Shown piece by piece: positions 1-64,000 of a DNA stretch of 64,000 bases. Every line of letters starts with the position of its first letter. Position 1 is the stretch's first letter. The notes below the pieces were generated by a model. It saw only the letters and a list, made by a program, of their open reading frames with translations, did no database searches and was not told where the DNA came from. The position numbers and the translations under genes are program-made. Source of the DNA: Chryseolinea serpens (GTDB lineage Bacteria > Bacteroidota > Bacteroidia > Cytophagales > Cyclobacteriaceae). Location of the stretch: assembly GCF_900129725.1 (NCBI RefSeq), contig NZ_FQWQ01000001.1, positions 1,116,001 to 1,180,000 on the forward strand, given 5' to 3'.

Positions 1-443
1 ACGTCGCCGTTGCTGAAGCGGTCGGGCATGAGCAGGTAGATGAAATCGCCGGCATCAACGCCCTGAGCAAAATCTTTACCCTTGCCGGCCCGCCTCGGGT
101 GAAGGGCCCAGGTCACGGACTTGGTTTTTCCTTTGCGGATAAAATCGATGGAAACATTTCCCGGTTTTGTGCCGGGCGCCACGGTGAGGTCGAGGGCATA
201 GTAGTGGGCGTTCTCCAGACGATCGATCTTGTCGAGTGTGACGCCCGGATAGTTGATGCGGACATCGGACTGGTTGAAATCCGGTTGCGTGCTTCGGACC
301 AGCAATTGCACTTTGTTCCATTTCATGTCCACCCACCAATGCGGCGGATACACGTCGGGTGACTGCGCTTTGGCCGGGAGTAAACACAAGGCCAAGCAAA
401 GTGTGAAAACTATTTTCATGAACGCGGGTATCGTTGGTTTCAT
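1..443 (-). CDS. SusA-like GH13 neopullulanase/cyclomaltodextrinase, N-terminal part (cut by window edge)
   Basis: The first 147 codons of a secreted GH13 enzyme that would cleave imported malto-oligosaccharides in the periplasm. Reading back from the ATG at 443 gives a signal peptide ending LCLLPAKAQ, then PPHWWVDMKWNKVQLLV, which is typical of the N-terminal beta-sandwich of Bacteroidota cyclomaltodextrinases and neopullulanases, and then DFIYLLMPDRFSNGD, the first conserved strand of the GH13 barrel. The catalytic residues lie beyond the left edge and cannot be checked. A second in-frame ATG at 419 directly precedes the signal-peptide core and is an equally good start. The start is only 23 bp after the amylase stop, so the two are probably co-transcribed. 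The family is clear; the exact specificity is inferred from the sus context. Confidence 0.82.
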   Translation of the reverse strand, partial: MKPTIPAFMKIVFTLCLALCLLPAKAQSPDVYPPHWWVDMKWNKVQLLVRSTQPDFNQSDVRINYPGVTLDKIDRLENAHYYALDLTVAPGTKPGNVSIDFIRKGKTKSVTWALHPRRAGKGKDFAQGVDAGDFIYLLMPDRFSNGD

Positions 444-466
444 GGCGTGGGGATAAAGTGAGGTGG

Positions 467-3295
467 TCAATTTTTGATGATGGTCGTGGTGTACTGCGTC
501 GTTCCCTTCCCGATCTTTAAAATGTACAGGCCCGGAGCGAAGGACGTGGCATCCCAATGATTCCGGTCAACTTTGTGGAGCGCCATCGGCTGTCCCAGGG
601 TGTTGAAAGCGCGAACGTCGAGGTCGCTTTTATCGGCAGCTTCGATCTGCAACACGCCGGTGGATGGATTGGGGTAGACCGTATAGGAAAGTGTGTGACG
701 CTCCTCCTCTACCCCGGTAATGGTTTTCAAAGCCACGTCGGTGTAGAGTCTGTACTCCCCCGGTTGCAGGGTCATGCTGATGGAATTGCTGGCTACGGAC
801 AGTGGCGTGGCTTTGATGTAGTCATACCACGTGCCGGTGTGCGGGAACGTTACGCTGACGTTTTGAGGCGTCACGTCAAAATTTCCTGCGATCTGAACAT
901 TCATCTGGCTGGCATCCGCAGGGGTCGCGGTGTAGGGATTGTTCATTAGCGTGATCTGTTTTAGCAATTGATTGCCCGTGGTAACGGTGGCATCACCTTT
1001 TGTGAAGACGCTATACGTGTTTCGAAGCCGGAGGAGGTCGGCCACATAGTCGTGCAGGGCGTCGCGCTCGGGCACGGTCTGATAGTTCCACAACACGGGC
1101 TTGGCCGTGACGCGGCAGTCGTTGCTGATGGTGCCGTCGCTGCAACGGTTGATGCTTTGATCATATCCCAGCTCCTCAAATTCCCATAGCATCTTCGGCC
1201 CGGGCAACGTGTAGAAAAAGGTGGCGGCTGCTTTCATGCGATTTAGCGCGGTGGCCAGGGTTTTCACCGAATAGGTACCGGATGAATTCCCATAGTTCAG
1301 CGCCTTATACATCATGCGTTCTTCATCGTGACTCTCCATATAGGACACCAGTCGCGGATCGGTCCAGCTCCGGGTCTTGTAATACCCCCACGAAATATCC
1401 GAGCCCGCACTAAAGCCCATGGCGCTTTGCGTGTAGGCATAGTTCTCATTTCCCCAGAGCATGAGGCCGTCGGCGGCGAGAACGGTTTCTTCGGAGTTGT
1501 CGGCAAAGTGTTCCAGGATCAGGTAGGCATCGGGCGTGTGGGTGCGGACGCGGGCCGCCATGCGCTTCAGGATGTCGATGCGCGATTGGTCAAATGCAGA
1601 CCAGGCCGCCACGTCGCTGCCGGAATTCTTTTGGGTGAATCCTTTCGACAGGTCGTAGCGGAAGCCGTCAACTTTATATTCGTTCAGCCAGTGATAGTTT
1701 ATGGTATCGACATATTGCTGCGTGTATTTGCTTTCGTGGTTCATGTCAAAGAAAACGCTGTACGGGTGGGTGGCCGTCACGTTGAACCATTTGTTGGTGG
1801 GGTTGGGTTTCATGCCCGTGAAGTCAAAATCCATCATCACATAGGCATTGGGAAGATCCTGGTGGTTCAACACCATGTCCATGATCACGGCAATGCCGTT
1901 GAGGTGGCAGATGTCTATAAATTCTTTGAACTTATTTTTGCTGCCGTAATATTTATCCGGCGCAAACATAAACGTGGGGTTATAGCCCCAGCTGTCGTTG
2001 CCGTTGAATTCGGTGATGGGCATCAGTTCGATGGCGTTGATGCCGAGTTTTTTGAAATAGCCGATGGTGTCCATGAGGCTCTGGTAGTTGCGGGCGTTTT
2101 CGCCAAAGAAGTCCCGGATGTGCAACTCATAGATGACGAGATTTTCCGGTGCGGGTTTTTGATAGCCCGAGGCCGTCCACGCAAACGGTGTTTGTCCCGT
2201 CTGCAACACGGCCACGCGGTTGAAGTACCATTGCGTGTTGAGGGCTTGCGAAGGATAAGGCTTTAAACTGGGATAGGTCGTTGCCGGGATATATTGATCA
2301 TCCGGGTCCAGCACTTTATCGGCATAGGGGTCGGCGATCTTGATCGACTCATCCACCAGGTATTGAAAACCATACTCCTCTCCTGCCACGAGTCCGTTCA
2401 GCGCGAGCCAAAAATGCTCGCCGTCTTTTTTCATTTTATAATCCTCGTCGATGGCCCAGTTGTTAAAATCACCGAGCACGTACACCGAAGTTTTGCCAGG
2501 GGCTAGCAGGCTGAGGGTGGCGTGGGTTGGGTCGCCACTGTCATAATTTATGCCGTCGATAATGCCTGCGGGGCGCGGAGCATTGGCCGTGGTGGTGCGG
2601 ACATAGTACGAAAAGGTGCTGGTCTTGGTGTCGGTTCCATTGTTGGCCGATCCCTCCACAGTGACCGATCCCTCGGTCTCGGTTACCGTGTGGGTATAGT
2701 TCAGGGTTGTGTTTTGAAGGATGGTGGCCTTTGAAACGCCTCCCACTTTTATTTCGAGGTCGGCTGTGGCCGAAGCCTTCAGTGTCATGGGGATCTGGTC
2801 GCCGGTGTTCACAAAAAAGGTGGTTTGGGTTGGGGTGGTGAACTTCACGGAGAACCCGGTGGTGATGGTAATGTATTTGTCGACGTCCGTCTGTTTGTTC
2901 TCGCTCCAGTCGCGGCTTTTTAGTTTCAGGCCGATTTGGGTGATGGCGGAGGCGGGTTTGTTGAAAAAGGTTGTCGGTGTGAAGGTGATGGTGTATTTAT
3001 CGGGGTTGGTTGTTAACCGGTAGCACTTTGCTGCATCTTGCCCGGGCGAGGTGGCGGGGTTCACGTTGGTGGGGGCGTCGACGGAATTGCCGTTGCTGTC
3101 TTTGAGCCAGGTCCAGATGTAGACGGGATTGGTGTCGTTGTTCCAGGCAAATTTGTCGAGGCTGGTGCCGGAGACGTCTACCGTGATGGTGACGGGTTGG
3201 TCGGCCACGGGGAATGCCGGGACGGTGGTTACGATTTGGGCATGGGTGAGTTGTAGGGTGTATAGTAGAAATAATGGTATAAGTAGCCGTTTCAT
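467..3295 (-). CDS. Secreted GH13 alpha-amylase with CBM48-type domain and T9SS sorting tail
   Basis: A multidomain extracellular amylase of 942 residues. After a signal peptide (MKRLLIPLFLLYTLQLTHA) come two beta-sandwich regions (about 25-235), a CBM48-like glycogen-binding domain with YVLGDFNNW (about 255-345), and the GH13 barrel (about 388-760). The four GH13 regions are intact: DMVLNH at 473-478, GFRYDLSKG with nucleophile Asp548, LILEHF with acid/base Glu595, and ESHDEER with His656/Asp657. The C terminus (from YTVYPNPSTG, about 871) is a type A T9SS sorting domain, so the enzyme is expected to cross the outer membrane and be anchored or released there. I chose the ATG at 3295 because it starts the signal peptide; upstream in-frame ATGs at 3322 and 3373 would put charged residues before it. 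It follows the susCDE genes after a gap of about 425 bp that contains hairpins. Confidence 0.93.
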   Translation of the reverse strand: MKRLLIPLFLLYTLQLTHAQIVTTVPAFPVADQPVTITVDVSGTSLDKFAWNNDTNPVYIWTWLKDSNGNSVDAPTNVNPATSPGQDAAKCYRLTTNPDKYTITFTPTTFFNKPASAITQIGLKLKSRDWSENKQTDVDKYITITTGFSVKFTTPTQTTFFVNTGDQIPMTLKASATADLEIKVGGVSKATILQNTTLNYTHTVTETEGSVTVEGSANNGTDTKTSTFSYYVRTTTANAPRPAGIIDGINYDSGDPTHATLSLLAPGKTSVYVLGDFNNWAIDEDYKMKKDGEHFWLALNGLVAGEEYGFQYLVDESIKIADPYADKVLDPDDQYIPATTYPSLKPYPSQALNTQWYFNRVAVLQTGQTPFAWTASGYQKPAPENLVIYELHIRDFFGENARNYQSLMDTIGYFKKLGINAIELMPITEFNGNDSWGYNPTFMFAPDKYYGSKNKFKEFIDICHLNGIAVIMDMVLNHQDLPNAYVMMDFDFTGMKPNPTNKWFNVTATHPYSVFFDMNHESKYTQQYVDTINYHWLNEYKVDGFRYDLSKGFTQKNSGSDVAAWSAFDQSRIDILKRMAARVRTHTPDAYLILEHFADNSEETVLAADGLMLWGNENYAYTQSAMGFSAGSDISWGYYKTRSWTDPRLVSYMESHDEERMMYKALNYGNSSGTYSVKTLATALNRMKAAATFFYTLPGPKMLWEFEELGYDQSINRCSDGTISNDCRVTAKPVLWNYQTVPERDALHDYVADLLRLRNTYSVFTKGDATVTTGNQLLKQITLMNNPYTATPADASQMNVQIAGNFDVTPQNVSVTFPHTGTWYDYIKATPLSVASNSISMTLQPGEYRLYTDVALKTITGVEEERHTLSYTVYPNPSTGVLQIEAADKSDLDVRAFNTLGQPMALHKVDRNHWDATSFAPGLYILKIGKGTTQYTTTIIKN

Positions 3296-3349
3296 GCCGT
3301 TGAGGTTTCTTTGAGTTTTCATGCTTGGGAGTGGGTGTGGTTGGGCTCC

Positions 3350-3630
3350 GAATTCTTGTTGGTGAGACACCAATAAGGGGATCGTTGTGGTTTGTTTAAA
3401 ATTTTTAATGTCTTTGTCTGTGAGGGTGTGATCAGAATGTGTTTGTGTGTGTGATGGTGGGTACCCCTTCGAATTCTTGTTGGTGGGACACCAACAAGAG
3501 GGTGTGGGGAATCCGTTTTATGTTGTTGAAATTTTTAAATGCTTTTGCTTAGGTGTTTGCATTCAAGTGTGTCTTTATTCGTCATTATGTTCCCTCCAGA
3601 TTCATGTTGGTGAAGAACACCAACATGGGC
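3350..3630. repeat. Three spaced hairpins of one family (TTGGTG...CACCAA)
   Basis: Three related inverted repeats lie 120 and 127 bp apart in the susE-amylase gap. At 3356-3376 there is a 9-bp stem with one G-T mismatch and loop AGA. At 3476-3498 there is a perfect 10-bp stem CTTGTTGGTG/CACCAACAAG with loop GGA. At 3603-3627 there is a perfect 10-bp stem CATGTTGGTG/CACCAACATG with a 5-nt loop. The DNA between them is also alike (each has an AAATTTTTAA-type core followed by TG-rich sequence), so this is an imperfect tandem repeat of about 120 bp. The third hairpin keeps its pairing although its outer bases changed together. The hairpins would lie in the leader of the amylase message. The role is unknown; a REP-like repeat, an RNA-stability element or an attenuator are all possible. 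Confidence 0.75.
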
Positions 3631-3647
3631 GGTGTTCCTTTTGGGAG

Positions 3648-3699
3648 AAAAAAGCTGGCGGGTGAGAGCATCCAGCAGCCAGCGCTGGATGTGTCTCTC
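3648..3699 (-). terminator. Possible terminator or processing hairpin after the susE-like gene
   Basis: Just past the susE-like stop codon, read on the minus strand, a stem pairs GAGAG and ATCCAGC (3664-3676) with GCTGGAT and CTCTC (3684-3699). A run of six T follows about 11 nt later (3648-3653). The gap between stem and T-run is longer than in a classical intrinsic terminator, so it may only trim or stabilise the susCDE message. Confidence 0.35.
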
Positions 3700-3721
3700 C
3701 CCTACCAACTTTTCGCAAACA

Positions 3722-5341
3722 TTATTTTTTCGTGAGCTTGTACGTGTAGCCTGTCGGCGCGAGTATGAGCTCGACTAAGTAAGTTCCGTCGCCGGGTGAC
3801 TTGATGTTTCCGCCGCCATATTCCAGGACGCCGTCGGCATTGCCGTCGCCGAGGTTGATGTCCCAGCTGTTGTTGGCCCGGAACTTCAATTCATGCGTGC
3901 CGCCGGTGAGTACCATGTTGTCGATGGACAGCGTGTAGGTTCCGATGCCGCCGGTGAGGGTTAACACGCCCGGGTCGGGATCGCTGGCTGGCCATCCACC
4001 GGGAGTGGCATCGCCCACTACCGCCCACGTGGTGAGGGTGGTGGTGTATTTCAATGTTAGGAAGTCGGCGGTGATGCGATAGAATCCATCGACAGGCACC
4101 TGGATGTTGTTGCCTCCATCTTGTGCGAGGTTACCGTCGGTGCTCTTGCCCCATGCGCCGGGCCAGTCCTGGATCTGTAACATCTTGAATCCGCCGTCGG
4201 TGTTGGTATGCTTCAGCCAGGCATACATTTCAAATTTGCCATCCGCTGTTTTGATAAACGGAATGGATGCACCGGGATTCCAACCTGCCGAAGAGGCATC
4301 GCCTACGAGATATAATTTATCAGGATAGGGATAGCGCACCAGGGTGATCGTATACTTCAGGGTGGCGTCGTTAAACGTTACCTTATAGAAGCCGTCGGCT
4401 CCGGCCCAAACAAAATTAGGTCCAAATTCGGCTGCTTTGCCTTCTGTTCCTGAATCGCCATAGTTCTTTCCTTTGAAATAAGGACTCTCCGAAAATTTGA
4501 ATTCGTCGTTGGGCTTCAGCCGCACTTCGGCGAGTTCCCAGCTGTTGTCGGCTTTCAATTGGAACTTGCTCTCGTCGCCTTCAAAATTGTTGAAGTTGCC
4601 CAACACAAAGAGGCCCGAAAGGTTGGTCTTGAAATTCACGGCGGGCTTCACGGAATACGTGAGGGTCTGGTCGTTGAAGGTCACGTTGACAAGGCCCGAG
4701 AATTTACAATCCGTGTTGCCATTGCCACCTTCGGCTTTGTTGGAGTTCATCAAACCGTCGCAGCCGGGATCGCCCCAGTCTTCGTCGGTCCAGTCGGGCG
4801 TGTTTTTCAGTTTCCAGGCTTTGCCTTGCAGATCGATGTTCTTGATCTCCCAGGTAAAGTCACTGATCAGCGTCAGTTCCGCTGCACCCCAGCCGTTGAA
4901 CTCACCGGCGATGTACATCTTCGTGTTCTTGGCCGGGTACAAGGTTTGGGAAACGGCGAACGCCACCGACTTCGTCGTGGTCAGGTTGCGGGTGTTTACC
5001 GCGGAGATCTCCATCGTATAGTCACCCAACGGCAGCGCGGCAGAATTGAAGTCGCTCGACTTGGCCACGAGGGAATCTTTTGTTCCGCTCAGGCCTTCTG
5101 TCATCGTATACAAGGTATTGCCGTCTTTATCTTTCAGGGTCAGCGTTCCCGACGTCAGCGGGGCGCCGCTCACTAAAACGGCCTTCAGATCGAACGTGCC
5201 GATCTTCACGCTAACGGTCGGACTGGAGCTCAAGATGGTCGGCGGAAAACTGAGTTGCCCGTCCACGTTCTCAACGCCTTCCTGGCAGGAATAGAGCGCG
5301 GCGGCAAAAATGAGCGAAAAATATAGAAATAGCTTTTTCAT
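3722..5341 (-). CDS. SusE/SusF-like surface starch-binding lipoprotein
   Basis: A 539-residue outer-membrane lipoprotein expected to hold starch at the cell surface for the neighbouring SusC/SusD pair. The lipobox is LYSC with Cys19 after a short hydrophobic signal. Residues about 30-135 resemble the SusE-type N-terminal Ig-like domain. Four tandem SusE/F-type binding modules follow at about 141-232, 243-335, 342-436 and 438-538, each opening with a strand such as MYIAGEFNGWG, LFVLGNFNNF, LYLVGDASSAGWNP or WAVVGDATPGGWP and carrying conserved Trp and Asn that typically contact glucan. I chose the ATG at 5341 because it begins the signal peptide and sits 13 bp after the susD-like stop; an ATG at 5368 would overlap that gene. 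The length and four modules fit SusE/SusF proteins. Confidence 0.9.
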   Translation of the reverse strand: MKKLFLYFSLIFAAALYSCQEGVENVDGQLSFPPTILSSSPTVSVKIGTFDLKAVLVSGAPLTSGTLTLKDKDGNTLYTMTEGLSGTKDSLVAKSSDFNSAALPLGDYTMEISAVNTRNLTTTKSVAFAVSQTLYPAKNTKMYIAGEFNGWGAAELTLISDFTWEIKNIDLQGKAWKLKNTPDWTDEDWGDPGCDGLMNSNKAEGGNGNTDCKFSGLVNVTFNDQTLTYSVKPAVNFKTNLSGLFVLGNFNNFEGDESKFQLKADNSWELAEVRLKPNDEFKFSESPYFKGKNYGDSGTEGKAAEFGPNFVWAGADGFYKVTFNDATLKYTITLVRYPYPDKLYLVGDASSAGWNPGASIPFIKTADGKFEMYAWLKHTNTDGGFKMLQIQDWPGAWGKSTDGNLAQDGGNNIQVPVDGFYRITADFLTLKYTTTLTTWAVVGDATPGGWPASDPDPGVLTLTGGIGTYTLSIDNMVLTGGTHELKFRANNSWDINLGDGNADGVLEYGGGNIKSPGDGTYLVELILAPTGYTYKLTKK

Positions 5342-5354
5342 GTTTCTGTCAGTT

Positions 5355-6959
5355 TTAGTAACCGTCATTCTGTTTTAATTTGGTATTGGCCGTCAGGGCT
5401 GCTGCAGGGATGGGGAACACGTTGCGGAAAGCTTGTGTTTGTTTTCCGGCTGCGCTCTCGCCGCCTTTCCAGGCCCAGATGGCACGCGGGTCGTTGCTAT
5501 CGTTCACGGTCAGCAAGCCAAAGCGAACCAGGTCGGTTCTTCTGTGGCATTCCCAGCTGAGCTCGCGGCCGCGTTCGTCGATGATGAAACTGAGCGTGAG
5601 GTCGGCAGCCTGGAGGTTTCCGTTCGTGTTGCCATAGGCGCGGACACGAAGCTGGTTGACATAATCCAAGGCTGTGCCGGCATCGCCACCCGAGCCTCCT
5701 CTCAAAACTGCTTCAGCATACATCAGGTAAACATCGCCTAAGCGGAACATCGGGAAATCGGTGTCGGCAAATGTGCTGTTGCTTCCCGGGGATCCCTGGG
5801 AAGTTACGTTCTGAAATTTCGGATGGGCATAGCCCTGGTTGAAGCTGGTGTTGGGTGTTGCAGGAATGTCCTTCGATTGGCCATCGGTGAAGAAGTTGCC
5901 GCGACCGTCGGCCGGTCCGAACAAGTTCACAACGTTCGATGTGATGCGAAGACCAGCCCAGCCGCCGTCGATGCCATAGTCCGAAGGTTTCATCTTGTCG
6001 CCTCCCACGGCCGCGTGGGCCAGGAAGGTGGTGCCTCCGTAGGTCTTCGTGTAGGTTCCATCAAAGGCCACGGGAAAAATGATCTCGGGTGACTTATGAT
6101 TGTCGGCCAGGAAGAGATTGCCATATACGGGATCGAGGGTGTAGGCATTGGAAGCGATGATCTTGTTCAAATACGTGAGCGACTCGGTATACTTCTTTGT
6201 ACCGATATAGGTCTCGGCGTTCAGATACAATTTTGCCAACAGCATCCAGGCAGCCGCCTGGTCTACGCGGGCATATTCCATCTTCTTGGCTCCGCCCAGG
6301 TCGGGTTCCACTGCGAGCAGTTCGCTTTCGATGTAGTTGAATACATCTTGTTTGCCGCCCTCCGGCTGACCGGGAGCATCCGTGCCGATGGGGTTTGTTT
6401 CGGGCACCAGCGGAATGCTGCCAAACATGTCGAGACCGTGCCAGTAGCTGAGCGCGCGGAGGAAGCGTACTTCGGCGCGGTATTGTTTGATGTCGGCTTT
6501 CATGGCATCGGTAACGCCACGCGCCGTCAACAAATCATCGGTGGTCTGGCGCAGGAATTCGTTGGCCATCGACACCTGGAAATAAACACGGTTGAACATG
6601 GCGTTGATGAATTCGCTTTGCGAGGTCCAGTTCTGGAAGTGCAGGGTTTGGATGGTGCCGTCGTTCCAGCCGATCACGGCTTCGTCGGTAGGAAGCTCCT
6701 GCAGGTTGAAATACATGCGGATGTATTGCGAGAACCCGCCGTCGATCCCGCTGATGTCGGAGTTGCCATCGCCCGACGACTGGCCACCGATGGCCAGGCC
6801 GGCATACACTTTGGCAAGCGATTGCTTATAGGCCGCAGGGTCGGTGAAAACCACATCTCCCACCGCGGCATTCTTGGGCGTTACGTCCAGGTCGGTGCAG
6901 CCAAACACCCCGCCTAAAAGGGCGATGAACGCTATTCGTAATATCTTTTTATTTTCCAT
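5355..6959 (-). CDS. SusD/RagB family nutrient-binding outer-membrane lipoprotein
   Basis: A 534-residue SusD-type lipoprotein that forms the lid on the SusC channel and binds the incoming glycan. The signal ends in the lipobox VFGC with Cys21. The N-terminal TPR-like region (FTDPAAYKQSLAKVYAGL) and the C-terminal motif RGRELSWECHRRTDLVRFG followed by the closing PIPAAALTANTKLKQNDGY are hallmark SusD sequences. It lies 31 bp downstream of the susC-like gene and in the same operon as the starch-binding lipoprotein and amylase, so the substrate is inferred to be starch, glycogen or maltodextrin. Family assignment is firm. Confidence 0.95.
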   Translation of the reverse strand: MENKKILRIAFIALLGGVFGCTDLDVTPKNAAVGDVVFTDPAAYKQSLAKVYAGLAIGGQSSGDGNSDISGIDGGFSQYIRMYFNLQELPTDEAVIGWNDGTIQTLHFQNWTSQSEFINAMFNRVYFQVSMANEFLRQTTDDLLTARGVTDAMKADIKQYRAEVRFLRALSYWHGLDMFGSIPLVPETNPIGTDAPGQPEGGKQDVFNYIESELLAVEPDLGGAKKMEYARVDQAAAWMLLAKLYLNAETYIGTKKYTESLTYLNKIIASNAYTLDPVYGNLFLADNHKSPEIIFPVAFDGTYTKTYGGTTFLAHAAVGGDKMKPSDYGIDGGWAGLRITSNVVNLFGPADGRGNFFTDGQSKDIPATPNTSFNQGYAHPKFQNVTSQGSPGSNSTFADTDFPMFRLGDVYLMYAEAVLRGGSGGDAGTALDYVNQLRVRAYGNTNGNLQAADLTLSFIIDERGRELSWECHRRTDLVRFGLLTVNDSNDPRAIWAWKGGESAAGKQTQAFRNVFPIPAAALTANTKLKQNDGY

Positions 6960-6990
6960 ATAGAATAATGTCTGTTGTTATGAATGAGGA

Positions 6991-9900
6991 TTAGAGTCCG
7001 ATGTGCACACCAAACACGAACGTTCTGGCCCGCGGATACAGGTTGTTGTCGATGCCCGAAACGGATACTTCAGGATCGATACCGCTGTACTTGGTGATCA
7101 CAAACGCATTCTGCACCGTGGCATACACGCGGATGTTGGCTTTCGTGAGCTGCTTCACCGAATACCCCAGGGTGAGGTTGTCCATGCGCAGGAAGGAGGC
7201 GTTCTCTACATAAAAATCAGAGAAGTACTGCGGTGTGTAATAATTGGCCCGCAGCGAATTCGTGATCAGGTTGAGGGGACGGAAAGCGTCGCCGGCGCGC
7301 TGGAACGTAGAGTTGGACGCTACGTTGTTGTAGACATAGTTGCCCAGGTTCGCCCGCAACGTGAAGCTGAAGTCGAAGTTCTTGTAGTTCAACTGCGAGG
7401 TGAGTCCCATCAGCACACGCGGTGCCGGGCGGTGGAAAGGACGGAGATCTTTTTCGTTGATGATACCATCATTGTTCTGATCCACATACATGTTGGTCTT
7501 GTCCTCAGCACCCAGGTTATCGTTCACGGGTTTGCCATCCGCGCCGGTCTTATGTTCAAATACATAGAAGGCATTTACCGGCTGGCCTACGCGCAGGATC
7601 TCGACCTTGTTTCCAACACCACCCGCAATGTTATCGCCGGCGGCATAACCCGGGAAATCAGGGTCGTTGTTGCCGTCCAGTTGCGTGATCTTGTTGGTGT
7701 TGTAGGCGGCGTTGAAGCCCACGTTCCAGGTGAGGCTTGGCGTGGAAATGGCCACCGCGTCGAGGGAGAGTTCGACACCTTTGTTTTGCACTTTACCAAT
7801 GTTGGTCAGGATGGTGTTCGTGAGGTTTGCACCGGGTGCCACCGCACGGGTAAACAACAGTTTGTCTGTATTCTTTTGATAGACTTCGATGGATCCCGAA
7901 AGTCTGCCTTGCAACACACCAAAGTCCAAACCGATGTTGGAAGATGCGGTTTGTTCCCACTGCAGGTTGGTGTCATAACCCGAAGGGCGGATGGTGGTAT
8001 AATAAGCGCTACCGAATTGATAGTTCGCTTGCGGGTCGCTCGGCGTGTAGGTGCCCAGGTAGCGGAAATTTCCAATGTCCTGGTTACCGGTAATACCATA
8101 GCCCGCGCGCAGTTTCAGGTCACTGAAGATGTTCTGGTTCTGCATGAAGTTTTCGTTCGCAATTCTCCAACCGATAGCAGCGGAAGGAAACGTTCCCCAT
8201 TTGTTGTTGGGGCCAAAGCGCGTGGACCCGTCTCGACGAAGGTTCACCGTCAACAAGAATCGTTCATCATACGAATAGTTGACCCGCCCAAAGAACGAGA
8301 TGAGCCGGTTCTCACCCAGGGATGGGATGGCCGTTGTGCTCAGGGGATCGAAGGGAATGGTCTTGCGCGCTACGCCAGGGTTGTTGTAGCCATAGATGTT
8401 TGTACTCAACTGCGTAGCGGTGTAGCCGTGATTTTCGGCATAGAAGCTTTGCCACGAATAACCACCCGTTACATCCACTTTACTTTTTATCGACTTCAGG
8501 TCGCGCGTGTAGTTGATGTAACCCTCAAACAGCATGCTGTTCTTATAAGGGTTCTGGATCACCACCTTGCCCGTGTCGGGGCTGTTCTCTGCCTTAAGGG
8601 TGCTGGGCAGGAATTGCTTGCGCTGACCGCGGGTCACATCATAGCCCAGGTTGACGTTGAAGCGCAGGCCGGGAACGACTTTCACTTTATAGTCCAACTG
8701 CAGATTGCCCAAGCTGCGCAACACCGAGCCCACGTCCTTACTTTGCATGAGGCTGGACACCGGGTTGTTCGGCGAGTTCACTTTGGGTACGCGCTTGCCG
8801 CCGATGGAATCGTAGTATTCATAGTAGCCGCCAAAAGGGCTTTTGGCATCATATACCGGGTGCGAAGGATCGTAGGAGATCGCAGCGCCGATAACATCGG
8901 CAGAATAGAAGTCTTCCGTTACAGCGCCTTTCACGTTCACGTCGATTTTCAACGCGTCGTCCAGGGCGAGTTGAGAGAAGTTGACGCCGATGTTGGTCTT
9001 CTTGGTGTAGGAGGTCTTGATGATACCGTCTTGCTGGAGATGACCCAGCGAAACGCGGTAGTTCGTTTTGTCCGTGCCGCCCGACAGCGAGAGGTTATGG
9101 CTCTGCCCTACTGCCGTTTGAAAGATCTGGTCTTGCCAGTTGGTGTTATAGGCGCGATCGGCCACATCAGCGGCTTCGGGATTGCCCATGTATTTCAGGT
9201 TTTGCGGTGCATAATAGGACACCACAGAACGGAACTGGTCAGCGTTGAAGACGTCGTATTTCTTGGCCACGGTTCCCACCGACACAAAGCCATCATAGCT
9301 CAGGGTCGGGGCGCCGCTCTTGCCACGCTTGGTGGTGATGAGAATAACGCCGTTGGCAGCACGCGATCCGTAGATAGCGGCCGCAGACGCGTCTTTCAAC
9401 ACCGTGAACGTCTCGATGTCGTTGGTGTTGATGAAGTTGAGCGGGTTGCGGCCGGCGGCGGTTCCATCCGAAACCACGGGAATGCCGTCTACAACATAGA
9501 GAGGCTCGTTGCTAGCATTAATGGAAGTACCCCCCCGGATGCGGATGCTGGAACCCGATCCCGGCTGGCCATCCGACGGCAAGATCTGAACGCCGGCCAC
9601 TTTGCCATTCATTAATTGGTCTGGCGAAACAATGGCCCCTTTATTAAAGGACTTGGAATCCACGGTAGCGACCACGCCCGTTACGTCTTTCTTTTCCTGT
9701 TGGCCATAGCCCACCACCACGACTTCCGAAAGGGAGGTGACATCGACCTGGAGGGTAAGATCGACGGCCGACTGGCCGCCCACGATCACTTCCTGCGATT
9801 TGTAGCCGATAAAGGAAAAAATAAGTGTTGCGTTATCGGTAACGCTGATGGAATAGTGGCCATTGGAATCGGTGACCGTTCCGTTGGAAGTTCCTTTTTC

Positions 9901-10047
9901 CAGGACGTTCACCCCCGGCAAGGAAGCACCGTCCTCGGCGGATGTGATCTTACCTGTTACGACCTTGCTTTGTGCCCACGCCAATGTGCTGGTAAGGAGC
10001 AACATTGCCGTCATCCACGTAAATCGTGTTGTAAACAGTTCTCTCAT
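6991..10047 (-). CDS. SusC/RagA family TonB-dependent glycan transporter
   Basis: A 1018-residue TonB-linked outer-membrane channel that would import malto-oligosaccharides with TonB/ExbBD energy. A signal peptide (residues 1-25) is followed by a carboxypeptidase-regulatory-like beta domain (about 28-103), the SusC hallmark LSEVVVVGYGQQEKKDVTG (106-124), a plug domain with GSSIRIRGGTSINASNEPLY and VVDGIPV, and a long beta-barrel ending in an aromatic strand (RTFVFGVHIGL). No FecR-interacting signalling extension is present, so regulation by an anti-sigma system is not expected. It is the first gene of the sus-like operon, and about 1.1 kb of non-coding DNA lies upstream. Confidence 0.95.
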   Translation of the reverse strand: MRELFTTRFTWMTAMLLLTSTLAWAQSKVVTGKITSAEDGASLPGVNVLEKGTSNGTVTDSNGHYSISVTDNATLIFSFIGYKSQEVIVGGQSAVDLTLQVDVTSLSEVVVVGYGQQEKKDVTGVVATVDSKSFNKGAIVSPDQLMNGKVAGVQILPSDGQPGSGSSIRIRGGTSINASNEPLYVVDGIPVVSDGTAAGRNPLNFINTNDIETFTVLKDASAAAIYGSRAANGVILITTKRGKSGAPTLSYDGFVSVGTVAKKYDVFNADQFRSVVSYYAPQNLKYMGNPEAADVADRAYNTNWQDQIFQTAVGQSHNLSLSGGTDKTNYRVSLGHLQQDGIIKTSYTKKTNIGVNFSQLALDDALKIDVNVKGAVTEDFYSADVIGAAISYDPSHPVYDAKSPFGGYYEYYDSIGGKRVPKVNSPNNPVSSLMQSKDVGSVLRSLGNLQLDYKVKVVPGLRFNVNLGYDVTRGQRKQFLPSTLKAENSPDTGKVVIQNPYKNSMLFEGYINYTRDLKSIKSKVDVTGGYSWQSFYAENHGYTATQLSTNIYGYNNPGVARKTIPFDPLSTTAIPSLGENRLISFFGRVNYSYDERFLLTVNLRRDGSTRFGPNNKWGTFPSAAIGWRIANENFMQNQNIFSDLKLRAGYGITGNQDIGNFRYLGTYTPSDPQANYQFGSAYYTTIRPSGYDTNLQWEQTASSNIGLDFGVLQGRLSGSIEVYQKNTDKLLFTRAVAPGANLTNTILTNIGKVQNKGVELSLDAVAISTPSLTWNVGFNAAYNTNKITQLDGNNDPDFPGYAAGDNIAGGVGNKVEILRVGQPVNAFYVFEHKTGADGKPVNDNLGAEDKTNMYVDQNNDGIINEKDLRPFHRPAPRVLMGLTSQLNYKNFDFSFTLRANLGNYVYNNVASNSTFQRAGDAFRPLNLITNSLRANYYTPQYFSDFYVENASFLRMDNLTLGYSVKQLTKANIRVYATVQNAFVITKYSGIDPEVSVSGIDNNLYPRARTFVFGVHIGL

Positions 10048-10244
10048 AGATTTAGATTAGGTTAAGTTTTTTTGTTTGCGGTTCCCGAAAAGGACCCGGG
10101 GTCCCACCGTCTGGAGCCGGCCGCACCCGTTTGAATTCTCTTAGGAAACGATTGCAACGTACCACTCGCCAGGCCCTGAGTCGGCCCACTTTGAGCAAAA
10201 ATGAAAATGCATTACAACGGAGGGGGTGCCGCTTTCATAAAATA

Positions 10245-10303
10245 CTGATAATCAGATTATTGAAAGGGATTGAAGCAGGTTCCATTTCTTAAAGTGGAAC
10301 CTG
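10245..10303. promoter_or_regulatory. Palindrome and hairpin upstream of the susC-like gene
   Basis: About 200-255 bp upstream of the susC start are a palindrome, CTGATAATCAG (10245-10255, flanked by A/T that partly extends the symmetry), and a perfect 9-bp inverted repeat, CAGGTTCCA (10276-10284) with TGGAACCTG (10295-10303). No T-run follows the inverted repeat on the minus strand, so an operator is more likely than a terminator. No clear Bacteroidota promoter was found by eye. Which regulator binds is unknown; the CBM48-AraC regulator at 13.2-15.1 kb is one candidate. Confidence 0.4.
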
Positions 10304-10470
10304 ATTTTGGGTGGGGACTGAATGCTGGAAGTGTAAAGTGGTACGTGGTTCCGGAATCGATCCCGCAAGTTTAGAACAACGGGGGAATTCAGGAGCCAGG
10401 AGTCGAAAAATTCGGGGTCAGTGTTCGGCACCAGCTATTCTGGAATACGCACTGGCAGTATTGACAAGCA

Positions 10471-10704
10471 CGTCATTCCGCAGGCACGCGTTTCCTCGAG
10501 CTTCGCAAGTGGCCCAAGGAATCTCGTGGAAAGCGCATTGGAATCCGTGTGGTGATGCATTTGAAATCGGGCGTGCGGCCTTCGATGTTTGCCGGTGTTC
10601 GTTTTAGTTCATGCGCAGGTTATCCGGTTTCAGTGCTTTCGGAATTCGGGATGTCTTGGACTACTGGCGTAGGTTTTTAAAAGGCCTGTGCCTGTGACAT
10701 GACG
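10471..10704. repeat. MITE-like unit, copy 1 (terminal inverted repeats)
   Basis: A 234-bp unit bounded by imperfect 17-bp terminal inverted repeats: CGTCATTCCGCAGGCAC on the left and, on the right, GTGCCTGTGACATGACG, whose reverse complement agrees at 13 of 17 bases. It contains no convincing reading frame. An almost identical copy follows 260 bp further along. The structure suits a non-autonomous mobile element or a structured intergenic repeat. No target-site duplication is obvious. Confidence 0.7.
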
Positions 10705-10730
10705 AGTACTGCCGGGCCTTCCGACAAGCA

Positions 10731-10963
10731 CGTCATTCCGCAGGCACGCGTTTCCTCGAGCTTCGCAAGTGGCCCAAGGAATCCCGTGGAAAGCGCTTCG
10801 GATTCGTGTGGTGATGCCTTTGAAATCGGGCGCGCGGCCTTCGGTGTTTGCCCGTGTTCGTTTTAGTTCGTGCGCAGCTTATCCGGTTTCAGTGCTTTCG
10901 GAATTCGGGATGTCTTGGACTACGGGCGTAGGTTTTTAAAAAGCTTGTGCCTGCGACATGACG
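10731..10963. repeat. MITE-like unit, copy 2 (terminal inverted repeats)
   Basis: The second copy of the preceding unit, in direct orientation and offset by 260 bp. By eye it differs from copy 1 by only scattered substitutions. Its ends (CGTCATTCCGCAGGCAC and the inverse of CGTCATGTCGCAGGCAC) agree at 15 of 17 bases, better than in copy 1. The 26-bp linker (10705-10730) ends in GACAAGCA, the same 8 bases that precede copy 1, so the duplication covered the flank as well. Confidence 0.7.
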
Positions 10964-11139
10964 GTACTGCCTGGCTTCACGGTCTTCCCGACCGCGTGGA
11001 TGCGCGAAACCTCCCATAGTACAAGAGTATTACTCTGGCGAATAAGGGACTGCTTTGGAATAATAAGAACAGATGAACATTCTTTTTATCAAATAAGGAA
11101 ATTATTAACGAGCTCCCGGAAAATATAAATAAAATTACC

Positions 11140-11382
11140 TCAAGTAAAATAAATGACAAAATTTATCGGCGCTAGGGAATCTTTCCCGATCTTAAATACT
11201 AGCTCAATTGAGAAGATAATCAGAAAGAGGATTGCATATAGCATTAATCCTCCTCCCAAAATATATGAAAACACTTCATAGTTTGCGATTTCGGGTATGA
11301 TCAAATATTCAGTTGAACTGAACAATGTCAGCAGGGTAACGGCCAAAAAGTATTCAACCAAATTTATCTTCAATTTTTCCAT
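11140..11382 (-). CDS. Small hypothetical membrane protein
   Basis: An 80-residue protein with two predicted membrane helices (about LVEYFLAVTLLTLFSS and SYILGGGLMLYAILFLIIFS) joined by a short loop, then a short polar tail. I do not recognise a family. The ATG at 11382 (MEKLKINLVEYF) is preferred over one at 11415 because the extra residues are unlike a membrane-protein N terminus. The DNA is clearly more A/T-rich than the sus genes. It sits 66 bp downstream of the lipoprotein gene on the same strand. Confidence 0.5.
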   Translation of the reverse strand: MEKLKINLVEYFLAVTLLTLFSSTEYLIIPEIANYEVFSYILGGGLMLYAILFLIIFSIELVFKIGKDSLAPINFVIYFT

Positions 11383-11448
11383 TACTGATAAGCTACAAAA
11401 GGTCCCTCTATACAAAGTCTCTAACTCCTGGCTCCTCCCCTGCTACTG

Positions 11449-12108
11449 CTACTCCCACTTGCTCTCTTTTATCAAGTTCCCCTCATTGTCGTACATTCTC
11501 GTCCGCACAAGTTTTCCTTCCCAGTAATCATTGCACACTCCCACCACTACTTTACGTTTTTGTGAGTCGGATTTTGGGATCTCATAATCAAGGATCCTCA
11601 TGTCGAATTCACTTACCAAGGCCGTGTCTATAAAGAGTTCGACATGTTGTATGAGCTGGTGGTGAATCATTCTTGAGGTGTATTTCTTCTCCAGGGAATA
11701 TTTTCCCAGCCTGTCTTCGTAGTACACCACTTTTGACAATGTATTTCCGAGACTATCATTTAAGGTTGTGTCTTTTATGTGATAACTGGTCAGCAGGTGG
11801 CTGCCGCCGCGCGTCATGGTCACCCAGGGGCCGATCTCGACAAAATTAAAGACTTCCGGGTCTTCGGTTTTAAATATTCTCAGGGTCCCTTTCAACATAG
11901 CCTTCCACAAATTCATATCGAGCGGATCGTACAGTTCAATGTCTTTTGTTATCTCTCCTTTTCGATCGATCAGGCTCTTTTCGTAAGGGGTCAGTATTTT
12001 CGCATAAACGGCGTGTTGTGGATTTTGATAGGGTTTCGTTATGGCGCAAGAGCTGATGAGCAGTCCCGCGATCAAGATGAGTGTATAGTTCTTCACATTT
12101 AACGGCAT
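11449..12108 (-). CDS. Hypothetical lipoprotein
   Basis: A 219-residue predicted lipoprotein: the hydrophobic signal LILIAGLLISSC gives an acylated Cys21. The body is mixed alpha/beta with no family I can name. The last residues (VRTRMYDNEGNLIKESKWE) resemble a single MORN-like repeat of the kind common in Bacteroidota surface proteins. There is no helpful neighbour: a small membrane protein lies downstream and a CPBP protease upstream on the same strand. Confidence 0.7.
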   Translation of the reverse strand: MPLNVKNYTLILIAGLLISSCAITKPYQNPQHAVYAKILTPYEKSLIDRKGEITKDIELYDPLDMNLWKAMLKGTLRIFKTEDPEVFNFVEIGPWVTMTRGGSHLLTSYHIKDTTLNDSLGNTLSKVVYYEDRLGKYSLEKKYTSRMIHHQLIQHVELFIDTALVSEFDMRILDYEIPKSDSQKRKVVVGVCNDYWEGKLVRTRMYDNEGNLIKESKWE

Positions 12109-12260
12109 GGTACGCTATTGCTCGGATTTAAAAAGTAACTGGCAAAACTGGCCCGCGGCACGCTGACACCTAACATCCTCTAAATCTAACGTCTGAATAT
12201 CTAACATCCCACATCAACCCTCTTCGGCAAAATTTGCCCGCAACAAACCTGCGAAGGTTG

Positions 12261-13121
12261 TCAGTTCTTCGCATTTTTTCTATTCTTCAGGCTATCAATC
12301 ACTGACTGCAAACTATCGGCAGTTTTTTTTGCAGCTCGATTGCGGTCTTCCAGCGCATGGAGCGCGCTGTCCATATGATGTCGTCCCTCTTCACGAACCT
12401 TTTCTTCAATACGCCCGAACGGATCCCGAACTTTTCGCCACACTGCCCCGACATCTACAATCAAGTACATAGCGTTGAATAAACAGTGAAAGATGATGGC
12501 AGCAACCATTCCGAGCTTCATTCTTATCACGGCGAAAAAGACTCCCATGACAGAAAAAATTAAAACAATAACAGGAACAAAGCGCTTGGTCCCACTAATG
12601 TCGAAATCAAACTGGCCCAGGTGTGCGAATCCAAAAATAAGTTGTAAAATCACCAAAATCCACAAAAACTTATTCTCCCAAATGGTTTGGAGTTTTTCAA
12701 CGGCCGCTGACTGATACGTCAGAAACACACACGTCGAAGCGAGCACTACAAATAGGAAGACGCGCGACGATAAAAACGGTCCAACCCCCAAGAATAAATG
12801 CGCCGTTTCATAGCGAAAGATACGATCGGCCAAGAAAAGGCAAAGCGACACTCTAACGAATACTATATTAAATTTTAATGGAAGTCTGAATATAACTTCT
12901 TCATAAATAGGCCCTAGAATGCAGGTTACCACAATAGCGGTTATCTCGGTAACCGGCAATTGTATTGTTGCCTGATAGTCATTCAACGACAAAATGAGGT
13001 AAACGTAAACCAGCAACCCTTTGAGAACAATCAACAAAATCAAAAAGAGAAAAAAGTACAAAAGCCAACGACCCCTATTTTTCTCCATTTGACTCAAATC
13101 CTTCAACAACATCATTTGCAA
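12261..13121 (-). CDS. CPBP-family intramembrane metalloprotease (CAAX/Abi type)
   Basis: A 286-residue polytopic protein carrying the three motifs of CPBP (Rce1-like) glutamate proteases: EEVIFR (Glu74, Glu75, Arg79), FGFAH (Phe163, His167) and HCLFN (His212, Asn216), each in a membrane segment. Members cleave prenylated or peptide substrates in the membrane, and in bacteria are linked to bacteriocin immunity, maturation or phage abortive infection; the substrate here is unknown. Odd feature: a soluble charged tail of about 60 residues (from about 228) with coiled-coil character follows the last membrane helix. All motif residues are present, so it is likely active. Confidence 0.85.
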   Translation of the reverse strand: MQMMLLKDLSQMEKNRGRWLLYFFLFLILLIVLKGLLVYVYLILSLNDYQATIQLPVTEITAIVVTCILGPIYEEVIFRLPLKFNIVFVRVSLCLFLADRIFRYETAHLFLGVGPFLSSRVFLFVVLASTCVFLTYQSAAVEKLQTIWENKFLWILVILQLIFGFAHLGQFDFDISGTKRFVPVIVLIFSVMGVFFAVIRMKLGMVAAIIFHCLFNAMYLIVDVGAVWRKVRDPFGRIEEKVREEGRHHMDSALHALEDRNRAAKKTADSLQSVIDSLKNRKNAKN

Positions 13122-13175
13122 ATAAAATTACTTAGGATTTAAAGGACCAATCGTTAGGGGATGATGGCCCTTCGA

Positions 13176-15092
13176 TTATTCCTTCAGCGTATTAAAAAAC
13201 GCACTCGGCGTTTGACTGGTGATCTTTTTAAATGAACGATTGAACGCCGTCTTCGAATTGAATCCTACATCCAGCGCGATCCCCAGCAGGGTATAGTTTT
13301 TGTACTGCGGATCCTCCACCCTACGCTTGAATTCATCGATGCGATAAGTATTTATATAATCAAAGAAATTCATGCCAAAACCGCTGTTGATAACCTTTGA
13401 AAGAATATGCGGCTGAAGCTTAAGACGCGAAGCAAGTTCAACAAGCGACAGCTTCGGGTTGGTGTAGGGCTGGTATTTCTCCATGTAGCTGGTGACCTTC
13501 TCCTTAAGGATGTCGAGGTTCTCCATGGATACCTCCTCTTTCTCTTTGCCGATGTGATTGAGATAATCGATCACCTGGTGATCAAGTTCCACCTTGTTGA
13601 GTTCGTCGACTTGTGAAAGGGTCTGGGGTAGACGGAAGATGTCGGGTTCGTGAATGACGAAGTAGCCGAGGAAGAAGGTGATCACGGAAAAGGTCATCCA
13701 AAGGGTGTCGATGCTGATGTCGATGACGTTTGAAATTTCCCATCCGAACATCCAGGCCAGCACGGCTGCCACAAACGTGACAAACCACACCACCAAACAG
13801 GCGGCCTGGATAAAGAGCACCGTGTTGAGGTATTGCAGGTTTTGTTCGTAGGAGTTGCTGTTCTGGTAGTTCACCTTATAAAAATTGATGGCCCCCAGGC
13901 ATTTTACCCAATAATAGATGTTCAACCCCAGGGCTACCGACGACATGCAGAAACGGATGATCCGCAACTCGGACTCCGGTTCGATGAGCTTGGCCTGAAA
14001 CGCGGGCTGGTCCATGAGAAAATAGACCATGTAAACAAAAAACTGGACAAACACCGGCACGTAAAAGACCAGTCGAAGCTGATTTCGCGACTGGAACAGC
14101 AGGCGCTGGATATAGGCATAGAACAACGGTGCGTACACAAACAAAATAAAATCCGGGATCAGCTGCAGCTTGGGCAGCGTATGCTCCACTTCCGGGTAGC
14201 CCGACACCACTTTAATAAGCAGGATGGCCGACGTGAAGCCGATCAACAGGATGAGCCAGCGGTTAGCCTCCCGGTTGTACTCCTGTATGGTAGGAATGGT
14301 GACGATGAGCAGCAAGCCCTGGAACACGGAAAACAATAGCAACAGGTCATAGATGGAATAGAGCTGGAGTCCGCCGGAGATGTCTTCCCAGCCTGCAATC
14401 TCCACCCTGATCTTGCCCGTGGCCGAGCGGCGGTTGGTGGAGCGGTTGGCCATGGTGCGTCCCCCCGAGCTGCTCTCGGCCGATTTCCAGGTGCCGCGGG
14501 TGAACTTGTAGTCGATGCGTTCGCCGTTAAAGTAAATGAGCACCTGGTAGCTGCCGTCGATCTGTTTGCGGAGTTTGTAGTTCTTGTCGCCGGGGTTCCA
14601 GTTGTTGAAATTTCCCGTCACATAAAGCGATGCGTCGAACGGAGTGCTCTCGGGCACCTTGTCGACGATGAGGGTGTATTCGGGTTGCTTCTCCCACCCT
14701 TCTATGACGACCCGGATCAGGTGGGGATTGTCTTCCAACTGCCGGTTATAGACCCGGTTGGGCAGGATCTTGCCGTCGGCATAACCTTCTACGATCTGCC
14801 AGCCGCCCTGTGTGAATTTGTATTCGAAACTGGTGAGCGTGTCGGGGAGGTCGAAATAGTAGACACCGTCGGGGCGCCGGGTGAGCTTGAAGTTTTCCTC
14901 GCCGGGGCTCCAGTTATTGAAGGTACCGGAAATGAACAGGCTGGAATCTTTCAGGATAAACTTGGGGTGCTTAATGACTTCTATACGGATTTGTGCGCGC
15001 ACATGAAAGGACGCCAACACCAGGAAAAGCGCAAAAAAATAGGGCCGCGAAGTGCGGTCTAGTCTGCTCACGAGGTTGGTAGGCGCCGGCAT
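13176..15092 (-). CDS. Transmembrane AraC-family regulator with two glycogen-binding-like E-set domains
   Basis: A 638-residue one-component receptor. A signal peptide or anchor (about 17-33) is followed by two extracytoplasmic E-set/CBM48-like domains (about 35-135 and 139-232). They carry near-duplicate motifs, FISGTFNNWSPGEENFKL (53-70) and YVTGNFNNWNPGDKNYKL (157-174), of the kind that bind alpha-glucans in AMPK-beta and glycogen-branching enzymes. Seven membrane segments follow (about 244-490), then a linker and a C-terminal AraC double helix-turn-helix (about 525-636) containing LSLVELASRLKLQPHILSKV and LLGIALDVGFNSKTAFNRSF. It probably senses a periplasmic ligand and changes transcription directly. 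The sus-like operon 3 kb away makes alpha-glucan a natural ligand, but that is inference. Confidence 0.88.
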   Translation of the reverse strand: MPAPTNLVSRLDRTSRPYFFALFLVLASFHVRAQIRIEVIKHPKFILKDSSLFISGTFNNWSPGEENFKLTRRPDGVYYFDLPDTLTSFEYKFTQGGWQIVEGYADGKILPNRVYNRQLEDNPHLIRVVIEGWEKQPEYTLIVDKVPESTPFDASLYVTGNFNNWNPGDKNYKLRKQIDGSYQVLIYFNGERIDYKFTRGTWKSAESSSGGRTMANRSTNRRSATGKIRVEIAGWEDISGGLQLYSIYDLLLLFSVFQGLLLIVTIPTIQEYNREANRWLILLIGFTSAILLIKVVSGYPEVEHTLPKLQLIPDFILFVYAPLFYAYIQRLLFQSRNQLRLVFYVPVFVQFFVYMVYFLMDQPAFQAKLIEPESELRIIRFCMSSVALGLNIYYWVKCLGAINFYKVNYQNSNSYEQNLQYLNTVLFIQAACLVVWFVTFVAAVLAWMFGWEISNVIDISIDTLWMTFSVITFFLGYFVIHEPDIFRLPQTLSQVDELNKVELDHQVIDYLNHIGKEKEEVSMENLDILKEKVTSYMEKYQPYTNPKLSLVELASRLKLQPHILSKVINSGFGMNFFDYINTYRIDEFKRRVEDPQYKNYTLLGIALDVGFNSKTAFNRSFKKITSQTPSAFFNTLKE

Positions 15093-15378
15093 TTTTTCCG
15101 ATTAAAACATTTCCCGAACAGCGAATATACGAGGTTTGGGGGATTAGCGTGGGGATCAAGCTGGAATTATTGAAACATCTGTGCAGCGTTTTTTTTGCAA
15201 ATTTGACTGACCCTTTTTCTGGCCCTCTCATCCGAATCGTGAGCTGCCTTATGGATTTTTTTACATTTTTGTTGACGGGATAGGAACGGACCTTACAATC
15301 GCCCACAACGGCCGCCCCCTGTGAAACGCTCCCGGATAGCCCTTCACCATTGGCGGCAACGGGATTTTAAATTATGTT

Positions 15379-15918
15379 ATGGATAAAAAAAGAAAGAAAC
15401 AATTAGTCAACGAGCTCAGGATAAAAAGACTTGAAGCCATGCTCGCTTCGGACGATCCCAAGGACGTGCATTATGCAAAAGTGGAATTGGGAATTATTCC
15501 GGAGCCCATGACAGAAGAATTAATTCTCTCCACGGCCCCGGTTGATCTGGTCAAACTCGTGGTTACGAGGGCCGAAGATAAAATCAGCGCGATCTACAAT
15601 TCAGATCCCCGAAAGTATAAGGATCGGGAGCTACTCTGGGGCATATTCCCAGAATACATTCGGTTCCTCCACGACATCTACTACTTCGAAATGATGGTCT
15701 TCATAGGAGACTGTGTCAAGTATGTGGACAGCGAAGACGACAAAGATAAAGCCAGGCTAATTGAGGGCTATAATTTCTTTGGCTTCCCCGGCATCGCACT
15801 GCCGATGATCGATGGTGACTGGGAAGGGATTGAAAAATGGCACGATCGGCATCGCACAGCGATTTCTGAAAGCTTGATAAAATTCATCCGGGATAACGTT
15901 TCCAATTTCACATATTAA
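15379..15918 (+). CDS. Hypothetical protein
   Basis: A 179-residue soluble, charged protein. It has a basic N-terminal helix (MDKKRKKQLVNELRIKRLE), a mainly helical middle and an aromatic, acidic stretch (IRFLHDIYYFEMMVFIGDCV). No signal peptide, membrane segment or known motif was seen and I do not recognise a family. It is divergent from the AraC regulator with a 286-bp shared intergenic region, and 58 bp upstream of another unrecognised gene on the same strand, so the two may form a small operon. Confidence 0.6.
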   Translation: MDKKRKKQLVNELRIKRLEAMLASDDPKDVHYAKVELGIIPEPMTEELILSTAPVDLVKLVVTRAEDKISAIYNSDPRKYKDRELLWGIFPEYIRFLHDIYYFEMMVFIGDCVKYVDSEDDKDKARLIEGYNFFGFPGIALPMIDGDWEGIEKWHDRHRTAISESLIKFIRDNVSNFTY

Positions 15919-15976
15919 ATTTGGAACTAACCTTCGTTCAAACCGACAACTGCAAAAAAATCAAGCAACCAACGAT

Positions 15977-16588
15977 ATGCCCCACTATATCCGTGTCTTA
16001 GGCGAGACAAATCCAGCGATACCCGTTACGAAGTTACGTGACTACCTACGCGAGCAGAATCTAAAAGCAACGCTTGAAGTTGATGACGGCGACGAAGAAG
16101 ATTGGACAACCTTGCTGGTGAAGGATGCAAAAGACCGGGATATCATTCTGATTGAAAAAAATATTGTTCTTGAGGGAGAGCTCGGTGAAGAAGAAATCGA
16201 GGAGTTTCAGGAGGAGGTATTAGATTATAAACCCACTTCGGCCGCCACGTGGTTAACAGAGTATCTCAACGAGGTAAAGGTAATTTACGCTTTTCAAATC
16301 CTGAATAGCGTAGACAATGAGGAGAATTGGTCCATCGTTGGCGAACTCAAATCAATGATATGGCAGAGCACAAAAGGCATAATTCAAGCCGACCATGAAG
16401 GATTCTCCAACCGGGAGGGCTATCACATTCTCTGGCAATTCCGGGACGATGTTTCAGGGGAATGGAGTATGGCCGTTAACGACATTCACGGGCATTGGAC
16501 TAAATTTATTATGGATTTAGGTGACCCTGCACAACGGGAGGAATTTTGGAATGGCAAGGTCCCCAAAGGCGCGCGAAAGATTGAATAA
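15977..16588 (+). CDS. Conserved hypothetical protein, acidic
   Basis: A 203-residue acidic soluble protein without signal or membrane segments. It has an N-terminal alpha/beta part (MPHYIRVLGETNPAIPVTKL), a very acidic centre (GELGEEEIEEFQEEV) and a C-terminal part rich in Trp and His (EGYHILWQF, WSMAVNDIHGHWTKF). I have an impression of similar uncharacterised proteins in other bacteria but cannot name a function. It lies directly downstream of the preceding hypothetical gene and 161 bp before the permease gene. Confidence 0.62.
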   Translation: MPHYIRVLGETNPAIPVTKLRDYLREQNLKATLEVDDGDEEDWTTLLVKDAKDRDIILIEKNIVLEGELGEEEIEEFQEEVLDYKPTSAATWLTEYLNEVKVIYAFQILNSVDNEENWSIVGELKSMIWQSTKGIIQADHEGFSNREGYHILWQFRDDVSGEWSMAVNDIHGHWTKFIMDLGDPAQREEFWNGKVPKGARKIE

Positions 16589-16749
16589 AATACAGTAAAA
16601 GAGCGCATTGCCGGAGAACATCCGGTGTCGTGGATGGGTAAGGTCTCCGCTGAAGCAAGCGGGATCGTCAAAGTCCTGCAGAATAATTTTCTCCCTGTGC
16701 AACATTCTGGTAGCTTTGGGCGTCTTAGCAACACAAAACCGACCTGCTT

Positions 16750-19122
16750 ATGTTCCGTAATTACTTCAAAGTCGCCATCCGAAACCTACTCCGCCAGAAA
16801 GGCTTTTCGTTCATCAACATCTTCGGCCTGGCGCTGGGGATCACGTGTACGGCGCTTATCGGGATGTGGGTCAATGACGAGTTGAGTTATGACCGGTTCC
16901 ACAACGACTATGAGCGGCTATACCGGATCACGGCAACCCTGCCCGAGATGAAGGTGCACGCCGCCGTAACCCCCGCCCCGTTGGCACAGGCGATAAAGAA
17001 CGAGATCCCCGAAGTGGAAGACGTGGTGCGTATCTCCAGCGTGAATCGCGAGCTGATCCAGGTGGGTGACATCAAGTTCGAAGAGGATGGTCTCGTTTTT
17101 GCCGATTCGAATTTCTTCAAGATGTTCAGCTTTCCCCTGATCAAGGGCGACCGCGAAAAAGCCTTGCTGAACCCGGAGGGCATTGTGATCTCCGAAAAAA
17201 TGGCCCTCAAATATTTCGGCACCACCGACGTGCTCGAAAAAACCATCCGCAAAGACAACAAAGAAGACTTCACGGTGACGGCCGTTATGGCCAACATCCC
17301 CGACAACTCTCATTTGCACGTCGATTTTGTCGTGCCCATGCGCTTCCTGGCCCGTACAAACGACGACCTCAAAAAGAACATTTGGGACAACTACAATTGG
17401 TACACCTACTTTAGACTGAGCAGCAAAGCCCCGCAGTCGAAGGCGGGCATTGCGGACCTGGAAAAAAAGATCCAAAACGTCTATAAGAAAAACGAAACCG
17501 TACTAAAGGTAAGCTTCATACTGCAACCGCTGGCGAAGATCCATCTCTATTCCAATTTCCTGGCCGACCTTCCCGGTCACGGCAACGCACAGAACGTATA
17601 CATTTTTATGGTGGTGGCCGTCTTCATCCTGGTGGTGGCATGTCTGAATTTTATGAACCTCGCCACCGCGCGCGCCGCACGACGGGCAAAAGAAGTTGGG
17701 CTGCGCAAAGTGGTGGGTGCCATAAGGCCTCACCTCGTGGGACAGTTCCTCGCCGAGTCGTTGATCGTCGCCTTGCTTTCGCTGGTGCTGGCCTTGCTGC
17801 TGATCTATCTCGCACTCCCCTATTTCAATACACTGGGTGGAAAAAATCTCTCCCTTGATCTTACCAACGTGAGGCTCATCACAGGGCTGTTGGGTATCAC
17901 GGTCGTCACCGGTTTGTTGGCGGGCAGTTACCCGGCGCTCTACCTCTCGGGATTTCTTCCGGCCACGGTGCTGAAAGGAAATTTCAACGGCGGTGGCTCC
18001 GGAAGCTTGTTCCGGAACACCATGGTGGTGATCCAGTTTGCCGTGTCGATCTCCCTGATCGTCGGCACCGCGATCGTCTATCGCCAACTGAAATACATCC
18101 AACACCTGAACCTGGGCTTCGACAAGGAGAACCTGCTGTATGTGCCCATGACCGGCGAGATGTGGGGCAAATATGAATCGATGCGCACCAAGCTCGCCAG
18201 CAACCGGCTGACCAGTCAATACTCCTTTATCTCTGGCCTGCCGACATCTTCTTCCGGCGCCACGGTCAGCGTGGAGTGGAAAGGAAAGGACCCGAACTCG
18301 CAGCCCCTGTTCTACAACACGGCCATCGACGAAAACTTCGAAGAGGTTTTTAAGGCCACCTTCGTGGAGGGCCATGGTTATACTGAAAATGCCAAGGCCG
18401 ATTCCACGAGTATCATCGTGAATCAAGCCGCACTAAAAACGATGGACATGCCGTTGGAGTCCGCCGTGGGAACCAGGATCACGGTGTGGAACAGAGAGCT
18501 CACGATCATTGGCGTGGTGAAGGACTTCAACTTCAAACCTGTTCAGGAGCCTATCGGTCCGATGTTCCTGAATCGCAATACTTGGGGAGGATATGCCATC
18601 GTCCGCACGCTGCCCGGTGAAACGGACAACACCATCAAGGCGCTGGAGCAAATGTGCAAAGAGATCAACCCAAGCTATCCCTTCAACTACAATTTTGTGG
18701 ACCAGGATATTGCCAAATTATACACGTCCGAGCAACGGTTGGGCAACCTGTTCAATGTCTTTGCCGTGTTGGCCATTGTGATCTCTTGTCTTGGGCTGTA
18801 CGGTTTATCGGCTTATCTCGCCGAGCGACGCACGCGCGAATTGGGAATACGCAAAGTGCTTGGTGCTTCAGGATTCCAGTTGGTTTATTTATTGTCAGCG
18901 ACCTTCACCCGCCCCATCCTCATCGCTACGGCCATCGCCGTGCCGCTGGCCTGGTATGGGATGAGTCAATGGCTAAACGGCTTTGCCTTTCATGTGGATA
19001 TTGACTGGACGATCTTCGCTATCGCCTTTGTGTCGGCGCTGATCATTGCCTGGTTGACGGTGAGCTTTGAGTCGATCAAAGCGGCGACGACAAATCCGGT
19101 GAAATCGTTGCGATCGGAATAG
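16750..19122 (+). CDS. MacB/FtsX-type ABC transporter permease
   Basis: A 790-residue permease of the duplicated FtsX kind common in Bacteroidota. The N terminus FRNYFKVAIRNLLRQKG plus a first membrane helix (about 20-45) is followed by a MacB periplasmic domain (about 50-270), three membrane helices with the FtsX signature (ARRAKEVGLRKVVGA), a second periplasmic domain, and a second FtsX bundle with ERRTRELGIRKVLGASGFQL near the C terminus. Such proteins act mechanically with an ATPase in export or envelope remodelling. No ATPase partner is encoded next to it, so it probably pairs with a subunit encoded elsewhere. The substrate is unknown. Confidence 0.88.
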   Translation: MFRNYFKVAIRNLLRQKGFSFINIFGLALGITCTALIGMWVNDELSYDRFHNDYERLYRITATLPEMKVHAAVTPAPLAQAIKNEIPEVEDVVRISSVNRELIQVGDIKFEEDGLVFADSNFFKMFSFPLIKGDREKALLNPEGIVISEKMALKYFGTTDVLEKTIRKDNKEDFTVTAVMANIPDNSHLHVDFVVPMRFLARTNDDLKKNIWDNYNWYTYFRLSSKAPQSKAGIADLEKKIQNVYKKNETVLKVSFILQPLAKIHLYSNFLADLPGHGNAQNVYIFMVVAVFILVVACLNFMNLATARAARRAKEVGLRKVVGAIRPHLVGQFLAESLIVALLSLVLALLLIYLALPYFNTLGGKNLSLDLTNVRLITGLLGITVVTGLLAGSYPALYLSGFLPATVLKGNFNGGGSGSLFRNTMVVIQFAVSISLIVGTAIVYRQLKYIQHLNLGFDKENLLYVPMTGEMWGKYESMRTKLASNRLTSQYSFISGLPTSSSGATVSVEWKGKDPNSQPLFYNTAIDENFEEVFKATFVEGHGYTENAKADSTSIIVNQAALKTMDMPLESAVGTRITVWNRELTIIGVVKDFNFKPVQEPIGPMFLNRNTWGGYAIVRTLPGETDNTIKALEQMCKEINPSYPFNYNFVDQDIAKLYTSEQRLGNLFNVFAVLAIVISCLGLYGLSAYLAERRTRELGIRKVLGASGFQLVYLLSATFTRPILIATAIAVPLAWYGMSQWLNGFAFHVDIDWTIFAIAFVSALIIAWLTVSFESIKAATTNPVKSLRSE

Positions 19123-19365
19123 ATCCTGAAGGAATTTTCTGCGTTATTTTTATAGCACAAGCCTCAAGGGCTGTGGCTGTGGTACGGAGTCTTTTGGTTT
19201 GGGCTGTCTAGACTTATTCTGAGCTTTTTATGGCCCTGGCCTACCTATGGTTCGTCTACGTACGGCCCCATCTATGACTTATCTATAGCTTGACACGGAC
19301 GGGCAATGGTCTCACAACGGTTCCGTAACGTTTGATAGTTGCCGTTGCGGGTAGTGTGACCAAAA

Positions 19366-21366
19366 CTAAAATATCTGATCAGTCGAATAAGTGAAAAAAT
19401 CATCTTCCGCTTCGCGTATTTTTCTTTGCACGTCATCATAACGTGGTTCCAATGGAATAAGCCATTCTCCCTCAAAATCAATTAGTCCATAGCAACTATC
19501 CCCATAAACGATATACCCATATCCATACGGATCCTCGTCGCAAACGGAAAAATCGCAAGGAATTATCACCTTGCCCGACGCATCGATTACACCTTCGAAC
19601 TCCTCGTTCCGTTGCCCTCCGGGAGTGTCGATTTTCTTGGACTGTACAACGATGGCCTGTTTGTGCGCATTCATCTCGGATTTTATTTTAGTAAAGCGAG
19701 GCGGAAGATTGATCACTTCGCCGTCGAGCGATAAGAACGAAGAACGTCCCTGTGACCATTGAGGATGCAGTTCTATCTTTATATAACCGTTTATGAATTT
19801 TTCTCCGGCCCGGCTAAGGCTATAAGTCGGATTTTCTTCCAATACGCCATGATCTATCGCAAGCGTATCGATCTTCCCGGTTTTTAAATTGAACAGTACA
19901 TATCTGTATTTCCACGGTTGAAAATCCGGATAACGGGCAAACAAATCGATTTTTTTTTCATGCGCGGAGTCGGGCTTTTTCAATTCGTACTTCTCAAGCC
20001 AATACGACCTCTCGCTGCCGGAAAGCGAATGAAATCTAGGATTAGTTAATTCTATAAAGGCCATACCGTCCGAAGTGACCTTTATGTCCCTGATACGTTC
20101 ATTAGGATGTATTATCCATTCGCCCTTTGCGTTGACTACACTATTCCCTCTCTCCTCATAAACGACACCAAAATTATTATAATAAGATAGTACCCGGCCG
20201 TTATAGACAGTATCACCCGATACCATGTTTATCAGCAAGGACCCGTGTTCTTTTGAGCTAGAATGCTTATCGACAACAGCCATATTGTCCTCTGAAATGT
20301 GATAACCCGCATTTTTTCTGAATGGAATGATTATGTTTCCACGATAATCAAAACATGCACTCTGTTGGTCCTTGCGTATTATAAGATAGTCCCCCTGGTG
20401 ATCAATGGCATCATACAGGGGCGGTATGATGGCCTTGCCCCTCGCCGTAAATAGACCGCACTTTTCCTGACAAATCAAGAGATAGCTTCGTTTTCCTGGA
20501 GGCCTTAACACAGTCACACGCTCAACGGGTTCGCGAATGATGGCATTGAAACTCAAATCCAGGATACGCGTTTTTCGAAGTTTTTCTTCATAATAAGTGA
20601 TCAACCCCAAATCCGGGATAACCCCGACCCTCGGGGTTAAAAACCTCATCACGTTCCACTTGTTGAAAACCGAATCAAGGTTCAAGTTGGCCGACCGTAT
20701 GAGTGGATTTGACGCATTCAACTTCAATACAAAAAGTGTGGTTCTATGGATGGGATCCAACCCGCGTACCTCTATATATCTTTTTCTGCGAACAACAATC
20801 GCGTACTTTAAGTGTTTAAATCGCCTGTATCCGGCCTCATAGGAATTGCTACTAAACGTATATCGACCCGCCTCTAATTGCACTTCAAATTTCGGAGTTC
20901 TTTCTTTTGAGTATTCGATTCTCACTTCGCGATTCTCATCATAGGAATATGCGTCGAGTTTCTTATAGTCTGAGGTTCGCTTGAAAGTTCCTTCCTTGCG
21001 AGGAGAGACAGCATTCTTCTCATAAAAAATCTTTGTCTTTAAAAGGCCATCTGCTCCGAAGTATTTCTCACAAAAAAGCAAACTATCCCTTGCCGGCAAA
21101 GAATCCCTTCGCACAAGCCTACCCCGTTTATCAAAATTATCGCGAACGGTACAATGGAGCCTTCTTCGGTATTTTTCACTCCGATGGTCAAAGAGATAAT
21201 AATGGATATAGCGGACGGTCGTTCTGTCCTTGATCTTGCCATTTCTATAGTGGGTCTCAACTGTCGTAAGGCTGTCAATGGTCTCTTGCTGGGAGTATGC
21301 CGTCACGACGAAGATAGAAAGAAAGCTTGCCAGAAGAACGGGTGTATGCTTGGGCCAGGAACTCAT
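19366..21366 (-). CDS. Secreted WG-repeat protein
   Basis: A 666-residue protein with an N-terminal signal peptide (about 1-25, ending VVTAYSQQ). The N-terminal part has MORN-like toxin-repeat-type segments (HYRNGKIKDRTTVRY, CEKYFGADGLLKTKIFYEKN). The middle and C-terminal parts contain WG beta-propeller-type repeats, seen as GLFTARGKAIIPPLYDAI, ACFDYRGNIIIPF and CYGLIDFEGEWLIPLEPRYD. These repeats are structural and usually bind other proteins; no enzymatic residues are visible. It has no operon partner: the upstream gene on the same strand is 154 bp away. The role is unknown. Confidence 0.75.
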   Translation of the reverse strand: MSSWPKHTPVLLASFLSIFVVTAYSQQETIDSLTTVETHYRNGKIKDRTTVRYIHYYLFDHRSEKYRRRLHCTVRDNFDKRGRLVRRDSLPARDSLLFCEKYFGADGLLKTKIFYEKNAVSPRKEGTFKRTSDYKKLDAYSYDENREVRIEYSKERTPKFEVQLEAGRYTFSSNSYEAGYRRFKHLKYAIVVRRKRYIEVRGLDPIHRTTLFVLKLNASNPLIRSANLNLDSVFNKWNVMRFLTPRVGVIPDLGLITYYEEKLRKTRILDLSFNAIIREPVERVTVLRPPGKRSYLLICQEKCGLFTARGKAIIPPLYDAIDHQGDYLIIRKDQQSACFDYRGNIIIPFRKNAGYHISEDNMAVVDKHSSSKEHGSLLINMVSGDTVYNGRVLSYYNNFGVVYEERGNSVVNAKGEWIIHPNERIRDIKVTSDGMAFIELTNPRFHSLSGSERSYWLEKYELKKPDSAHEKKIDLFARYPDFQPWKYRYVLFNLKTGKIDTLAIDHGVLEENPTYSLSRAGEKFINGYIKIELHPQWSQGRSSFLSLDGEVINLPPRFTKIKSEMNAHKQAIVVQSKKIDTPGGQRNEEFEGVIDASGKVIIPCDFSVCDEDPYGYGYIVYGDSCYGLIDFEGEWLIPLEPRYDDVQRKIREAEDDFFTYSTDQIF

Positions 21367-21520
21367 TTGTTATGCAAAAAGTGCAGCAAATATACACACT
21401 TTAGGAGTCCCTCGCTCATCGAAGAGTTTTGTCAAAAATGACAGAGAGGCAAACCATAAACATCATTTTTGGCTGCACAGGTTCATCAGCCCCTTCAGTG
21501 GGATTCTTATGGTGTTTAAA

Positions 21521-21889
21521 TCACTTCTTTTGCTCCAGCACCGGTCGTGGGTCGAAGACTACTTTGAACCAGCTGATCTTTCCATTTTCCACGCGATACC
21601 ACCCACTGCAAAACACCGTAACGCCCGACATCGTGATGTCATAGAAAACGCTGACATCGGTGATGTCGGCGAAAGCTTTTTTGACGTCGTATTTCAGACG
21701 CATTTTTTTCATGTCTTCGATATAAATGTCGGCGCCTTCGCGGGTGCCGAGGACGCCGGTGAAGGTCATGTCGTCGTGGAGTTGTTCGCGGGCGGTGGCG
21801 AAGTCTTCGTCGTTGAGGGATTGGATGAAGAGGAGTACTACTTCGCGGGCGGTGACGGGTGAGATGAGAATTTCGTTTTCCTGGGTCAT
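21521..21889 (-). CDS. SnoaL/NTF2-like protein
   Basis: A 122-residue single-domain protein fitting the SnoaL/NTF2 cone fold. A long N-terminal helix (REVVLLFIQSLNDEDFATAR) is followed by DDMTFTGVLGTREGADIYIEDM and by curved strands ending GWYRVENGKISWFKVVFDPR, a typical SnoaL-like close. Members are small polyketide cyclases, isomerases or ligand-binding proteins; no specific activity can be assigned. It stands alone between non-coding stretches. Confidence 0.78.
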   Translation of the reverse strand: MTQENEILISPVTAREVVLLFIQSLNDEDFATAREQLHDDMTFTGVLGTREGADIYIEDMKKMRLKYDVKKAFADITDVSVFYDITMSGVTVFCSGWYRVENGKISWFKVVFDPRPVLEQKK

Positions 21890-22061
21890 GGCGGTTGGGC
21901 TTTATTGAATAGTGAAGATACAATATCGTGCCATGATCTATGAGCGTGATGCACCTTGTTTTCTGAGGATATATCCATTTTGAGATTCGGAGAGGCTTGT
22001 TCGCCTGTGTTTCAGGGGCGACGGAGTGAGCATTTTTCTCTACATCATTCTATGTCCGGCC

Positions 22062-22175
22062 AGGGATAGTAGTGGAAAGCCCGAAGTGCGCGGGCTCAAG
22101 CGTGGACGGACTTGGAACGGATAGCCCGACCCGAGGCCTCCGAGGGGGCCGCCAAATGTTCTTCGGCCTCCCACA
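22062..22175. other. Structured non-coding element, possible Bacteroidota intergenic repeat
   Basis: The only gene-free stretch between 21890 and 22367 holds a GC-rich block with internal symmetry. Two similar phrases, GGATAGTAGTGGAAAGCCCG and GGAACGGATAGCCCGACCCG, flank a perfect 6-bp hairpin, AGCCCG (22079-22084) with CGGGCT (22092-22097). GGCC-rich pairing lies further along. I recall similar phrases in many Bacteroidota intergenic regions, but that is memory and not a search. No reading frame with coding character was seen. Strand and function are undecided. Confidence 0.35.
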
Positions 22176-22318
22176 TTCAAAGTATGGCTCGCGAACCTTG
22201 TCAGAACTAAAGCCTTAAAAGATCCGGGCTTTAGCCTTGACCTCTCCCGCTGTTGCCCTCAACCACGACGATAGCTTCATCGCTATCCTTTGCGTGACTG
22301 CCACGCTATCACCGTGGT

Positions 22319-22340
22319 CAGTCCGCCAGTTGGCGGACAG
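22319..22340. terminator. Hairpin beyond the nitrate-transport operon end
   Basis: A perfect 8-bp inverted repeat, GTCCGCCA (22321-22328) and TGGCGGAC (22331-22338), lies 30 bp past the stop codon of the last gene of the ABC operon. The flanking DNA contains further short repeats such as GATAGC/GCTATC. There is no T-run, so it is a weak terminator candidate or an RNA 3'-end protection hairpin. Confidence 0.3.
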
Positions 22341-22367
22341 GGCCGTGGAGTTCCTTTTGGAAATATC

Positions 22368-23189
22368 CTATGCCGCCTTCTCTTCTTCTTTATAGAACTC
22401 GGATTCTTCCAATGCCACTTTCTCTACCAACAAGCTGAGCAGTCGTTCACGAATCGTTCGATACTCCGGAAGATTCACCGTATCTTTTTTATTCCGGGGA
22501 CGCGGCAAATTTACTTCCTCAATCTCGCGAATCGTCGCGGCCGGACCGTTGTTCATGACGACAATCCGATCGGAAAGAAATACGGCCTCTTCAATATCGT
22601 GAGTTACCATAACAATCGTTTTAGAGCGATGCGTCAGGTTCCATAATTTCAATAGCTCGATGTGAAGGGAAGCTTTGGTCAATGCATCCAGTGCACCAAA
22701 CGGCTCGTCTAGTAAAAGAACCTCCGGATCAATGGCGAATGCCCGGGCGATGGCAACACGTTGCTTCATGCCACCAGAAATTTGCTTTGGATACTTCTCC
22801 CGATGTTCCCAGAGGTTCACCATCTTCAGATACTTTTCAACTACTTCATGCTTCTCTGCTTTGCTCTTATTTTTCAATGCGGCGTCCACCGCTTCGAAAA
22901 TATTTTGATACACGGTCAGCCACGGAAGCAGGGAATAGTTTTGAAAAACGATGCCACGGTCAGGTCCGGGCCCTTTTATTTCTTTGCCATTTAATACCAC
23001 TTTTCCTTTTGTTGGAAAGACCATCCCTCCTATGGCGTTCATGATGGTCGACTTCCCACAACCTGAATGGCCAATGATTGAAATGATCTGTCCCTTTTCA
23101 ACTTCCAGGTTGATATCGTTCACGGCTACAAATTTGCCTTTCAACGTATGGAAGGCTATTTCCATATTTTCAATTTTCAGATAGCTCAT
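22368..23189 (-). CDS. Nitrate-type ABC transporter ATP-binding protein (NrtD/SsuB-like)
   Basis: A 273-residue cytoplasmic ATPase that powers uptake by the adjacent permease and binding protein. Walker A is GHSGCGKST (40-48), the ABC signature is ISGGMKQR (about 137-144), Walker B is VLLLDEPFGALD (about 157-168), and the H-loop lies in MVTHDIEEAVFLSDR. The sequence matches the nitrate/sulfonate/taurine class (NrtD, TauB, SsuB). The nitrate reading depends on the NrtA-like binding protein in the same operon. It starts 11 bp after the permease stop. Confidence 0.93.
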   Translation of the reverse strand: MSYLKIENMEIAFHTLKGKFVAVNDINLEVEKGQIISIIGHSGCGKSTIMNAIGGMVFPTKGKVVLNGKEIKGPGPDRGIVFQNYSLLPWLTVYQNIFEAVDAALKNKSKAEKHEVVEKYLKMVNLWEHREKYPKQISGGMKQRVAIARAFAIDPEVLLLDEPFGALDALTKASLHIELLKLWNLTHRSKTIVMVTHDIEEAVFLSDRIVVMNNGPAATIREIEEVNLPRPRNKKDTVNLPEYRTIRERLLSLLVEKVALEESEFYKEEEKAA

Positions 23190-23200
23190 ACTAATTTCAG

Positions 23201-24073
23201 TTAGATTGAATACGTCACTTTCTTTTCCAAATACGAGAAGCCCCAGTCGAGCAGCAATCCTACCAACCCAATGATCAGTATTGCCGAGATCACGCGTTCA
23301 AGGCTTAAAGCATTCCAACTGTCCCACACAAAAAATCCTATGCCCATTCCACCGGAAAGCATTTCACCCGCCACGATCACCAGCCACGCCACGCCGATGC
23401 TCAGTCGTAGCCCCGTGATCATGTGCGGAAGACTATAGGGAATTAAGACCTTTGTGAGGTACTTCCACCTTGAAAACCCAAAGGCTTTGGCTACATTTTT
23501 ATGGTCGTCCGGAATGGAAGCTACTCCAAAAGATGTATTGATGAGCGTGGGCCATAGGGATGTAATCACAATGATAAAGACCGTTGCATGGCTTGCCGAC
23601 TGGAATGCAACGAGGCCGATGGGGAACCAGGCCAAGGGAGACACGGGTTTCAAAATCTGCACGATGGGATAAAATACTTTCCGGCAAAAAGAGTTGGAAC
23701 CCATCAACACTCCAATGGGTATGGCGATGAACGATCCCAATAAAAATCCCGTAAATACCCGGCTTAACGAACTAAACAATTGCAAGGCTATGCCTTTTTC
23801 GTTCGGTCCATAGTCGTAAAAGGGGTCGCTTATCAATTCCAAAAAAACGACCGACGTAGCTTTAGGGCCGGGAAGTTCTCCTTTTGTGATCAGGCTGATG
23901 AAATACCAAAATCCGATCAGCCCGACAAATCCCAAAAGGTTATAGGAAAGGCCAACCAGTACCGATGCCATTTTTCTCAAAACAGGTTGCCACCTGGATG
24001 ACGAAGGGGAAGCATTATTCTCTTTTGTCAATTCGCCCGCCACAGCGGTGGGGATGTCAATTGCTCTTTTCAT
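23201..24073 (-). CDS. Nitrate-type ABC transporter permease (NrtB-like)
   Basis: A 290-residue inner-membrane permease with about six membrane helices. The EAA loop that docks with the ATPase is visible as AKAFGFSRWKYLTKVLIPYS. The N terminus has a cytoplasmic stretch of about 45 residues before the first helix. It belongs to the NrtB/SsuC/TauC class and sits between the binding protein and the ATPase, so it completes a standard importer. Confidence 0.92.
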   Translation of the reverse strand: MKRAIDIPTAVAGELTKENNASPSSSRWQPVLRKMASVLVGLSYNLLGFVGLIGFWYFISLITKGELPGPKATSVVFLELISDPFYDYGPNEKGIALQLFSSLSRVFTGFLLGSFIAIPIGVLMGSNSFCRKVFYPIVQILKPVSPLAWFPIGLVAFQSASHATVFIIVITSLWPTLINTSFGVASIPDDHKNVAKAFGFSRWKYLTKVLIPYSLPHMITGLRLSIGVAWLVIVAGEMLSGGMGIGFFVWDSWNALSLERVISAILIIGLVGLLLDWGFSYLEKKVTYSI

Positions 24074-24125
24074 ACTGCTTTTTTTTAGTTACCCTCCGTC
24101 CTGTTGACGAAGGGTAATCTGATTC

Positions 24126-25373
24126 CTATTGATTAATGCTATTCACTTGCTTCAAATAATCAGCGGGCGCGTTCGGATCAAACTTTGCCTTATCCAGATC
24201 GATGACAAAAGGTTTCATATCATCCTCCGGAATTTTGATCTTCATACTCGTGGCCACCTCCTTATACAGGTCCTGCAAAATAAGTTTATCGGCAATCGCA
24301 TTGTAGTCGGGCGCTTCTTTGAGATAATCAAACCGCATGTACTGCGCCATGAACCAGATCGCATGTGATTTTCGTGGAAGATTGGTTTCACCATTACGGT
24401 GGAAAAGCATGTAATTGTCCCTGTAGATCTCTATTCCCTGATCACATCCTAAATTGTAATCCCCCATAAGCCTGGCTTCAATAACATCTGCGGGAGCATT
24501 TACATACGGCAATTTGCCAATGATCTCTGCTGCTCTTTTTCTGTTCGCGCGGTTATCCAGCCACTTGCATGCTTCCAGCACAGCCTTCATTACATTTTTC
24601 AGATCTTCGCGTCTGGTTTCGCTGAATTTTTTGTTTACCACCAACGCTTTTTCAGGGTGATGCTTCCAGATATCCTGCGTGGAAATTTCTGTAAACCCTA
24701 TCCCTTGCTTAACCGCGACCCCATTCCACGGTTCCCCAACACAATAACCATCCATGTTACCCACCTTCATGTTGGCCACCATTTGAGGTGGCGGGATCGT
24801 GATGATCTTAGCAGTCTTCTGGCTAACGTTCGCAGCCGCTAACCAATAGCGCAGCCAGACATCGTGGGTACCCCCTGGAAAGGTCATGGCGAATGTAACT
24901 TCTTTATCAGCCTTCAGTTTAGCCGCCACGACAGACGCCACTTTGCCGGTCTGTTTAAAACCTACTTTGCCACAAAAATCCTTCGACAAGGTGATGGCCT
25001 GACCGTTGTTATTCAGGATCATCGCCACTTTCATTTCCGAGCCTGCCTTACCTCCTATCCCTGTGTAGACCGAAAATGGCATGCTGAAAAGACAATGGGC
25101 TCCATCCAATTCACCGGTTAAAATTTTATCTCTGACATTCGCCCAGGAAGCTTCTTTCGTTACCTCCACGTTTACACCGTATTTTTCAAATAAGCCAAGC
25201 TCCTTGGCCATAATGATTGGCGCACAATCCGTCAGGGGAATAAATCCAAGCCGAATGACCTCTTTTTCACTCACATCATTTTTAACCGGCGCGGCTGAAG
25301 CCAGTACCAATACGATAAAGGGGAGCACGAACCAGGAGAAAGTTGCTTTTAAATAATAGGTTATGTTTTTCAT
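24126..25373 (-). CDS. NrtA/CmpA-like nitrate-binding protein
   Basis: A 415-residue periplasmic solute-binding protein. A signal sequence (about 1-28) is followed by IRLGFIPLTDCAPIIMAKEL, the classic opening of NrtA/CmpA proteins, then ANVRDKILTGELDGAHCLFS and MPFSVYTGIGG, and later KVGNMDGYCVGEPWNGVAV. These are diagnostic for nitrate or bicarbonate binding proteins as opposed to taurine or sulfonate ones. It lacks a Cys lipobox and so is probably soluble or anchored through the signal. Nitrate is more likely than bicarbonate because of the narK-like remnant upstream. Confidence 0.9.
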   Translation of the reverse strand: MKNITYYLKATFSWFVLPFIVLVLASAAPVKNDVSEKEVIRLGFIPLTDCAPIIMAKELGLFEKYGVNVEVTKEASWANVRDKILTGELDGAHCLFSMPFSVYTGIGGKAGSEMKVAMILNNNGQAITLSKDFCGKVGFKQTGKVASVVAAKLKADKEVTFAMTFPGGTHDVWLRYWLAAANVSQKTAKIITIPPPQMVANMKVGNMDGYCVGEPWNGVAVKQGIGFTEISTQDIWKHHPEKALVVNKKFSETRREDLKNVMKAVLEACKWLDNRANRKRAAEIIGKLPYVNAPADVIEARLMGDYNLGCDQGIEIYRDNYMLFHRNGETNLPRKSHAIWFMAQYMRFDYLKEAPDYNAIADKLILQDLYKEVATSMKIKIPEDDMKPFVIDLDKAKFDPNAPADYLKQVNSINQ

Positions 25374-25390
25374 GATCGTTTCGGTTTAGG

Positions 25391-26767
25391 TTACTTCAGA
25401 ATGAATTCAGGTTTGATCGAGATCATCAGGTAAGCCCAGCTCGAAAACGTGTCAGCATTTTTTACATTTTTCACCTTCGTCGAAACGAGAGTGGACGTTG
25501 AGAACATGGAAGAATATCCACCTTCAATGTTGATCGCCTTTGTCAATCCATAATTGAATACGAAATCAAGCTCCGTACCCAGCGCTTTATCTAACGCTGT
25601 GCCCACTTCATTTGTCACTGCCGTTGGAAGTACGAAACGATGTGCATCCAGGGAAAGCGTGAGGTTGTCTTTAGGTTTGAATTTGGTTTTGAAATAATAA
25701 TCCACCAGACCACTGGATCCAAAGCCATCGGCAACATAGAAGTAATCCATGTAGCCCCAGAATTTATGCGGTGTGCCGTATAAAGGATCGAAGCGTTGAT
25801 ATTTTTTTGTGGGATCAGATCCATTATTTCCGGAGGTGACATCCACACCCGGTCCGAGGCTAAATTTTCTTCCGGCTGCGTACAGGGTGGATAATGAAAG
25901 AAGATACTCATCCAATGCTGTGCCCTCACGATATTGTCCACCCTGATAAAAAGCACTCGCGGCAAAGGTCAGTTTTCTAAAAGCCGTTCCAAAGGCGTTA
26001 CCACCAATGGTATATCGGCTCCAAACGCCTCTATCATAGATAGGAGTCTTTTTGTCAACGTCGGCCGCTGCAAAGTGAAATTTGCTGAAGTCATCCTTGA
26101 AGGCAAGGAAAGATACATTTCCAAAATAAAGTTTTTTAGCGAGGTATAAGAACTGCATGGATTTATAGAGGGTGCTCATACCATTCGTACTGGCCGCATA
26201 ACCCGTAGGCGTTCCATTGTAGATCGTATTCGATTTCCGTTCGGCATTTTGATTGTAAGCCGCACCTAAATGTGCCGTCCAACCATTATGTTCAAATTTA
26301 AGCAAAGCCGCATCGTGTCTTCGGGCTTGCTGAAGCCAGTCAAGATTTCCGAGGAGTCGCACATCATCGTATACCAACTCCTGGCGTCCTATTTTCAATG
26401 TGAAGTTTTTGACGACCTTGCCTGTATCCACCAGGCTGATTTCACCCCACGCTTCATGAACCATAAACCCATCGTAAGCATCGTTCGTGGTGCGGTTTAT
26501 CGATGAGGCATCTTGTCCCCATACTCTGACATCTTGTAGGGAAGCATACAACTTAAAACGATACCCTGCATAACCGAAATTGACACGCGTACGTTGCGAA
26601 GTAAACATAGCAGGAACCGTGTCTCGAACGGAAGGTGTACCCTGTCCGTCGCGTAGTTCAGTTCGTGTTCTTATCTGTCCGGAAACCGTGAATTGTGCCT
26701 TCAGCTGGCTGGTCAGGCACAGGCAAAAAAGAAGGGCTAAAATTGGTGAGTAAGTTTTCTTATCCAT
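25391..26767 (-). CDS. Alginate-export-type outer-membrane porin
   Basis: A 458-residue beta-barrel protein with a signal peptide ending TSQLKAQ and a start FTVSGQIRTRTELRDGQG, typical of the alginate_exp porin family. The rest consists of alternating amphipathic strands and ends in a Phe/Ile-rich strand (MISIKPEFILK). The ATG at 26767 (MDKKTYSP) is chosen over 26788 because it starts the signal. Its position, 17 bp before the binding protein, suggests that it lets the ABC importer's substrate through the outer membrane, which would make it a nitrate porin. Upstream, GTCCCC (26801-26806) and GGGGAC (26830-26835) could form a leader hairpin. Confidence 0.8.
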   Translation of the reverse strand: MDKKTYSPILALLFCLCLTSQLKAQFTVSGQIRTRTELRDGQGTPSVRDTVPAMFTSQRTRVNFGYAGYRFKLYASLQDVRVWGQDASSINRTTNDAYDGFMVHEAWGEISLVDTGKVVKNFTLKIGRQELVYDDVRLLGNLDWLQQARRHDAALLKFEHNGWTAHLGAAYNQNAERKSNTIYNGTPTGYAASTNGMSTLYKSMQFLYLAKKLYFGNVSFLAFKDDFSKFHFAAADVDKKTPIYDRGVWSRYTIGGNAFGTAFRKLTFAASAFYQGGQYREGTALDEYLLSLSTLYAAGRKFSLGPGVDVTSGNNGSDPTKKYQRFDPLYGTPHKFWGYMDYFYVADGFGSSGLVDYYFKTKFKPKDNLTLSLDAHRFVLPTAVTNEVGTALDKALGTELDFVFNYGLTKAINIEGGYSSMFSTSTLVSTKVKNVKNADTFSSWAYLMISIKPEFILK

Positions 26768-26890
26768 ATTTTTGATTTTTAGTGTCACAACTAAATGATT
26801 GTCCCCTGGAAGAATTCGCAGTTCTGAAAGGGGACTCTTTATTTTTAGGGATCCATTACCTGGTAACAGTCTCCCTGGAGTTGATTTATC

Positions 26891-27226
26891 TCAATTAATT
26901 TCTGGATTCACTGTGTTATATCTTAGGTTATAGGTTAGGCCATATCTTCTTCCCGTACAGATCCGTGTCTTCGGGTTCAACACCAACACGAGTTGGGCAT
27001 TCTTAGAAAGACTAAAGGCAAGCGAGACAAATGATAGCATCGTAACGGCGATGCCGGTCATAAAAAGGCTTTCGCGAAAAGCGACTGTTGCTGAAGCAAA
27101 AAGAAATCCTGCGAGCCAAAACCAGCCAAAAAAACAAAGGACGGGGGTATGAAAAGTCCGCAAAGGGACAGTCTTAAAATTCAATAAATTGATGTTGGTT
27201 GCTTTGGTCGTGGGGGGTGCTACCAT
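26891..27226 (-). pseudogene. Probable narK (nitrate/nitrite MFS transporter) remnant
   Basis: An open frame of 111 codons whose start, ATKATNINLLNFKT-like and then VPLRTFHTPVLCFFGWFWLA, closely resembles the N terminus of Bacteroidota NarK transporters (FKTV.MRTFH...FFGWFGLAP). After about residue 45 the match is lost; a later piece, ICTGRRYGLTY, may echo the CDRxGPRLTY loop between helices 2 and 3. An intact NarK has about 430 residues and twelve helices, so this looks like an internally deleted and truncated copy. It is upstream of the porin and ABC genes and so may still be transcribed with them. The alternative is a small unrelated membrane protein. Confidence 0.42.
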
Positions 27227-27228
27227 GT

Positions 27229-27345
27229 GTATTACGTGTTTTTACGTAATACAAGTAAGTAATTATTACGTAATAAACACGTAAAAATACGTATAAAATT
27301 ACCGAAACGGATTTAAATACGTAGAAAATCGATTGCGATGTACGT
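27229..27345. promoter_or_regulatory. Cluster of ACGT-centred palindromes upstream of the nitrate operon
   Basis: Seven ACGT sites fall within 112 bp (27234, 27244, 27268, 27279, 27289, 27319 and 27342). They include a perfect 9-bp inverted repeat GTATTACGT-6-ACGTAATAC (27229-27252), 3 bp in front of the narK-like start codon, and a perfect 14-bp palindrome TTATTACGTAATAA (27263-27276). The surrounding DNA is strongly A/T-rich. This looks like an operator array for a dimeric regulator between the minus-strand nitrate genes and the plus-strand P450 gene. No matching regulator gene is adjacent. Confidence 0.6.
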
Positions 27346-27460
27346 GTTTAGTTTGTCCCAGTTCAACATTATCAGCAACAGCCGCTGCCTTCGCTATTCG
27401 TTTCGACAGGCTACTCCGCATCGCCAGGATAAATGATAACTTGACATTTGAATACGCGCT

Positions 27461-28771
27461 ATGAATAAATCCATTCCTCCGGGCTACTCATTTTTTCCAT
27501 CCATGGTCCGCACATACAAGCAGACCAAAAATCCTATCGGGACCATGCAGGAGAGCATGAGCCGATTCAACGGAACCTATTCTGTCAACCTCGGCATGAT
27601 GCGCATGATTGCCACACAAGATGCCGGTTTGATCGAATATGTTCTGAAATCAAATCATCGTAACTATCATAAGTCACCGATACAGACTGAATATCTGGGC
27701 AAATTTCTGGGCAAGGGACTGCTTACCGCCAACGGCGACTACTGGTTGAAACAGCGGAGACTCATTCAGCCGGGGTTTCACACCGAAAAAATACATGCGC
27801 TTTATGCGACCATAAAGCGCACGGTCGACGAGTTCCTGTTAACGTTCCCTACGGGCGATGTGGATGTATACCCACTCCTGCACAAACTCGCTTTCGACAT
27901 CGTTATCAACACGTTGTTTACGGTCAACGTACCGGCAGCGCAGCGACAACAACTGGCCACCTTCATCAGTGATGTGCAGGAGTATGTCATGAGAGAGGTG
28001 CGCAATCCTCATAAACGCTGGTGGTTTCGTTTGTCTGGTGAACTACGCGAAAATCTCGATAAGGCGGCAGGCGCCAGGGATGTAATCCGCTCTCTCATCC
28101 GGCAACGAAAACAGGACCAAGGCCGGCACAACGATCTGCTCGATATGCTACTCGAAGCACGCTACGAAGAAAGCGGTCAACCCATGACCGAAGAGCAGGT
28201 GATCGACGAGATCTTAATCATTCTGATTGCAGGTCATGAGACTACTGCCAATGCCCTATCGTGGTCGTTATACTTACTGGCGCATCATCCTGATGAATTA
28301 CGGATGGCGAGAGAGGCATCGCGGTCTCTTGAATTGCATCAAGTCGTTGGGAACGAAGCGCTGAATAATGTGATCAGGGAAAGCATGCGCCTATATCCAC
28401 CCGCCTGGATCAGTGACCGGGTGGCGTTGGAAAACGATGCGTACGCAGATTTTTCTATTCCAAAGGGAACGGTGATCGTCATCTTCTACTACGGGTTGCA
28501 TCGCGACGCCCATGAATGGAGTGATGCACTGTCATTCAAGCCTTCCCGATTTTCAAAAGAGCATAATAAGGACATTAAGAAAATATACTATCCATTCGGA
28601 GCAGGTCCTCGCCTGTGTATCGGTAACAATTTCGCCATGGCGGAGATGGTGATCTTTCTACAGTCGTTCATTCAGATGTTTCATGTCGAGCCGGGCAATA
28701 TCGAACCCAATATTAAGCCATTGGTTACGCTGCGGCCGGATAAAGTGATGCTGAAGGTGAAGACTGTTTAG
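27461..28771 (+). CDS. Cytochrome P450
   Basis: A 436-residue soluble bacterial P450 monooxygenase, without an N-terminal membrane anchor. The I-helix oxygen-binding motif AGHETT is at 257-262, the ExxR motif is Glu307-Arg310 (ESMR), and the haem ligand is Cys386 in FGAGPRLCIGNNFA. Overall it resembles the CYP4/CYP102-like fatty-acid hydroxylase group more than macrolide P450s, but the substrate cannot be told. No ferredoxin or reductase gene is adjacent. It is a single plus-strand gene between minus-strand operons and ends at a long shared hairpin. Confidence 0.93.
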   Translation: MNKSIPPGYSFFPSMVRTYKQTKNPIGTMQESMSRFNGTYSVNLGMMRMIATQDAGLIEYVLKSNHRNYHKSPIQTEYLGKFLGKGLLTANGDYWLKQRRLIQPGFHTEKIHALYATIKRTVDEFLLTFPTGDVDVYPLLHKLAFDIVINTLFTVNVPAAQRQQLATFISDVQEYVMREVRNPHKRWWFRLSGELRENLDKAAGARDVIRSLIRQRKQDQGRHNDLLDMLLEARYEESGQPMTEEQVIDEILIILIAGHETTANALSWSLYLLAHHPDELRMAREASRSLELHQVVGNEALNNVIRESMRLYPPAWISDRVALENDAYADFSIPKGTVIVIFYYGLHRDAHEWSDALSFKPSRFSKEHNKDIKKIYYPFGAGPRLCIGNNFAMAEMVIFLQSFIQMFHVEPGNIEPNIKPLVTLRPDKVMLKVKTV

Positions 28772-28785
28772 GTGCAAATACATTA

Positions 28786-28886
28786 AACCGCAGAGGCGCA
28801 AAGGGCGCAAAAAGAACGCAAAGAAATGCAAAGGCGCAAAATACGCAAGGGAGATTCCTCTTTGCGTACTTTGCGCCTCTGCGGTT
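28786..28886. terminator. Long bidirectional hairpin between convergent genes
   Basis: AACCGCAGAGGCGCAAAG (28786-28803) pairs perfectly with CTTTGCGCCTCTGCGGTT (28869-28886), and a nested inner pair (TACGCAA with TTGCGTA) lies in the loop. The interior repeats GCGCAAA-like units. It sits between the ends of the plus-strand P450 and the minus-strand dehydrogenase and probably serves as a terminator for both. It also resembles a short intergenic repeat family built on GCAAAG units. Confidence 0.7.
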
Positions 28887-28909
28887 CAAAAATGAATTTT
28901 AGCTGTGGT

Positions 28910-29959
28910 CTATTTTTTCAGCGATGCGAGATCGATCACAAACCGATACTTCACATCATTCTTCAACATGCGCTCATACGCCTCATTGATATACGGCATA
29001 TCGATCACCTCCACATCCGAAACAATGTTATGATCCGCACAGTAATCTAGCATCTCCTGTGTCTCCGGGATGCCTCCGATGAGGGAACCGATGATGCTGC
29101 GGCGGCGCATGATGAGTTCGAAGGCGGGGACGGCAGAAGGAGTCGGGGGCACGCCCACCACGATCATGGTGCCGCTGGTGTTGAGGAGGTTGAGGTAAGT
29201 GCTGTAATCGTGGGGAGCAGACACCGTGTTGAGGATGAAATCGAAATGATTGGTCAATGATTTCATCTTGTTCTTGTCGGACGTGAGCGCGAAGTGGTGC
29301 GCACCCAATTTCTTGGCATCGGCTTCTTTGGAAGGCGAACTGCTGAGCATAGTGACTTCGGCGCCAAAGGAGGCGGCGAACTTCACGCCCATGTGGCCCA
29401 GTCCTCCCAGACCTAGCACACCCACTTTATGACCTTTGCCTACGCCAACATGGCGAAGCGGTGAGTACGTTGTGATGCCGGCGCAGAGCAGCGGGGCCAC
29501 GCCTTCGATTGAGAGTTTATTGGATACTTTAAGCGTGTAATCCTGGTCCACTACAATTTGTGTGGAGTAGCCGCCATAGGTGGGCTTCTTGGTGACACGC
29601 TCGAGTCCGTTATATGTCGCGGTCATGCCGTTGTCGCAGTATTGTTGCAGGCCTGCCTGGCAGTTAGGGCACGTGCGGCAGGAGTCGACGAAGCAGCCGA
29701 TGCCGGCGAGATCACCTGCGGCAAAGCGCTTTACGTTGCTGCCTACTTTTATGACGCGGCCTACAATCTCATGGCCGGGGACCATGGGGAAGATGGAGCC
29801 TCCCCATTCGTCGCGCACCTGGTGCAGGTCGGAGTGGCAGACGCCACAGTAGAGGATGTCAATTTGTACGTCGTTCACACCCACATCGCGCCGGTCGAAA
29901 TTAAACGGTGCCAGGGGTGCCGCAGCGTTTTGAGCTGCGTATGCTTTTGTTGCGATCAT
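28910..29959 (-). CDS. Zinc-dependent NAD(P) alcohol dehydrogenase (YahK/cinnamyl-ADH type)
   Basis: A 349-residue medium-chain dehydrogenase. The catalytic zinc ligands are Cys41 (GVCHSDLHQ) and His63-Glu64 (PGHE). The structural zinc Cys are 94, 97, 100 and 108. The Rossmann motif is GLGGLGHMG. This ligand set and the C-terminal VEVIDMPYINEAYERM fit the broad-substrate aldehyde reductase group (YahK, YjgB, CAD). It lies 48 bp downstream of the efflux membrane-fusion gene and may be read from that operon, possibly as a detoxification function. Confidence 0.92.
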   Translation of the reverse strand: MIATKAYAAQNAAAPLAPFNFDRRDVGVNDVQIDILYCGVCHSDLHQVRDEWGGSIFPMVPGHEIVGRVIKVGSNVKRFAAGDLAGIGCFVDSCRTCPNCQAGLQQYCDNGMTATYNGLERVTKKPTYGGYSTQIVVDQDYTLKVSNKLSIEGVAPLLCAGITTYSPLRHVGVGKGHKVGVLGLGGLGHMGVKFAASFGAEVTMLSSSPSKEADAKKLGAHHFALTSDKNKMKSLTNHFDFILNTVSAPHDYSTYLNLLNTSGTMIVVGVPPTPSAVPAFELIMRRRSIIGSLIGGIPETQEMLDYCADHNIVSDVEVIDMPYINEAYERMLKNDVKYRFVIDLASLKK

Positions 29960-30007
29960 GTTTTAGGTTTTGGGTTTTTAGGAAATGTATGGGTTCGTTC
30001 TTCTCTT

Positions 30008-31159
30008 TTACTTTTGTTGGGCTACTACTTTCACACCGGGCACCGTCGATCCATTGCGGATCTCTTCACTGGCAACCCGCACGAGTTGATCGCCCGGTTC
30101 CAGTTTGCCATAGATCTCGGTCAGGCCATAGGCCGAGCGACCTAACTCTACGTCTACCCACTCCACGGTGTTGTCTTTGATGCGAATGACGAAGATATTT
30201 TCCGCTGCATTCACCACGGCCGACTTGGGAACGACGAACGTGCTGTCGTTCTTATCCAGGGGAATGGTGACGTCGGCGATCATGCCGGGGAGTAATTTCT
30301 TGTCTTTGTTCATCACATCCATCTCAACGCGTTCGGCGCGCAATCTTGTGTCGAGTGCGCCGGCGTGGCGGGTGATCTTGGCGTGGAAGGTTTCGTTGCT
30401 GCGGGCTTTTACCTTAAAGTCCACATCGTCGCCGGTGGCCAGGTAGGATGTGTAGGCTTCGGGTACGGAGATCACGAGACGCATGTGTTGTTGTTCCTGC
30501 AGGGTGAACAGAGGTTTTTCGGAACCCTTGCCGGCAGGGCCCACGTTGGCGCCGGGGTTCACATTACGCGCGCTGATGACGCCACCAAACGGGGCGCGGA
30601 TCTCCAGGTAGTTGCGCGTGTTCACGACCTCATTTTGGAAGGCCGAGGCCGAGGCCAGTTGCTCGTAGTCCGAGTTCATTTTTGCGCGGGCCTGGTCGAG
30701 ATCGTTCTGTGAGATCGTGCCTGGCGTTTTGCTGGTTTCGAGCAAGCGTTCATAGTTGGCTTTGCTGGCCGAATACACGGCTTCCTGCGATTTCTGACGT
30801 GATGCCGCACCGTTAAGGCGCGAGGTGATCTCAGGTGCTTCCAGCGATGCAAGCAATTGGCCCTCCTTCACTTCCGTGCCGACGTCGACATAGATCTTTT
30901 TCACAAAGCTATTTTCGCGGGCATACAGGTCCACTTGTTGAAAGGAGATCAACTCGCCGGGAATGTGCAGCGAAGTGGCCAGCTTCTGCCGTTGGGCGGA
31001 AAGCACTTCTACCGCGGGTGCCGCAGCTTCTTTTTCGGGTTTGCCCGCCGATGCACCACACCCTACGAGGACGGCCGACGCCAGGGTGATGGCCGCCAGG
31101 CTGGTGAGCACGGCAAAGCGATTGAAGTATATGGTTTGGTGGTTCATAGTCTGTCTCAT
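30008..31159 (-). CDS. RND efflux membrane-fusion lipoprotein (AcrA/MexA type)
   Basis: A 383-residue periplasmic adaptor linking the RND pump to the outer-membrane channel. The lipobox is LVGC with Cys34. It has a biotinyl-lipoyl segment (VDVGTEVKEGQLLASLEAPE), a helical hairpin (about 110-170), a matching second lipoyl half (IRAPFGGVISARNVNPGANV) and a beta-barrel domain with VEMDVMNKDKKLLPGMIADV. It overlaps the pump stop by 4 bp (ATGA), so translation is coupled and this start is favoured. Confidence 0.93.
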   Translation of the reverse strand: MRQTMNHQTIYFNRFAVLTSLAAITLASAVLVGCGASAGKPEKEAAAPAVEVLSAQRQKLATSLHIPGELISFQQVDLYARENSFVKKIYVDVGTEVKEGQLLASLEAPEITSRLNGAASRQKSQEAVYSASKANYERLLETSKTPGTISQNDLDQARAKMNSDYEQLASASAFQNEVVNTRNYLEIRAPFGGVISARNVNPGANVGPAGKGSEKPLFTLQEQQHMRLVISVPEAYTSYLATGDDVDFKVKARSNETFHAKITRHAGALDTRLRAERVEMDVMNKDKKLLPGMIADVTIPLDKNDSTFVVPKSAVVNAAENIFVIRIKDNTVEWVDVELGRSAYGLTEIYGKLEPGDQLVRVASEEIRNGSTVPGVKVVAQQK

Positions 31160-34100
31160 GACGGGATATAAAATTTACTGTCTTTGTCTTCAGGATCGAG
31201 GGATACGGATTGGGTTGTGGTCTTGCCTTGCACCCATGCAAACACGAGGGGCAACACCACGACAACGGCTACGGTAGACGCGAGCAGCCCGCCGATCACG
31301 GCACGTGCCAACGGCGCCACCTGGTCGCCACCTTGCCCGTGGCCAATGGCCATGGGGATCATGCCCACCACCATGGCCACCGTGGTCATGAGGATGGGAC
31401 GCAACCGCAGGGCCGCTGCTTCGCGGGCCGACAACAGGGCGTCGCCGTTGTGCAGGCGCAGCTGTTCGGCGTTGGTGATGAGCAACACGGCGTTCGCAAT
31501 GGACACCCCTACCGACATGATGATGCCCATGTAGGATTGCAGGTTTAGGGTGGACCCCGTGAGGAGCAACATGCCCAGCGCACCCAGGATCACCGCGGGC
31601 ACGGCCGTGAGCACGACGGCCGATACTTTAAAGGACTGAAAATTCGCCGAAAGCATCAGGAAGATCACCACGATGGCTACCAACAGACCCGACTGCAAAT
31701 TGTCGAGCGTTTCGGTGAGCACCAGGCTGAGCCCGATGGGTTCGATCACCATGCCGCGGGGAATCTCGCCCAGGCCCTGGAGGGCCTTCTTCACGTCGGC
31801 GGTGGCCGTACCCAGGTCGGTGCCGCGCAGGTTGGCGGTCACGGACAAGGATGGCAGCGCGCCAAGATTGTCGGCTTCACCATACGTAGTGTCCTGCTCG
31901 AAGGTGACCACGTCGCTGAGCACCGGACGCGATTGGTTCCGGAGAATCGGAACCTCGCCCAATTCATCTACCGAGGTAATTTGGTTTTCGGGTATTTGAA
32001 CCTGCACCGCGTAGCTCAGGTTTGACGTTTCATCCAGCCACACGTTTTTCTCTGTGTAGCGCGACGACGACGTTGTGGTGATGAGCGAACGCGAAATATC
32101 GGTCATGTCCACCCCCAACTGTGCGGCACGGGTGCGGTCGATGTTGATGTTGAGGGCAGGATAGTTGATGGGCTGCGCGATCTGAATGTCGCGGAGGTAG
32201 TCGATCTCTTTCAGCTTGGCCACCACTTTCTTGGCATACTGTTCATTCAGTTTTTTGTTGCGTCCCACGATGCGCACCTCCACGGGTGTGGGCGACCCCT
32301 GGCTCAGGATCTTGTCGGTGAGCTCGATGGGTTCGAATGAGACCCGTACATCGGGCTGGGCCTCTTTCATTTTGGTCCGGAATTTATCCTTCAGTTCGTC
32401 CATGTTGCCTTCATACGACTCCTTCAACGCCACCTGCAACACGGCCTCTTGCGAGCCACTGGTGAACAGGTAGATGGGACTGATGGAAAACAATGGCGCG
32501 TGCTGCCCGATGAAAGCGGACGTGATGCCGATGTTCTCCTCTCCCACCAACTCTTTGAGAATGCTGATGGCCTTGATCGTTTTTTGTTCCGTGCGCTCGA
32601 TGCGCGTTCCATCCGGGGCACGCAGGCGCACCTGGAATTGACCTGATGTCACCTTGGGCAACACGTCGCGGCCGATGGTGTTCAGCAACGTGATGGCGGC
32701 GCCGATGGCCACGATCAGGTAGACGGTGACCACCATTTTGCGGCGGGCCATGATGTGGTCGAGGAACTCCAGGAAGTTGTGGCGGAAGCGCGCAAAGCCT
32801 TTCAGCTTGCCATTGCCACCGTGTTCTTGCGCTTCCAGCATTTTCACTTTCAGATCGGCAGCATCCGCAGCATTGTAGTGCACTTCCTCCTCTCCTTCCT
32901 TCGGCTTGTGTCCCTTCATGATCCAGTTGGCCAATACGGGCACAAAAGTCTGCGACAGCAAATAGGACGTGATCATCGAAAACGCGATGGCCATCGACAA
33001 GGGCAGGAACAGCGAGCCGGGAATGCCCACCATGGTGAGCGCGGGGGCAAACACGGCAAGGATACAAAACAGGATCAGCAGTTTGGGGAAGGCAATCTCC
33101 TTACACGCATCCCAAATGGCCAGCGCCTTGGGTTTGCCCATGTCGAGGTGCTGGTGAATATTTTCAATGGTCACCGTCGATTCGTCCACGAGAATACCGA
33201 TGGCCAGGGAGAGCCCGCTCAACGTCATGATGTTGATGGTCTGCCCGAACAGTTGGAGGAACAACACACCAGAGATGATCGACGTGGGGATGGTGAGGAT
33301 CACGATGAGCGCGCCTCTCGGGTCGCCCAGGAACAAGAGCACCATCAACCCCGTGAGGATCGCACCGATCGCCCCTTCGGAAATAAGACTCTTCACGGCG
33401 TTGATCACATAGGTGGACTGGTCAAATTCGTAGGACAGCTTTACGTCGTCCGGCAATTGGGCTTGGAACGTCGGCAGGTTGTTCTTCAATTTCTGCACGA
33501 CTTCCCAGGTAGAGGCATCCGCCGATTTGGCGATGTTGAGGTACACGGAGCGCTTGCCGTTCACCTGGGCATAGCCCGTGGTGATGTCGGCGCCGTCTTC
33601 TACGGTGGCCACATCGCCGAGGTAGAGGTTTTGCACGTCGCCCTTGAACAAGGGGATCCGCTCAAAGTCTTTGATCTTTTTGATCTGGTTGTTGGTCGGG
33701 GTGATGTAGTTGATGTCGCCGATCTTCATGCCCCCGGAAGGCGCCGATTGGTTGTTCAGGCGGAGCGCCTCCACCAATTGGTCGGGCGTGAGGTTGTGCG
33801 ACCGGAGCAATTCAGGGTCGGCCTTGATCACCACGGTGCGCAGGTTTCCACCAAAAGGCGGTGCGGCCACCAGGCCTGGGATGGACGTGAAGGATGCGCG
33901 CACGTACACGTTGGCCAGGTCCATCAACTCATTGTTCGATCGTGTCTCGCTGGACAACACCAACTGCCCTACCGGCAACGTGGACGCATCAAAGCGGATG
34001 ATAAAGGGTGGCTGCGATCCCGGTGGAAAGATGGCCTGAATGCGGTTGGCAAACGCGCTCAACTCGGCTGCGGCCTGCGCCATGTTCGTGCCGGGATAGA

Positions 34101-34383
34101 AGGTGATCTTCATCAGCGTGAGCCCTTGCGTGTTGCGGGTCTCGATGCTTTTGATACCGTTCACATACAACAGGATGTTCACATATTGCTTTCCAAAATA
34201 AGCCTCCATCTGCGTCGGCGTAAATCCCCCGTAGGGGTGCGAGAGATAGATCACGGGCAGGTTCATGGCCGGGAAAATGTCGATCTTGATGGAGCGTACG
34301 GCGCCGATGCCAAAGAAGAGCAGGCCGGCCACCAACACCAGAATAGAAATGGGTTTGCGAAGTGCTAAGCGTATTAAGTTCAT
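31156..34383 (-). CDS. RND multidrug efflux pump, inner-membrane subunit (AcrB/MexB superfamily)
   Basis: A 1075-residue proton-driven pump with the usual twelve helices and two large periplasmic domains. The N terminus IRLALRKPISILVLVAGL and the helix-4 segment GLSLAIGILVDESTVTIEN, with the proton-relay acidic pair (here DE where HAE1 pumps usually have DD), identify the family. A cytoplasmic insert (about 500-540, HKPKEGEEEVHYNAADAADL) is longer than in AcrB. It is encoded between the TolC-type and adaptor genes, completing a tripartite exporter; substrates are unknown. Confidence 0.94.
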   Translation of the reverse strand: MNLIRLALRKPISILVLVAGLLFFGIGAVRSIKIDIFPAMNLPVIYLSHPYGGFTPTQMEAYFGKQYVNILLYVNGIKSIETRNTQGLTLMKITFYPGTNMAQAAAELSAFANRIQAIFPPGSQPPFIIRFDASTLPVGQLVLSSETRSNNELMDLANVYVRASFTSIPGLVAAPPFGGNLRTVVIKADPELLRSHNLTPDQLVEALRLNNQSAPSGGMKIGDINYITPTNNQIKKIKDFERIPLFKGDVQNLYLGDVATVEDGADITTGYAQVNGKRSVYLNIAKSADASTWEVVQKLKNNLPTFQAQLPDDVKLSYEFDQSTYVINAVKSLISEGAIGAILTGLMVLLFLGDPRGALIVILTIPTSIISGVLFLQLFGQTINIMTLSGLSLAIGILVDESTVTIENIHQHLDMGKPKALAIWDACKEIAFPKLLILFCILAVFAPALTMVGIPGSLFLPLSMAIAFSMITSYLLSQTFVPVLANWIMKGHKPKEGEEEVHYNAADAADLKVKMLEAQEHGGNGKLKGFARFRHNFLEFLDHIMARRKMVVTVYLIVAIGAAITLLNTIGRDVLPKVTSGQFQVRLRAPDGTRIERTEQKTIKAISILKELVGEENIGITSAFIGQHAPLFSISPIYLFTSGSQEAVLQVALKESYEGNMDELKDKFRTKMKEAQPDVRVSFEPIELTDKILSQGSPTPVEVRIVGRNKKLNEQYAKKVVAKLKEIDYLRDIQIAQPINYPALNINIDRTRAAQLGVDMTDISRSLITTTSSSRYTEKNVWLDETSNLSYAVQVQIPENQITSVDELGEVPILRNQSRPVLSDVVTFEQDTTYGEADNLGALPSLSVTANLRGTDLGTATADVKKALQGLGEIPRGMVIEPIGLSLVLTETLDNLQSGLLVAIVVIFLMLSANFQSFKVSAVVLTAVPAVILGALGMLLLTGSTLNLQSYMGIIMSVGVSIANAVLLITNAEQLRLHNGDALLSAREAAALRLRPILMTTVAMVVGMIPMAIGHGQGGDQVAPLARAVIGGLLASTVAVVVVLPLVFAWVQGKTTTQSVSLDPEDKDSKFYIPS

Positions 34384-34385
34384 AC

Positions 34386-35834
34386 TTACGGAGCCTGGTT
34401 AATGAATAAATCGAAATCACCGGTAGCCGCTGCTTTCAACAGCAAGGCTTGCCACACATTGATATAGGCGACACTTCGGTCTACCTCCGCCTTGTTCAGG
34501 GCCAGCATGGCGATCTGCAAGTCGACGATGGTGGTGAGGCCGTTTCTGTACAAGACTGATTTTTGAAGATAGGCATCGGATGCAGCGCGGTATTGCAGCG
34601 GCACCTCCTGCAAGCTTTGCAGGCTGTTGGTGATGCGTTGATCGGAAAAGATAAGTTGGTTTTTGAGCTGCGTGTTGATCTGCTCGTATTCGTAGCGATA
34701 CCCTTCGCTCACAAACCGCTGGGCACGCGCCTGTTGTCGCACCTTGATGGGGCTCACCAGGTTCCAGGCGATGCTCACCCCCGCCACGTAGTTGTAGCGC
34801 GAAGGATTGACGCCCTTGCCATAGTCGGTGCTGTAGCGATCGGGAAACTCCGGCGAATAATTATACTGAAAGCCTGAAGCCCGCGCTTGGTAGACACCAA
34901 ACAAATTGACGCCGGGCAACATACTGCGCTTCGCCACACGGGCGGCACTGTTGGCCTGCTCGATGCGCGCCTGATAAAATTTTACTTGCGGATTGTTGGC
35001 CAGTTCCAAGGCGGTGTTGAAGTTCTGCGGTGTATTTCCTACGAACGTGGTATCCAACACAAAAGAGTCTGCTGTCATATTGAGCAACTGCGACAGCTGG
35101 TTGGTGACCAACTGCGCGTTGGTTCGCATCTCGATCAGTGAAAGCTTGGCCCGCGACACTTCCGAGTTGGCCAGGGATGAATCCACCCCGGGGTTGAGTC
35201 CTGTCAACGCCCGGGCACGAACATTCTGGCGCACGGCTTCGGCGCGGCGCAGGTTGGCTTCGGCGTTGCGGATGAATTGCTGGGCGACCAGCAAGTTGAG
35301 GTACGAGCCTGCGATCTTCACGCTGTGAATGAATCGCTCCTGCTCCAGGTCGGCCGAGTCGCGACGCACTTGCGCGTCGGCCAGTTGAATGCGCGACTGC
35401 ACGCGGCCAAAGCTGAACACTTCCCAGTTGGCGTTCACGAGATAGAGCGCACCAAAGGCGGCGTTCCAGCTTTCATCGGCGGAGGTAGGTCCTGCCGAAG
35501 ACACGCCGAGCACCCCTACCGCACCGAGGGGACCGAATTGCCCGTTCACCGTGCCGTAGTTTTGCTGTACCGAGGCGATGACGTTGGGCAGGTATTCATT
35601 GCGGGCATTCTTCGACAGCGCTTCGGATGCTTCCAGGTATTGCTGTTTGGCGTGAATGCTTTGATAGTTCCGGAGGCCTTCGGTGATCGCTTCTGATAAT
35701 TTCAACACGCCCGTGTCCTGCGCGTGCAGGGTTTGTGGCGAAAATGCGGACAAAAAGCATCCCGCCCAAACTAAAAATAAAAACGCATAGCCCTGGCGTG
35801 AGGGCGATACGCTGGTGGTAATCGTTCTATTCAT
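34386..35834 (-). CDS. TolC-family outer-membrane efflux channel
   Basis: A 482-residue outer-membrane channel. A signal peptide (FLFLVWAGCFLSAFSPQTLHAQ) is followed by two repeated coiled-coil halves typical of TolC/OprM (for example NLRRAEAVRQNVRARALTGL and LQIAMLALNKAEVDRSVAYI). I chose the ATG at 35834, which gives a normal signal peptide; an earlier in-frame ATG at 36008 would add 58 residues without signal character. It ends 2 bp before the pump start and is the first gene of the efflux operon. Confidence 0.92.
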   Translation of the reverse strand: MNRTITTSVSPSRQGYAFLFLVWAGCFLSAFSPQTLHAQDTGVLKLSEAITEGLRNYQSIHAKQQYLEASEALSKNARNEYLPNVIASVQQNYGTVNGQFGPLGAVGVLGVSSAGPTSADESWNAAFGALYLVNANWEVFSFGRVQSRIQLADAQVRRDSADLEQERFIHSVKIAGSYLNLLVAQQFIRNAEANLRRAEAVRQNVRARALTGLNPGVDSSLANSEVSRAKLSLIEMRTNAQLVTNQLSQLLNMTADSFVLDTTFVGNTPQNFNTALELANNPQVKFYQARIEQANSAARVAKRSMLPGVNLFGVYQARASGFQYNYSPEFPDRYSTDYGKGVNPSRYNYVAGVSIAWNLVSPIKVRQQARAQRFVSEGYRYEYEQINTQLKNQLIFSDQRITNSLQSLQEVPLQYRAASDAYLQKSVLYRNGLTTIVDLQIAMLALNKAEVDRSVAYINVWQALLLKAAATGDFDLFINQAP

Positions 35835-36056
35835 ATTGGACTTGCTATACCGGGAAGCAGAACCGCTGTTCTTTGTCGCTTCCTCCGGTGGGTGGTGCAA
35901 TCGTTTTCCGGGATCGTGTAAACTCGTTGAAGGGGGTATCGATTCGAATGGTGGTTTTCTCCTCTTGATAAACATGTTTAATTTTTCATACGTGCAGCCG
36001 TTTGTCACGGACCTTATTCATGCTTTCGGCGTGGGCCGAATACTTTTTTGGGTTGA

Positions 36057-37040
<984 letters not shown>

Positions 37041-37125
37041 ATGCTCTGTATACGACAAAGCTACCCGTGGGGTGGCCCTGAAGGCTTATACATTTCAAAC
37101 CAATACTTATAAAATTCAAACAATC

Positions 37126-38028
37126 TCACTGCCGGAAAGAAGTCGGCGTAAGGTGTGTTTGTTTTTTGAAAAAGGTGTTGAAGTACGCGGGATACTCAAA
37201 CCCCAATCCGTACGCGATTTCGGAGACGCTCCAGCCCGTATGCTTCAACAGCGCCTTGGATTCTTTGATGACCCGTTCGGTGATGTGCTCGGTGGTGGTC
37301 TTGCCGGTTACTTCCTTCACGGCGCGGTTCAAATGATTGACGTGAACAGACAATCGTTCGGCGTAATCGTTTGCTGTGCGCAGCTTCAACACATGATCGG
37401 GGGAATCGATGGGAAACTGTCGCTCGAGGAGTTCAATAAATAAGGCGGCGATGCGCGACGAGGCGTTGGCGTATTTAAAATAGGCGTCGGCCGGTTGCAA
37501 TTTCAGGGCTTCGTGGATGATGAGGTGCACGTAGTTGCGCAACAGCTCATACTTATAAATATAGCCCGAATCGATCTCCTGAAGCATTTTTTGGTAGATC
37601 TGGCTCAGGTGGTCCTGCTGCTCTTTATTAATAAAGAACACCGGGTTTCCGCCGATCTGGAACAGGGGCGACTCCAACAGGCTGTTGTTCCGGTGGACGT
37701 TGATAAACCCTTCGGTGAACAGACAGAAATAGCCGGCTTGTTTTTCGGAAGTGGCCTCCCAGGAATAGGGCACGTTGGGATTGAAGAAGACCAGCGCGGT
37801 GCGATTGATCTCGATCGCCTTGTCGGCATAATACAAGATCCCCTCACCGATGATGAGCGAGATCTTATAAAAATCGCGGCGGTTGTAGGGGGCAAATTTC
37901 TTGCAGAATTCGCGTGAGCTAACGTTGAAGTGGCCCAGTTCATTCTGCACCGCTCCAGCCTCGTCTTCGGGCCGGGCCTTTTGAGGATAACGCTTGTAAA
38001 AATCTGCCAGCGTCTCTTTTTTCTGCAT
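37126..38028 (-). CDS. AraC-family transcriptional regulator
   Basis: A 300-residue cytoplasmic regulator. The N-terminal part is a cupin-like sensing domain (about 20-165, including ALVFFNPNVPYSWEA). The C-terminal AraC/XylS domain (about 195-300) contains LSVHVNHLNRAVKEVTGKTT and VSEIAYGLGFEYPAYFNTFF, the two helix-turn-helix motifs. It probably acts on the aldo/keto reductase gene just downstream. The inducer is unknown. Confidence 0.9.
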   Translation of the reverse strand: MQKKETLADFYKRYPQKARPEDEAGAVQNELGHFNVSSREFCKKFAPYNRRDFYKISLIIGEGILYYADKAIEINRTALVFFNPNVPYSWEATSEKQAGYFCLFTEGFINVHRNNSLLESPLFQIGGNPVFFINKEQQDHLSQIYQKMLQEIDSGYIYKYELLRNYVHLIIHEALKLQPADAYFKYANASSRIAALFIELLERQFPIDSPDHVLKLRTANDYAERLSVHVNHLNRAVKEVTGKTTTEHITERVIKESKALLKHTGWSVSEIAYGLGFEYPAYFNTFFKKQTHLTPTSFRQ

Positions 38029-38202
38029 GCGTCAAAGTTATAAAATTCAAATAGTCTATTACGAGGGAGATTGATGAAAGGTTAGAACTTATTTCGCGTC
38101 GGTAATTTCGCGGGGACTGGTGGCATTGATCCACACTTTTCCCCACCGCTGAGGAGTTTGTTCCACAAAAAAGCGAACACTGATCAGCTTTAGGATGGCC
38201 TT

Positions 38203-38246
38203 AAAAAGGAAGAGGCTTTCAAAACCGTCTGTTCTGAAAGCCTCTT
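38203..38246 (-). terminator. Intrinsic terminator of the polysaccharide gene cluster
   Basis: Read on the minus strand, a perfect 12-bp stem, AAGAGGCTTTCA (38235-38246 complement) with TGAAAGCCTCTT (38210-38221 complement), separated by 13 nt, is followed directly by CTTTTT. It lies about 95 bp past the last glycosyltransferase stop and is the clearest intrinsic terminator in the window, marking the 3' end of the long polysaccharide operon. Confidence 0.85.
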
Positions 38247-38340
38247 AGGCTTGTTTTCCGAATGAGGCGGATAACGCCACTTCAAATACGATTAGTGTCT
38301 TGCCAATGGTGTGCCGGATTTCTTAACCTTTGCGAAATAC

Positions 38341-39537
38341 TCACGAACGCGAGCTTGCTTCGGCCATGAGGCGCTCATATTCCCGTTGAATGGCCATCCA
38401 TACGTGTACGCGATCGAAATGCGTAGCCACATAGTCGCGGGCGCGGAGGGCGAATGTGCTGCGCTTCTCCCCATCCTGCATCAAGGTTTCCATAGCCGTG
38501 ACCAGGGCCATGCTGTTCTTCGGGGGCACGATGAGACCGGTCTCACCCTCCTGAATGATTTCGTTGCACCCGTTGATGTCCGACACCACACAGGGCACCC
38601 CGAGCAGGCATGCCTGCATCACCACATTGGGGAATCCCTCGCGGTAGCTGGGAAACACGAATACATCCGAAGCCATGATCCAGGGGCGTACGTCGCGTTG
38701 AAAGCCCGCCAGGATCACGGACTTGTCCTGCTGCAAGAACGCGAGGACTTCCGGAGGCAGGGGATCCAAGTCCTGCTCGAATGGACCAACCAAAACCAGG
38801 AACAGCCGCGACACCTTGCCTGCGGCGGTCTGCTTTGCCTTCAGCGTTTTAAAGGCCTCCACCAACTCCACAATGCCCTTGTCGCGCACGATCCTCCCCA
38901 CAAAGGAAAAGACCACGTCGCCGGTTTCGATGCCCTGCTGCTGCCGCCAGGTGCGTGCCTGCTCCTCCAGGGCGGGTGTTCGCTGGAAGAACGAGGTGTC
39001 GATGCCATTGCTGCTTCCCTTGCCGATGATGGAAACTTTCTGCGGCGTGGTGTTCAACGCCTCCAGCATGAACGTCTTCAGACCCGTTGAGTTGGGATAG
39101 ACGTGGTTGGCGCAGGCATAGGTGATCTTCTCCGTGATCTCCAGCACTTTTCGCTTCACGCCCGTGGCTTCCATGAGGGGAAGACCGGCCACGGTATGCA
39201 TGCGAACGTCCACCCCACACCAACGCGCCGCCATCATGCCGAGCAGACCGGCCTTGGGTGTATGGGTGTGCACGATGTCCGGCTTGATCCGTTTGATGAG
39301 GCGGATGAGCTTCGCCAGGCAAGCCAAGTCCTGGAGGGGCGTTATTTTCCGGGTGAAGGGCAAGATCAGGTGCGGCACGCCCTCCTTCTCCACTTCGGGG
39401 ATCTCGGGGCCGTCGGCGCTGAGCGTGTAGACGTCATAGCCTTGCTCCTTCATATAGCGGAACTGGCCCTTCAACAAGAGGTGCAATGAAATGGGGACCG
39501 TGGTGATGCGAAGCAGGACTGGCCTTTTGTTATTCAT
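38341..39537 (-). CDS. GT4-family glycosyltransferase
   Basis: A 398-residue GT-B retaining glycosyltransferase that would add a sugar to the growing repeat unit at the cytoplasmic face. The N-terminal acceptor half includes KPDIVHTHTPKAGLLGMMAA. The C-terminal donor half includes FVGRIVRDKGIVELVEAF and REGFPNVVMQACLLG. In the EX7E donor motif the second Glu is replaced by Gln, as I remember it in a common Bacteroidota subgroup, so this need not mean inactivity. It is the last gene of the cluster and overlaps the deacetylase gene by 8 bp. Confidence 0.88.
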   Translation of the reverse strand: MNNKRPVLLRITTVPISLHLLLKGQFRYMKEQGYDVYTLSADGPEIPEVEKEGVPHLILPFTRKITPLQDLACLAKLIRLIKRIKPDIVHTHTPKAGLLGMMAARWCGVDVRMHTVAGLPLMEATGVKRKVLEITEKITYACANHVYPNSTGLKTFMLEALNTTPQKVSIIGKGSSNGIDTSFFQRTPALEEQARTWRQQQGIETGDVVFSFVGRIVRDKGIVELVEAFKTLKAKQTAAGKVSRLFLVLVGPFEQDLDPLPPEVLAFLQQDKSVILAGFQRDVRPWIMASDVFVFPSYREGFPNVVMQACLLGVPCVVSDINGCNEIIQEGETGLIVPPKNSMALVTAMETLMQDGEKRSTFALRARDYVATHFDRVHVWMAIQREYERLMAEASSRS

Positions 39538-40525
39538 GTTGCGACAGGATAAGGTCCGCGGTCTCGCCCATGGAAAGGCTGGTCATGCCATGGCGCTCGC
39601 GGCAGACCGCAAAAGTATCGAGGATGCGCTTCAAGCCTTCCATGCTTTGCGCGGGATAATTTCCAAAGTTATGAGGATGCCACCACAGGTGATATACCAG
39701 CTGCTGTTGCGCGGCACGTTCCATCTCGGCCTGGATGCGCGCGATCTTCATGGCATTGAGGAACAATTCCTTTGGCCGGTACGGACGCAACAACCGGCTG
39801 GCGGGGATGCACAACGGCAGGCCTGGTGTTCGCTCCACGCTCGCCAAGGGATAGGTGTTGGCCTTGCCCACCGGTAAATAAGCATCCAAGCCCCGGTTCA
39901 GGCGCTTCCACATCGACTCGCCCTGGGTGCTTTGAATATTCCAGAACCAGTCGCGGGGGTTGTCGCGCACGGCCACGAAGCCTTGCTGGTAGCAGGCTTT
40001 CAAATATTCTTCATTGAATTGATTGCGGGGAAACACAAGCGACCGCAGCTTGGTCCCATGGACTGCAGCCGACTGTTGTGCGGCACCGAGATCGGCCTTG
40101 AATTGTTCGACCGTCTGTCCGGCCTCATTACAATAGTAGTGCGCAAAAGTATGCGATGCCAACTCTTGCCCGTTCGTTTGCTGGATGCGGTTCACCAGGC
40201 TTCCGGCAAAATGGAACGGGTCCTCTTCTTCGTCGGTGCCGATGCCTTTTGTTTTGATGTACTGGTAGGCCGACAATTCCGGCTGGGCATACGTAGGTTT
40301 TAATGCGGGTATATTTTTTTCCAGCGAGGACTTGTCTGAATGAAAAAGCATGCCCACGGTGGCCCAGGTGACGTGCACATCGTGTTGCTGAAAAAGCTCC
40401 AGCATTTCGGGGATGACTTTGCGCGTGTTGAGAAAATACGGCCGACAGTTTTCCAGCGGCCATTTTTCAAAGCCACCCCAGTGGAGTTCGAAGTCGAGGG
40501 AGATGATGAGGGTGCCGGGGTTCAT
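39530..40525 (-). CDS. Polysaccharide deacetylase (NodB-like)
   Basis: A 331-residue carbohydrate esterase-like protein. It starts TLIISLDFELHWGGFE, with the metal/catalytic Asp11, and continues with VHVTWATVGMLFHSD, ASHTFAHYY (metal His) and a closing HLWWHPHNFGN. It would remove acetyl groups from amino sugars of the polysaccharide. There is no signal peptide, so it may act on lipid-linked precursors in the cytoplasm. The ATG at 40525 is chosen because the residues before it look non-coding. Confidence 0.85.
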   Translation of the reverse strand: MNPGTLIISLDFELHWGGFEKWPLENCRPYFLNTRKVIPEMLELFQQHDVHVTWATVGMLFHSDKSSLEKNIPALKPTYAQPELSAYQYIKTKGIGTDEEEDPFHFAGSLVNRIQQTNGQELASHTFAHYYCNEAGQTVEQFKADLGAAQQSAAVHGTKLRSLVFPRNQFNEEYLKACYQQGFVAVRDNPRDWFWNIQSTQGESMWKRLNRGLDAYLPVGKANTYPLASVERTPGLPLCIPASRLLRPYRPKELFLNAMKIARIQAEMERAAQQQLVYHLWWHPHNFGNYPAQSMEGLKRILDTFAVCRERHGMTSLSMGETADLILSQHE

Positions 40526-40586
40526 AGGTAAAGGAGGTCGCTGCACTTGACGGTCAGAATACAAGGGTAAGTCATATCAGAAAAAT

Positions 40587-41816
40587 TTAAGTAGGCATCG
40601 GCCGGTCGGCCAGGTTCTCTTCCGCGGCAGTATTCGGTGTTCGTCTTAAACGCTGTCGTTGGGCTTGTTTATAAGCCGCCATTTTCTTTTGATCCAGAAA
40701 GGCAATGACCACAAACATGAACAGCAGCATGACCTGGCTTTTCTGGCGTATGGCCAGACCAAGGTTACCGCTCACCTGCGCCAGGGCAATGGACACCGTG
40801 AGGAAGCTGAAGAATGCCGTTTTGACCAGGAAGTTTCCGCGTATTAAAAACTGGAGGCCTTTAGCGTTGATCAACTGGAAGGTTATCAAAAGATAAAAAA
40901 CATTTTCAAAGGAAACGATCAACCCCAAGACCCCCGGCGCATCTACAAACAGGGGCCTGTAGAGAAAGGTGAACAATTGCATGGGGAGGCTGTAGTTGGT
41001 GATGTCCACACCCGAGGTCGCTTTCGCAAGTTCGGTGGCACGGTGAGAGAGATCGATGCCTTGGGTCACAAATTCCTGTTCATCCACACCCACCATGGTG
41101 AACACATCCCGGTAAATAAAAAAGAAGGCCGCGGTAACACAAAAAAGAAACGTCATCCGCAGCGGAACAGAGATGCCTTTGTTGGTAAAAACAAAACCGA
41201 TACCGGAAGAAGCGAGCATCACCAGCATGATGTGCGGACGAACGTGGTAGATGATGAAGGCGCCGATGGCAACCGAAATCCAGCGGCCACGGATGTGTGA
41301 GATGCCATAAAAGAACAACGCTATGCCCATAAAGATCACCGACCCTTTTCCAAAGGACGAAGACCAGAAGTGCACGTTGGGCAGAAAAAAGATCAGCGCC
41401 AACAAGTCATATCCTAAAAACCGGTGATTGAACTTGATGTTCTCGCGGATAAAAAGATAGAGGTAGAGGTACCCGATAAATCCAAAAAACGCGAACAAGG
41501 CCATGGACGCTTCATAGCTAAAGCCCAGGTACTTTATAAAAGGGTAGCCGATAAATTCGATAAAGGTAGTACTGGTCCCATAGAAGCTAGCCCAGGTGTC
41601 GCCCCGGAAATCGTTCGTCACTTTCTCATAGTAAAAGTTGGAATCCGACGGGTTGAACAAGGCATACAAATAATAGACGAAGGCGAGTGCCGTGTGATAG
41701 AAAAAGAGATTCCTCAAAAAACTCACGTTGACAAACGGGTGCCGTTTTTTCAATGTATCAATAATTGAAAAAGCGATGACGCCGGTGAGGAAAAGGATGA
41801 GGATGCCTCCGAGCAT
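40587..41816 (-). CDS. Wzy/EpsG-like polysaccharide polymerase candidate
   Basis: A 409-residue integral membrane protein with about ten hydrophobic helices and a periplasmic loop of about 60 residues (VGVDEQEFVTQGIDLSHRAT). Membrane topology, cluster position and poor sequence conservation suit an O-antigen or exopolysaccharide polymerase. The tail (about 375-409) is basic and cytoplasmic. No flippase was seen in the window. The alternative is another polysaccharide membrane protein. Confidence 0.65.
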   Translation of the reverse strand: MLGGILILFLTGVIAFSIIDTLKKRHPFVNVSFLRNLFFYHTALAFVYYLYALFNPSDSNFYYEKVTNDFRGDTWASFYGTSTTFIEFIGYPFIKYLGFSYEASMALFAFFGFIGYLYLYLFIRENIKFNHRFLGYDLLALIFFLPNVHFWSSSFGKGSVIFMGIALFFYGISHIRGRWISVAIGAFIIYHVRPHIMLVMLASSGIGFVFTNKGISVPLRMTFLFCVTAAFFFIYRDVFTMVGVDEQEFVTQGIDLSHRATELAKATSGVDITNYSLPMQLFTFLYRPLFVDAPGVLGLIVSFENVFYLLITFQLINAKGLQFLIRGNFLVKTAFFSFLTVSIALAQVSGNLGLAIRQKSQVMLLFMFVVIAFLDQKKMAAYKQAQRQRLRRTPNTAAEENLADRPMPT

Positions 41817-41819
41817 ACG

Positions 41820-42806
41820 TTAGAATAGTTCAAGGTCGCCCAACGAGGGCGACCATTGGTTAAAATTCATCAACGCGCCCAGGTTTGTCAACGCCAGTGG
41901 CCTGACCGTTACGATGGGTCCCTTCGACAACTTCACGGTGCCGGGGGCGAACAAGCGCGTGGCTGCGGGCGACAAGGTGCCTGCCACGGTGATATAATCG
42001 TAGTTCCATTTTTTTTTATGGGTACGCAGTTGCTTCATCAGATCTTTGCCCGCGTTGTCGCCCCGGAGAAAGCAATCCGTGACGCGGAGTTCCCGGCCCA
42101 AGCGCGAGACTTTGATCCGGCCCACAAGCAGTCCGGTGAGTTTGCCGTTTTTTTCTTCTGCTGCGGCCACATAGGCGGCTACCGGAACATCCTGGTAGCG
42201 CCAGCGAAGGTAGTGGGGCGATATGTGCGTTGTCGTGTCGTTCATTTGCGCCAGGTGGTCCTGACACAGTTCAGCCAACTGGGGATGATTGAGGTGGTTC
42301 GCCAGGTCGGAAGTCTCATCGGGAAGTCCGGCGCCATTGCCCGCCACGATGTTCTTCAGCATGTGGAAAGGCCGCCGGATGCCGAGGCGTACCGGTAGCC
42401 TGCCTGCCTCCATCCATCCCATTTTAAGATAGCCCGGCTTGCTTTGTTGGTTTGGGGTGTTGAACACAAAATCGTCGCCCTCCTGGGTACAGGATTTTAC
42501 GAGCGAGAGCGTGAGATTTTTAAAGATGCCCTTGCCCTGGTGATCAGGGTGGGTTGCCGTGTCCACCGCCCTGACGGCCTTGAACCGTTGGCCCTGACGA
42601 TACCACTCCCAGCGCATGAAGGCCCTGACGCCGATAAGTTCCCCATTTTCCAGGCACAAGAGCACCGGGGAGGGCCCGAACGGGTTCTCAACATGCTTCC
42701 AGCGCCAGTACCTGTCCGACTTCGGCATGAGACTTTCGCCCAGGCTTTGTTTCAGCAGAGTTACGATGGCCGGTATGTCGGCGTCTGTCGCCGGGCGAAT
42801 TTCCAT
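41820..42806 (-). CDS. GNAT-family N-acyltransferase
   Basis: A 328-residue protein with an N-terminal GNAT domain: IRPATDADIPAIVTLLKQSL, then VDTATHPDHQGKGIFKNLTL, which contains the acetyl-CoA loop (HQGKGIF). The second half (about 165-328) resembles a second, degenerate acetyltransferase fold. It probably acylates an amino sugar of the polysaccharide. It begins 92 bp after the upstream GT4 gene and ends 3 bp before the polymerase gene. Confidence 0.82.
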   Translation of the reverse strand: MEIRPATDADIPAIVTLLKQSLGESLMPKSDRYWRWKHVENPFGPSPVLLCLENGELIGVRAFMRWEWYRQGQRFKAVRAVDTATHPDHQGKGIFKNLTLSLVKSCTQEGDDFVFNTPNQQSKPGYLKMGWMEAGRLPVRLGIRRPFHMLKNIVAGNGAGLPDETSDLANHLNHPQLAELCQDHLAQMNDTTTHISPHYLRWRYQDVPVAAYVAAAEEKNGKLTGLLVGRIKVSRLGRELRVTDCFLRGDNAGKDLMKQLRTHKKKWNYDYITVAGTLSPAATRLFAPGTVKLSKGPIVTVRPLALTNLGALMNFNQWSPSLGDLELF

Positions 42807-42898
42807 GGGTCAACCGTTTGACTTGTTTATAAACAGCAAATATAGCGTTCTGATAGCAGTTGTGGGACGAAACCCGGTAAATGGGGCACGAAAGGGGT

Positions 42899-44023
42899 TT
42901 AACGGGACGCGGTCTGCCGGTAGAGCGCCTCCAGTTGCGCCACCATTTTCTCCATGCTGAAATGATCCAACACCCGCTGCCGCGCCCGCGTGCCATATCC
43001 CAACCGAACCCGATCGTCCGACAGGAGCCCGGTGGCCAACGTCACGAGCTCTTGGGGGTTTTCTACGCCGCAAAGGAGACCGTCTTCTTCATGCCGGATC
43101 ACTTCCCGGATGCCCCCGGCATCGGTGGTGACGATCGGGCATTCCATCGCCATCGCTTCGAGCAGGGCAATGGGGAGGCCTTCAAAAACAGAGGACATCA
43201 TATAGAGATCGAAAGCCGCCAAATAAGGACGCACTTCTGTTTTCAGTCCTGGCATGTGAAGCCGTGTAGCCAATCCCAGGCTGTCGCGCTTCGCCATAAG
43301 TTCGTTTTTCAGGGGACCATCGCCCACGACAATAAAATGTGTTTCCGGGAATTTGCGCAAGATCTCAGCGGCCATCTCCATCCACACGTCCAGTCGTTTT
43401 TGAAAACGAAAAACGGCGATGGTGCCGATCACGGGAGCTTTCGCAGGGATGTTCAGGGCGTCGCGGATTTCGGTGCTGCTGACCTGGTCGCGTCTGAAGT
43501 GTGAGGTGTTCACCCCATTCAAGATGGTGCGCACAGGAATTTTAAGATTGGGTTTGTGCTTTTGAATGGATTCGGCCACGTCGGCCGACACCGCGATGAC
43601 GGTGTTCAGCGCATTCATGGTGAGCAGGTTCATGGTGCGTGTACCCCAATGGTAGCGCTCTTGTTTGTTGTGTTCGGTGTAGAGCACGGGGATGCTGCAC
43701 ATCTTCGCGACGCGACGCGCCAGGATACCGGCCCAGGGCAAGTGGGCATGGATGACCTGGATCTTGTTTTCTTTTACATAGCGCGCCACTTGCCGGGCCT
43801 TCGTCATCAACTGCAGATTGTTGTTGGCCTTGAAGCAGGTCACCTTGGCGCCTTGTTGGCGAATGCTCTCCACCATCTGATCCTTCCAGGGAAGGAAATA
43901 GATGTAGTGAAATTCAAATTGCGTTTTGTCATGCAGCTTGAGCGTTTCGGGCAACAGCATTTCGGCGCCTCCCCTACCCAGCGACTTTATGATATGCAGA
44001 ATCTTTATTTTATCGCTGTTCAT
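42899..44023 (-). CDS. GT4-family glycosyltransferase
   Basis: A 374-residue GT-B transferase. The N-terminal half starts IKILHIIKSLGRGGAEMLLP, a common GT4 opening, and includes VIHAHLPWAGILARRV. The donor half has FRFQKRLDVWMEMAAEILRK and the EX7E motif EGLPIALLE. It overlaps the next gene upstream by 4 bp (ATGA) and is the third of three consecutive GT4 genes. Confidence 0.92.
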   Translation of the reverse strand: MNSDKIKILHIIKSLGRGGAEMLLPETLKLHDKTQFEFHYIYFLPWKDQMVESIRQQGAKVTCFKANNNLQLMTKARQVARYVKENKIQVIHAHLPWAGILARRVAKMCSIPVLYTEHNKQERYHWGTRTMNLLTMNALNTVIAVSADVAESIQKHKPNLKIPVRTILNGVNTSHFRRDQVSSTEIRDALNIPAKAPVIGTIAVFRFQKRLDVWMEMAAEILRKFPETHFIVVGDGPLKNELMAKRDSLGLATRLHMPGLKTEVRPYLAAFDLYMMSSVFEGLPIALLEAMAMECPIVTTDAGGIREVIRHEEDGLLCGVENPQELVTLATGLLSDDRVRLGYGTRARQRVLDHFSMEKMVAQLEALYRQTASR

Positions 44024-45108
44024 GGTGTTTTATTTTTCATCATCTGCTTATAGACTTCAGCAAATCGCGTGGCCAGAAAAGTGTTTGTGAATTTTTCCGT
44101 CACCAACGCATGTGCCCGTTCCGCGTTGGCCTTCGCTTCCTCCGGTCGTTCGAGGACGCGCAACACGGCATCGACGAATTCGGTTTCATGGTCTTTGGCG
44201 ATGAGCCACCCGGTCTTTCTGTTCTCGATCACCTCACCGATCCCACCGACATGATTGGCCACGGCCGGCGTACGCGTATAGAACGCTTCCAACACCACAC
44301 CCGGCAAGCCCTCGATGATGCTGGGAAGAAGCAAGGCATCGGCCGAAGCGATATAGTCCAGCGCGTTGTCGCGATAGCCAAGAAATTGGACGTGGTCCTG
44401 AAGTTTCAGTTCTGCTGCATAGGCTTCCGTTTCCGGCCGCAACGGGCCATCGCCTATGAGCCATAATTTTACGGCGTGATGTTTTTGCTTCACACCGGCA
44501 AATATCCTCAGTAAGCCGCGGTGATTCTTTTCAAATGAAAATCCGCCGACGTGAACGAGGTAGCTGTATCCGGGGTCGCGGTCAATACGGGTATACTTTC
44601 TTTCTTCTATGCCTATCGGAATGACCGTTACTTTTTTTGCCGTCGCCGGAAAGGTTTTTACCAGGTCTTCGCGCGAGGCTTCGCTCACCGAGGCAATGTG
44701 ATGGACATGCTTCAACAGAAATCCGTTGAACCTCCGGATCAGCGACGACCGGATGTAGGAACTCACCATGCTGGCATTGCGAAACAACACCGGAGCGTTC
44801 CATCCAAAAAAATACCGCGACAGGATGGCATATTTCAACGTGTCGCCGGCATTGGCCTGGACGACGTCGGGTTGAAACGTTTTTACGACTTGCGCCAAAC
44901 GCTTCCATCCTTGCCTATCGGTGAATCGCTTTTTTACGTTGGCATGCAACACCGTCACCTCCCCGGCAAAGGGAAGCCGGGCGTCTCCATCGAGCAGGCT
45001 GACGACTTTCACGTCGTGGCCCAGGTCGACCAGGTGCTGTGCCAGTTGACAGGCAAACACTTCGGCTCCTCGCAGTTGTTTTTTTTGGATGACCTGGAGT
45101 ATCCTCAT
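44020..45108 (-). CDS. GT4-family glycosyltransferase
   Basis: A 362-residue GT-B transferase: opening MRILQVIQKKQLRGAEVFAC, acceptor half with FQPDVVQANAGDTLKYAILS, donor half with VGGFSFEKNHRGLLRIFAG and the EX7E motif EGLPGVVLE. It overlaps both neighbours by 4 bp, so the three GT4 genes are translationally coupled. Confidence 0.92.
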   Translation of the reverse strand: MRILQVIQKKQLRGAEVFACQLAQHLVDLGHDVKVVSLLDGDARLPFAGEVTVLHANVKKRFTDRQGWKRLAQVVKTFQPDVVQANAGDTLKYAILSRYFFGWNAPVLFRNASMVSSYIRSSLIRRFNGFLLKHVHHIASVSEASREDLVKTFPATAKKVTVIPIGIEERKYTRIDRDPGYSYLVHVGGFSFEKNHRGLLRIFAGVKQKHHAVKLWLIGDGPLRPETEAYAAELKLQDHVQFLGYRDNALDYIASADALLLPSIIEGLPGVVLEAFYTRTPAVANHVGGIGEVIENRKTGWLIAKDHETEFVDAVLRVLERPEEAKANAERAHALVTEKFTNTFLATRFAEVYKQMMKNKTP

Positions 45109-46241
45109 CGTTGCAAGAGGTTATCGTAGGCCGCTTCGTATTGCGCGGCAATGGACGTTATATCAAATTTCTGCCGCGCTACCGCATAGGCATTTTCAGC
45201 GCGCTGCGCCGCGGCTCCGTGGACCCCCAGGGCAGCCAGGATACTCTTCGCCAGGTCGTTAACATCGCCGGGTCGAAAGATGAACGCTTCGCCTTCCTGC
45301 ACACACTCCAGGTTCTCGGGAATGCCAGAGGCTACAATGGGTGTATGCGACATCATCGCTTCGATGAGCGCTCCGGGTAGTCCCTCATAGTGTGAGGGAA
45401 ACACAAATGCCTTAGCCAATTTTAAGAGCGCGGGCACATCGTTCCGCGTTCCCAGCAACTGAACGCTGTCGGTTAAACCGGCGGCACGGATCTTCGCTTC
45501 CAACACTTTCCGGAACGGCCCCTCGCCGGCGATCAGCAAGGTTACATCCGGAAATTGGTTGTGCACTTGTTTGAAGGCCAGGATCAAATCCATCTGCCCC
45601 TTTCGTTCCAACAGACGGCTTACGTTCAGCAATATGCGTCGATGAGGTCCCCAAACGTTCCGCAAGGTTGCTACCGCCTCCGGTGGCACGTTCGAAAAAT
45701 CTTCTATATCGCGTCCCCGATAGATGACCTTGATTTTATCCAAAGGTATGACCAACGATCTCGCATTGCTTTGACGGATCGCTTCCGAGTTGGAGAAAAA
45801 CAGATCGGCTTTGCGGGCGGTAAAAGCATCGAGCACTTGCAGCACTCTGAGCTTCATCTTCATGAGCATGCTCGCCGTTTTAAACCGGCTGCTGTGGTAG
45901 GTGTTGTTGACGAGACTATTGATCAGCGGCAAGCCATTTTTTTTCCGGAGTCTCCGGGCGACGATGTCGGAGCGGAATAAGGTTGAGTGCACAATCGCGG
46001 GCTGCACGGAAAGAATGGTGCTTTGCAGCCGGCGTGCCGCTTCACCAAAGTTGTAATGACCCGGCACGTCCAACCCAATGACCTCGATACCCTGTTGGAG
46101 ATAAGCCCCTTTCAACGCATCGCCCGGGTAGATGTGACAAACCACGGGCGTGTAGTTTTTGAAACGGGAGGCAATCTCCAAAATACTTTTTTCGGCGCCG
46201 CCCATCTCCAGGGTGTCAATAACAAAGAGGACTTTTTTCAT
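45105..46241 (-). CDS. GT4-family glycosyltransferase
   Basis: A 378-residue GT-B transferase: KVLFVIDTLEMGGAEKSILE, then AIVHSTLFRSDIVARRL, NVSRLLERKGQMDLILAFKQ and the EX7E motif EGLPGALIE. The stop lies in the 4-bp overlap with the next gene and the start is one base after the stop of the GT2/acetyltransferase fusion. Sugar specificity is unknown. Confidence 0.92.
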   Translation of the reverse strand: MKKVLFVIDTLEMGGAEKSILEIASRFKNYTPVVCHIYPGDALKGAYLQQGIEVIGLDVPGHYNFGEAARRLQSTILSVQPAIVHSTLFRSDIVARRLRKKNGLPLINSLVNNTYHSSRFKTASMLMKMKLRVLQVLDAFTARKADLFFSNSEAIRQSNARSLVIPLDKIKVIYRGRDIEDFSNVPPEAVATLRNVWGPHRRILLNVSRLLERKGQMDLILAFKQVHNQFPDVTLLIAGEGPFRKVLEAKIRAAGLTDSVQLLGTRNDVPALLKLAKAFVFPSHYEGLPGALIEAMMSHTPIVASGIPENLECVQEGEAFIFRPGDVNDLAKSILAALGVHGAAAQRAENAYAVARQKFDITSIAAQYEAAYDNLLQR

Positions 46242-47729
46242 TTACACCAGGTTATTGTTGTATCCGGCGCTGCCGCTCTGGGAAACTATTTTTGCGGGAT
46301 TGCCTATGACGACCGCGTGGTCTGGCACATCAAAGTTGATATAGGTGAGCGGTGCGATGAGCACATCGTTCCCAATGGTGACCCCTCCCACAACAACAGC
46401 GTTGGCGCCAATCCAGACGCGATCGCCAACGGTGGGGCATCCCACTTTTTCGCCGCGGTTCACCTGGCCAATGGTCACGCCTTGGGCAACATTGCAATTG
46501 CGGCCGATCTTTGCCTGCTTGTTGATGACAATACCCCCAAAGTGGCCGAGAAAAAATCCCGGTTGGATCGATGTGGTGTACGGAATTTGAAAACCGAATT
46601 TTACTTTCAGTCTCTTATGCCACAAGCGGGCCAACAGGCCGACGGGATGAAGCGCTGGAAACCGGTTACACAGGCGATGCATCACCATGAAGCGGCATCC
46701 GGGATGAAAAAGAAACGTGCGCAGCCTTTTCAAAGCGCTCCGACTGGCCGTATAGCGACCGATGTCCTGGCCTATTCCATTCATACGCTTGGTTTGATTC
46801 TGTGGGTTATTTTCAGTTTCCTTCTCCTTTGTGGCGTCGGGATTTCTCCAATACCATTTCCCCAACGCCGGGATGGCAAATAACAAATACTGGAAATACG
46901 ATTTCCATCGCGTCGGTTTTTTCCCAATCACTTGCCGCATGGTGCGTCGTGCTTCAGCATATTCGCCATGTTGGAAGGCTCCGACCGCGTAAACGCTTTT
47001 ATAGTCGACAAAGGCGGCGGGGGTTTGCGTGAAGTAAGCCGCATGCTTCTTTAGAAAATAGCCGATGCTACGATATCGCGCGGCGGAATAGGCATTGAAA
47101 CGCTCGCGGGTATCGCGGAAGTTGACCAATACACCTTCATCGGGCACGAGGAAAACGACATCTTCCGTGACGCGCTTTTCCACCTGCAGACGCAGGAAGA
47201 ACTCTGTGTTTTCGGAAAAGGCCATCTGGCTATCGTAGCCGCCCATGGCCAAATACAATTCCCGATCGATAGCATACGCTCCGGTGAGTGGAGGGTAAAG
47301 TTTGTTGTTGTCTTTTGCCGGCACGTGGTTGCGCACGAGGTTGCCGGAAGGGTCATAGTATTTTGCAAAGCCGAAAGCCATGCGGAACGTCCCGGAAGTA
47401 AAGCCCTGGTGAAGCTTGGTGAGATAGCCCCGCGTGAAGCGATCATCAGAGTCCAGGAAAATGAGGTATGGAGCCCGTGCCAACGCCGCGCCGGCATTGC
47501 GGGCCATCGTCACGCCAGCGTTGGTCTGGTAATGATACCGTATGCGCGCATCGCCTATCGATTCCACCACGGTTCGCGTGTTGTCTGCACTTCCATCGTC
47601 GACCACCACGATCTCGAAATCCTCAAAGGGTTGTTCCCGCACGCTGGCAATGGCCACGGGCAACTGGTCGGCGCGGTTGTAGGTGGGAATGACGATGGAG
47701 AAGAAAGGAGCGTTCATGCGGTCATCCAT
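46242..47729 (-). CDS. Fusion: GT2 glycosyltransferase + serine-acetyltransferase-type hexapeptide acyltransferase
   Basis: A 495-residue protein. Residues 1-300 form a GT2 domain: SIVIPTYNRADQLPVAIASV, VVDDGSADNT, and the DxD site in FLDSDDRFTRG. After a hydrophilic linker (about 300-315) comes a CysE-like domain (316-485): an alpha-helical start MNGIGQDIGRYTASRSALKR, then a left-handed beta-helix with IGRNCNVAQGVTIG, VGDRVWIGANAVVVGGVTIG and HAVVIGNPAK. It could transfer a sugar and acetylate it. Met316 could also serve as an internal start, giving a free acetyltransferase. The reading frame is continuous as given. The upstream stop and this start share one base (TAATG). Confidence 0.9.
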   Translation of the reverse strand: MDDRMNAPFFSIVIPTYNRADQLPVAIASVREQPFEDFEIVVVDDGSADNTRTVVESIGDARIRYHYQTNAGVTMARNAGAALARAPYLIFLDSDDRFTRGYLTKLHQGFTSGTFRMAFGFAKYYDPSGNLVRNHVPAKDNNKLYPPLTGAYAIDRELYLAMGGYDSQMAFSENTEFFLRLQVEKRVTEDVVFLVPDEGVLVNFRDTRERFNAYSAARYRSIGYFLKKHAAYFTQTPAAFVDYKSVYAVGAFQHGEYAEARRTMRQVIGKKPTRWKSYFQYLLFAIPALGKWYWRNPDATKEKETENNPQNQTKRMNGIGQDIGRYTASRSALKRLRTFLFHPGCRFMVMHRLCNRFPALHPVGLLARLWHKRLKVKFGFQIPYTTSIQPGFFLGHFGGIVINKQAKIGRNCNVAQGVTIGQVNRGEKVGCPTVGDRVWIGANAVVVGGVTIGNDVLIAPLTYINFDVPDHAVVIGNPAKIVSQSGSAGYNNNLV

Positions 47730-48562
47730 TATCCTTCTTGTTTACTGATCTCGTCCCTCAATTTCAAGACGCTGTTGCGTTTCCCCGCTTCCAGGCCCAG
47801 CGCCCGGTAGAGCCTGCGCAAAGTCCCCAGCCAAACCTGGTAAACTTTCAATCGCACGGCCGAGGGATAGCTTTTATAGTACGACGCAATAATACTTTCG
47901 CGTTCCTTCCTGCCCACCTCCAGCAAGGTGGCACTTTTGGATTGTGGCTGATCGCGGAACGCTCCCAGGAACACGGGAATGTGCCGGATGGCGGTTACCT
48001 GCGACAACCTGCACCAGAGTTCGAGGTCGATCGCATACTTCAATTCTTCATGAAGGTTTCCGCCAACTTTCTCAAAAGCGCTTCGCCGCCAGAAGGTACA
48101 TTCCTGTGGGAAGGTTTTGGCATATCGGAGTTGTCCGGGCAAATAAAAGAAATAGCGACGGCGATAGATAAGCTTAGAGGCATCGTCAATGATGTGACGG
48201 TCGCCATAGATCAACCCGACGTCGGGGTGTGCCTTGAAGTAGGTTCCCACGGTTAGCAACGCACCCGGGAGTAGGATGTCGTCCGAATTCAGCCAGCACA
48301 GAATGTCGCCGGTCGCCTTGGCAAACCCCTTGTTGATGGCGTGACCAAAGCCACGGTCGCGCTCGCTCTCCCAATGGCTCAGCCGCGACGCATATTTTTC
48401 GATGATGGATACAGAATTGTCGGTGCTGCCACCGTCGATGACAATGTATTCCAGGTTGGGATATTCCTGTGTCAACACCGACAGCATGGTTTCTTCCAGA
48501 TACAAACCCTGGTTGTAGCTGGGGGTGATCACGGAGATTTTAGGAAGGGTTTCTTTCATCAA
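47729..48562 (-). CDS. GT2-family glycosyltransferase
   Basis: A 277-residue GT-A transferase: ISVITPSYNQGLYLEETMLS, VIDGGSTDNSVSIIEKYAS and the metal-binding DILCWLNSDDILLPGALL. It closely resembles the GT2 enzyme at 49684-50574, so they may be paralogues using similar acceptors. It overlaps the upstream acyltransferase by 4 bp. Confidence 0.92.
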   Translation of the reverse strand: MMKETLPKISVITPSYNQGLYLEETMLSVLTQEYPNLEYIVIDGGSTDNSVSIIEKYASRLSHWESERDRGFGHAINKGFAKATGDILCWLNSDDILLPGALLTVGTYFKAHPDVGLIYGDRHIIDDASKLIYRRRYFFYLPGQLRYAKTFPQECTFWRRSAFEKVGGNLHEELKYAIDLELWCRLSQVTAIRHIPVFLGAFRDQPQSKSATLLEVGRKERESIIASYYKSYPSAVRLKVYQVWLGTLRRLYRALGLEAGKRNSVLKLRDEISKQEG

Positions 48563-49680
48563 TTTACCGGTGCTACAGATGGAACACTTCGCGACTTGAA
48601 CCGGCTTTGGATCGCTTTGCGCACAGGCTGCTCAAAGAAGCGATACGACAGATACGACCACACGATGAGCGCCAGCAAAAAGCCGTAAAAGCATAATTCT
48701 TTTTGGTGGATCCCCAAGACGGAGTACAGCTTGAACACTACGTATCGAACCGGTTTTTGATAAATATAAATGCCATAACTGATCTCACCCAACAATACGG
48801 CCACCGGCTTGCTGAAAAAATCAGAAAGAGGCCCCTTGTCATAGGCCAACAACAAGATCAGTGGGACGAAATATAAAGCCAGCAACCCGTTATGAACGTT
48901 GAGTGGTATGGACATTAACATAAAGGCAACGATAACGATCAGCAGCAGAAAGATCTTTATGGCATGATTTCCAAAATACCGCGCCTCGGTGTGTCTCAAA
49001 AAAAACAAGGCAAAGAAATTTCCGATCACAAATTCATTGATATGCATCAGTGGGTGATAGTAAAAAATGTCCTTGACGATTGGGGACGATGAAAAAATAG
49101 CTGGCCCCACGTTCGAAATGATTTGGGTTACGAGCCACATGGCCATGACTACCCAGAGGATGATTTTGTAATTTTCTTTTTTCCTATAAAACGCATTGAA
49201 AAGAAAAGGAAAAACGAGATAGAAGAAAAATTCCACCGAGAGGGACCAACCGGGAACGTTAAGCGTGACGGCATAGCCCGGAACCCACGCTTGCAGTAAC
49301 AGGAAACCGAACACCACGGATAGGCCGCCCACAGGAGTGTTGGAGAAAATAAAAATCAACGTGACGCCCGCCAGGGCTAGAAAATAAGCGGGATAGATGC
49401 GTGCAAACCGATTCACATAATAGCCCGCAAAGGATACAGGCTTTGGCGGGACTTGCGTGTAGGCAATGACCATGACAAAACCCGACAATAGGAAAAAGTA
49501 GCTCACCCCGGTAAACGCATTTGAAAACACGGTGTGAATGCCAGGCAAATAAAAAGGAAATACCTCCAAGCCATCGTGAAAGATCACGATGGCCACGGCA
49601 GCCACAAATCGTGTGAACGTCAATTGCTCAATTCGCTTGCCCTGCGTCGATAACTGCGCACCCGGTATTGCCACGCTCAT
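48559..49680 (-). CDS. Acyltransferase family 3 (OafA-like) membrane O-acyltransferase
   Basis: A 373-residue protein with about ten membrane helices: EQLTFTRFVAAVAIVIFHDG with the catalytic His in the first helix, the GVSYFFLLSGFVMVIAY motif and PGWSLSVEFFFYLVFPFLF. Members O-acetylate (or succinylate) surface polysaccharides. It lies 3 bp after the upstream GT2 gene and probably decorates the same polymer. Confidence 0.92.
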   Translation of the reverse strand: MSVAIPGAQLSTQGKRIEQLTFTRFVAAVAIVIFHDGLEVFPFYLPGIHTVFSNAFTGVSYFFLLSGFVMVIAYTQVPPKPVSFAGYYVNRFARIYPAYFLALAGVTLIFIFSNTPVGGLSVVFGFLLLQAWVPGYAVTLNVPGWSLSVEFFFYLVFPFLFNAFYRKKENYKIILWVVMAMWLVTQIISNVGPAIFSSSPIVKDIFYYHPLMHINEFVIGNFFALFFLRHTEARYFGNHAIKIFLLLIVIVAFMLMSIPLNVHNGLLALYFVPLILLLAYDKGPLSDFFSKPVAVLLGEISYGIYIYQKPVRYVVFKLYSVLGIHQKELCFYGFLLALIVWSYLSYRFFEQPVRKAIQSRFKSRSVPSVAPVN

Positions 49681-49683
49681 GTG

Positions 49684-50574
49684 TTAAGTTGTCCTTTTTG
49701 TTTCTCCCTGAATGATCAAGGCATTCGATGCCCTGTCGCGCGAAATCACCGGTGTAACTTCTTGCAGCCTTCGCATCACCCCTGCGCTTCTCTTCTTCCA
49801 TTTTTCCGGAAGCAAATTATCAATCAGCGCTCGGGTCACCCGGATGATCCGCACCTTTCGCTTTTCGGCACCGGAGAGCAACGCTTGTTCCCGTTTCAAA
49901 ATGGCATTGACTTGCTGATTGTAGGTGGCGATGCCCTCCAGTGACTTTTGCCCCTGGCTTCGTTTTCGGAAGCCTGCCATGGCAATGTGAACGCTGAATA
50001 GTTTTTCGTAGCGAAAGAACCTCGCCCACAATTCAAAGTCTCCTGCCAAACTGAAGCTGCTGTCGAGCCGTGCACCGGACTTTTCCCACAATTCTCTTCG
50101 CCAATAGGTCGACTCTTGCTGTATCCATTGATATTGTCCGGATGCGATCTTTATCTTAGACCACGCCTGAACGGGCTGGAACGAAATGATCCGGTCGCGT
50201 TCATCGATCGAAACAGGCATTCCGGTCACCCACTTTACTTGAGGAAATGTAGTAAAAACTTCATGAACGGTGAAGAGCGCTCCCGTTAGCAATATATCAT
50301 CCGAATTCAACCATCCCATAACATCGCCGGTCGCCCGTGCAAAGCCCTTGTTCAGGGCATCGTACATACCGTCGTCCTTTTCACTCACCCAATAGGCCAG
50401 GTGGTGCGCATACTTTTTTATGATCTCCACTGAATTATCCGTGCTCCCGCCATCAATAATAATGTACTCCAGGTTAGCATACCCCTGGCTTAGAACGGAC
50501 GAAATCGTTCGCTCTAAGAATTCGCCTTGATTATAGCTGGCCGTAACAATCGAAATCTTCAGTGGTTTTTCCAT
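49684..50574 (-). CDS. GT2-family glycosyltransferase
   Basis: A 296-residue GT-A transferase: ISIVTASYNQGEFLERTISS, IIDGGSTDNSVEIIKKYAH and VMGWLNSDDILLTGALFTV. It resembles the enzyme at 47729-48562. A basic C-terminal tail (about 255-296) may contact the membrane. A 26-bp gap separates it from the preceding gene. Confidence 0.92.
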   Translation of the reverse strand: MEKPLKISIVTASYNQGEFLERTISSVLSQGYANLEYIIIDGGSTDNSVEIIKKYAHHLAYWVSEKDDGMYDALNKGFARATGDVMGWLNSDDILLTGALFTVHEVFTTFPQVKWVTGMPVSIDERDRIISFQPVQAWSKIKIASGQYQWIQQESTYWRRELWEKSGARLDSSFSLAGDFELWARFFRYEKLFSVHIAMAGFRKRSQGQKSLEGIATYNQQVNAILKREQALLSGAEKRKVRIIRVTRALIDNLLPEKWKKRSAGVMRRLQEVTPVISRDRASNALIIQGETKRTT

Positions 50575-50600
50575 AAAGTATTACCAGGATATTTCTTCTA

Positions 50601-51596
50601 TCAATAAAAAATCCGCTTGATGAGTTTAGTTGTATGTCGTTCCAGAAAGTACCCGATCCTCTGCCGCTGAGTGCGCTTTATTTTCAGTGGCTTGAAGGGC
50701 AACAATGGCGCAACTTTCGAAAGCTGCTCATAACGATTATCCTTTACCCAAGCGCCATACTGCTTAAACAGATCCGCAACATCTGGTCGGTTTTCAAGGG
50801 TAAACTCCGATCTTTTGTCTTTTGTGCACTTCAGTGGATTGTTGGAAAAATCATACCCGCTAAAGTGAAAGAACACCAGTGGCGTATCCGATGTATTCAC
50901 AAAGTATTTTCCATCAGAAACGAATAGTTTTCTTTCATACATATTCCAATAGGCCATATTATAGCCTGGTGAGGGCAGGATGTATGCCTTATCAAAAAGC
51001 AAATGAATAAAATTCACCCATAGCTGATCAACAAAAAGACCCTTCGAAAAATTGATGTAGCAAAACTCACGAAGGCGGCGCTGCCACCATTTTAAAAAGA
51101 GCGTCGTCGTCTCGGAATGACGCATTCCAATGAATCCCAGATTATACACGCCCACATTCAGAAAGACCGTCTCGAAGGGGGAAGGTTCAAGCAAGGGTTT
51201 GAGAATATGCGGTGTCACCAGAAAATTATTGGTCAGCAGAAGGTTGTTCATCTCCTCAAACGACCCATATACGGCAATATCGGGATCCACATAATACACG
51301 AGTGAATCCGCTCCATACTTTTGGAACAAATACTCGAAGTAGAACGGTTTGACAGAAGTATTAAATTCGATGATGTTGTATTGATGCACCATCTCCTCAA
51401 AAAAATCAACGCCTATCGCGTCATAGGGAATGATCTGAAACGGCTCAAAGAAAGTGTAGTCAATTTGAGGGCTCAGTTTGTCCGTCAAGCCAATGATAAA
51501 TTCAACATCCGGGTTCGTCGCACGCAATGAGTCCCCTAGCGTCTTGGCATGCGCAAGATAGTTGTTGGAACAAAGCGTAAAAACAATTTTTTGCAT
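50601..51596 (-). CDS. GT8-like glycosyltransferase
   Basis: A 331-residue protein with a GT-A pattern: KIVFTLCSNNYLAHAKTLGD at the start, DSLVYYVDPDIAVYGSFEEM containing the DxD metal site, and later VDQLWVNFIHLLF and PLVFFHFSGYDF. This resembles GT8-type or related capsule transferases. I chose the ATG at 51596; even so the gene overlaps the end of the upstream GT2 by 61 bp, unusually long for this cluster. An earlier ATG at 51620 would lengthen the overlap. Confidence 0.78.
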   Translation of the reverse strand: MQKIVFTLCSNNYLAHAKTLGDSLRATNPDVEFIIGLTDKLSPQIDYTFFEPFQIIPYDAIGVDFFEEMVHQYNIIEFNTSVKPFYFEYLFQKYGADSLVYYVDPDIAVYGSFEEMNNLLLTNNFLVTPHILKPLLEPSPFETVFLNVGVYNLGFIGMRHSETTTLFLKWWQRRLREFCYINFSKGLFVDQLWVNFIHLLFDKAYILPSPGYNMAYWNMYERKLFVSDGKYFVNTSDTPLVFFHFSGYDFSNNPLKCTKDKRSEFTLENRPDVADLFKQYGAWVKDNRYEQLSKVAPLLPFKPLKIKRTQRQRIGYFLERHTTKLIKRIFY

Positions 51597-52339
51597 AAGT
51601 CTTTCTTTTTTTTGAACCAATTCACCAGTGGACGTATCCGGTAAAACTTAAAATATTTCCACGATCCTGCATGCTGCATAACCAGTCCAGGTAAATCCCG
51701 TACTTTATCTACGTCATCGCGCTGACTGCTGATTCCTTGTTGTGAAAATCTTGCAACGACGATGTTGACATATTTCTTCTTTACCTGATCGTCAAAAAAC
51801 CACTTTACATTATGGATGTGATCCGCACAAATCTTATAGCGAAGATCAAACTTTCCGATCTTTTCGAATACGGTTCGTCTGACAAAAAGGGCCTGGTGGG
51901 AAATATTCCTGAAAACCAATTTCTCCGCATCAAATTCGCCCAGGTATAGCGTATTACTTTCCGACAAGAGCACCTGGCCATACAGAACATCTTGTTTTAT
52001 ATTTTCCAAGTTATCGAAGATCCGCTCCAAAACCGTTTCATCAAACAGGACATCGTCACTTCCCAGAAAGTAAATCCAATCGCCCGAAGATTTGTCGATA
52101 CCTTTATTCATCGCATCATAGATCCCGCGATCGCGTTCGCTATAAAAATGAACATTCGGGTGCTCATGACTATACCTTTCTGCTATGGCTTTTGTATCAT
52201 CTGTTGAACCACCATCCATGACCAAGACCTCATATCCGTGAAAACGCTGTCGCACAATACTCTCCAGGGAAGCCGCCAATGTATTGCCAGCCTGAAAAGT
52301 CGGGATGATGATACTCAATATAGTTTTTTCAACAGCCAT
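51536..52339 (-). CDS. GT2-family glycosyltransferase
   Basis: A 267-residue GT-A transferase: LSIIIPTFQAGNTLAASLES, VMDGGSTDDTKAIAERYSH and WIYFLGSDDVLFDETVLER. It is adjacent to the upstream GT4 gene without a gap. Its last 61 bp are shared with the following gene in another frame. Confidence 0.92.
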   Translation of the reverse strand: MAVEKTILSIIIPTFQAGNTLAASLESIVRQRFHGYEVLVMDGGSTDDTKAIAERYSHEHPNVHFYSERDRGIYDAMNKGIDKSSGDWIYFLGSDDVLFDETVLERIFDNLENIKQDVLYGQVLLSESNTLYLGEFDAEKLVFRNISHQALFVRRTVFEKIGKFDLRYKICADHIHNVKWFFDDQVKKKYVNIVVARFSQQGISSQRDDVDKVRDLPGLVMQHAGSWKYFKFYRIRPLVNWFKKKKDLCKKLFLRFVPTTILRMPRR

Positions 52340-53590
52340 CTAACGGGATTGAGTAGAACTTGAAACCAATGATTGATAGAGGGTCGCGTAGCGGGAGGCC
52401 TGAACCGATAATGCAAATTGATCGACAGCCGCCTGACGAATGAGATCCCGGTCAAACCGATGGCTATTTTGTAAATAGGCATTCAGCGCGGCACCTAACT
52501 CCCGTGCAGAAATAGCGTCCACGAGAATGCCATTGCTCCCGTGTTGAATCGTCTCGCGCATACCGCCGGTATTAAACGCCATTATGGGTGTGCCACAGGC
52601 AAGCGCCTCCAGCATTACGTTGGGAAAATTGTCCTCCCGCGATGGCAACACAAAAATGTCGGCGGCAGAATATAAAACACTTAACAAATACTCGTCGTGG
52701 ATTTTTCCAAGCGAAACAACCTGGGGGAGAGTTTTTAATTCCTCTGTCCGTTCTCCAATGGCGACAATGGTATAAGGCTGCGAGCTGTTTACGCTTTTAA
52801 GGGATTCGATCAGCAAGTCAAAGCCTTTGCGAAAATTCGAGATCCGTTCGGTCACGAAAAGAATTATTTTGTGATCCAATGGCAAATTGAACACGGTTCT
52901 CGAATACGCCTGGTCCTGGGGCTTAAATATCGACGTGTCCAGTCCGTATGGAATGTGATGCCAAGGCTTGGAGCGAAACGCCGGGCTTTGTCGCGCCGCT
53001 TCACCAATCCATTGGGATGGTGTCACCACGGTGATATTCTTGTGTTCCTCGAGGATCGATTGCTTTTCTTGCTTCAATTGATCCTCCAATTTTGAAAATG
53101 CCGGATTGCGTTCAAAATCCCCGCGATAGTGAAATCCTCCCATGAACGGATTCATATCATGAAACGTCCACACCACAGGCTTTTTAATTTTCGGGAAGAA
53201 CGTTGGGTAGTTGATAAAATACGATATCCAGTGAAGATTGATGATGTCGGCCTCCTGAACCCGCGGATCATCCTCGACTTTAAAATCAGTTCGAGGAAAT
53301 GAAAACGTCTCATATTGCCCCTGGAGTCCTTCCAGAAGTTTTGCATTCTGCTGTGCTTGTGTCGGGACGGGTGCTATTTTTCGCCGAATCCGTTGTCCCA
53401 AATTTAGCCTGGTCGTTTTTTTCTGAAATTGATATTGATTGGGATATTGGTGTATCCCACCACGCTGAAGGGACAGAAACGAAGAAGGCATCCCCAAATC
53501 CAATAGTCCCTTATGCAATCGCAAAGCTGCGGTCGCCGCACCTCCCTGATCGGACATGCATATATGCAAGATCTTAGTTTCTGAAGCCAT
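52340..53590 (-). CDS. GT4-family glycosyltransferase
   Basis: A 416-residue GT-B transferase: KILHICMSDQGGAATAALRL, then VVWTFHDMNPFMGGFHYRG, ILFVTERISNFRKGFDLLIE and the EX7E motif within REDNFPNVMLEALACGTP. The layout with GGAATAALRLHKGL is common among Bacteroidota polysaccharide loci. It overlaps the FkbM gene by 17 bp. Confidence 0.92.
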   Translation of the reverse strand: MASETKILHICMSDQGGAATAALRLHKGLLDLGMPSSFLSLQRGGIHQYPNQYQFQKKTTRLNLGQRIRRKIAPVPTQAQQNAKLLEGLQGQYETFSFPRTDFKVEDDPRVQEADIINLHWISYFINYPTFFPKIKKPVVWTFHDMNPFMGGFHYRGDFERNPAFSKLEDQLKQEKQSILEEHKNITVVTPSQWIGEAARQSPAFRSKPWHHIPYGLDTSIFKPQDQAYSRTVFNLPLDHKIILFVTERISNFRKGFDLLIESLKSVNSSQPYTIVAIGERTEELKTLPQVVSLGKIHDEYLLSVLYSAADIFVLPSREDNFPNVMLEALACGTPIMAFNTGGMRETIQHGSNGILVDAISARELGAALNAYLQNSHRFDRDLIRQAAVDQFALSVQASRYATLYQSLVSSSTQSR

Positions 53591-54389
53591 AAATATTCAA
53601 TTGCATATCCATGCCTGCGTAGGTGTCTCTTTTCATGAAAGGGGACTTTGAGCTCAGGCCCGGCGAGCTAATGCTCAACCGAAAGCCGCTGTCTTTCAAG
53701 AGCGCCAACAACTCCGGCAGGCTTTGCTCCTTTCCCACAAAGGAATGATACTCCACAAAAATGCGATCCACATTTCCCAAAAGGTCGGCACAATCCTTTA
53801 ACACGGTGGTCTCCGCTCCTTCAATGTCCATTTTCAAAAAATCGACCCTACGTTGCTGCAAGTAAGGGCGAAGTCGAACGGCATGGACTTCTATCACATT
53901 TTCACTGTCGGATCCCGTCGATACTCGTCCGGCATCGGCGCCTTCACTATGGAACCTCAGCGTTGTGTTTTCGTTCCAGAGCGCTTTATCGATCACGGTA
54001 ACATTTGAGAAGCTGAACGTCCGGATATTTTCCAGCAACACGTTGGAAACGGTTTTATCGGGCTCAAATGCAAGAATCTCTGCTTGGGGATATATTTTCT
54101 TAAAGTACAAGACGCCAAGTCCGATGTTTGCGCCGGCATCGATGATAAAGGGTTTATCGGTTGTAGCCTCAAATCGGTATATCTCTTCTTTGAAGATCTC
54201 TTTGTGAATAAAATGACAGGAAGGGCCGTCCACAAATTTTACAAGCTTGCCCATGAGCTCAAAGGTTCCCGATTGATACCGAGGATATGTCAGCAGTTTT
54301 CGATACTCCTTGTCTAGGGCATGCTTCTGCCGATATTCCGGGTACCGGATCGTTCTATATTTATGGAGAAGCAAACGTACAATATTCAT
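53574..54389 (-). CDS. FkbM-family SAM-dependent methyltransferase
   Basis: A 271-residue methyltransferase that would O-methylate a sugar. The SAM site is FIDAGANIGLGVLYFKKIY, followed by ILAFEPDKTVSNVLLENIR and the FkbM segment VDFLKMDIEGAETTVLKD. The ATG at 54389 directly follows the upstream stop. An ATG at 54446 would overlap the acetyltransferase by 56 bp and add residues unlike the family. Confidence 0.9.
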   Translation of the reverse strand: MNIVRLLLHKYRTIRYPEYRQKHALDKEYRKLLTYPRYQSGTFELMGKLVKFVDGPSCHFIHKEIFKEEIYRFEATTDKPFIIDAGANIGLGVLYFKKIYPQAEILAFEPDKTVSNVLLENIRTFSFSNVTVIDKALWNENTTLRFHSEGADAGRVSTGSDSENVIEVHAVRLRPYLQQRRVDFLKMDIEGAETTVLKDCADLLGNVDRIFVEYHSFVGKEQSLPELLALLKDSGFRLSISSPGLSSKSPFMKRDTYAGMDMQLNIYGFRN

Positions 54390-54390
54390 A

Positions 54391-54945
54391 TTACTCGGGT
54401 ATTCTATTAGATATTTCTTTGGCAGGACTTCCCCCATAAACCGCATAGGGTGGTACGTCTTTATTCACCACGCTTCCGGCGGCAATCACGGCCCCGTCGC
54501 CAATGGTAACGCCATCCAGGATACTACATCCATGGCCAATCCAAACGTCGTTCCCAATGGCAATTCCCTTTGACGAGTTACCCTGCTCCCATATAAGTTT
54601 GTTCTTATTTCTATAGTTATGATTGTTGGGTATGATCATGCAATGCCCTGCTATCAACACGTTGTCACCGATCCTGGTATTGCCATGGCCATAGATAATG
54701 GTATAGGGATTGATGCTGCAGTTCACTCCGATAGAAATATTTCCCCCGTAGGTCAACACGAGCGCGCCATCCAGCACCTCGCTGCCGTTCCCTATCTCAA
54801 TCGATCCGCCAAATCTGATCTCAACCTTGGCATCATCTGCCACGCGAACGTTTCGCCCGATTTTGATTCCGTTTCCAAACGTTCTCTTTTTTTCAAAAAT
54901 CTTTTTGATCCGGGCATAAACTTTCGAAAGCATACTTCTTAACAT
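54391..54945 (-). CDS. Hexapeptide-repeat O-acetyltransferase
   Basis: A 184-residue left-handed beta-helix acyltransferase of the maltose/galactoside/NodL type: [18 protein letters not shown], the catalytic-His segment [10 protein letters not shown], and [20 protein letters not shown] with [18 protein letters not shown]. It would O- or N-acetylate a sugar; a role as the missing LegH-type N-acetyltransferase cannot be excluded, but the NodL-like pattern favours O-acetylation. It abuts the next upstream gene. Confidence 0.88.
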
Positions 54946-56583
54946 TTAGTTCGAAATATTGAGGTATAAATCCGTTTCGCTTTTTGTGCCATCTGACATG
55001 ACAAAACTGAATAAATCGCGAAAATCGGAATTCGCATTGTTCTTCAGCGCCTTCAAATAGAGATCCCTGGCCTCCGGCTCTGTGAGGGCTTTCATTTGAT
55101 CATTGTTCATATAGGGGAAAAAGCCCGTTTGAAAACTGGGGATTAGCCTGTTGTAGATCAGGTAAAACAAAACCTTGGCTTCTTCTCTTTTCAGGGGCTC
55201 AACCGGTTCCAATCGATTCACGTTGTTCAGCATTTTATGATAATCCGCGAGGGTCTCCGGCTCGTGACAAATTCCATAACCGGAATATGAATTTCTTGCC
55301 GCAATTATCGCTGGAATCCCAAGTGCAGAAAACTCCAGCCCGGCCGTACCTGCACAGGTGATAATGGCATCGGCCACATTGGGGACTGATGCCTGATTGA
55401 ACGGCGCGTTTTCATCAATGTAGACGATATTTGAAACATCTTCCAATTGGTCGAACAATCCCAAGAGATTGGCATCGTCAGGATAAAATTTTATCATGGG
55501 ATGCTGCTTGAATATCCAGTTTGTCGCAGGACTGTTTTTTGCAATCTTAAGCGTCGTTGCAAACCACTCATAATAATCCTTGAACATCCTTTGAACTTGA
55601 ACATGCGGGTCATCATTCATGGCATGCAACATGATAAAGACATTCTTATTCTCAGGGTTGAGCTTTGGATAGTCCGCAAAGAATTCGACACGATTATTAT
55701 AGAGCTTTTTTCCTGGGGCAAACGCTCTCATAGCGTCCCAATCATTGATTTCGCCGCCAAATCGCTTTTTATAGTAAAGGGTGGCCTGCTCCAGCAGTAC
55801 ATCCTTGCGCGTCGCCATCACCTGTTTAAAGAAATCAACCGGGATTTTGATGTGGATATCCAATTGACCCTTTCCGTTAAGCATATAGTTATAACGATAC
55901 AACGCATTCGACCCTCCAAACCCTTGAAACACCGGTTTTCCTTGCGAAAGAATAGCTCGCACGGCAACACCATGATAAGAGCACGTGGTATGCGTAAACA
56001 TCCCGGCAACGACATCGTAGGATTGAAATACTTCCAATATAGCTTCAATGCAGGTGATGGAATTTTCAATCTCCGTCAAAACATTCTCATTTACGCGCCA
56101 GAGCGTAGCATGCTTGTATTTGATCACAGCATCATACACCTGCTCTCCGATCGGAATTCCCTTATAGACTATATCAAGGATATCCCGGGTATTGGTCAGT
56201 CCTTTATAGATATCAGCAGACTCCTTTTTAATCGATTCCTGTTTTCGTTGAAAGGTATCCTCAAGAAACACAAACTCGCAATTGCCAAACGTCCGTTGGA
56301 AATGAAACGCTCCTCTCCGCTTCCCTCGCACCTTTATCAAATAGACAACCTTCGCACCATAAGCCGCGGCAACCAGGGAAGCCGATATCGAGACCACCAA
56401 AGACCAAAAACTACCTCCCACAGCTTGTTCAGAAATCACAACCTTATTTCCCACTGTCCTGAACGTGCCGATTCTCTTCCAGAATTTAGCATTCTCCCTG
56501 GAAAACAATTTGAATTCAGATGACAATGTATTTGGGAACCTGGCTATGATTCTACTCGTCAAATTCTTAAGTCTCGCCATCAT
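54946..56583 (-). CDS. Capsule-type GT-B transferase, possible nonulosonic-acid transferase
   Basis: A 545-residue protein without signal peptide. Its C-terminal half looks like a KpsC/polysialyltransferase-type GT-B domain: NWIFKQHPMIKFYPDD with the HP motif (His361-Pro362) and IITCAGTAGLEFSALGIPAI (about 408-427), the pattern where CMP-sugar transferases bind the nucleotide. The N-terminal half has SYHGVAVRAILSQGKPVF, as seen in surface-polysaccharide transferases. Its start overlaps the CMP-sugar synthetase stop by 4 bp, so it is coupled to the gene that makes the likely donor. Transferring legionaminic or a related acid is inference. Confidence 0.65.
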   Translation of the reverse strand: MMARLKNLTSRIIARFPNTLSSEFKLFSRENAKFWKRIGTFRTVGNKVVISEQAVGGSFWSLVVSISASLVAAAYGAKVVYLIKVRGKRRGAFHFQRTFGNCEFVFLEDTFQRKQESIKKESADIYKGLTNTRDILDIVYKGIPIGEQVYDAVIKYKHATLWRVNENVLTEIENSITCIEAILEVFQSYDVVAGMFTHTTCSYHGVAVRAILSQGKPVFQGFGGSNALYRYNYMLNGKGQLDIHIKIPVDFFKQVMATRKDVLLEQATLYYKKRFGGEINDWDAMRAFAPGKKLYNNRVEFFADYPKLNPENKNVFIMLHAMNDDPHVQVQRMFKDYYEWFATTLKIAKNSPATNWIFKQHPMIKFYPDDANLLGLFDQLEDVSNIVYIDENAPFNQASVPNVADAIITCAGTAGLEFSALGIPAIIAARNSYSGYGICHEPETLADYHKMLNNVNRLEPVEPLKREEAKVLFYLIYNRLIPSFQTGFFPYMNNDQMKALTEPEARDLYLKALKNNANSDFRDLFSFVMSDGTKSETDLYLNISN

Positions 56584-57284
56584 AAAATATAATCACCTTT
56601 TGTTTTTAAAATCCATTCGGCCCATTGCCAATCCTTTTCTTCGTCCAGATCAACTGAATATTCTTCGCCCATTTCATAAGGCGCAATTCGCTCGAATTGA
56701 CCTATTGGTCCCTTTCTTAGCGCGCTAACATTCATCACATAGATCGACCCGTTCAGCTCATAAATCGTTGGGCTATCCTGTCTCCTGGTGAAGTTGCCCG
56801 TCTTTGATTTATAGATGAGCCCGTCTTTCCTATTCATCTCGAATAAATTAAAATAGGGGTTGGACTTTGTCCGTTTCACAGAGGCCACCATATCCAACTC
56901 CGATCTAAAAAGATCTATTGCTTGCTGCACTTGTTCCACCCTCCGAAAAGGGCTGGTCGGTTGAAGCAACAAAACCCCCTTGTATTGGCGCAAATATCTA
57001 TTCGCATAAAAATCAAGCGCATGAAGGATAACATCTTGTGTGGAAGCGGTATCTGTTGCCAACTCCTCCGGTCTGATAAACGGCACTTTAATTCCCATTT
57101 TCTCCGACACTTCCTTAATTTCCGCATCGTCCGTACTTACGCAAATATGTTCCTCCGGAAACAATGCCTTTGCTATTTCAATGGAATAGTGGATCAGGGG
57201 CTTGCCTCCCAGCAGCCGAACATTCTTCCGTAGGATTCCCTTTGAACCTCCACGCGCAGGAATAACAACCAATATCTCGTTCAA
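56580..57284 (-). CDS. CMP-nonulosonate cytidylyltransferase (NeuA/LegF type)
   Basis: A 234-residue enzyme that activates a nonulosonic acid with CTP. It opens ILVVIPARGGSKGILRKNVR, the family signature, and continues with KPLIHYSIEIAK, CVSTDDAEIKEV, VLLLQPTSPFRRVEQVQQAI and SIYVMNVSALRK. Length fits the short LegF-like form. It overlaps the PtmE-like gene and the transferase gene by 4 bp each. Confidence 0.9.
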   Translation of the reverse strand: MNEILVVIPARGGSKGILRKNVRLLGGKPLIHYSIEIAKALFPEEHICVSTDDAEIKEVSEKMGIKVPFIRPEELATDTASTQDVILHALDFYANRYLRQYKGVLLLQPTSPFRRVEQVQQAIDLFRSELDMVASVKRTKSNPYFNLFEMNRKDGLIYKSKTGNFTRRQDSPTIYELNGSIYVMNVSALRKGPIGQFERIAPYEMGEEYSVDLDEEKDWQWAEWILKTKGDYIL

Positions 57285-58321
57285 AACCTCAAGTGCTTAA
57301 TATCTTCTTGTGCCTTTTTAAAATCTTCGTGCTTGCCAATGTCCAACCAATATCCAACCAATTGATAGTACGAAATGGAATGTCCTTTCTCGAGCAGTGT
57401 ATCCATAAAATCTGTCGCGTTGAAAAAACCATTGGAGGGAATATACTTTAAAAGCTGCCGCTTAATAAGGTAAATACCTGTATTGGCCTGATACGTGTAG
57501 TCGGGTTTCTCCTTAAAGGATTTGATCGCCTTTCCTTGTGTCTCCAATATGGCGTAAGGGACTTGGATGGGGTATGAAATGGCGGCCACCATCATATCGG
57601 ATCCTGATTGCAAGAAATCAAAAAAGAAATCCTCATAGTCGATGTTGGTCAAAAGGTCGGAATTGGTCAACAAGACGTACTCGTTTTGCCACTCTTGTAT
57701 TAGAGAAAGTGCACCGATCGTTCCCAATGCCTGATGCTCTTCGATACATCGAACCGTATCGAAGGCTTTGTCCGACTTTACAAAGTCATAGATCTGTTCC
57801 TTTAAATAATTTACGGTGATAAAAATATTCTTAATACCAAAGCGCATAATCCGCTCCAGGTTGTAGGCAATTATAGGTTTATCTCCGATTGCCAACAGAG
57901 GCTTGGGCGTCTTTTGGGTCAGTGGCAAAAGCCGGGTTCCTTTGCCACCTGCCATAATAACCGCATCAATGGGTAGCGCGGTACTGACTTTATCGAAACT
58001 CAGCAGGTCTATTACTCTCATCTGCTGGTCGACAATCGGGAGAATTTTTATGGCCTTGTTTCGCTGCTCCTTGATGAGGTGTAGATCGATCTTGTCCTTG
58101 ACCAGGTATTTACACGAGGCATTCATGACATGCTGAACGGAATCGTCAAGCCCTGTGCCCCTCAGAATTCCTCGTCGTATATCGCCATCGGTAACGCTGC
58201 CCAGCAGTTTGCCCTCAGCGTTGACCACGAACAGGTTAAGATCTCGTTTTAACTTATTAAGCTGCTGCAAACATCCCAGCAAGGTCGCCGTTTCGGATAT
58301 AAGGTAATCACCTGTGTTCAT
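57281..58321 (-). CDS. CBS-domain sugar nucleotidyltransferase (PtmE-like)
   Basis: A 346-residue protein with an N-terminal CBS-domain pair (about 1-117, including GSVTDGDIRRGILRGTGLDD) and a C-terminal sugar-1-phosphate nucleotidyltransferase (from about 120; MAGGKGTRLLPLTQKTPKP at 123-141, LLTNSDLLTNIDYEDF, YWLDIGKHEDFKKA). This layout matches PtmE, which in the Campylobacter legionaminic pathway makes GDP-GlcN for the GDP-linked route. Neighbouring NeuB, NeuC and NeuA-type genes support that reading. Confidence 0.85.
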   Translation of the reverse strand: MNTGDYLISETATLLGCLQQLNKLKRDLNLFVVNAEGKLLGSVTDGDIRRGILRGTGLDDSVQHVMNASCKYLVKDKIDLHLIKEQRNKAIKILPIVDQQMRVIDLLSFDKVSTALPIDAVIMAGGKGTRLLPLTQKTPKPLLAIGDKPIIAYNLERIMRFGIKNIFITVNYLKEQIYDFVKSDKAFDTVRCIEEHQALGTIGALSLIQEWQNEYVLLTNSDLLTNIDYEDFFFDFLQSGSDMMVAAISYPIQVPYAILETQGKAIKSFKEKPDYTYQANTGIYLIKRQLLKYIPSNGFFNATDFMDTLLEKGHSISYYQLVGYWLDIGKHEDFKKAQEDIKHLRF

Positions 58322-58349
58322 GCGTTGATGAATTATATTGTTTGTCTAC

Positions 58350-59471
58350 CTAATATTTATAGACGATAAAGCTATTTTCCGCGCCTTTTAGATCTGCTTT
58401 AATTTGCTGCAGATCTGTATAGGCGCGTATTCTTGAACCTTGTTCGATCATGCTGACCAGGATACTGGAATAGACCACCTCGCCGCCGTGAAAACCATCT
58501 ACCATGCCTTCTCCTTCCAAACTGCCCAACGCCATCGCATCACTAAAATCATAGACCTCATAACCATATTTTTCAAACACTGGGCTGATTTGCGGATAAA
58601 TCATTTTAAGATAACCATACTTACCCAGATCTTTCATCTTTTGAAATACCGTTGGGGCGAATGGTGGCAAAAAAGCAATTACCTCAATCTGCTGCGCTTT
58701 GCAAAAAGCAAGCAAGCTATTCAAAGTATCCAGGGCCGCTGCATCAAGGGCATCGCCGTAGTTAAACCGGCAACATCCCTTGCTGATCCGCGACATGGTC
58801 TCCTTAAAGGCAAAATCCCTATAGGATGTGTCGTGCGCTACCAATTTTTGAACGGCGCCGTTGTAAAAATAGCTTCCGTCGTTCCGAAATCCATTGGTCT
58901 CGGAAACCGCGTTTACCCCATATACCTTATACCCTGGCAAGGCCAATATATTTTTAACCTTCCCTTGAAAGACATCAACCACAAACGTCTTCACTTTTTC
59001 GTGAACGTTTTTGTCGACGGCCGTCACATCGGTCCAGGACTGACCATCGGCCGGATTCTTATAATTATTCCGGTAGTCGACGTTAAACATCCATTGATCC
59101 AACCCGAGGATTATTAACCGAGGCAACTTTCCAGTGGGCAGGGCTCTTAAAAAGCTTTCATACTCCTCCATATTTTGGACAGCTCCCCCGGCATTGTAGA
59201 AGCGCTGCAAAAACATCTCCTTTCTGAACTGCATCACCCGGGATGATCCCAGTGCCAGGATATCAAACCGCTCCCGCTCCTGGACATTCAAAAACTTGAA
59301 TTGCCGTCCTATCTCTGAATAGGCCAGCCCAAACACATACTTCTCCTCGCTACGGGTAACGGATTTGACATTTAGGAATACTTCCTTGGAATACATGAGC
59401 ACCCCCAACGGAAAAAGTAATAGGGAAAAGGGAGCTATGAACAGTATTAGTTTTTTCAGAAATCGCTTCAT
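58350..59471 (-). CDS. SGNH-like membrane-anchored partner of MBOAT acyltransferase (AlgX/DltD-like role)
   Basis: A 373-residue protein with one N-terminal membrane anchor (about 8-26) and an extracytoplasmic domain. ILALGSSRVMQF (Ser76 region) resembles the first block of SGNH esterases, and DGFHGG gives an Asp325-x-x-His328 pair like the last block. Proteins of this type receive the acyl group from a neighbouring MBOAT channel and pass it to the polysaccharide (compare AlgX/AlgJ, DltD, PatB). The MBOAT gene is 9 bp upstream. The family name is inferred from motifs and context. Confidence 0.68.
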   Translation of the reverse strand: MKRFLKKLILFIAPFSLLLFPLGVLMYSKEVFLNVKSVTRSEEKYVFGLAYSEIGRQFKFLNVQERERFDILALGSSRVMQFRKEMFLQRFYNAGGAVQNMEEYESFLRALPTGKLPRLIILGLDQWMFNVDYRNNYKNPADGQSWTDVTAVDKNVHEKVKTFVVDVFQGKVKNILALPGYKVYGVNAVSETNGFRNDGSYFYNGAVQKLVAHDTSYRDFAFKETMSRISKGCCRFNYGDALDAAALDTLNSLLAFCKAQQIEVIAFLPPFAPTVFQKMKDLGKYGYLKMIYPQISPVFEKYGYEVYDFSDAMALGSLEGEGMVDGFHGGEVVYSSILVSMIEQGSRIRAYTDLQQIKADLKGAENSFIVYKY

Positions 59472-59480
59472 ATCATCCCC

Positions 59481-60917
59481 TTAAAATTGAAAGTATATGA
59501 ACTGTTGCTCTTTCCCGGAAAAAAAATAGGTGGCCAGGACAAGCGAGTAGTAGAACGACCAACGAAAAAACCTGGGACTTCCTGTAAAGAGTTTTTCGAT
59601 GGCATAGCGACGATCCCGGCCTAACCATTCGACGATCAGAAATCCAATAGTCAACAGGATAATATTTATCGGTTTCACCTGGGGTATGGTGAACAACGAG
59701 CGCGATACAATTCCCTGAATGAAAGAAAGCGCATGCCTGACATCTTCCGCGCGAAAAAAAATCCACGCCAAAACCGTTAGCCCAAAGGTGACAGCCATTT
59801 GCCACGCCTCCCGAAGCGTGGGAAGCAACCTGCCGTTCGCCACAATCTCCAGATTGGCGCGATTCCGGTCCGTTAACAAGAGCGGGAGAAAATAACATGC
59901 GTGGAGTGTGCCCCACACAATGAATGTCCAATTGGCGCCGTGCCAGAAACCACTGAGTATAAAAATGATAAACGTGTTCCGGATGCGCATAAGCTTCCCA
60001 CCCCGGCTTCCTCCCAAAGGGATATAAACGTAATCGCGAAACCAGGAAGAAAGGGAGATATGCCAGCGCCTCCAAAATTCGGCGATGTCGCGGGAGAAAT
60101 AGGGAAAGGCAAAATTGCGAAGAAGGTCGATACCGAAAAGACGTGCCGTGCCCAACGCGATGTCAGAGTATCCCGAGAAATCACAGTAAATCTGGAACGC
60201 GAAGAAGATAGCACCCACCACCTTTGTGCTGCCCGAATAGTGATCAGGGTTATTGAAGATCAGGTTGGCATACTCCGCGCAATTGTCAGCAATGACAATC
60301 TTCTTGAAAAGCCCCCACAAGATTTGCCTTAACCCGTCTACCGCCGTCCCGTAATCAAACGTCCTCTCCTTCCGGATCTGGGGCAGCAAGTGTGTTGCCC
60401 GTTCAATGGGCCCCGCCACAAGCAAGGGGAAGAAACTGACAAATACGGAATAGTCGATAAAGTTCTTCTCGGGCTTGATGCGATCGTAATAGATATCGAT
60501 TACGTACGACAACCCATGGAAAGTATAAAATGAAATACCCACCGGCAAGATCACATTCAAGCTCCAGACGTTTACCTGGACACCGGCATGCGCCAGCGCT
60601 TCGGCAAAAGAGGCTACAAAAAAGTTATAGTATTTGAAGAAACCCAGAAATCCTAAATTCACCGAGATGCTTAGCCACAGCCAGAATTTCTTCCGGGATT
60701 TATTTTCCGCCTCGTGAATTTTTATACCTGTGAAATAATCCAGAAAGGTTGAGAACACCAGCAAAAACAGAAAGCGGTAGTCCCAGCAAGCATAAAAAAA
60801 ATAACTCGCCACCAACAACAGAAGATTCTGCACCAACAGATTTCTGTTGGCGACAAACCAATAGAGCAGGAATACAACGGGCAAAAAAACAGCAAATTGA
60901 AGGGAGTTAAAAAGCAT
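59481..60917 (-). CDS. MBOAT-family O-acyltransferase (AlgI/DltB-like)
   Basis: A 478-residue membrane protein with about eleven helices. It has the AlgI/DltB pattern: LPVGISFYTFHGLSYVIDIY, QIYCDFSGYSDIALGTARLF, FWRRWHISLSSWFRDYVYIP and FWHGANWTFIVWGTLHA, with conserved His326 and the catalytic His339. It moves acetyl groups across the membrane for O-acetylation of an extracytoplasmic glycan, with the SGNH-like protein downstream. It begins 5 bp after the NeuC stop, inside the nonulosonate gene order. Confidence 0.93.
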   Translation of the reverse strand: MLFNSLQFAVFLPVVFLLYWFVANRNLLVQNLLLLVASYFFYACWDYRFLFLLVFSTFLDYFTGIKIHEAENKSRKKFWLWLSISVNLGFLGFFKYYNFFVASFAEALAHAGVQVNVWSLNVILPVGISFYTFHGLSYVIDIYYDRIKPEKNFIDYSVFVSFFPLLVAGPIERATHLLPQIRKERTFDYGTAVDGLRQILWGLFKKIVIADNCAEYANLIFNNPDHYSGSTKVVGAIFFAFQIYCDFSGYSDIALGTARLFGIDLLRNFAFPYFSRDIAEFWRRWHISLSSWFRDYVYIPLGGSRGGKLMRIRNTFIIFILSGFWHGANWTFIVWGTLHACYFLPLLLTDRNRANLEIVANGRLLPTLREAWQMAVTFGLTVLAWIFFRAEDVRHALSFIQGIVSRSLFTIPQVKPINIILLTIGFLIVEWLGRDRRYAIEKLFTGSPRFFRWSFYYSLVLATYFFSGKEQQFIYFQF

Positions 60918-60922
60918 TGTTT

Positions 60923-62098
60923 CTAGGGATTACTTTTTGGCCCATCGTAAAACGTCTTTTTCAATATATTGTTTAGCTCCGCGTGCTTTAACACGTCGCA
61001 TATTTTTTCAGAAGCATTGCCGCCGTCGTAGGGATTTTCAACCATCGGCAGTCTTTTCTTAAAAGGATCGGAGTATAGCGTTTTCAAGGCTTGTTGGATC
61101 GATGCCTTGGTTGGCGAGCAATCCAAAACGCTTTGCGCCTTGGTGCGGCCTTGCTGTCGGTCGCCAATGTTGATCGTGCCGATATGGAAGGAGGGCGCCT
61201 CAATGATCCCGCTGGAGGAATTGCCCACCACACCGTCTACATAACGGAGCGCCGACAAATACCGGAGCTGGCCAAGGCTTTCAAAGGCTATCGCCTTGTC
61301 GCCATGTTGGTCTACGAATTCATGGATCATCGCTTTTACGATCCTTCCGTCGGTGTCGGCGTTCGGCATCGTGAAGATGATTCCCGTGTCCTCCTGCTGC
61401 AGAAGGGCATCCGCCAATTCGCGGAACTGGTGACCCGCGGAAGCATTTTCCAATGTGACCGGGTGAAAGGTGACCAGTAGATTTTTTGTTTTCAATTTGA
61501 ACCCGATGGATTCTTCAAAAGCTTCGCGGGAAAGCAATTCCAGCCGCTTGATATTTTCGATCCCCAAGCCCCCCACCGTAAACACCGTATCGGGATGTTC
61601 ACCGAGTTGGATCACGCGACGGCGGTAATCTTCTGTTGCCGTGAAGTGAAGGTGCGCCATCTTGGTGATGGCATGTCGGAAAGCGTCGTCTATGACACCG
61701 GCTGTAAGTTCGCCACCATGGCAATGCGCAATGGGTATTCTCGCCACCAGCGCGGCCGTGGCTGCCGCCATGATTTCGAAACGGTCTCCCAAAACCAGCA
61801 CCAGATCCGGTTGAAGTTCGGCAAAGGCGTCGGCAAAGGAGATGTTGGCCAAACCAATCGATTTTGTGATACCCGCAGGGGTGTCGCTGGAAAGGAGAAT
61901 GTCAAGTCTTCTGGAGATCGGAAAGCCGTCCTGCTCTATTTGACGGTAAGTCAGCCCAAATTCGGGGCTGAGGTGCATGCCGGTGACCACCAGTTGCAGA
62001 GCAACCTCCGGATCGTTGTTCAGGCTTTTGATGACCCAATACAACAGACCGTATTCGGCCCTCGTCCCTGTGACCACGCATATTTTCCGTTTACTCAT
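60923..62098 (-). CDS. neuC: Hydrolysing UDP/GDP-sugar 2-epimerase (NeuC/LegG)
   Basis: A 391-residue GT-B-fold enzyme that converts a nucleotide-linked N-acetyl sugar to the free 2-epimer feeding NeuB. It shows VVTGTRAEYGLLYWVIKSLN, LVLGDRFEIMAAATAALVA, IAHCHGGELTAGVIDDAFRH and GNSSSGIIEAPSFHIGTINI. In the sialic pathway the product is ManNAc; with the LegB-like and PtmE-like genes here the legionaminic intermediate 2,4-diacetamido-2,4,6-trideoxymannose is more likely. It overlaps the NeuB stop by 8 bp. Confidence 0.93.
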   Translation of the reverse strand: MSKRKICVVTGTRAEYGLLYWVIKSLNNDPEVALQLVVTGMHLSPEFGLTYRQIEQDGFPISRRLDILLSSDTPAGITKSIGLANISFADAFAELQPDLVLVLGDRFEIMAAATAALVARIPIAHCHGGELTAGVIDDAFRHAITKMAHLHFTATEDYRRRVIQLGEHPDTVFTVGGLGIENIKRLELLSREAFEESIGFKLKTKNLLVTFHPVTLENASAGHQFRELADALLQQEDTGIIFTMPNADTDGRIVKAMIHEFVDQHGDKAIAFESLGQLRYLSALRYVDGVVGNSSSGIIEAPSFHIGTINIGDRQQGRTKAQSVLDCSPTKASIQQALKTLYSDPFKKRLPMVENPYDGGNASEKICDVLKHAELNNILKKTFYDGPKSNP

Positions 62099-63119
62099 AT
62101 TTAAAATCTTTCCATGCCAGTTTGTGTCCTGCCGGCAGATCCTTCAAAACACGCAATCCCAAAACTGATTCATACTGCATCGGCGATATCCCATCGCCCG
62201 GACGAAGCATGACCAGATCGTGGTCTTGGATCAGTTCACCTTCACGCTTATCCGCCACCAGATGAATGCTCTTGCGCGCAACCTGGATGTTCGGTTTTTC
62301 AGATTCGGAAGGTTGTTTTATAGACGAACCCAGTGCTTTCTCGATGTTCCGGATGCTTCGCACCATGTCGATTAATTCAGCCGGCTCCAAAGATGCTTTA
62401 TGATCGGGGCCGGGCAAATTCCGGTCCAGTGTAAAGTGCTTTTCGATAACGGTAGCCCCAAGCGCAACCGCCGCAATGGGAACCTCTATGCCCGTGGTGT
62501 GGTCTGAATAGCCGACCGCAACATCAAAAGCCTGCGCGATGGTTTGCATGGCTTTGAGGTTCACGTCGTTCATGGGGGTCGGGTATTGCGTGTTGCAATG
62601 CAGCACCGTGATATTCTTCTTGGCTACTCCAACGTTATAGAGCGCTTCCAGCGCGGCTTCAATGTCACCCAGGTTGCACATGCCCGTCGAGAGGATCACC
62701 GGCTTAGCCAGCCGTCCTATCTTTTGGATCAGTGGAAGGTTGGTCATCTCGCCCGAGGGAATCTTGAATAGCGGAATGCCCAGGTCATTTAACAGATCAA
62801 CACTCTCCAGGTCAAAGGCTGTCGACAGAAAGGCTACACCGCGTTCACGCGCATAGTTCATCAACACCTGGTGCTTTGCTTCATCCAATTCCAGCTTTTT
62901 CAGCATGTTCAATTGGGAATTGTCCTGCCCGCTAAAATTCTTTTGCTGGTAGGCGGCCTTTACGGCCGCGGGCGATACCAATTTTTCGGCTGTAAAAGTT
63001 TGGAACTTCACAAAATCAGCGCCGGCGCTGGCGGCCACGTCGACGAGTTGCTTCGCCAGATCGAGGTCGCCGTTGTGGTTCACTCCCGCCTCGGCTATGA
63101 TTAAGGTCTTATTTTCCAT
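62091..63119 (-). CDS. neuB: Nonulosonic-acid synthase (NeuB/LegI)
   Basis: A 342-residue synthase that condenses a six-carbon amino sugar with phosphoenolpyruvate. The TIM barrel (about 1-270) has IIAEAGVNHNGDLDLAKQLV, DFVKFQTFTAEKLVS, GYSDHTTGIEVPIAAVALGA and IEKHFTLDRNLPGPDHKASL. The C-terminal antifreeze-like SAF domain (about 284-342) includes GDGISPMQYESVLGLRVLKD. Neu, Leg and Pse synthases share these; the neighbouring genes favour legionaminic acid. It starts 72 bp after the dehydratase stop. Confidence 0.94.
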   Translation of the reverse strand: MENKTLIIAEAGVNHNGDLDLAKQLVDVAASAGADFVKFQTFTAEKLVSPAAVKAAYQQKNFSGQDNSQLNMLKKLELDEAKHQVLMNYARERGVAFLSTAFDLESVDLLNDLGIPLFKIPSGEMTNLPLIQKIGRLAKPVILSTGMCNLGDIEAALEALYNVGVAKKNITVLHCNTQYPTPMNDVNLKAMQTIAQAFDVAVGYSDHTTGIEVPIAAVALGATVIEKHFTLDRNLPGPDHKASLEPAELIDMVRSIRNIEKALGSSIKQPSESEKPNIQVARKSIHLVADKREGELIQDHDLVMLRPGDGISPMQYESVLGLRVLKDLPAGHKLAWKDFKYE

Positions 63120-63191
63120 ATTCGTTGTCTTCGTTCATTGTTCACCGACATGGCCGCATCTCCTTTTTAGATGATCGGTTTGCCGTATGTC

Positions 63192-64000
63192 CTAAACATT
63201 ATAAATATCAGCCTTATACGCTTTCAGATTCTCTGGGTCTCTAAACCAAGCGATGGTAGCTTTCAGGCCACTCTCCAATGTATGCTGGGGTTTCCACGAA
63301 GTGTATTTCATGATCTTTTCGTTGGCTCCGAATAAGCGGAACACTTCGCTTTTTTCCGGACGGAGGCGCTGATCATCAGAAGAGATGGTAGCCGAAGGGT
63401 TTATTTGCCTGATGATTTCCCGCGCCAGGTCACCGATTCCAATTTCGCTGGCTGTGGCCAGGTTACAGTCCTCCCCGATCAATCCCTCGGCCTCTGCAAT
63501 GGCCACAAATCCCGCGGCGGTGTCTTCGACAAAAAGTAAATCACGTGTCGGTGTCAGGTCACCCAACATGATCTCTTTTTTCCCATTGAGAAGTTGCGTG
63601 ATCACCGTCGGTACGATGGCTCTTGCCGACTGGCGTGGGCCATAAGTATTAAAGGGCCTTACAATGGTTACCGGAAGGTTAAAGCTTCGGTAGAACGATT
63701 CGGCTAAACTGTCGGCACCAATTTTAGACGCCGAGTAGGGTGACTGTGGTTGCCGGGGATGTTTTTCATCGATGGGAACATACTGTGCAGTTCCATATAC
63801 TTCGGATGTGGACGTGATGAGCACCCGTTCCGTTTTAAAATCACGGGCCGCCTGCAGTACATTCAAAGTACCCTTCACATTCGTGTCGATATAGGAGTCG
63901 GGCGAATGATAGCTGAACGGTATGGCAATCAACGCCGCCAGGTGGAAAACCATGTCAACGCCCTGCATGGCGGTGCGCACGCCATTCGGGTCGCGTATAT
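63192..64000 (-). CDS. LegB-like NAD-dependent sugar 4,6-dehydratase, N terminus beyond the window
   Basis: A short-chain dehydrogenase/reductase cut by the right edge; the frame stays open to the last base, so the first part, including the NAD-binding Gly motif, lies outside. Visible are IRDPNGVRTAMQGVDMVFHL, LITSTSEVYGTA (active-site Ser/Thr), YSASKIGADSLAESFYRSF with the catalytic Tyr-x3-Lys, and RPFNTYGPRQSARAIVPTVI. The C-terminal part, with LLFVEDTAAGFVAIAEAEGL, matches LegB-type dehydratases acting on nucleotide-GlcNAc at the first committed step of the legionaminic pathway. A GTG at 63980 is not the true start. Confidence 0.85.
   Translation of the reverse strand, partial: IRDPNGVRTAMQGVDMVFHLAALIAIPFSYHSPDSYIDTNVKGTLNVLQAARDFKTERVLITSTSEVYGTAQYVPIDEKHPRQPQSPYSASKIGADSLAESFYRSFNLPVTIVRPFNTYGPRQSARAIVPTVITQLLNGKKEIMLGDLTPTRDLLFVEDTAAGFVAIAEAEGLIGEDCNLATASEIGIGDLAREIIRQINPSATISSDDQRLRPEKSEVFRLFGANEKIMKYTSWKPQHTLESGLKATIAWFRDPENLKAYKADIYNV

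Follow-up and report, generated by a model that had tools for sequence, protein, structure and literature searches.

In Bacteroidota, the described regulators of starch use are SusR and the hybrid two-component systems (HTCS) of Bacteroides, according to the excerpted text of PMC3878776. SusR (BT3705) of Bacteroides thetaiotaomicron is described there as a membrane protein that carries its sensor in the periplasm and its DNA-binding domain in the cytoplasm; this DNA-binding domain does not significantly resemble those of other known transcription factors (PMC3878776). A 'SusR' is also mentioned at a glycogen locus of Pontibacter, with its domains not given in the excerpt (PMC11206854). CgrA of Zobellia galactanivorans, another member of Bacteroidota, belongs to the AraC family and positively regulates polysaccharide genes; its target is carrageenan, and the source text does not contain the word transmembrane (PMC5698469).

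The protein studied here is encoded in the window, a 64,000-nucleotide stretch of DNA from Chryseolinea serpens. Like SusR, for which the excerpt mentions no kinase, it is a putative membrane regulator of starch genes (PMC3878776). The initial annotation had contrasted it with both SusR and HTCS. As kinase-free sensing would be common to SusR and the window protein (PMC3878776), that part of the contrast falls away, whereas the CBM20-like sensors, the seven-helix core and the AraC/HTH_18 output do set the window protein apart from SusR as described in the excerpt. The contrast with HTCS stands: these share the AraC-type HTH_18 output at susCD loci (for example, L310), whereas a Pfam profile search of the window protein found no histidine kinase, receiver, Reg_prop or Y_Y_Y match. 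No description of a protein of this architecture was found in searches of an open-access library at the level of titles and abstract openings, in agreement with the initial annotation, and the protein is rated as a new variant of membrane one-component regulators.

Receptor and regulator are indeed joined in one chain, a single open reading frame of 638 aa with an ATG start, located on the minus strand at exactly 13176..15092. Along this strand it comprises a hydrophobic N-terminal signal (residues 1-34, 14991..15092, from hydropathy; helix 16-28 in the predicted model), a CBM20/CBM48-like outer domain E1 (residues 35-131, 14700..14990, with W61, K92, W98 and N112-R113), a CBM20-like outer domain E2 (residues 139-237, 14382..14678), seven transmembrane (7TM) helices (residues 241-488, 13629..14372) and an AraC/HTH_18 DNA-binding domain (residues 535-638, 13179..13490). 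The predicted model contains two beta-sandwiches and seven long helices (247-269, 274-297, 307-333, 341-358, 375-408, 415-449 and 454-481), with low confidence in the linker between the 7TM part and the AraC domain (487-522). The hydrophobic N-terminal segment, the odd number of helices and the C-terminal HTH suggest that the N-terminus lies outside and the C-terminus inside. HTH_18 matches residues 553-634 (E=1.3e-13), and its score of 51.5 bits against a curated threshold of 33.6 (PF12833) places the protein, by sequence profile, in the AraC/XylS family; the same domain is found in 27/27 aligned proteins (window's included) at E up to 0.01.

E1 and E2 are each about 97 residues long and share 37% identity over 95 aligned residues; both annotated outer domains are therefore present, and calling them near-duplicates was somewhat strong. 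The AMPK1_CBM match in the window protein (E=0.001, 19.6 bits) lies under the Pfam cut-off of 26.8, which leaves the protein outside the CBM20/CBM48 superfamily by curated sequence-model score, and the CBM53 and X25 matches are even weaker, so that single-sequence support for the outer domains is weak. E-values are stronger in relatives: at E up to 0.01, 13 of the 27 aligned proteins match AMPK1_CBM (best 5.4e-7), 11 match the X25 domain of pullulanases (best 1.4e-6) and six match CBM_48 (best 3.3e-6). In the predicted model, the outer domains match starch-binding structures, the best structural match being CBM20, which replaces CBM48 as the label. AMPK/CBM48 and CBM20 form one superfamily, and the model points to a starch-binding beta-sandwich of the CBM20/CBM48 superfamily as the fold of E1 and E2. 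A PDB profile search with a 12-row ectodomain alignment returned weak matches, some of them irrelevant; E1 alone performed better (AMPK beta-2, whole-sequence E 0.009), and E2 alone gave no improvement over that alignment. In a full-model structural search against the PDB, the 7TM part dominated, and the outer domains and HTH were unmatched among the matches listed. Known CBM20/CBM48 modules (CGTase, beta-amylase, STBD1, AMPK beta) sit on an enzyme or kinase subunit, whereas those of the window protein, scoring below the Pfam cut-off, make up a tandem pair that forms the outside of a receptor. The conserved residues of the presumed sugar site of E2 are W165, K196, W202 and N216-R217, which we take to correspond to residues with a role in CBM20. 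The same outer domain also lies ahead of PF00756 esterases (L213, L215, L224, L233 and L241; L212 with CBM21), some of which adjoin susCD, and L221 encodes a protein with five copies; thus, the domain by itself does not prove an alpha-glucan ligand.

To survey the receptor, a profile of E2 plus the 7TM part was used. It gave 53 matches at E<1e-60 in 52 of 390 genomes of the order Cytophagales, where the five best candidates were scored per genome and some genomes counted as negative may carry the regulator. In a draw of 395 genomes across the phylum, four had matches, all from the same order and including the window's genome. A scan of named species yielded at least 20 near-full-length loci (best 80 of 139 matches), including Chryseolinea, Emticicia, Arsenicibacter and Hymenobacter, as well as Daejeonella lutea (Sphingobacteriaceae) and the Flavobacteriaceae Maribacter spongiicola and Croceivirga radicis. 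Among 66 fetched loci, the domain order is E-E-7TM-HTH in 43, E-7TM-HTH in 12 and E-E-E-7TM-HTH in one; in the other 10, E and HTH were found with a middle part out of reach of the 7TM profile used. In a tree of 46 receptors and 20 controls, the receptors fall on one side of a branch with support of 58/19, which falls short of demonstrating a single origin. The controls are 7TM-AraC proteins without outer domains, which are present in the window's own genome and other genomes. At least four further ones occur in the window genome (G000:C7:284844, C3:68604, C10:1284238 and C10:3225148).

Genomic neighbours elsewhere with no relation to alpha-glucan use would have counted against the initial annotation, but the outcome was the opposite. 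GH13 lies within 10 kb of the regulator in 50/66 loci, against 3/20 control loci within the 20 kb examined. SusC alone is not specific for alpha-glucan; it lies within 5 kb in 34/66 loci, and one or the other is found in 57/66. SusC or GH13 also occurs in the examined DNA of 17/20 full-length loci of the named-species scan (best 80 of 139), six of which repeat loci among the 66. The orphan 7TM-AraC proteins of Bacteroidota share the 7TM plus HTH order but lack outer domains, and 17/20 of their loci are without GH13 or SusC in the examined DNA. The nine receptor loci with neither gene within these distances are L045, L133, L135, L138, L146-L149 and L151; L138 and L151 come from contigs of 5 and 7.5 kb, those of L147-L149 are long, and L133 has a GH13 beyond the 10-kb limit. 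In L142, a 1999-aa GH13 with five CBM26 stretches adjoins the regulator; L146-L149 keep some L142 neighbours, and the giant CBM26-GH13 amylase was not found there. In L305, L133 and L135, the regulator directly follows a gene resembling, by eye, DNA topoisomerase IV/gyrase subunit A. GH53, an endo-galactanase family, is encoded just upstream of susC in L119, L133, L136, L137, L139, L190, L305 and L315, in sus operons with cyclomaltodextrinase-type GH13. It was considered as evidence against alpha-glucan and rejected, since a downstream GH13 of the cyclomaltodextrinase-seed type is present in 7/7 such loci checked, six of which have a SusE/F match.

In the window itself, a sus locus lies downstream of the regulator on the same minus strand, comprising a SusC/RagA TonB-linked outer-membrane protein (6991..10047, TIGR04056, E 3.9e-246), SusD (5355..6959, PF07980, E 8.7e-34), a SusE/SusF-like protein (3722..5368, PF16411, E 7.9e-12), a GH13 alpha-amylase-family enzyme with CBM48 and a sorting tail (467..3373), and a second GH13 of the cyclomaltodextrinase type (1..557; 660 aa, partly beyond the window, L047:11576-13558). 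A gene for an Rce1-like protease and smaller ORFs separate the regulator from susC. The 97%, 89% and 58% relatives have a similar sus locus after the regulator. Elsewhere in the window, positions 37126-64000 hold a long run of glycosyltransferase and surface-glycan genes, with NeuB-, NeuC- and NeuA-like ORFs recognised by eye within 56580-63119.

Gibbs sampling of the sequences preceding susC in 20 non-redundant loci found a motif above letter shuffles, and 11 of its sites were used to build an operator weight matrix. At 17 bits or more, the matrix hits 37 places, 34 of them intergenic, in 1.30 Mb of member loci plus the window, against two in 0.40 Mb of control loci; an intergenic site of this strength is present in only 30/67 loci (window included), 11 of which supplied the matrix. 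In the window, the candidate operator CAAAGTGGGCCGACT (20.7 bits, 10179..10193, minus strand) lies 132 bp before the susC ORF, followed at the conserved 20-nt spacing by a weak -7-like box TACGTTGC (10154..10161, minus strand) that fails the strict pattern TAnnTTTG, which we take to be the Bacteroidota -7 box. The strict operator/-7 unit, with spacings of 18-22 nt allowed, has 31 matches in 80 loci (the 66 plus 14 named, three of the latter being near-copies of each other) and none in 20 controls; 30 of the 31 are within 1.5 kb of the regulator, and the distance to TAnnTTTG is 20 nt in 23 and 21 nt in seven. The end of the 15-bp site is separated from the -7 box by about 17 nt, and the site covers the presumed -33 region. 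Hymenobacter-type loci (L106, L109, L113 and L197) carry the operator core and TAGGTTTG at conserved spacing. The operator pattern is missing in family f19, Flavobacteriaceae, Daejeonella and others, and alignments of three Flavobacteriaceae loci revealed no discernible operator either. Roughly 90-110 bp upstream of the operator, the window has an inverted repeat CAGGTTCCATTTCTTAAAGTGGAACCTG (10276..10303) built from an operator-core-like word, and similar repeats occupy similar places in other loci. It may be a second operator, a terminator or both; in several loci a T-run follows, suggesting that it may be the regulator's terminator.

Of the 390 genomes, 21 contain a single match to a narrower strict pattern, and 19 of these have the regulator; the pattern misses the window's own genome, where the -7 box is weak. 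The operator 14-mer without the -7 box has 11 matches in seven genomes versus 15 for the reversed pattern and is thus not enriched, indicating that the specificity lies in the operator/-7 unit rather than in the word. A second match to the 14-mer in the window genome is at G000:C8:683455-683468.

The initial proposal of alpha-glucan sensing and gene switching without a kinase is thus supported by the neighbours, the starch-binding structural matches and the candidate operator-promoter unit at the sus operon. We consider it probable that the protein is a membrane one-component receptor-regulator for alpha-glucan use. Maltooligosaccharides or maltodextrin, brought into the periplasm by SusC/SusD, would be bound by the CBM20-like outer domains, mainly E2 (and E1 where kept), and the seven-helix bundle would relay the signal to the tethered AraC domain. 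This domain would bind CAAAGTGGRRCGACA, which covers the -33 region immediately ahead of the -7 box of the sus operon, and would activate the operon by recruiting polymerase. Within this scheme, we infer the ligand, the signal transfer through the helices, the DNA binding by the AraC domain and activation rather than repression.

The best surviving alternative, still unlikely, is that the conserved site is the target of another regulator of the sus operon and merely travels with the locus. LacI-type genes in some loci (L042, L187 and L188) favour it, but LacI sites are palindromic and the present site is not. The operator-like site, fixed in its spacing, co-occurs with the regulator, and in two genomes it does so although the two are unlinked; as the loci share ancestry and a lost locus takes its site with it, joint loss is expected anyway, and co-occurrence alone does not prove binding. 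Site and regulator were compared through a SusD search in the family of G250, in which 38/81 genomes matched and 20 of 43 loci were examined (the sequence of L304 being incomplete). The regulator is in the same stretch as susC in seven of the 20 (L298-L303 and L305), and a proper site is present in four of these (L301, L302, L303 and L305); L298-L300 have none although the regulator is in reach of susC, which speaks for another regulator. The regulator is elsewhere in the genome in G811, G307, G831, G826 and G832. Against another regulator, the site is present in trans in two of them: in G811 (L297), susC and GH13 are preceded by units scoring 21.4 and 20.1 bits, and G307 (L315) has an 18.0-bit unit before a GH53-susCD-susEF-GH13 operon. 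G831, G826 and G832 have no site before susC in the fetched loci L307-L309, which counts for the alternative, but with SusD only 46-48% alike these may be other loci. Moreover, the site is absent before susC at L296, L306 and L311, three susCD loci of G350 and G814, which have no full-length regulator, and in L115, which has no susC, it precedes GH13, both of which argue against the alternative. No site was found in L310-L314, beside large HTH proteins (L311 being counted in both groups).

Slightly less likely is that the same receptor responds to another signal, the outer domains docking to another sus protein or a surface glycan and a ligand entering the seven-helix bundle. The 7TM core appears to resemble animal GPCRs in the predicted model, at 8% identity, many GPCRs bind ligands within the bundle, and those 7TM-AraC proteins that lack outer domains must have some other means of sensing. 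However, W165, K196, N216 and R217 belong to the best-conserved residues in the entire chain, and the domain retained in the 12/66 loci with a single outer domain aligns with E2. An improbable alternative is that the protein is a repressor, its site blocking the sus promoter until sugar is bound. AraC-type regulators are mostly activators, and the location of the site over the presumed -33 region, with only two spacings in 30 matches, is the position expected of an activator. That the outer domains are an E-set decoration without sugar binding, on a regulator of other genes near sus by chance, would fit the weak single-sequence CBM scores and the similar domains of esterases but is highly improbable given the GH13 excess over controls and a GH13 linkage that spans Cytophagales, Sphingobacteriaceae and Flavobacteriaceae.

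Besides the proposed sugar sensing by the outer domains, the seven-helix core invites a wider comparison. 7TMR-DISM bacterial receptors share with the window protein an outer carbohydrate-binding-like domain and seven helices. In the eight members scanned at E up to 10, with HMMER filters removing most matches above about 0.1, no Pfam 7tm family match was found, nor any match of the 7TM part to the 7TMR-DISM membrane-domain model (PF07695). On the scan of these eight members, 7TMR-DISM was rejected as the identity of the 7TM part, and the AraC output is a further difference. Unlike in GPCRs, the output of the window protein is a tethered DNA-binding domain. Tentatively, with rather more doubt than confidence, there could be a large bacterial class of GPCR-fold receptors with their own transcription factor. 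The window protein would be a deorphanised member, in which sugar binding to an extracytoplasmic domain operates a GPCR-like seven-helix switch and a cytoplasmic AraC domain acts on a dedicated operator, ligand, receptor and promoter forming one unit, and the many 7TM-AraC proteins that lack outer domains would be orphan relatives of it. This would be a larger claim than a variant of membrane one-component regulators.

In summary, the analysis puts forward a testable candidate starch regulator in several Cytophagales families and in individual genera of Sphingobacteriaceae and Flavobacteriaceae, with candidate ligand, receptor residues and DNA site all named for a single protein and a single promoter. 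It offers an entry point to the many 7TM-AraC orphans and could serve as a simple bacterial model for testing whether a sugar signal can be carried directly to DNA by a GPCR-like seven-helix bundle.
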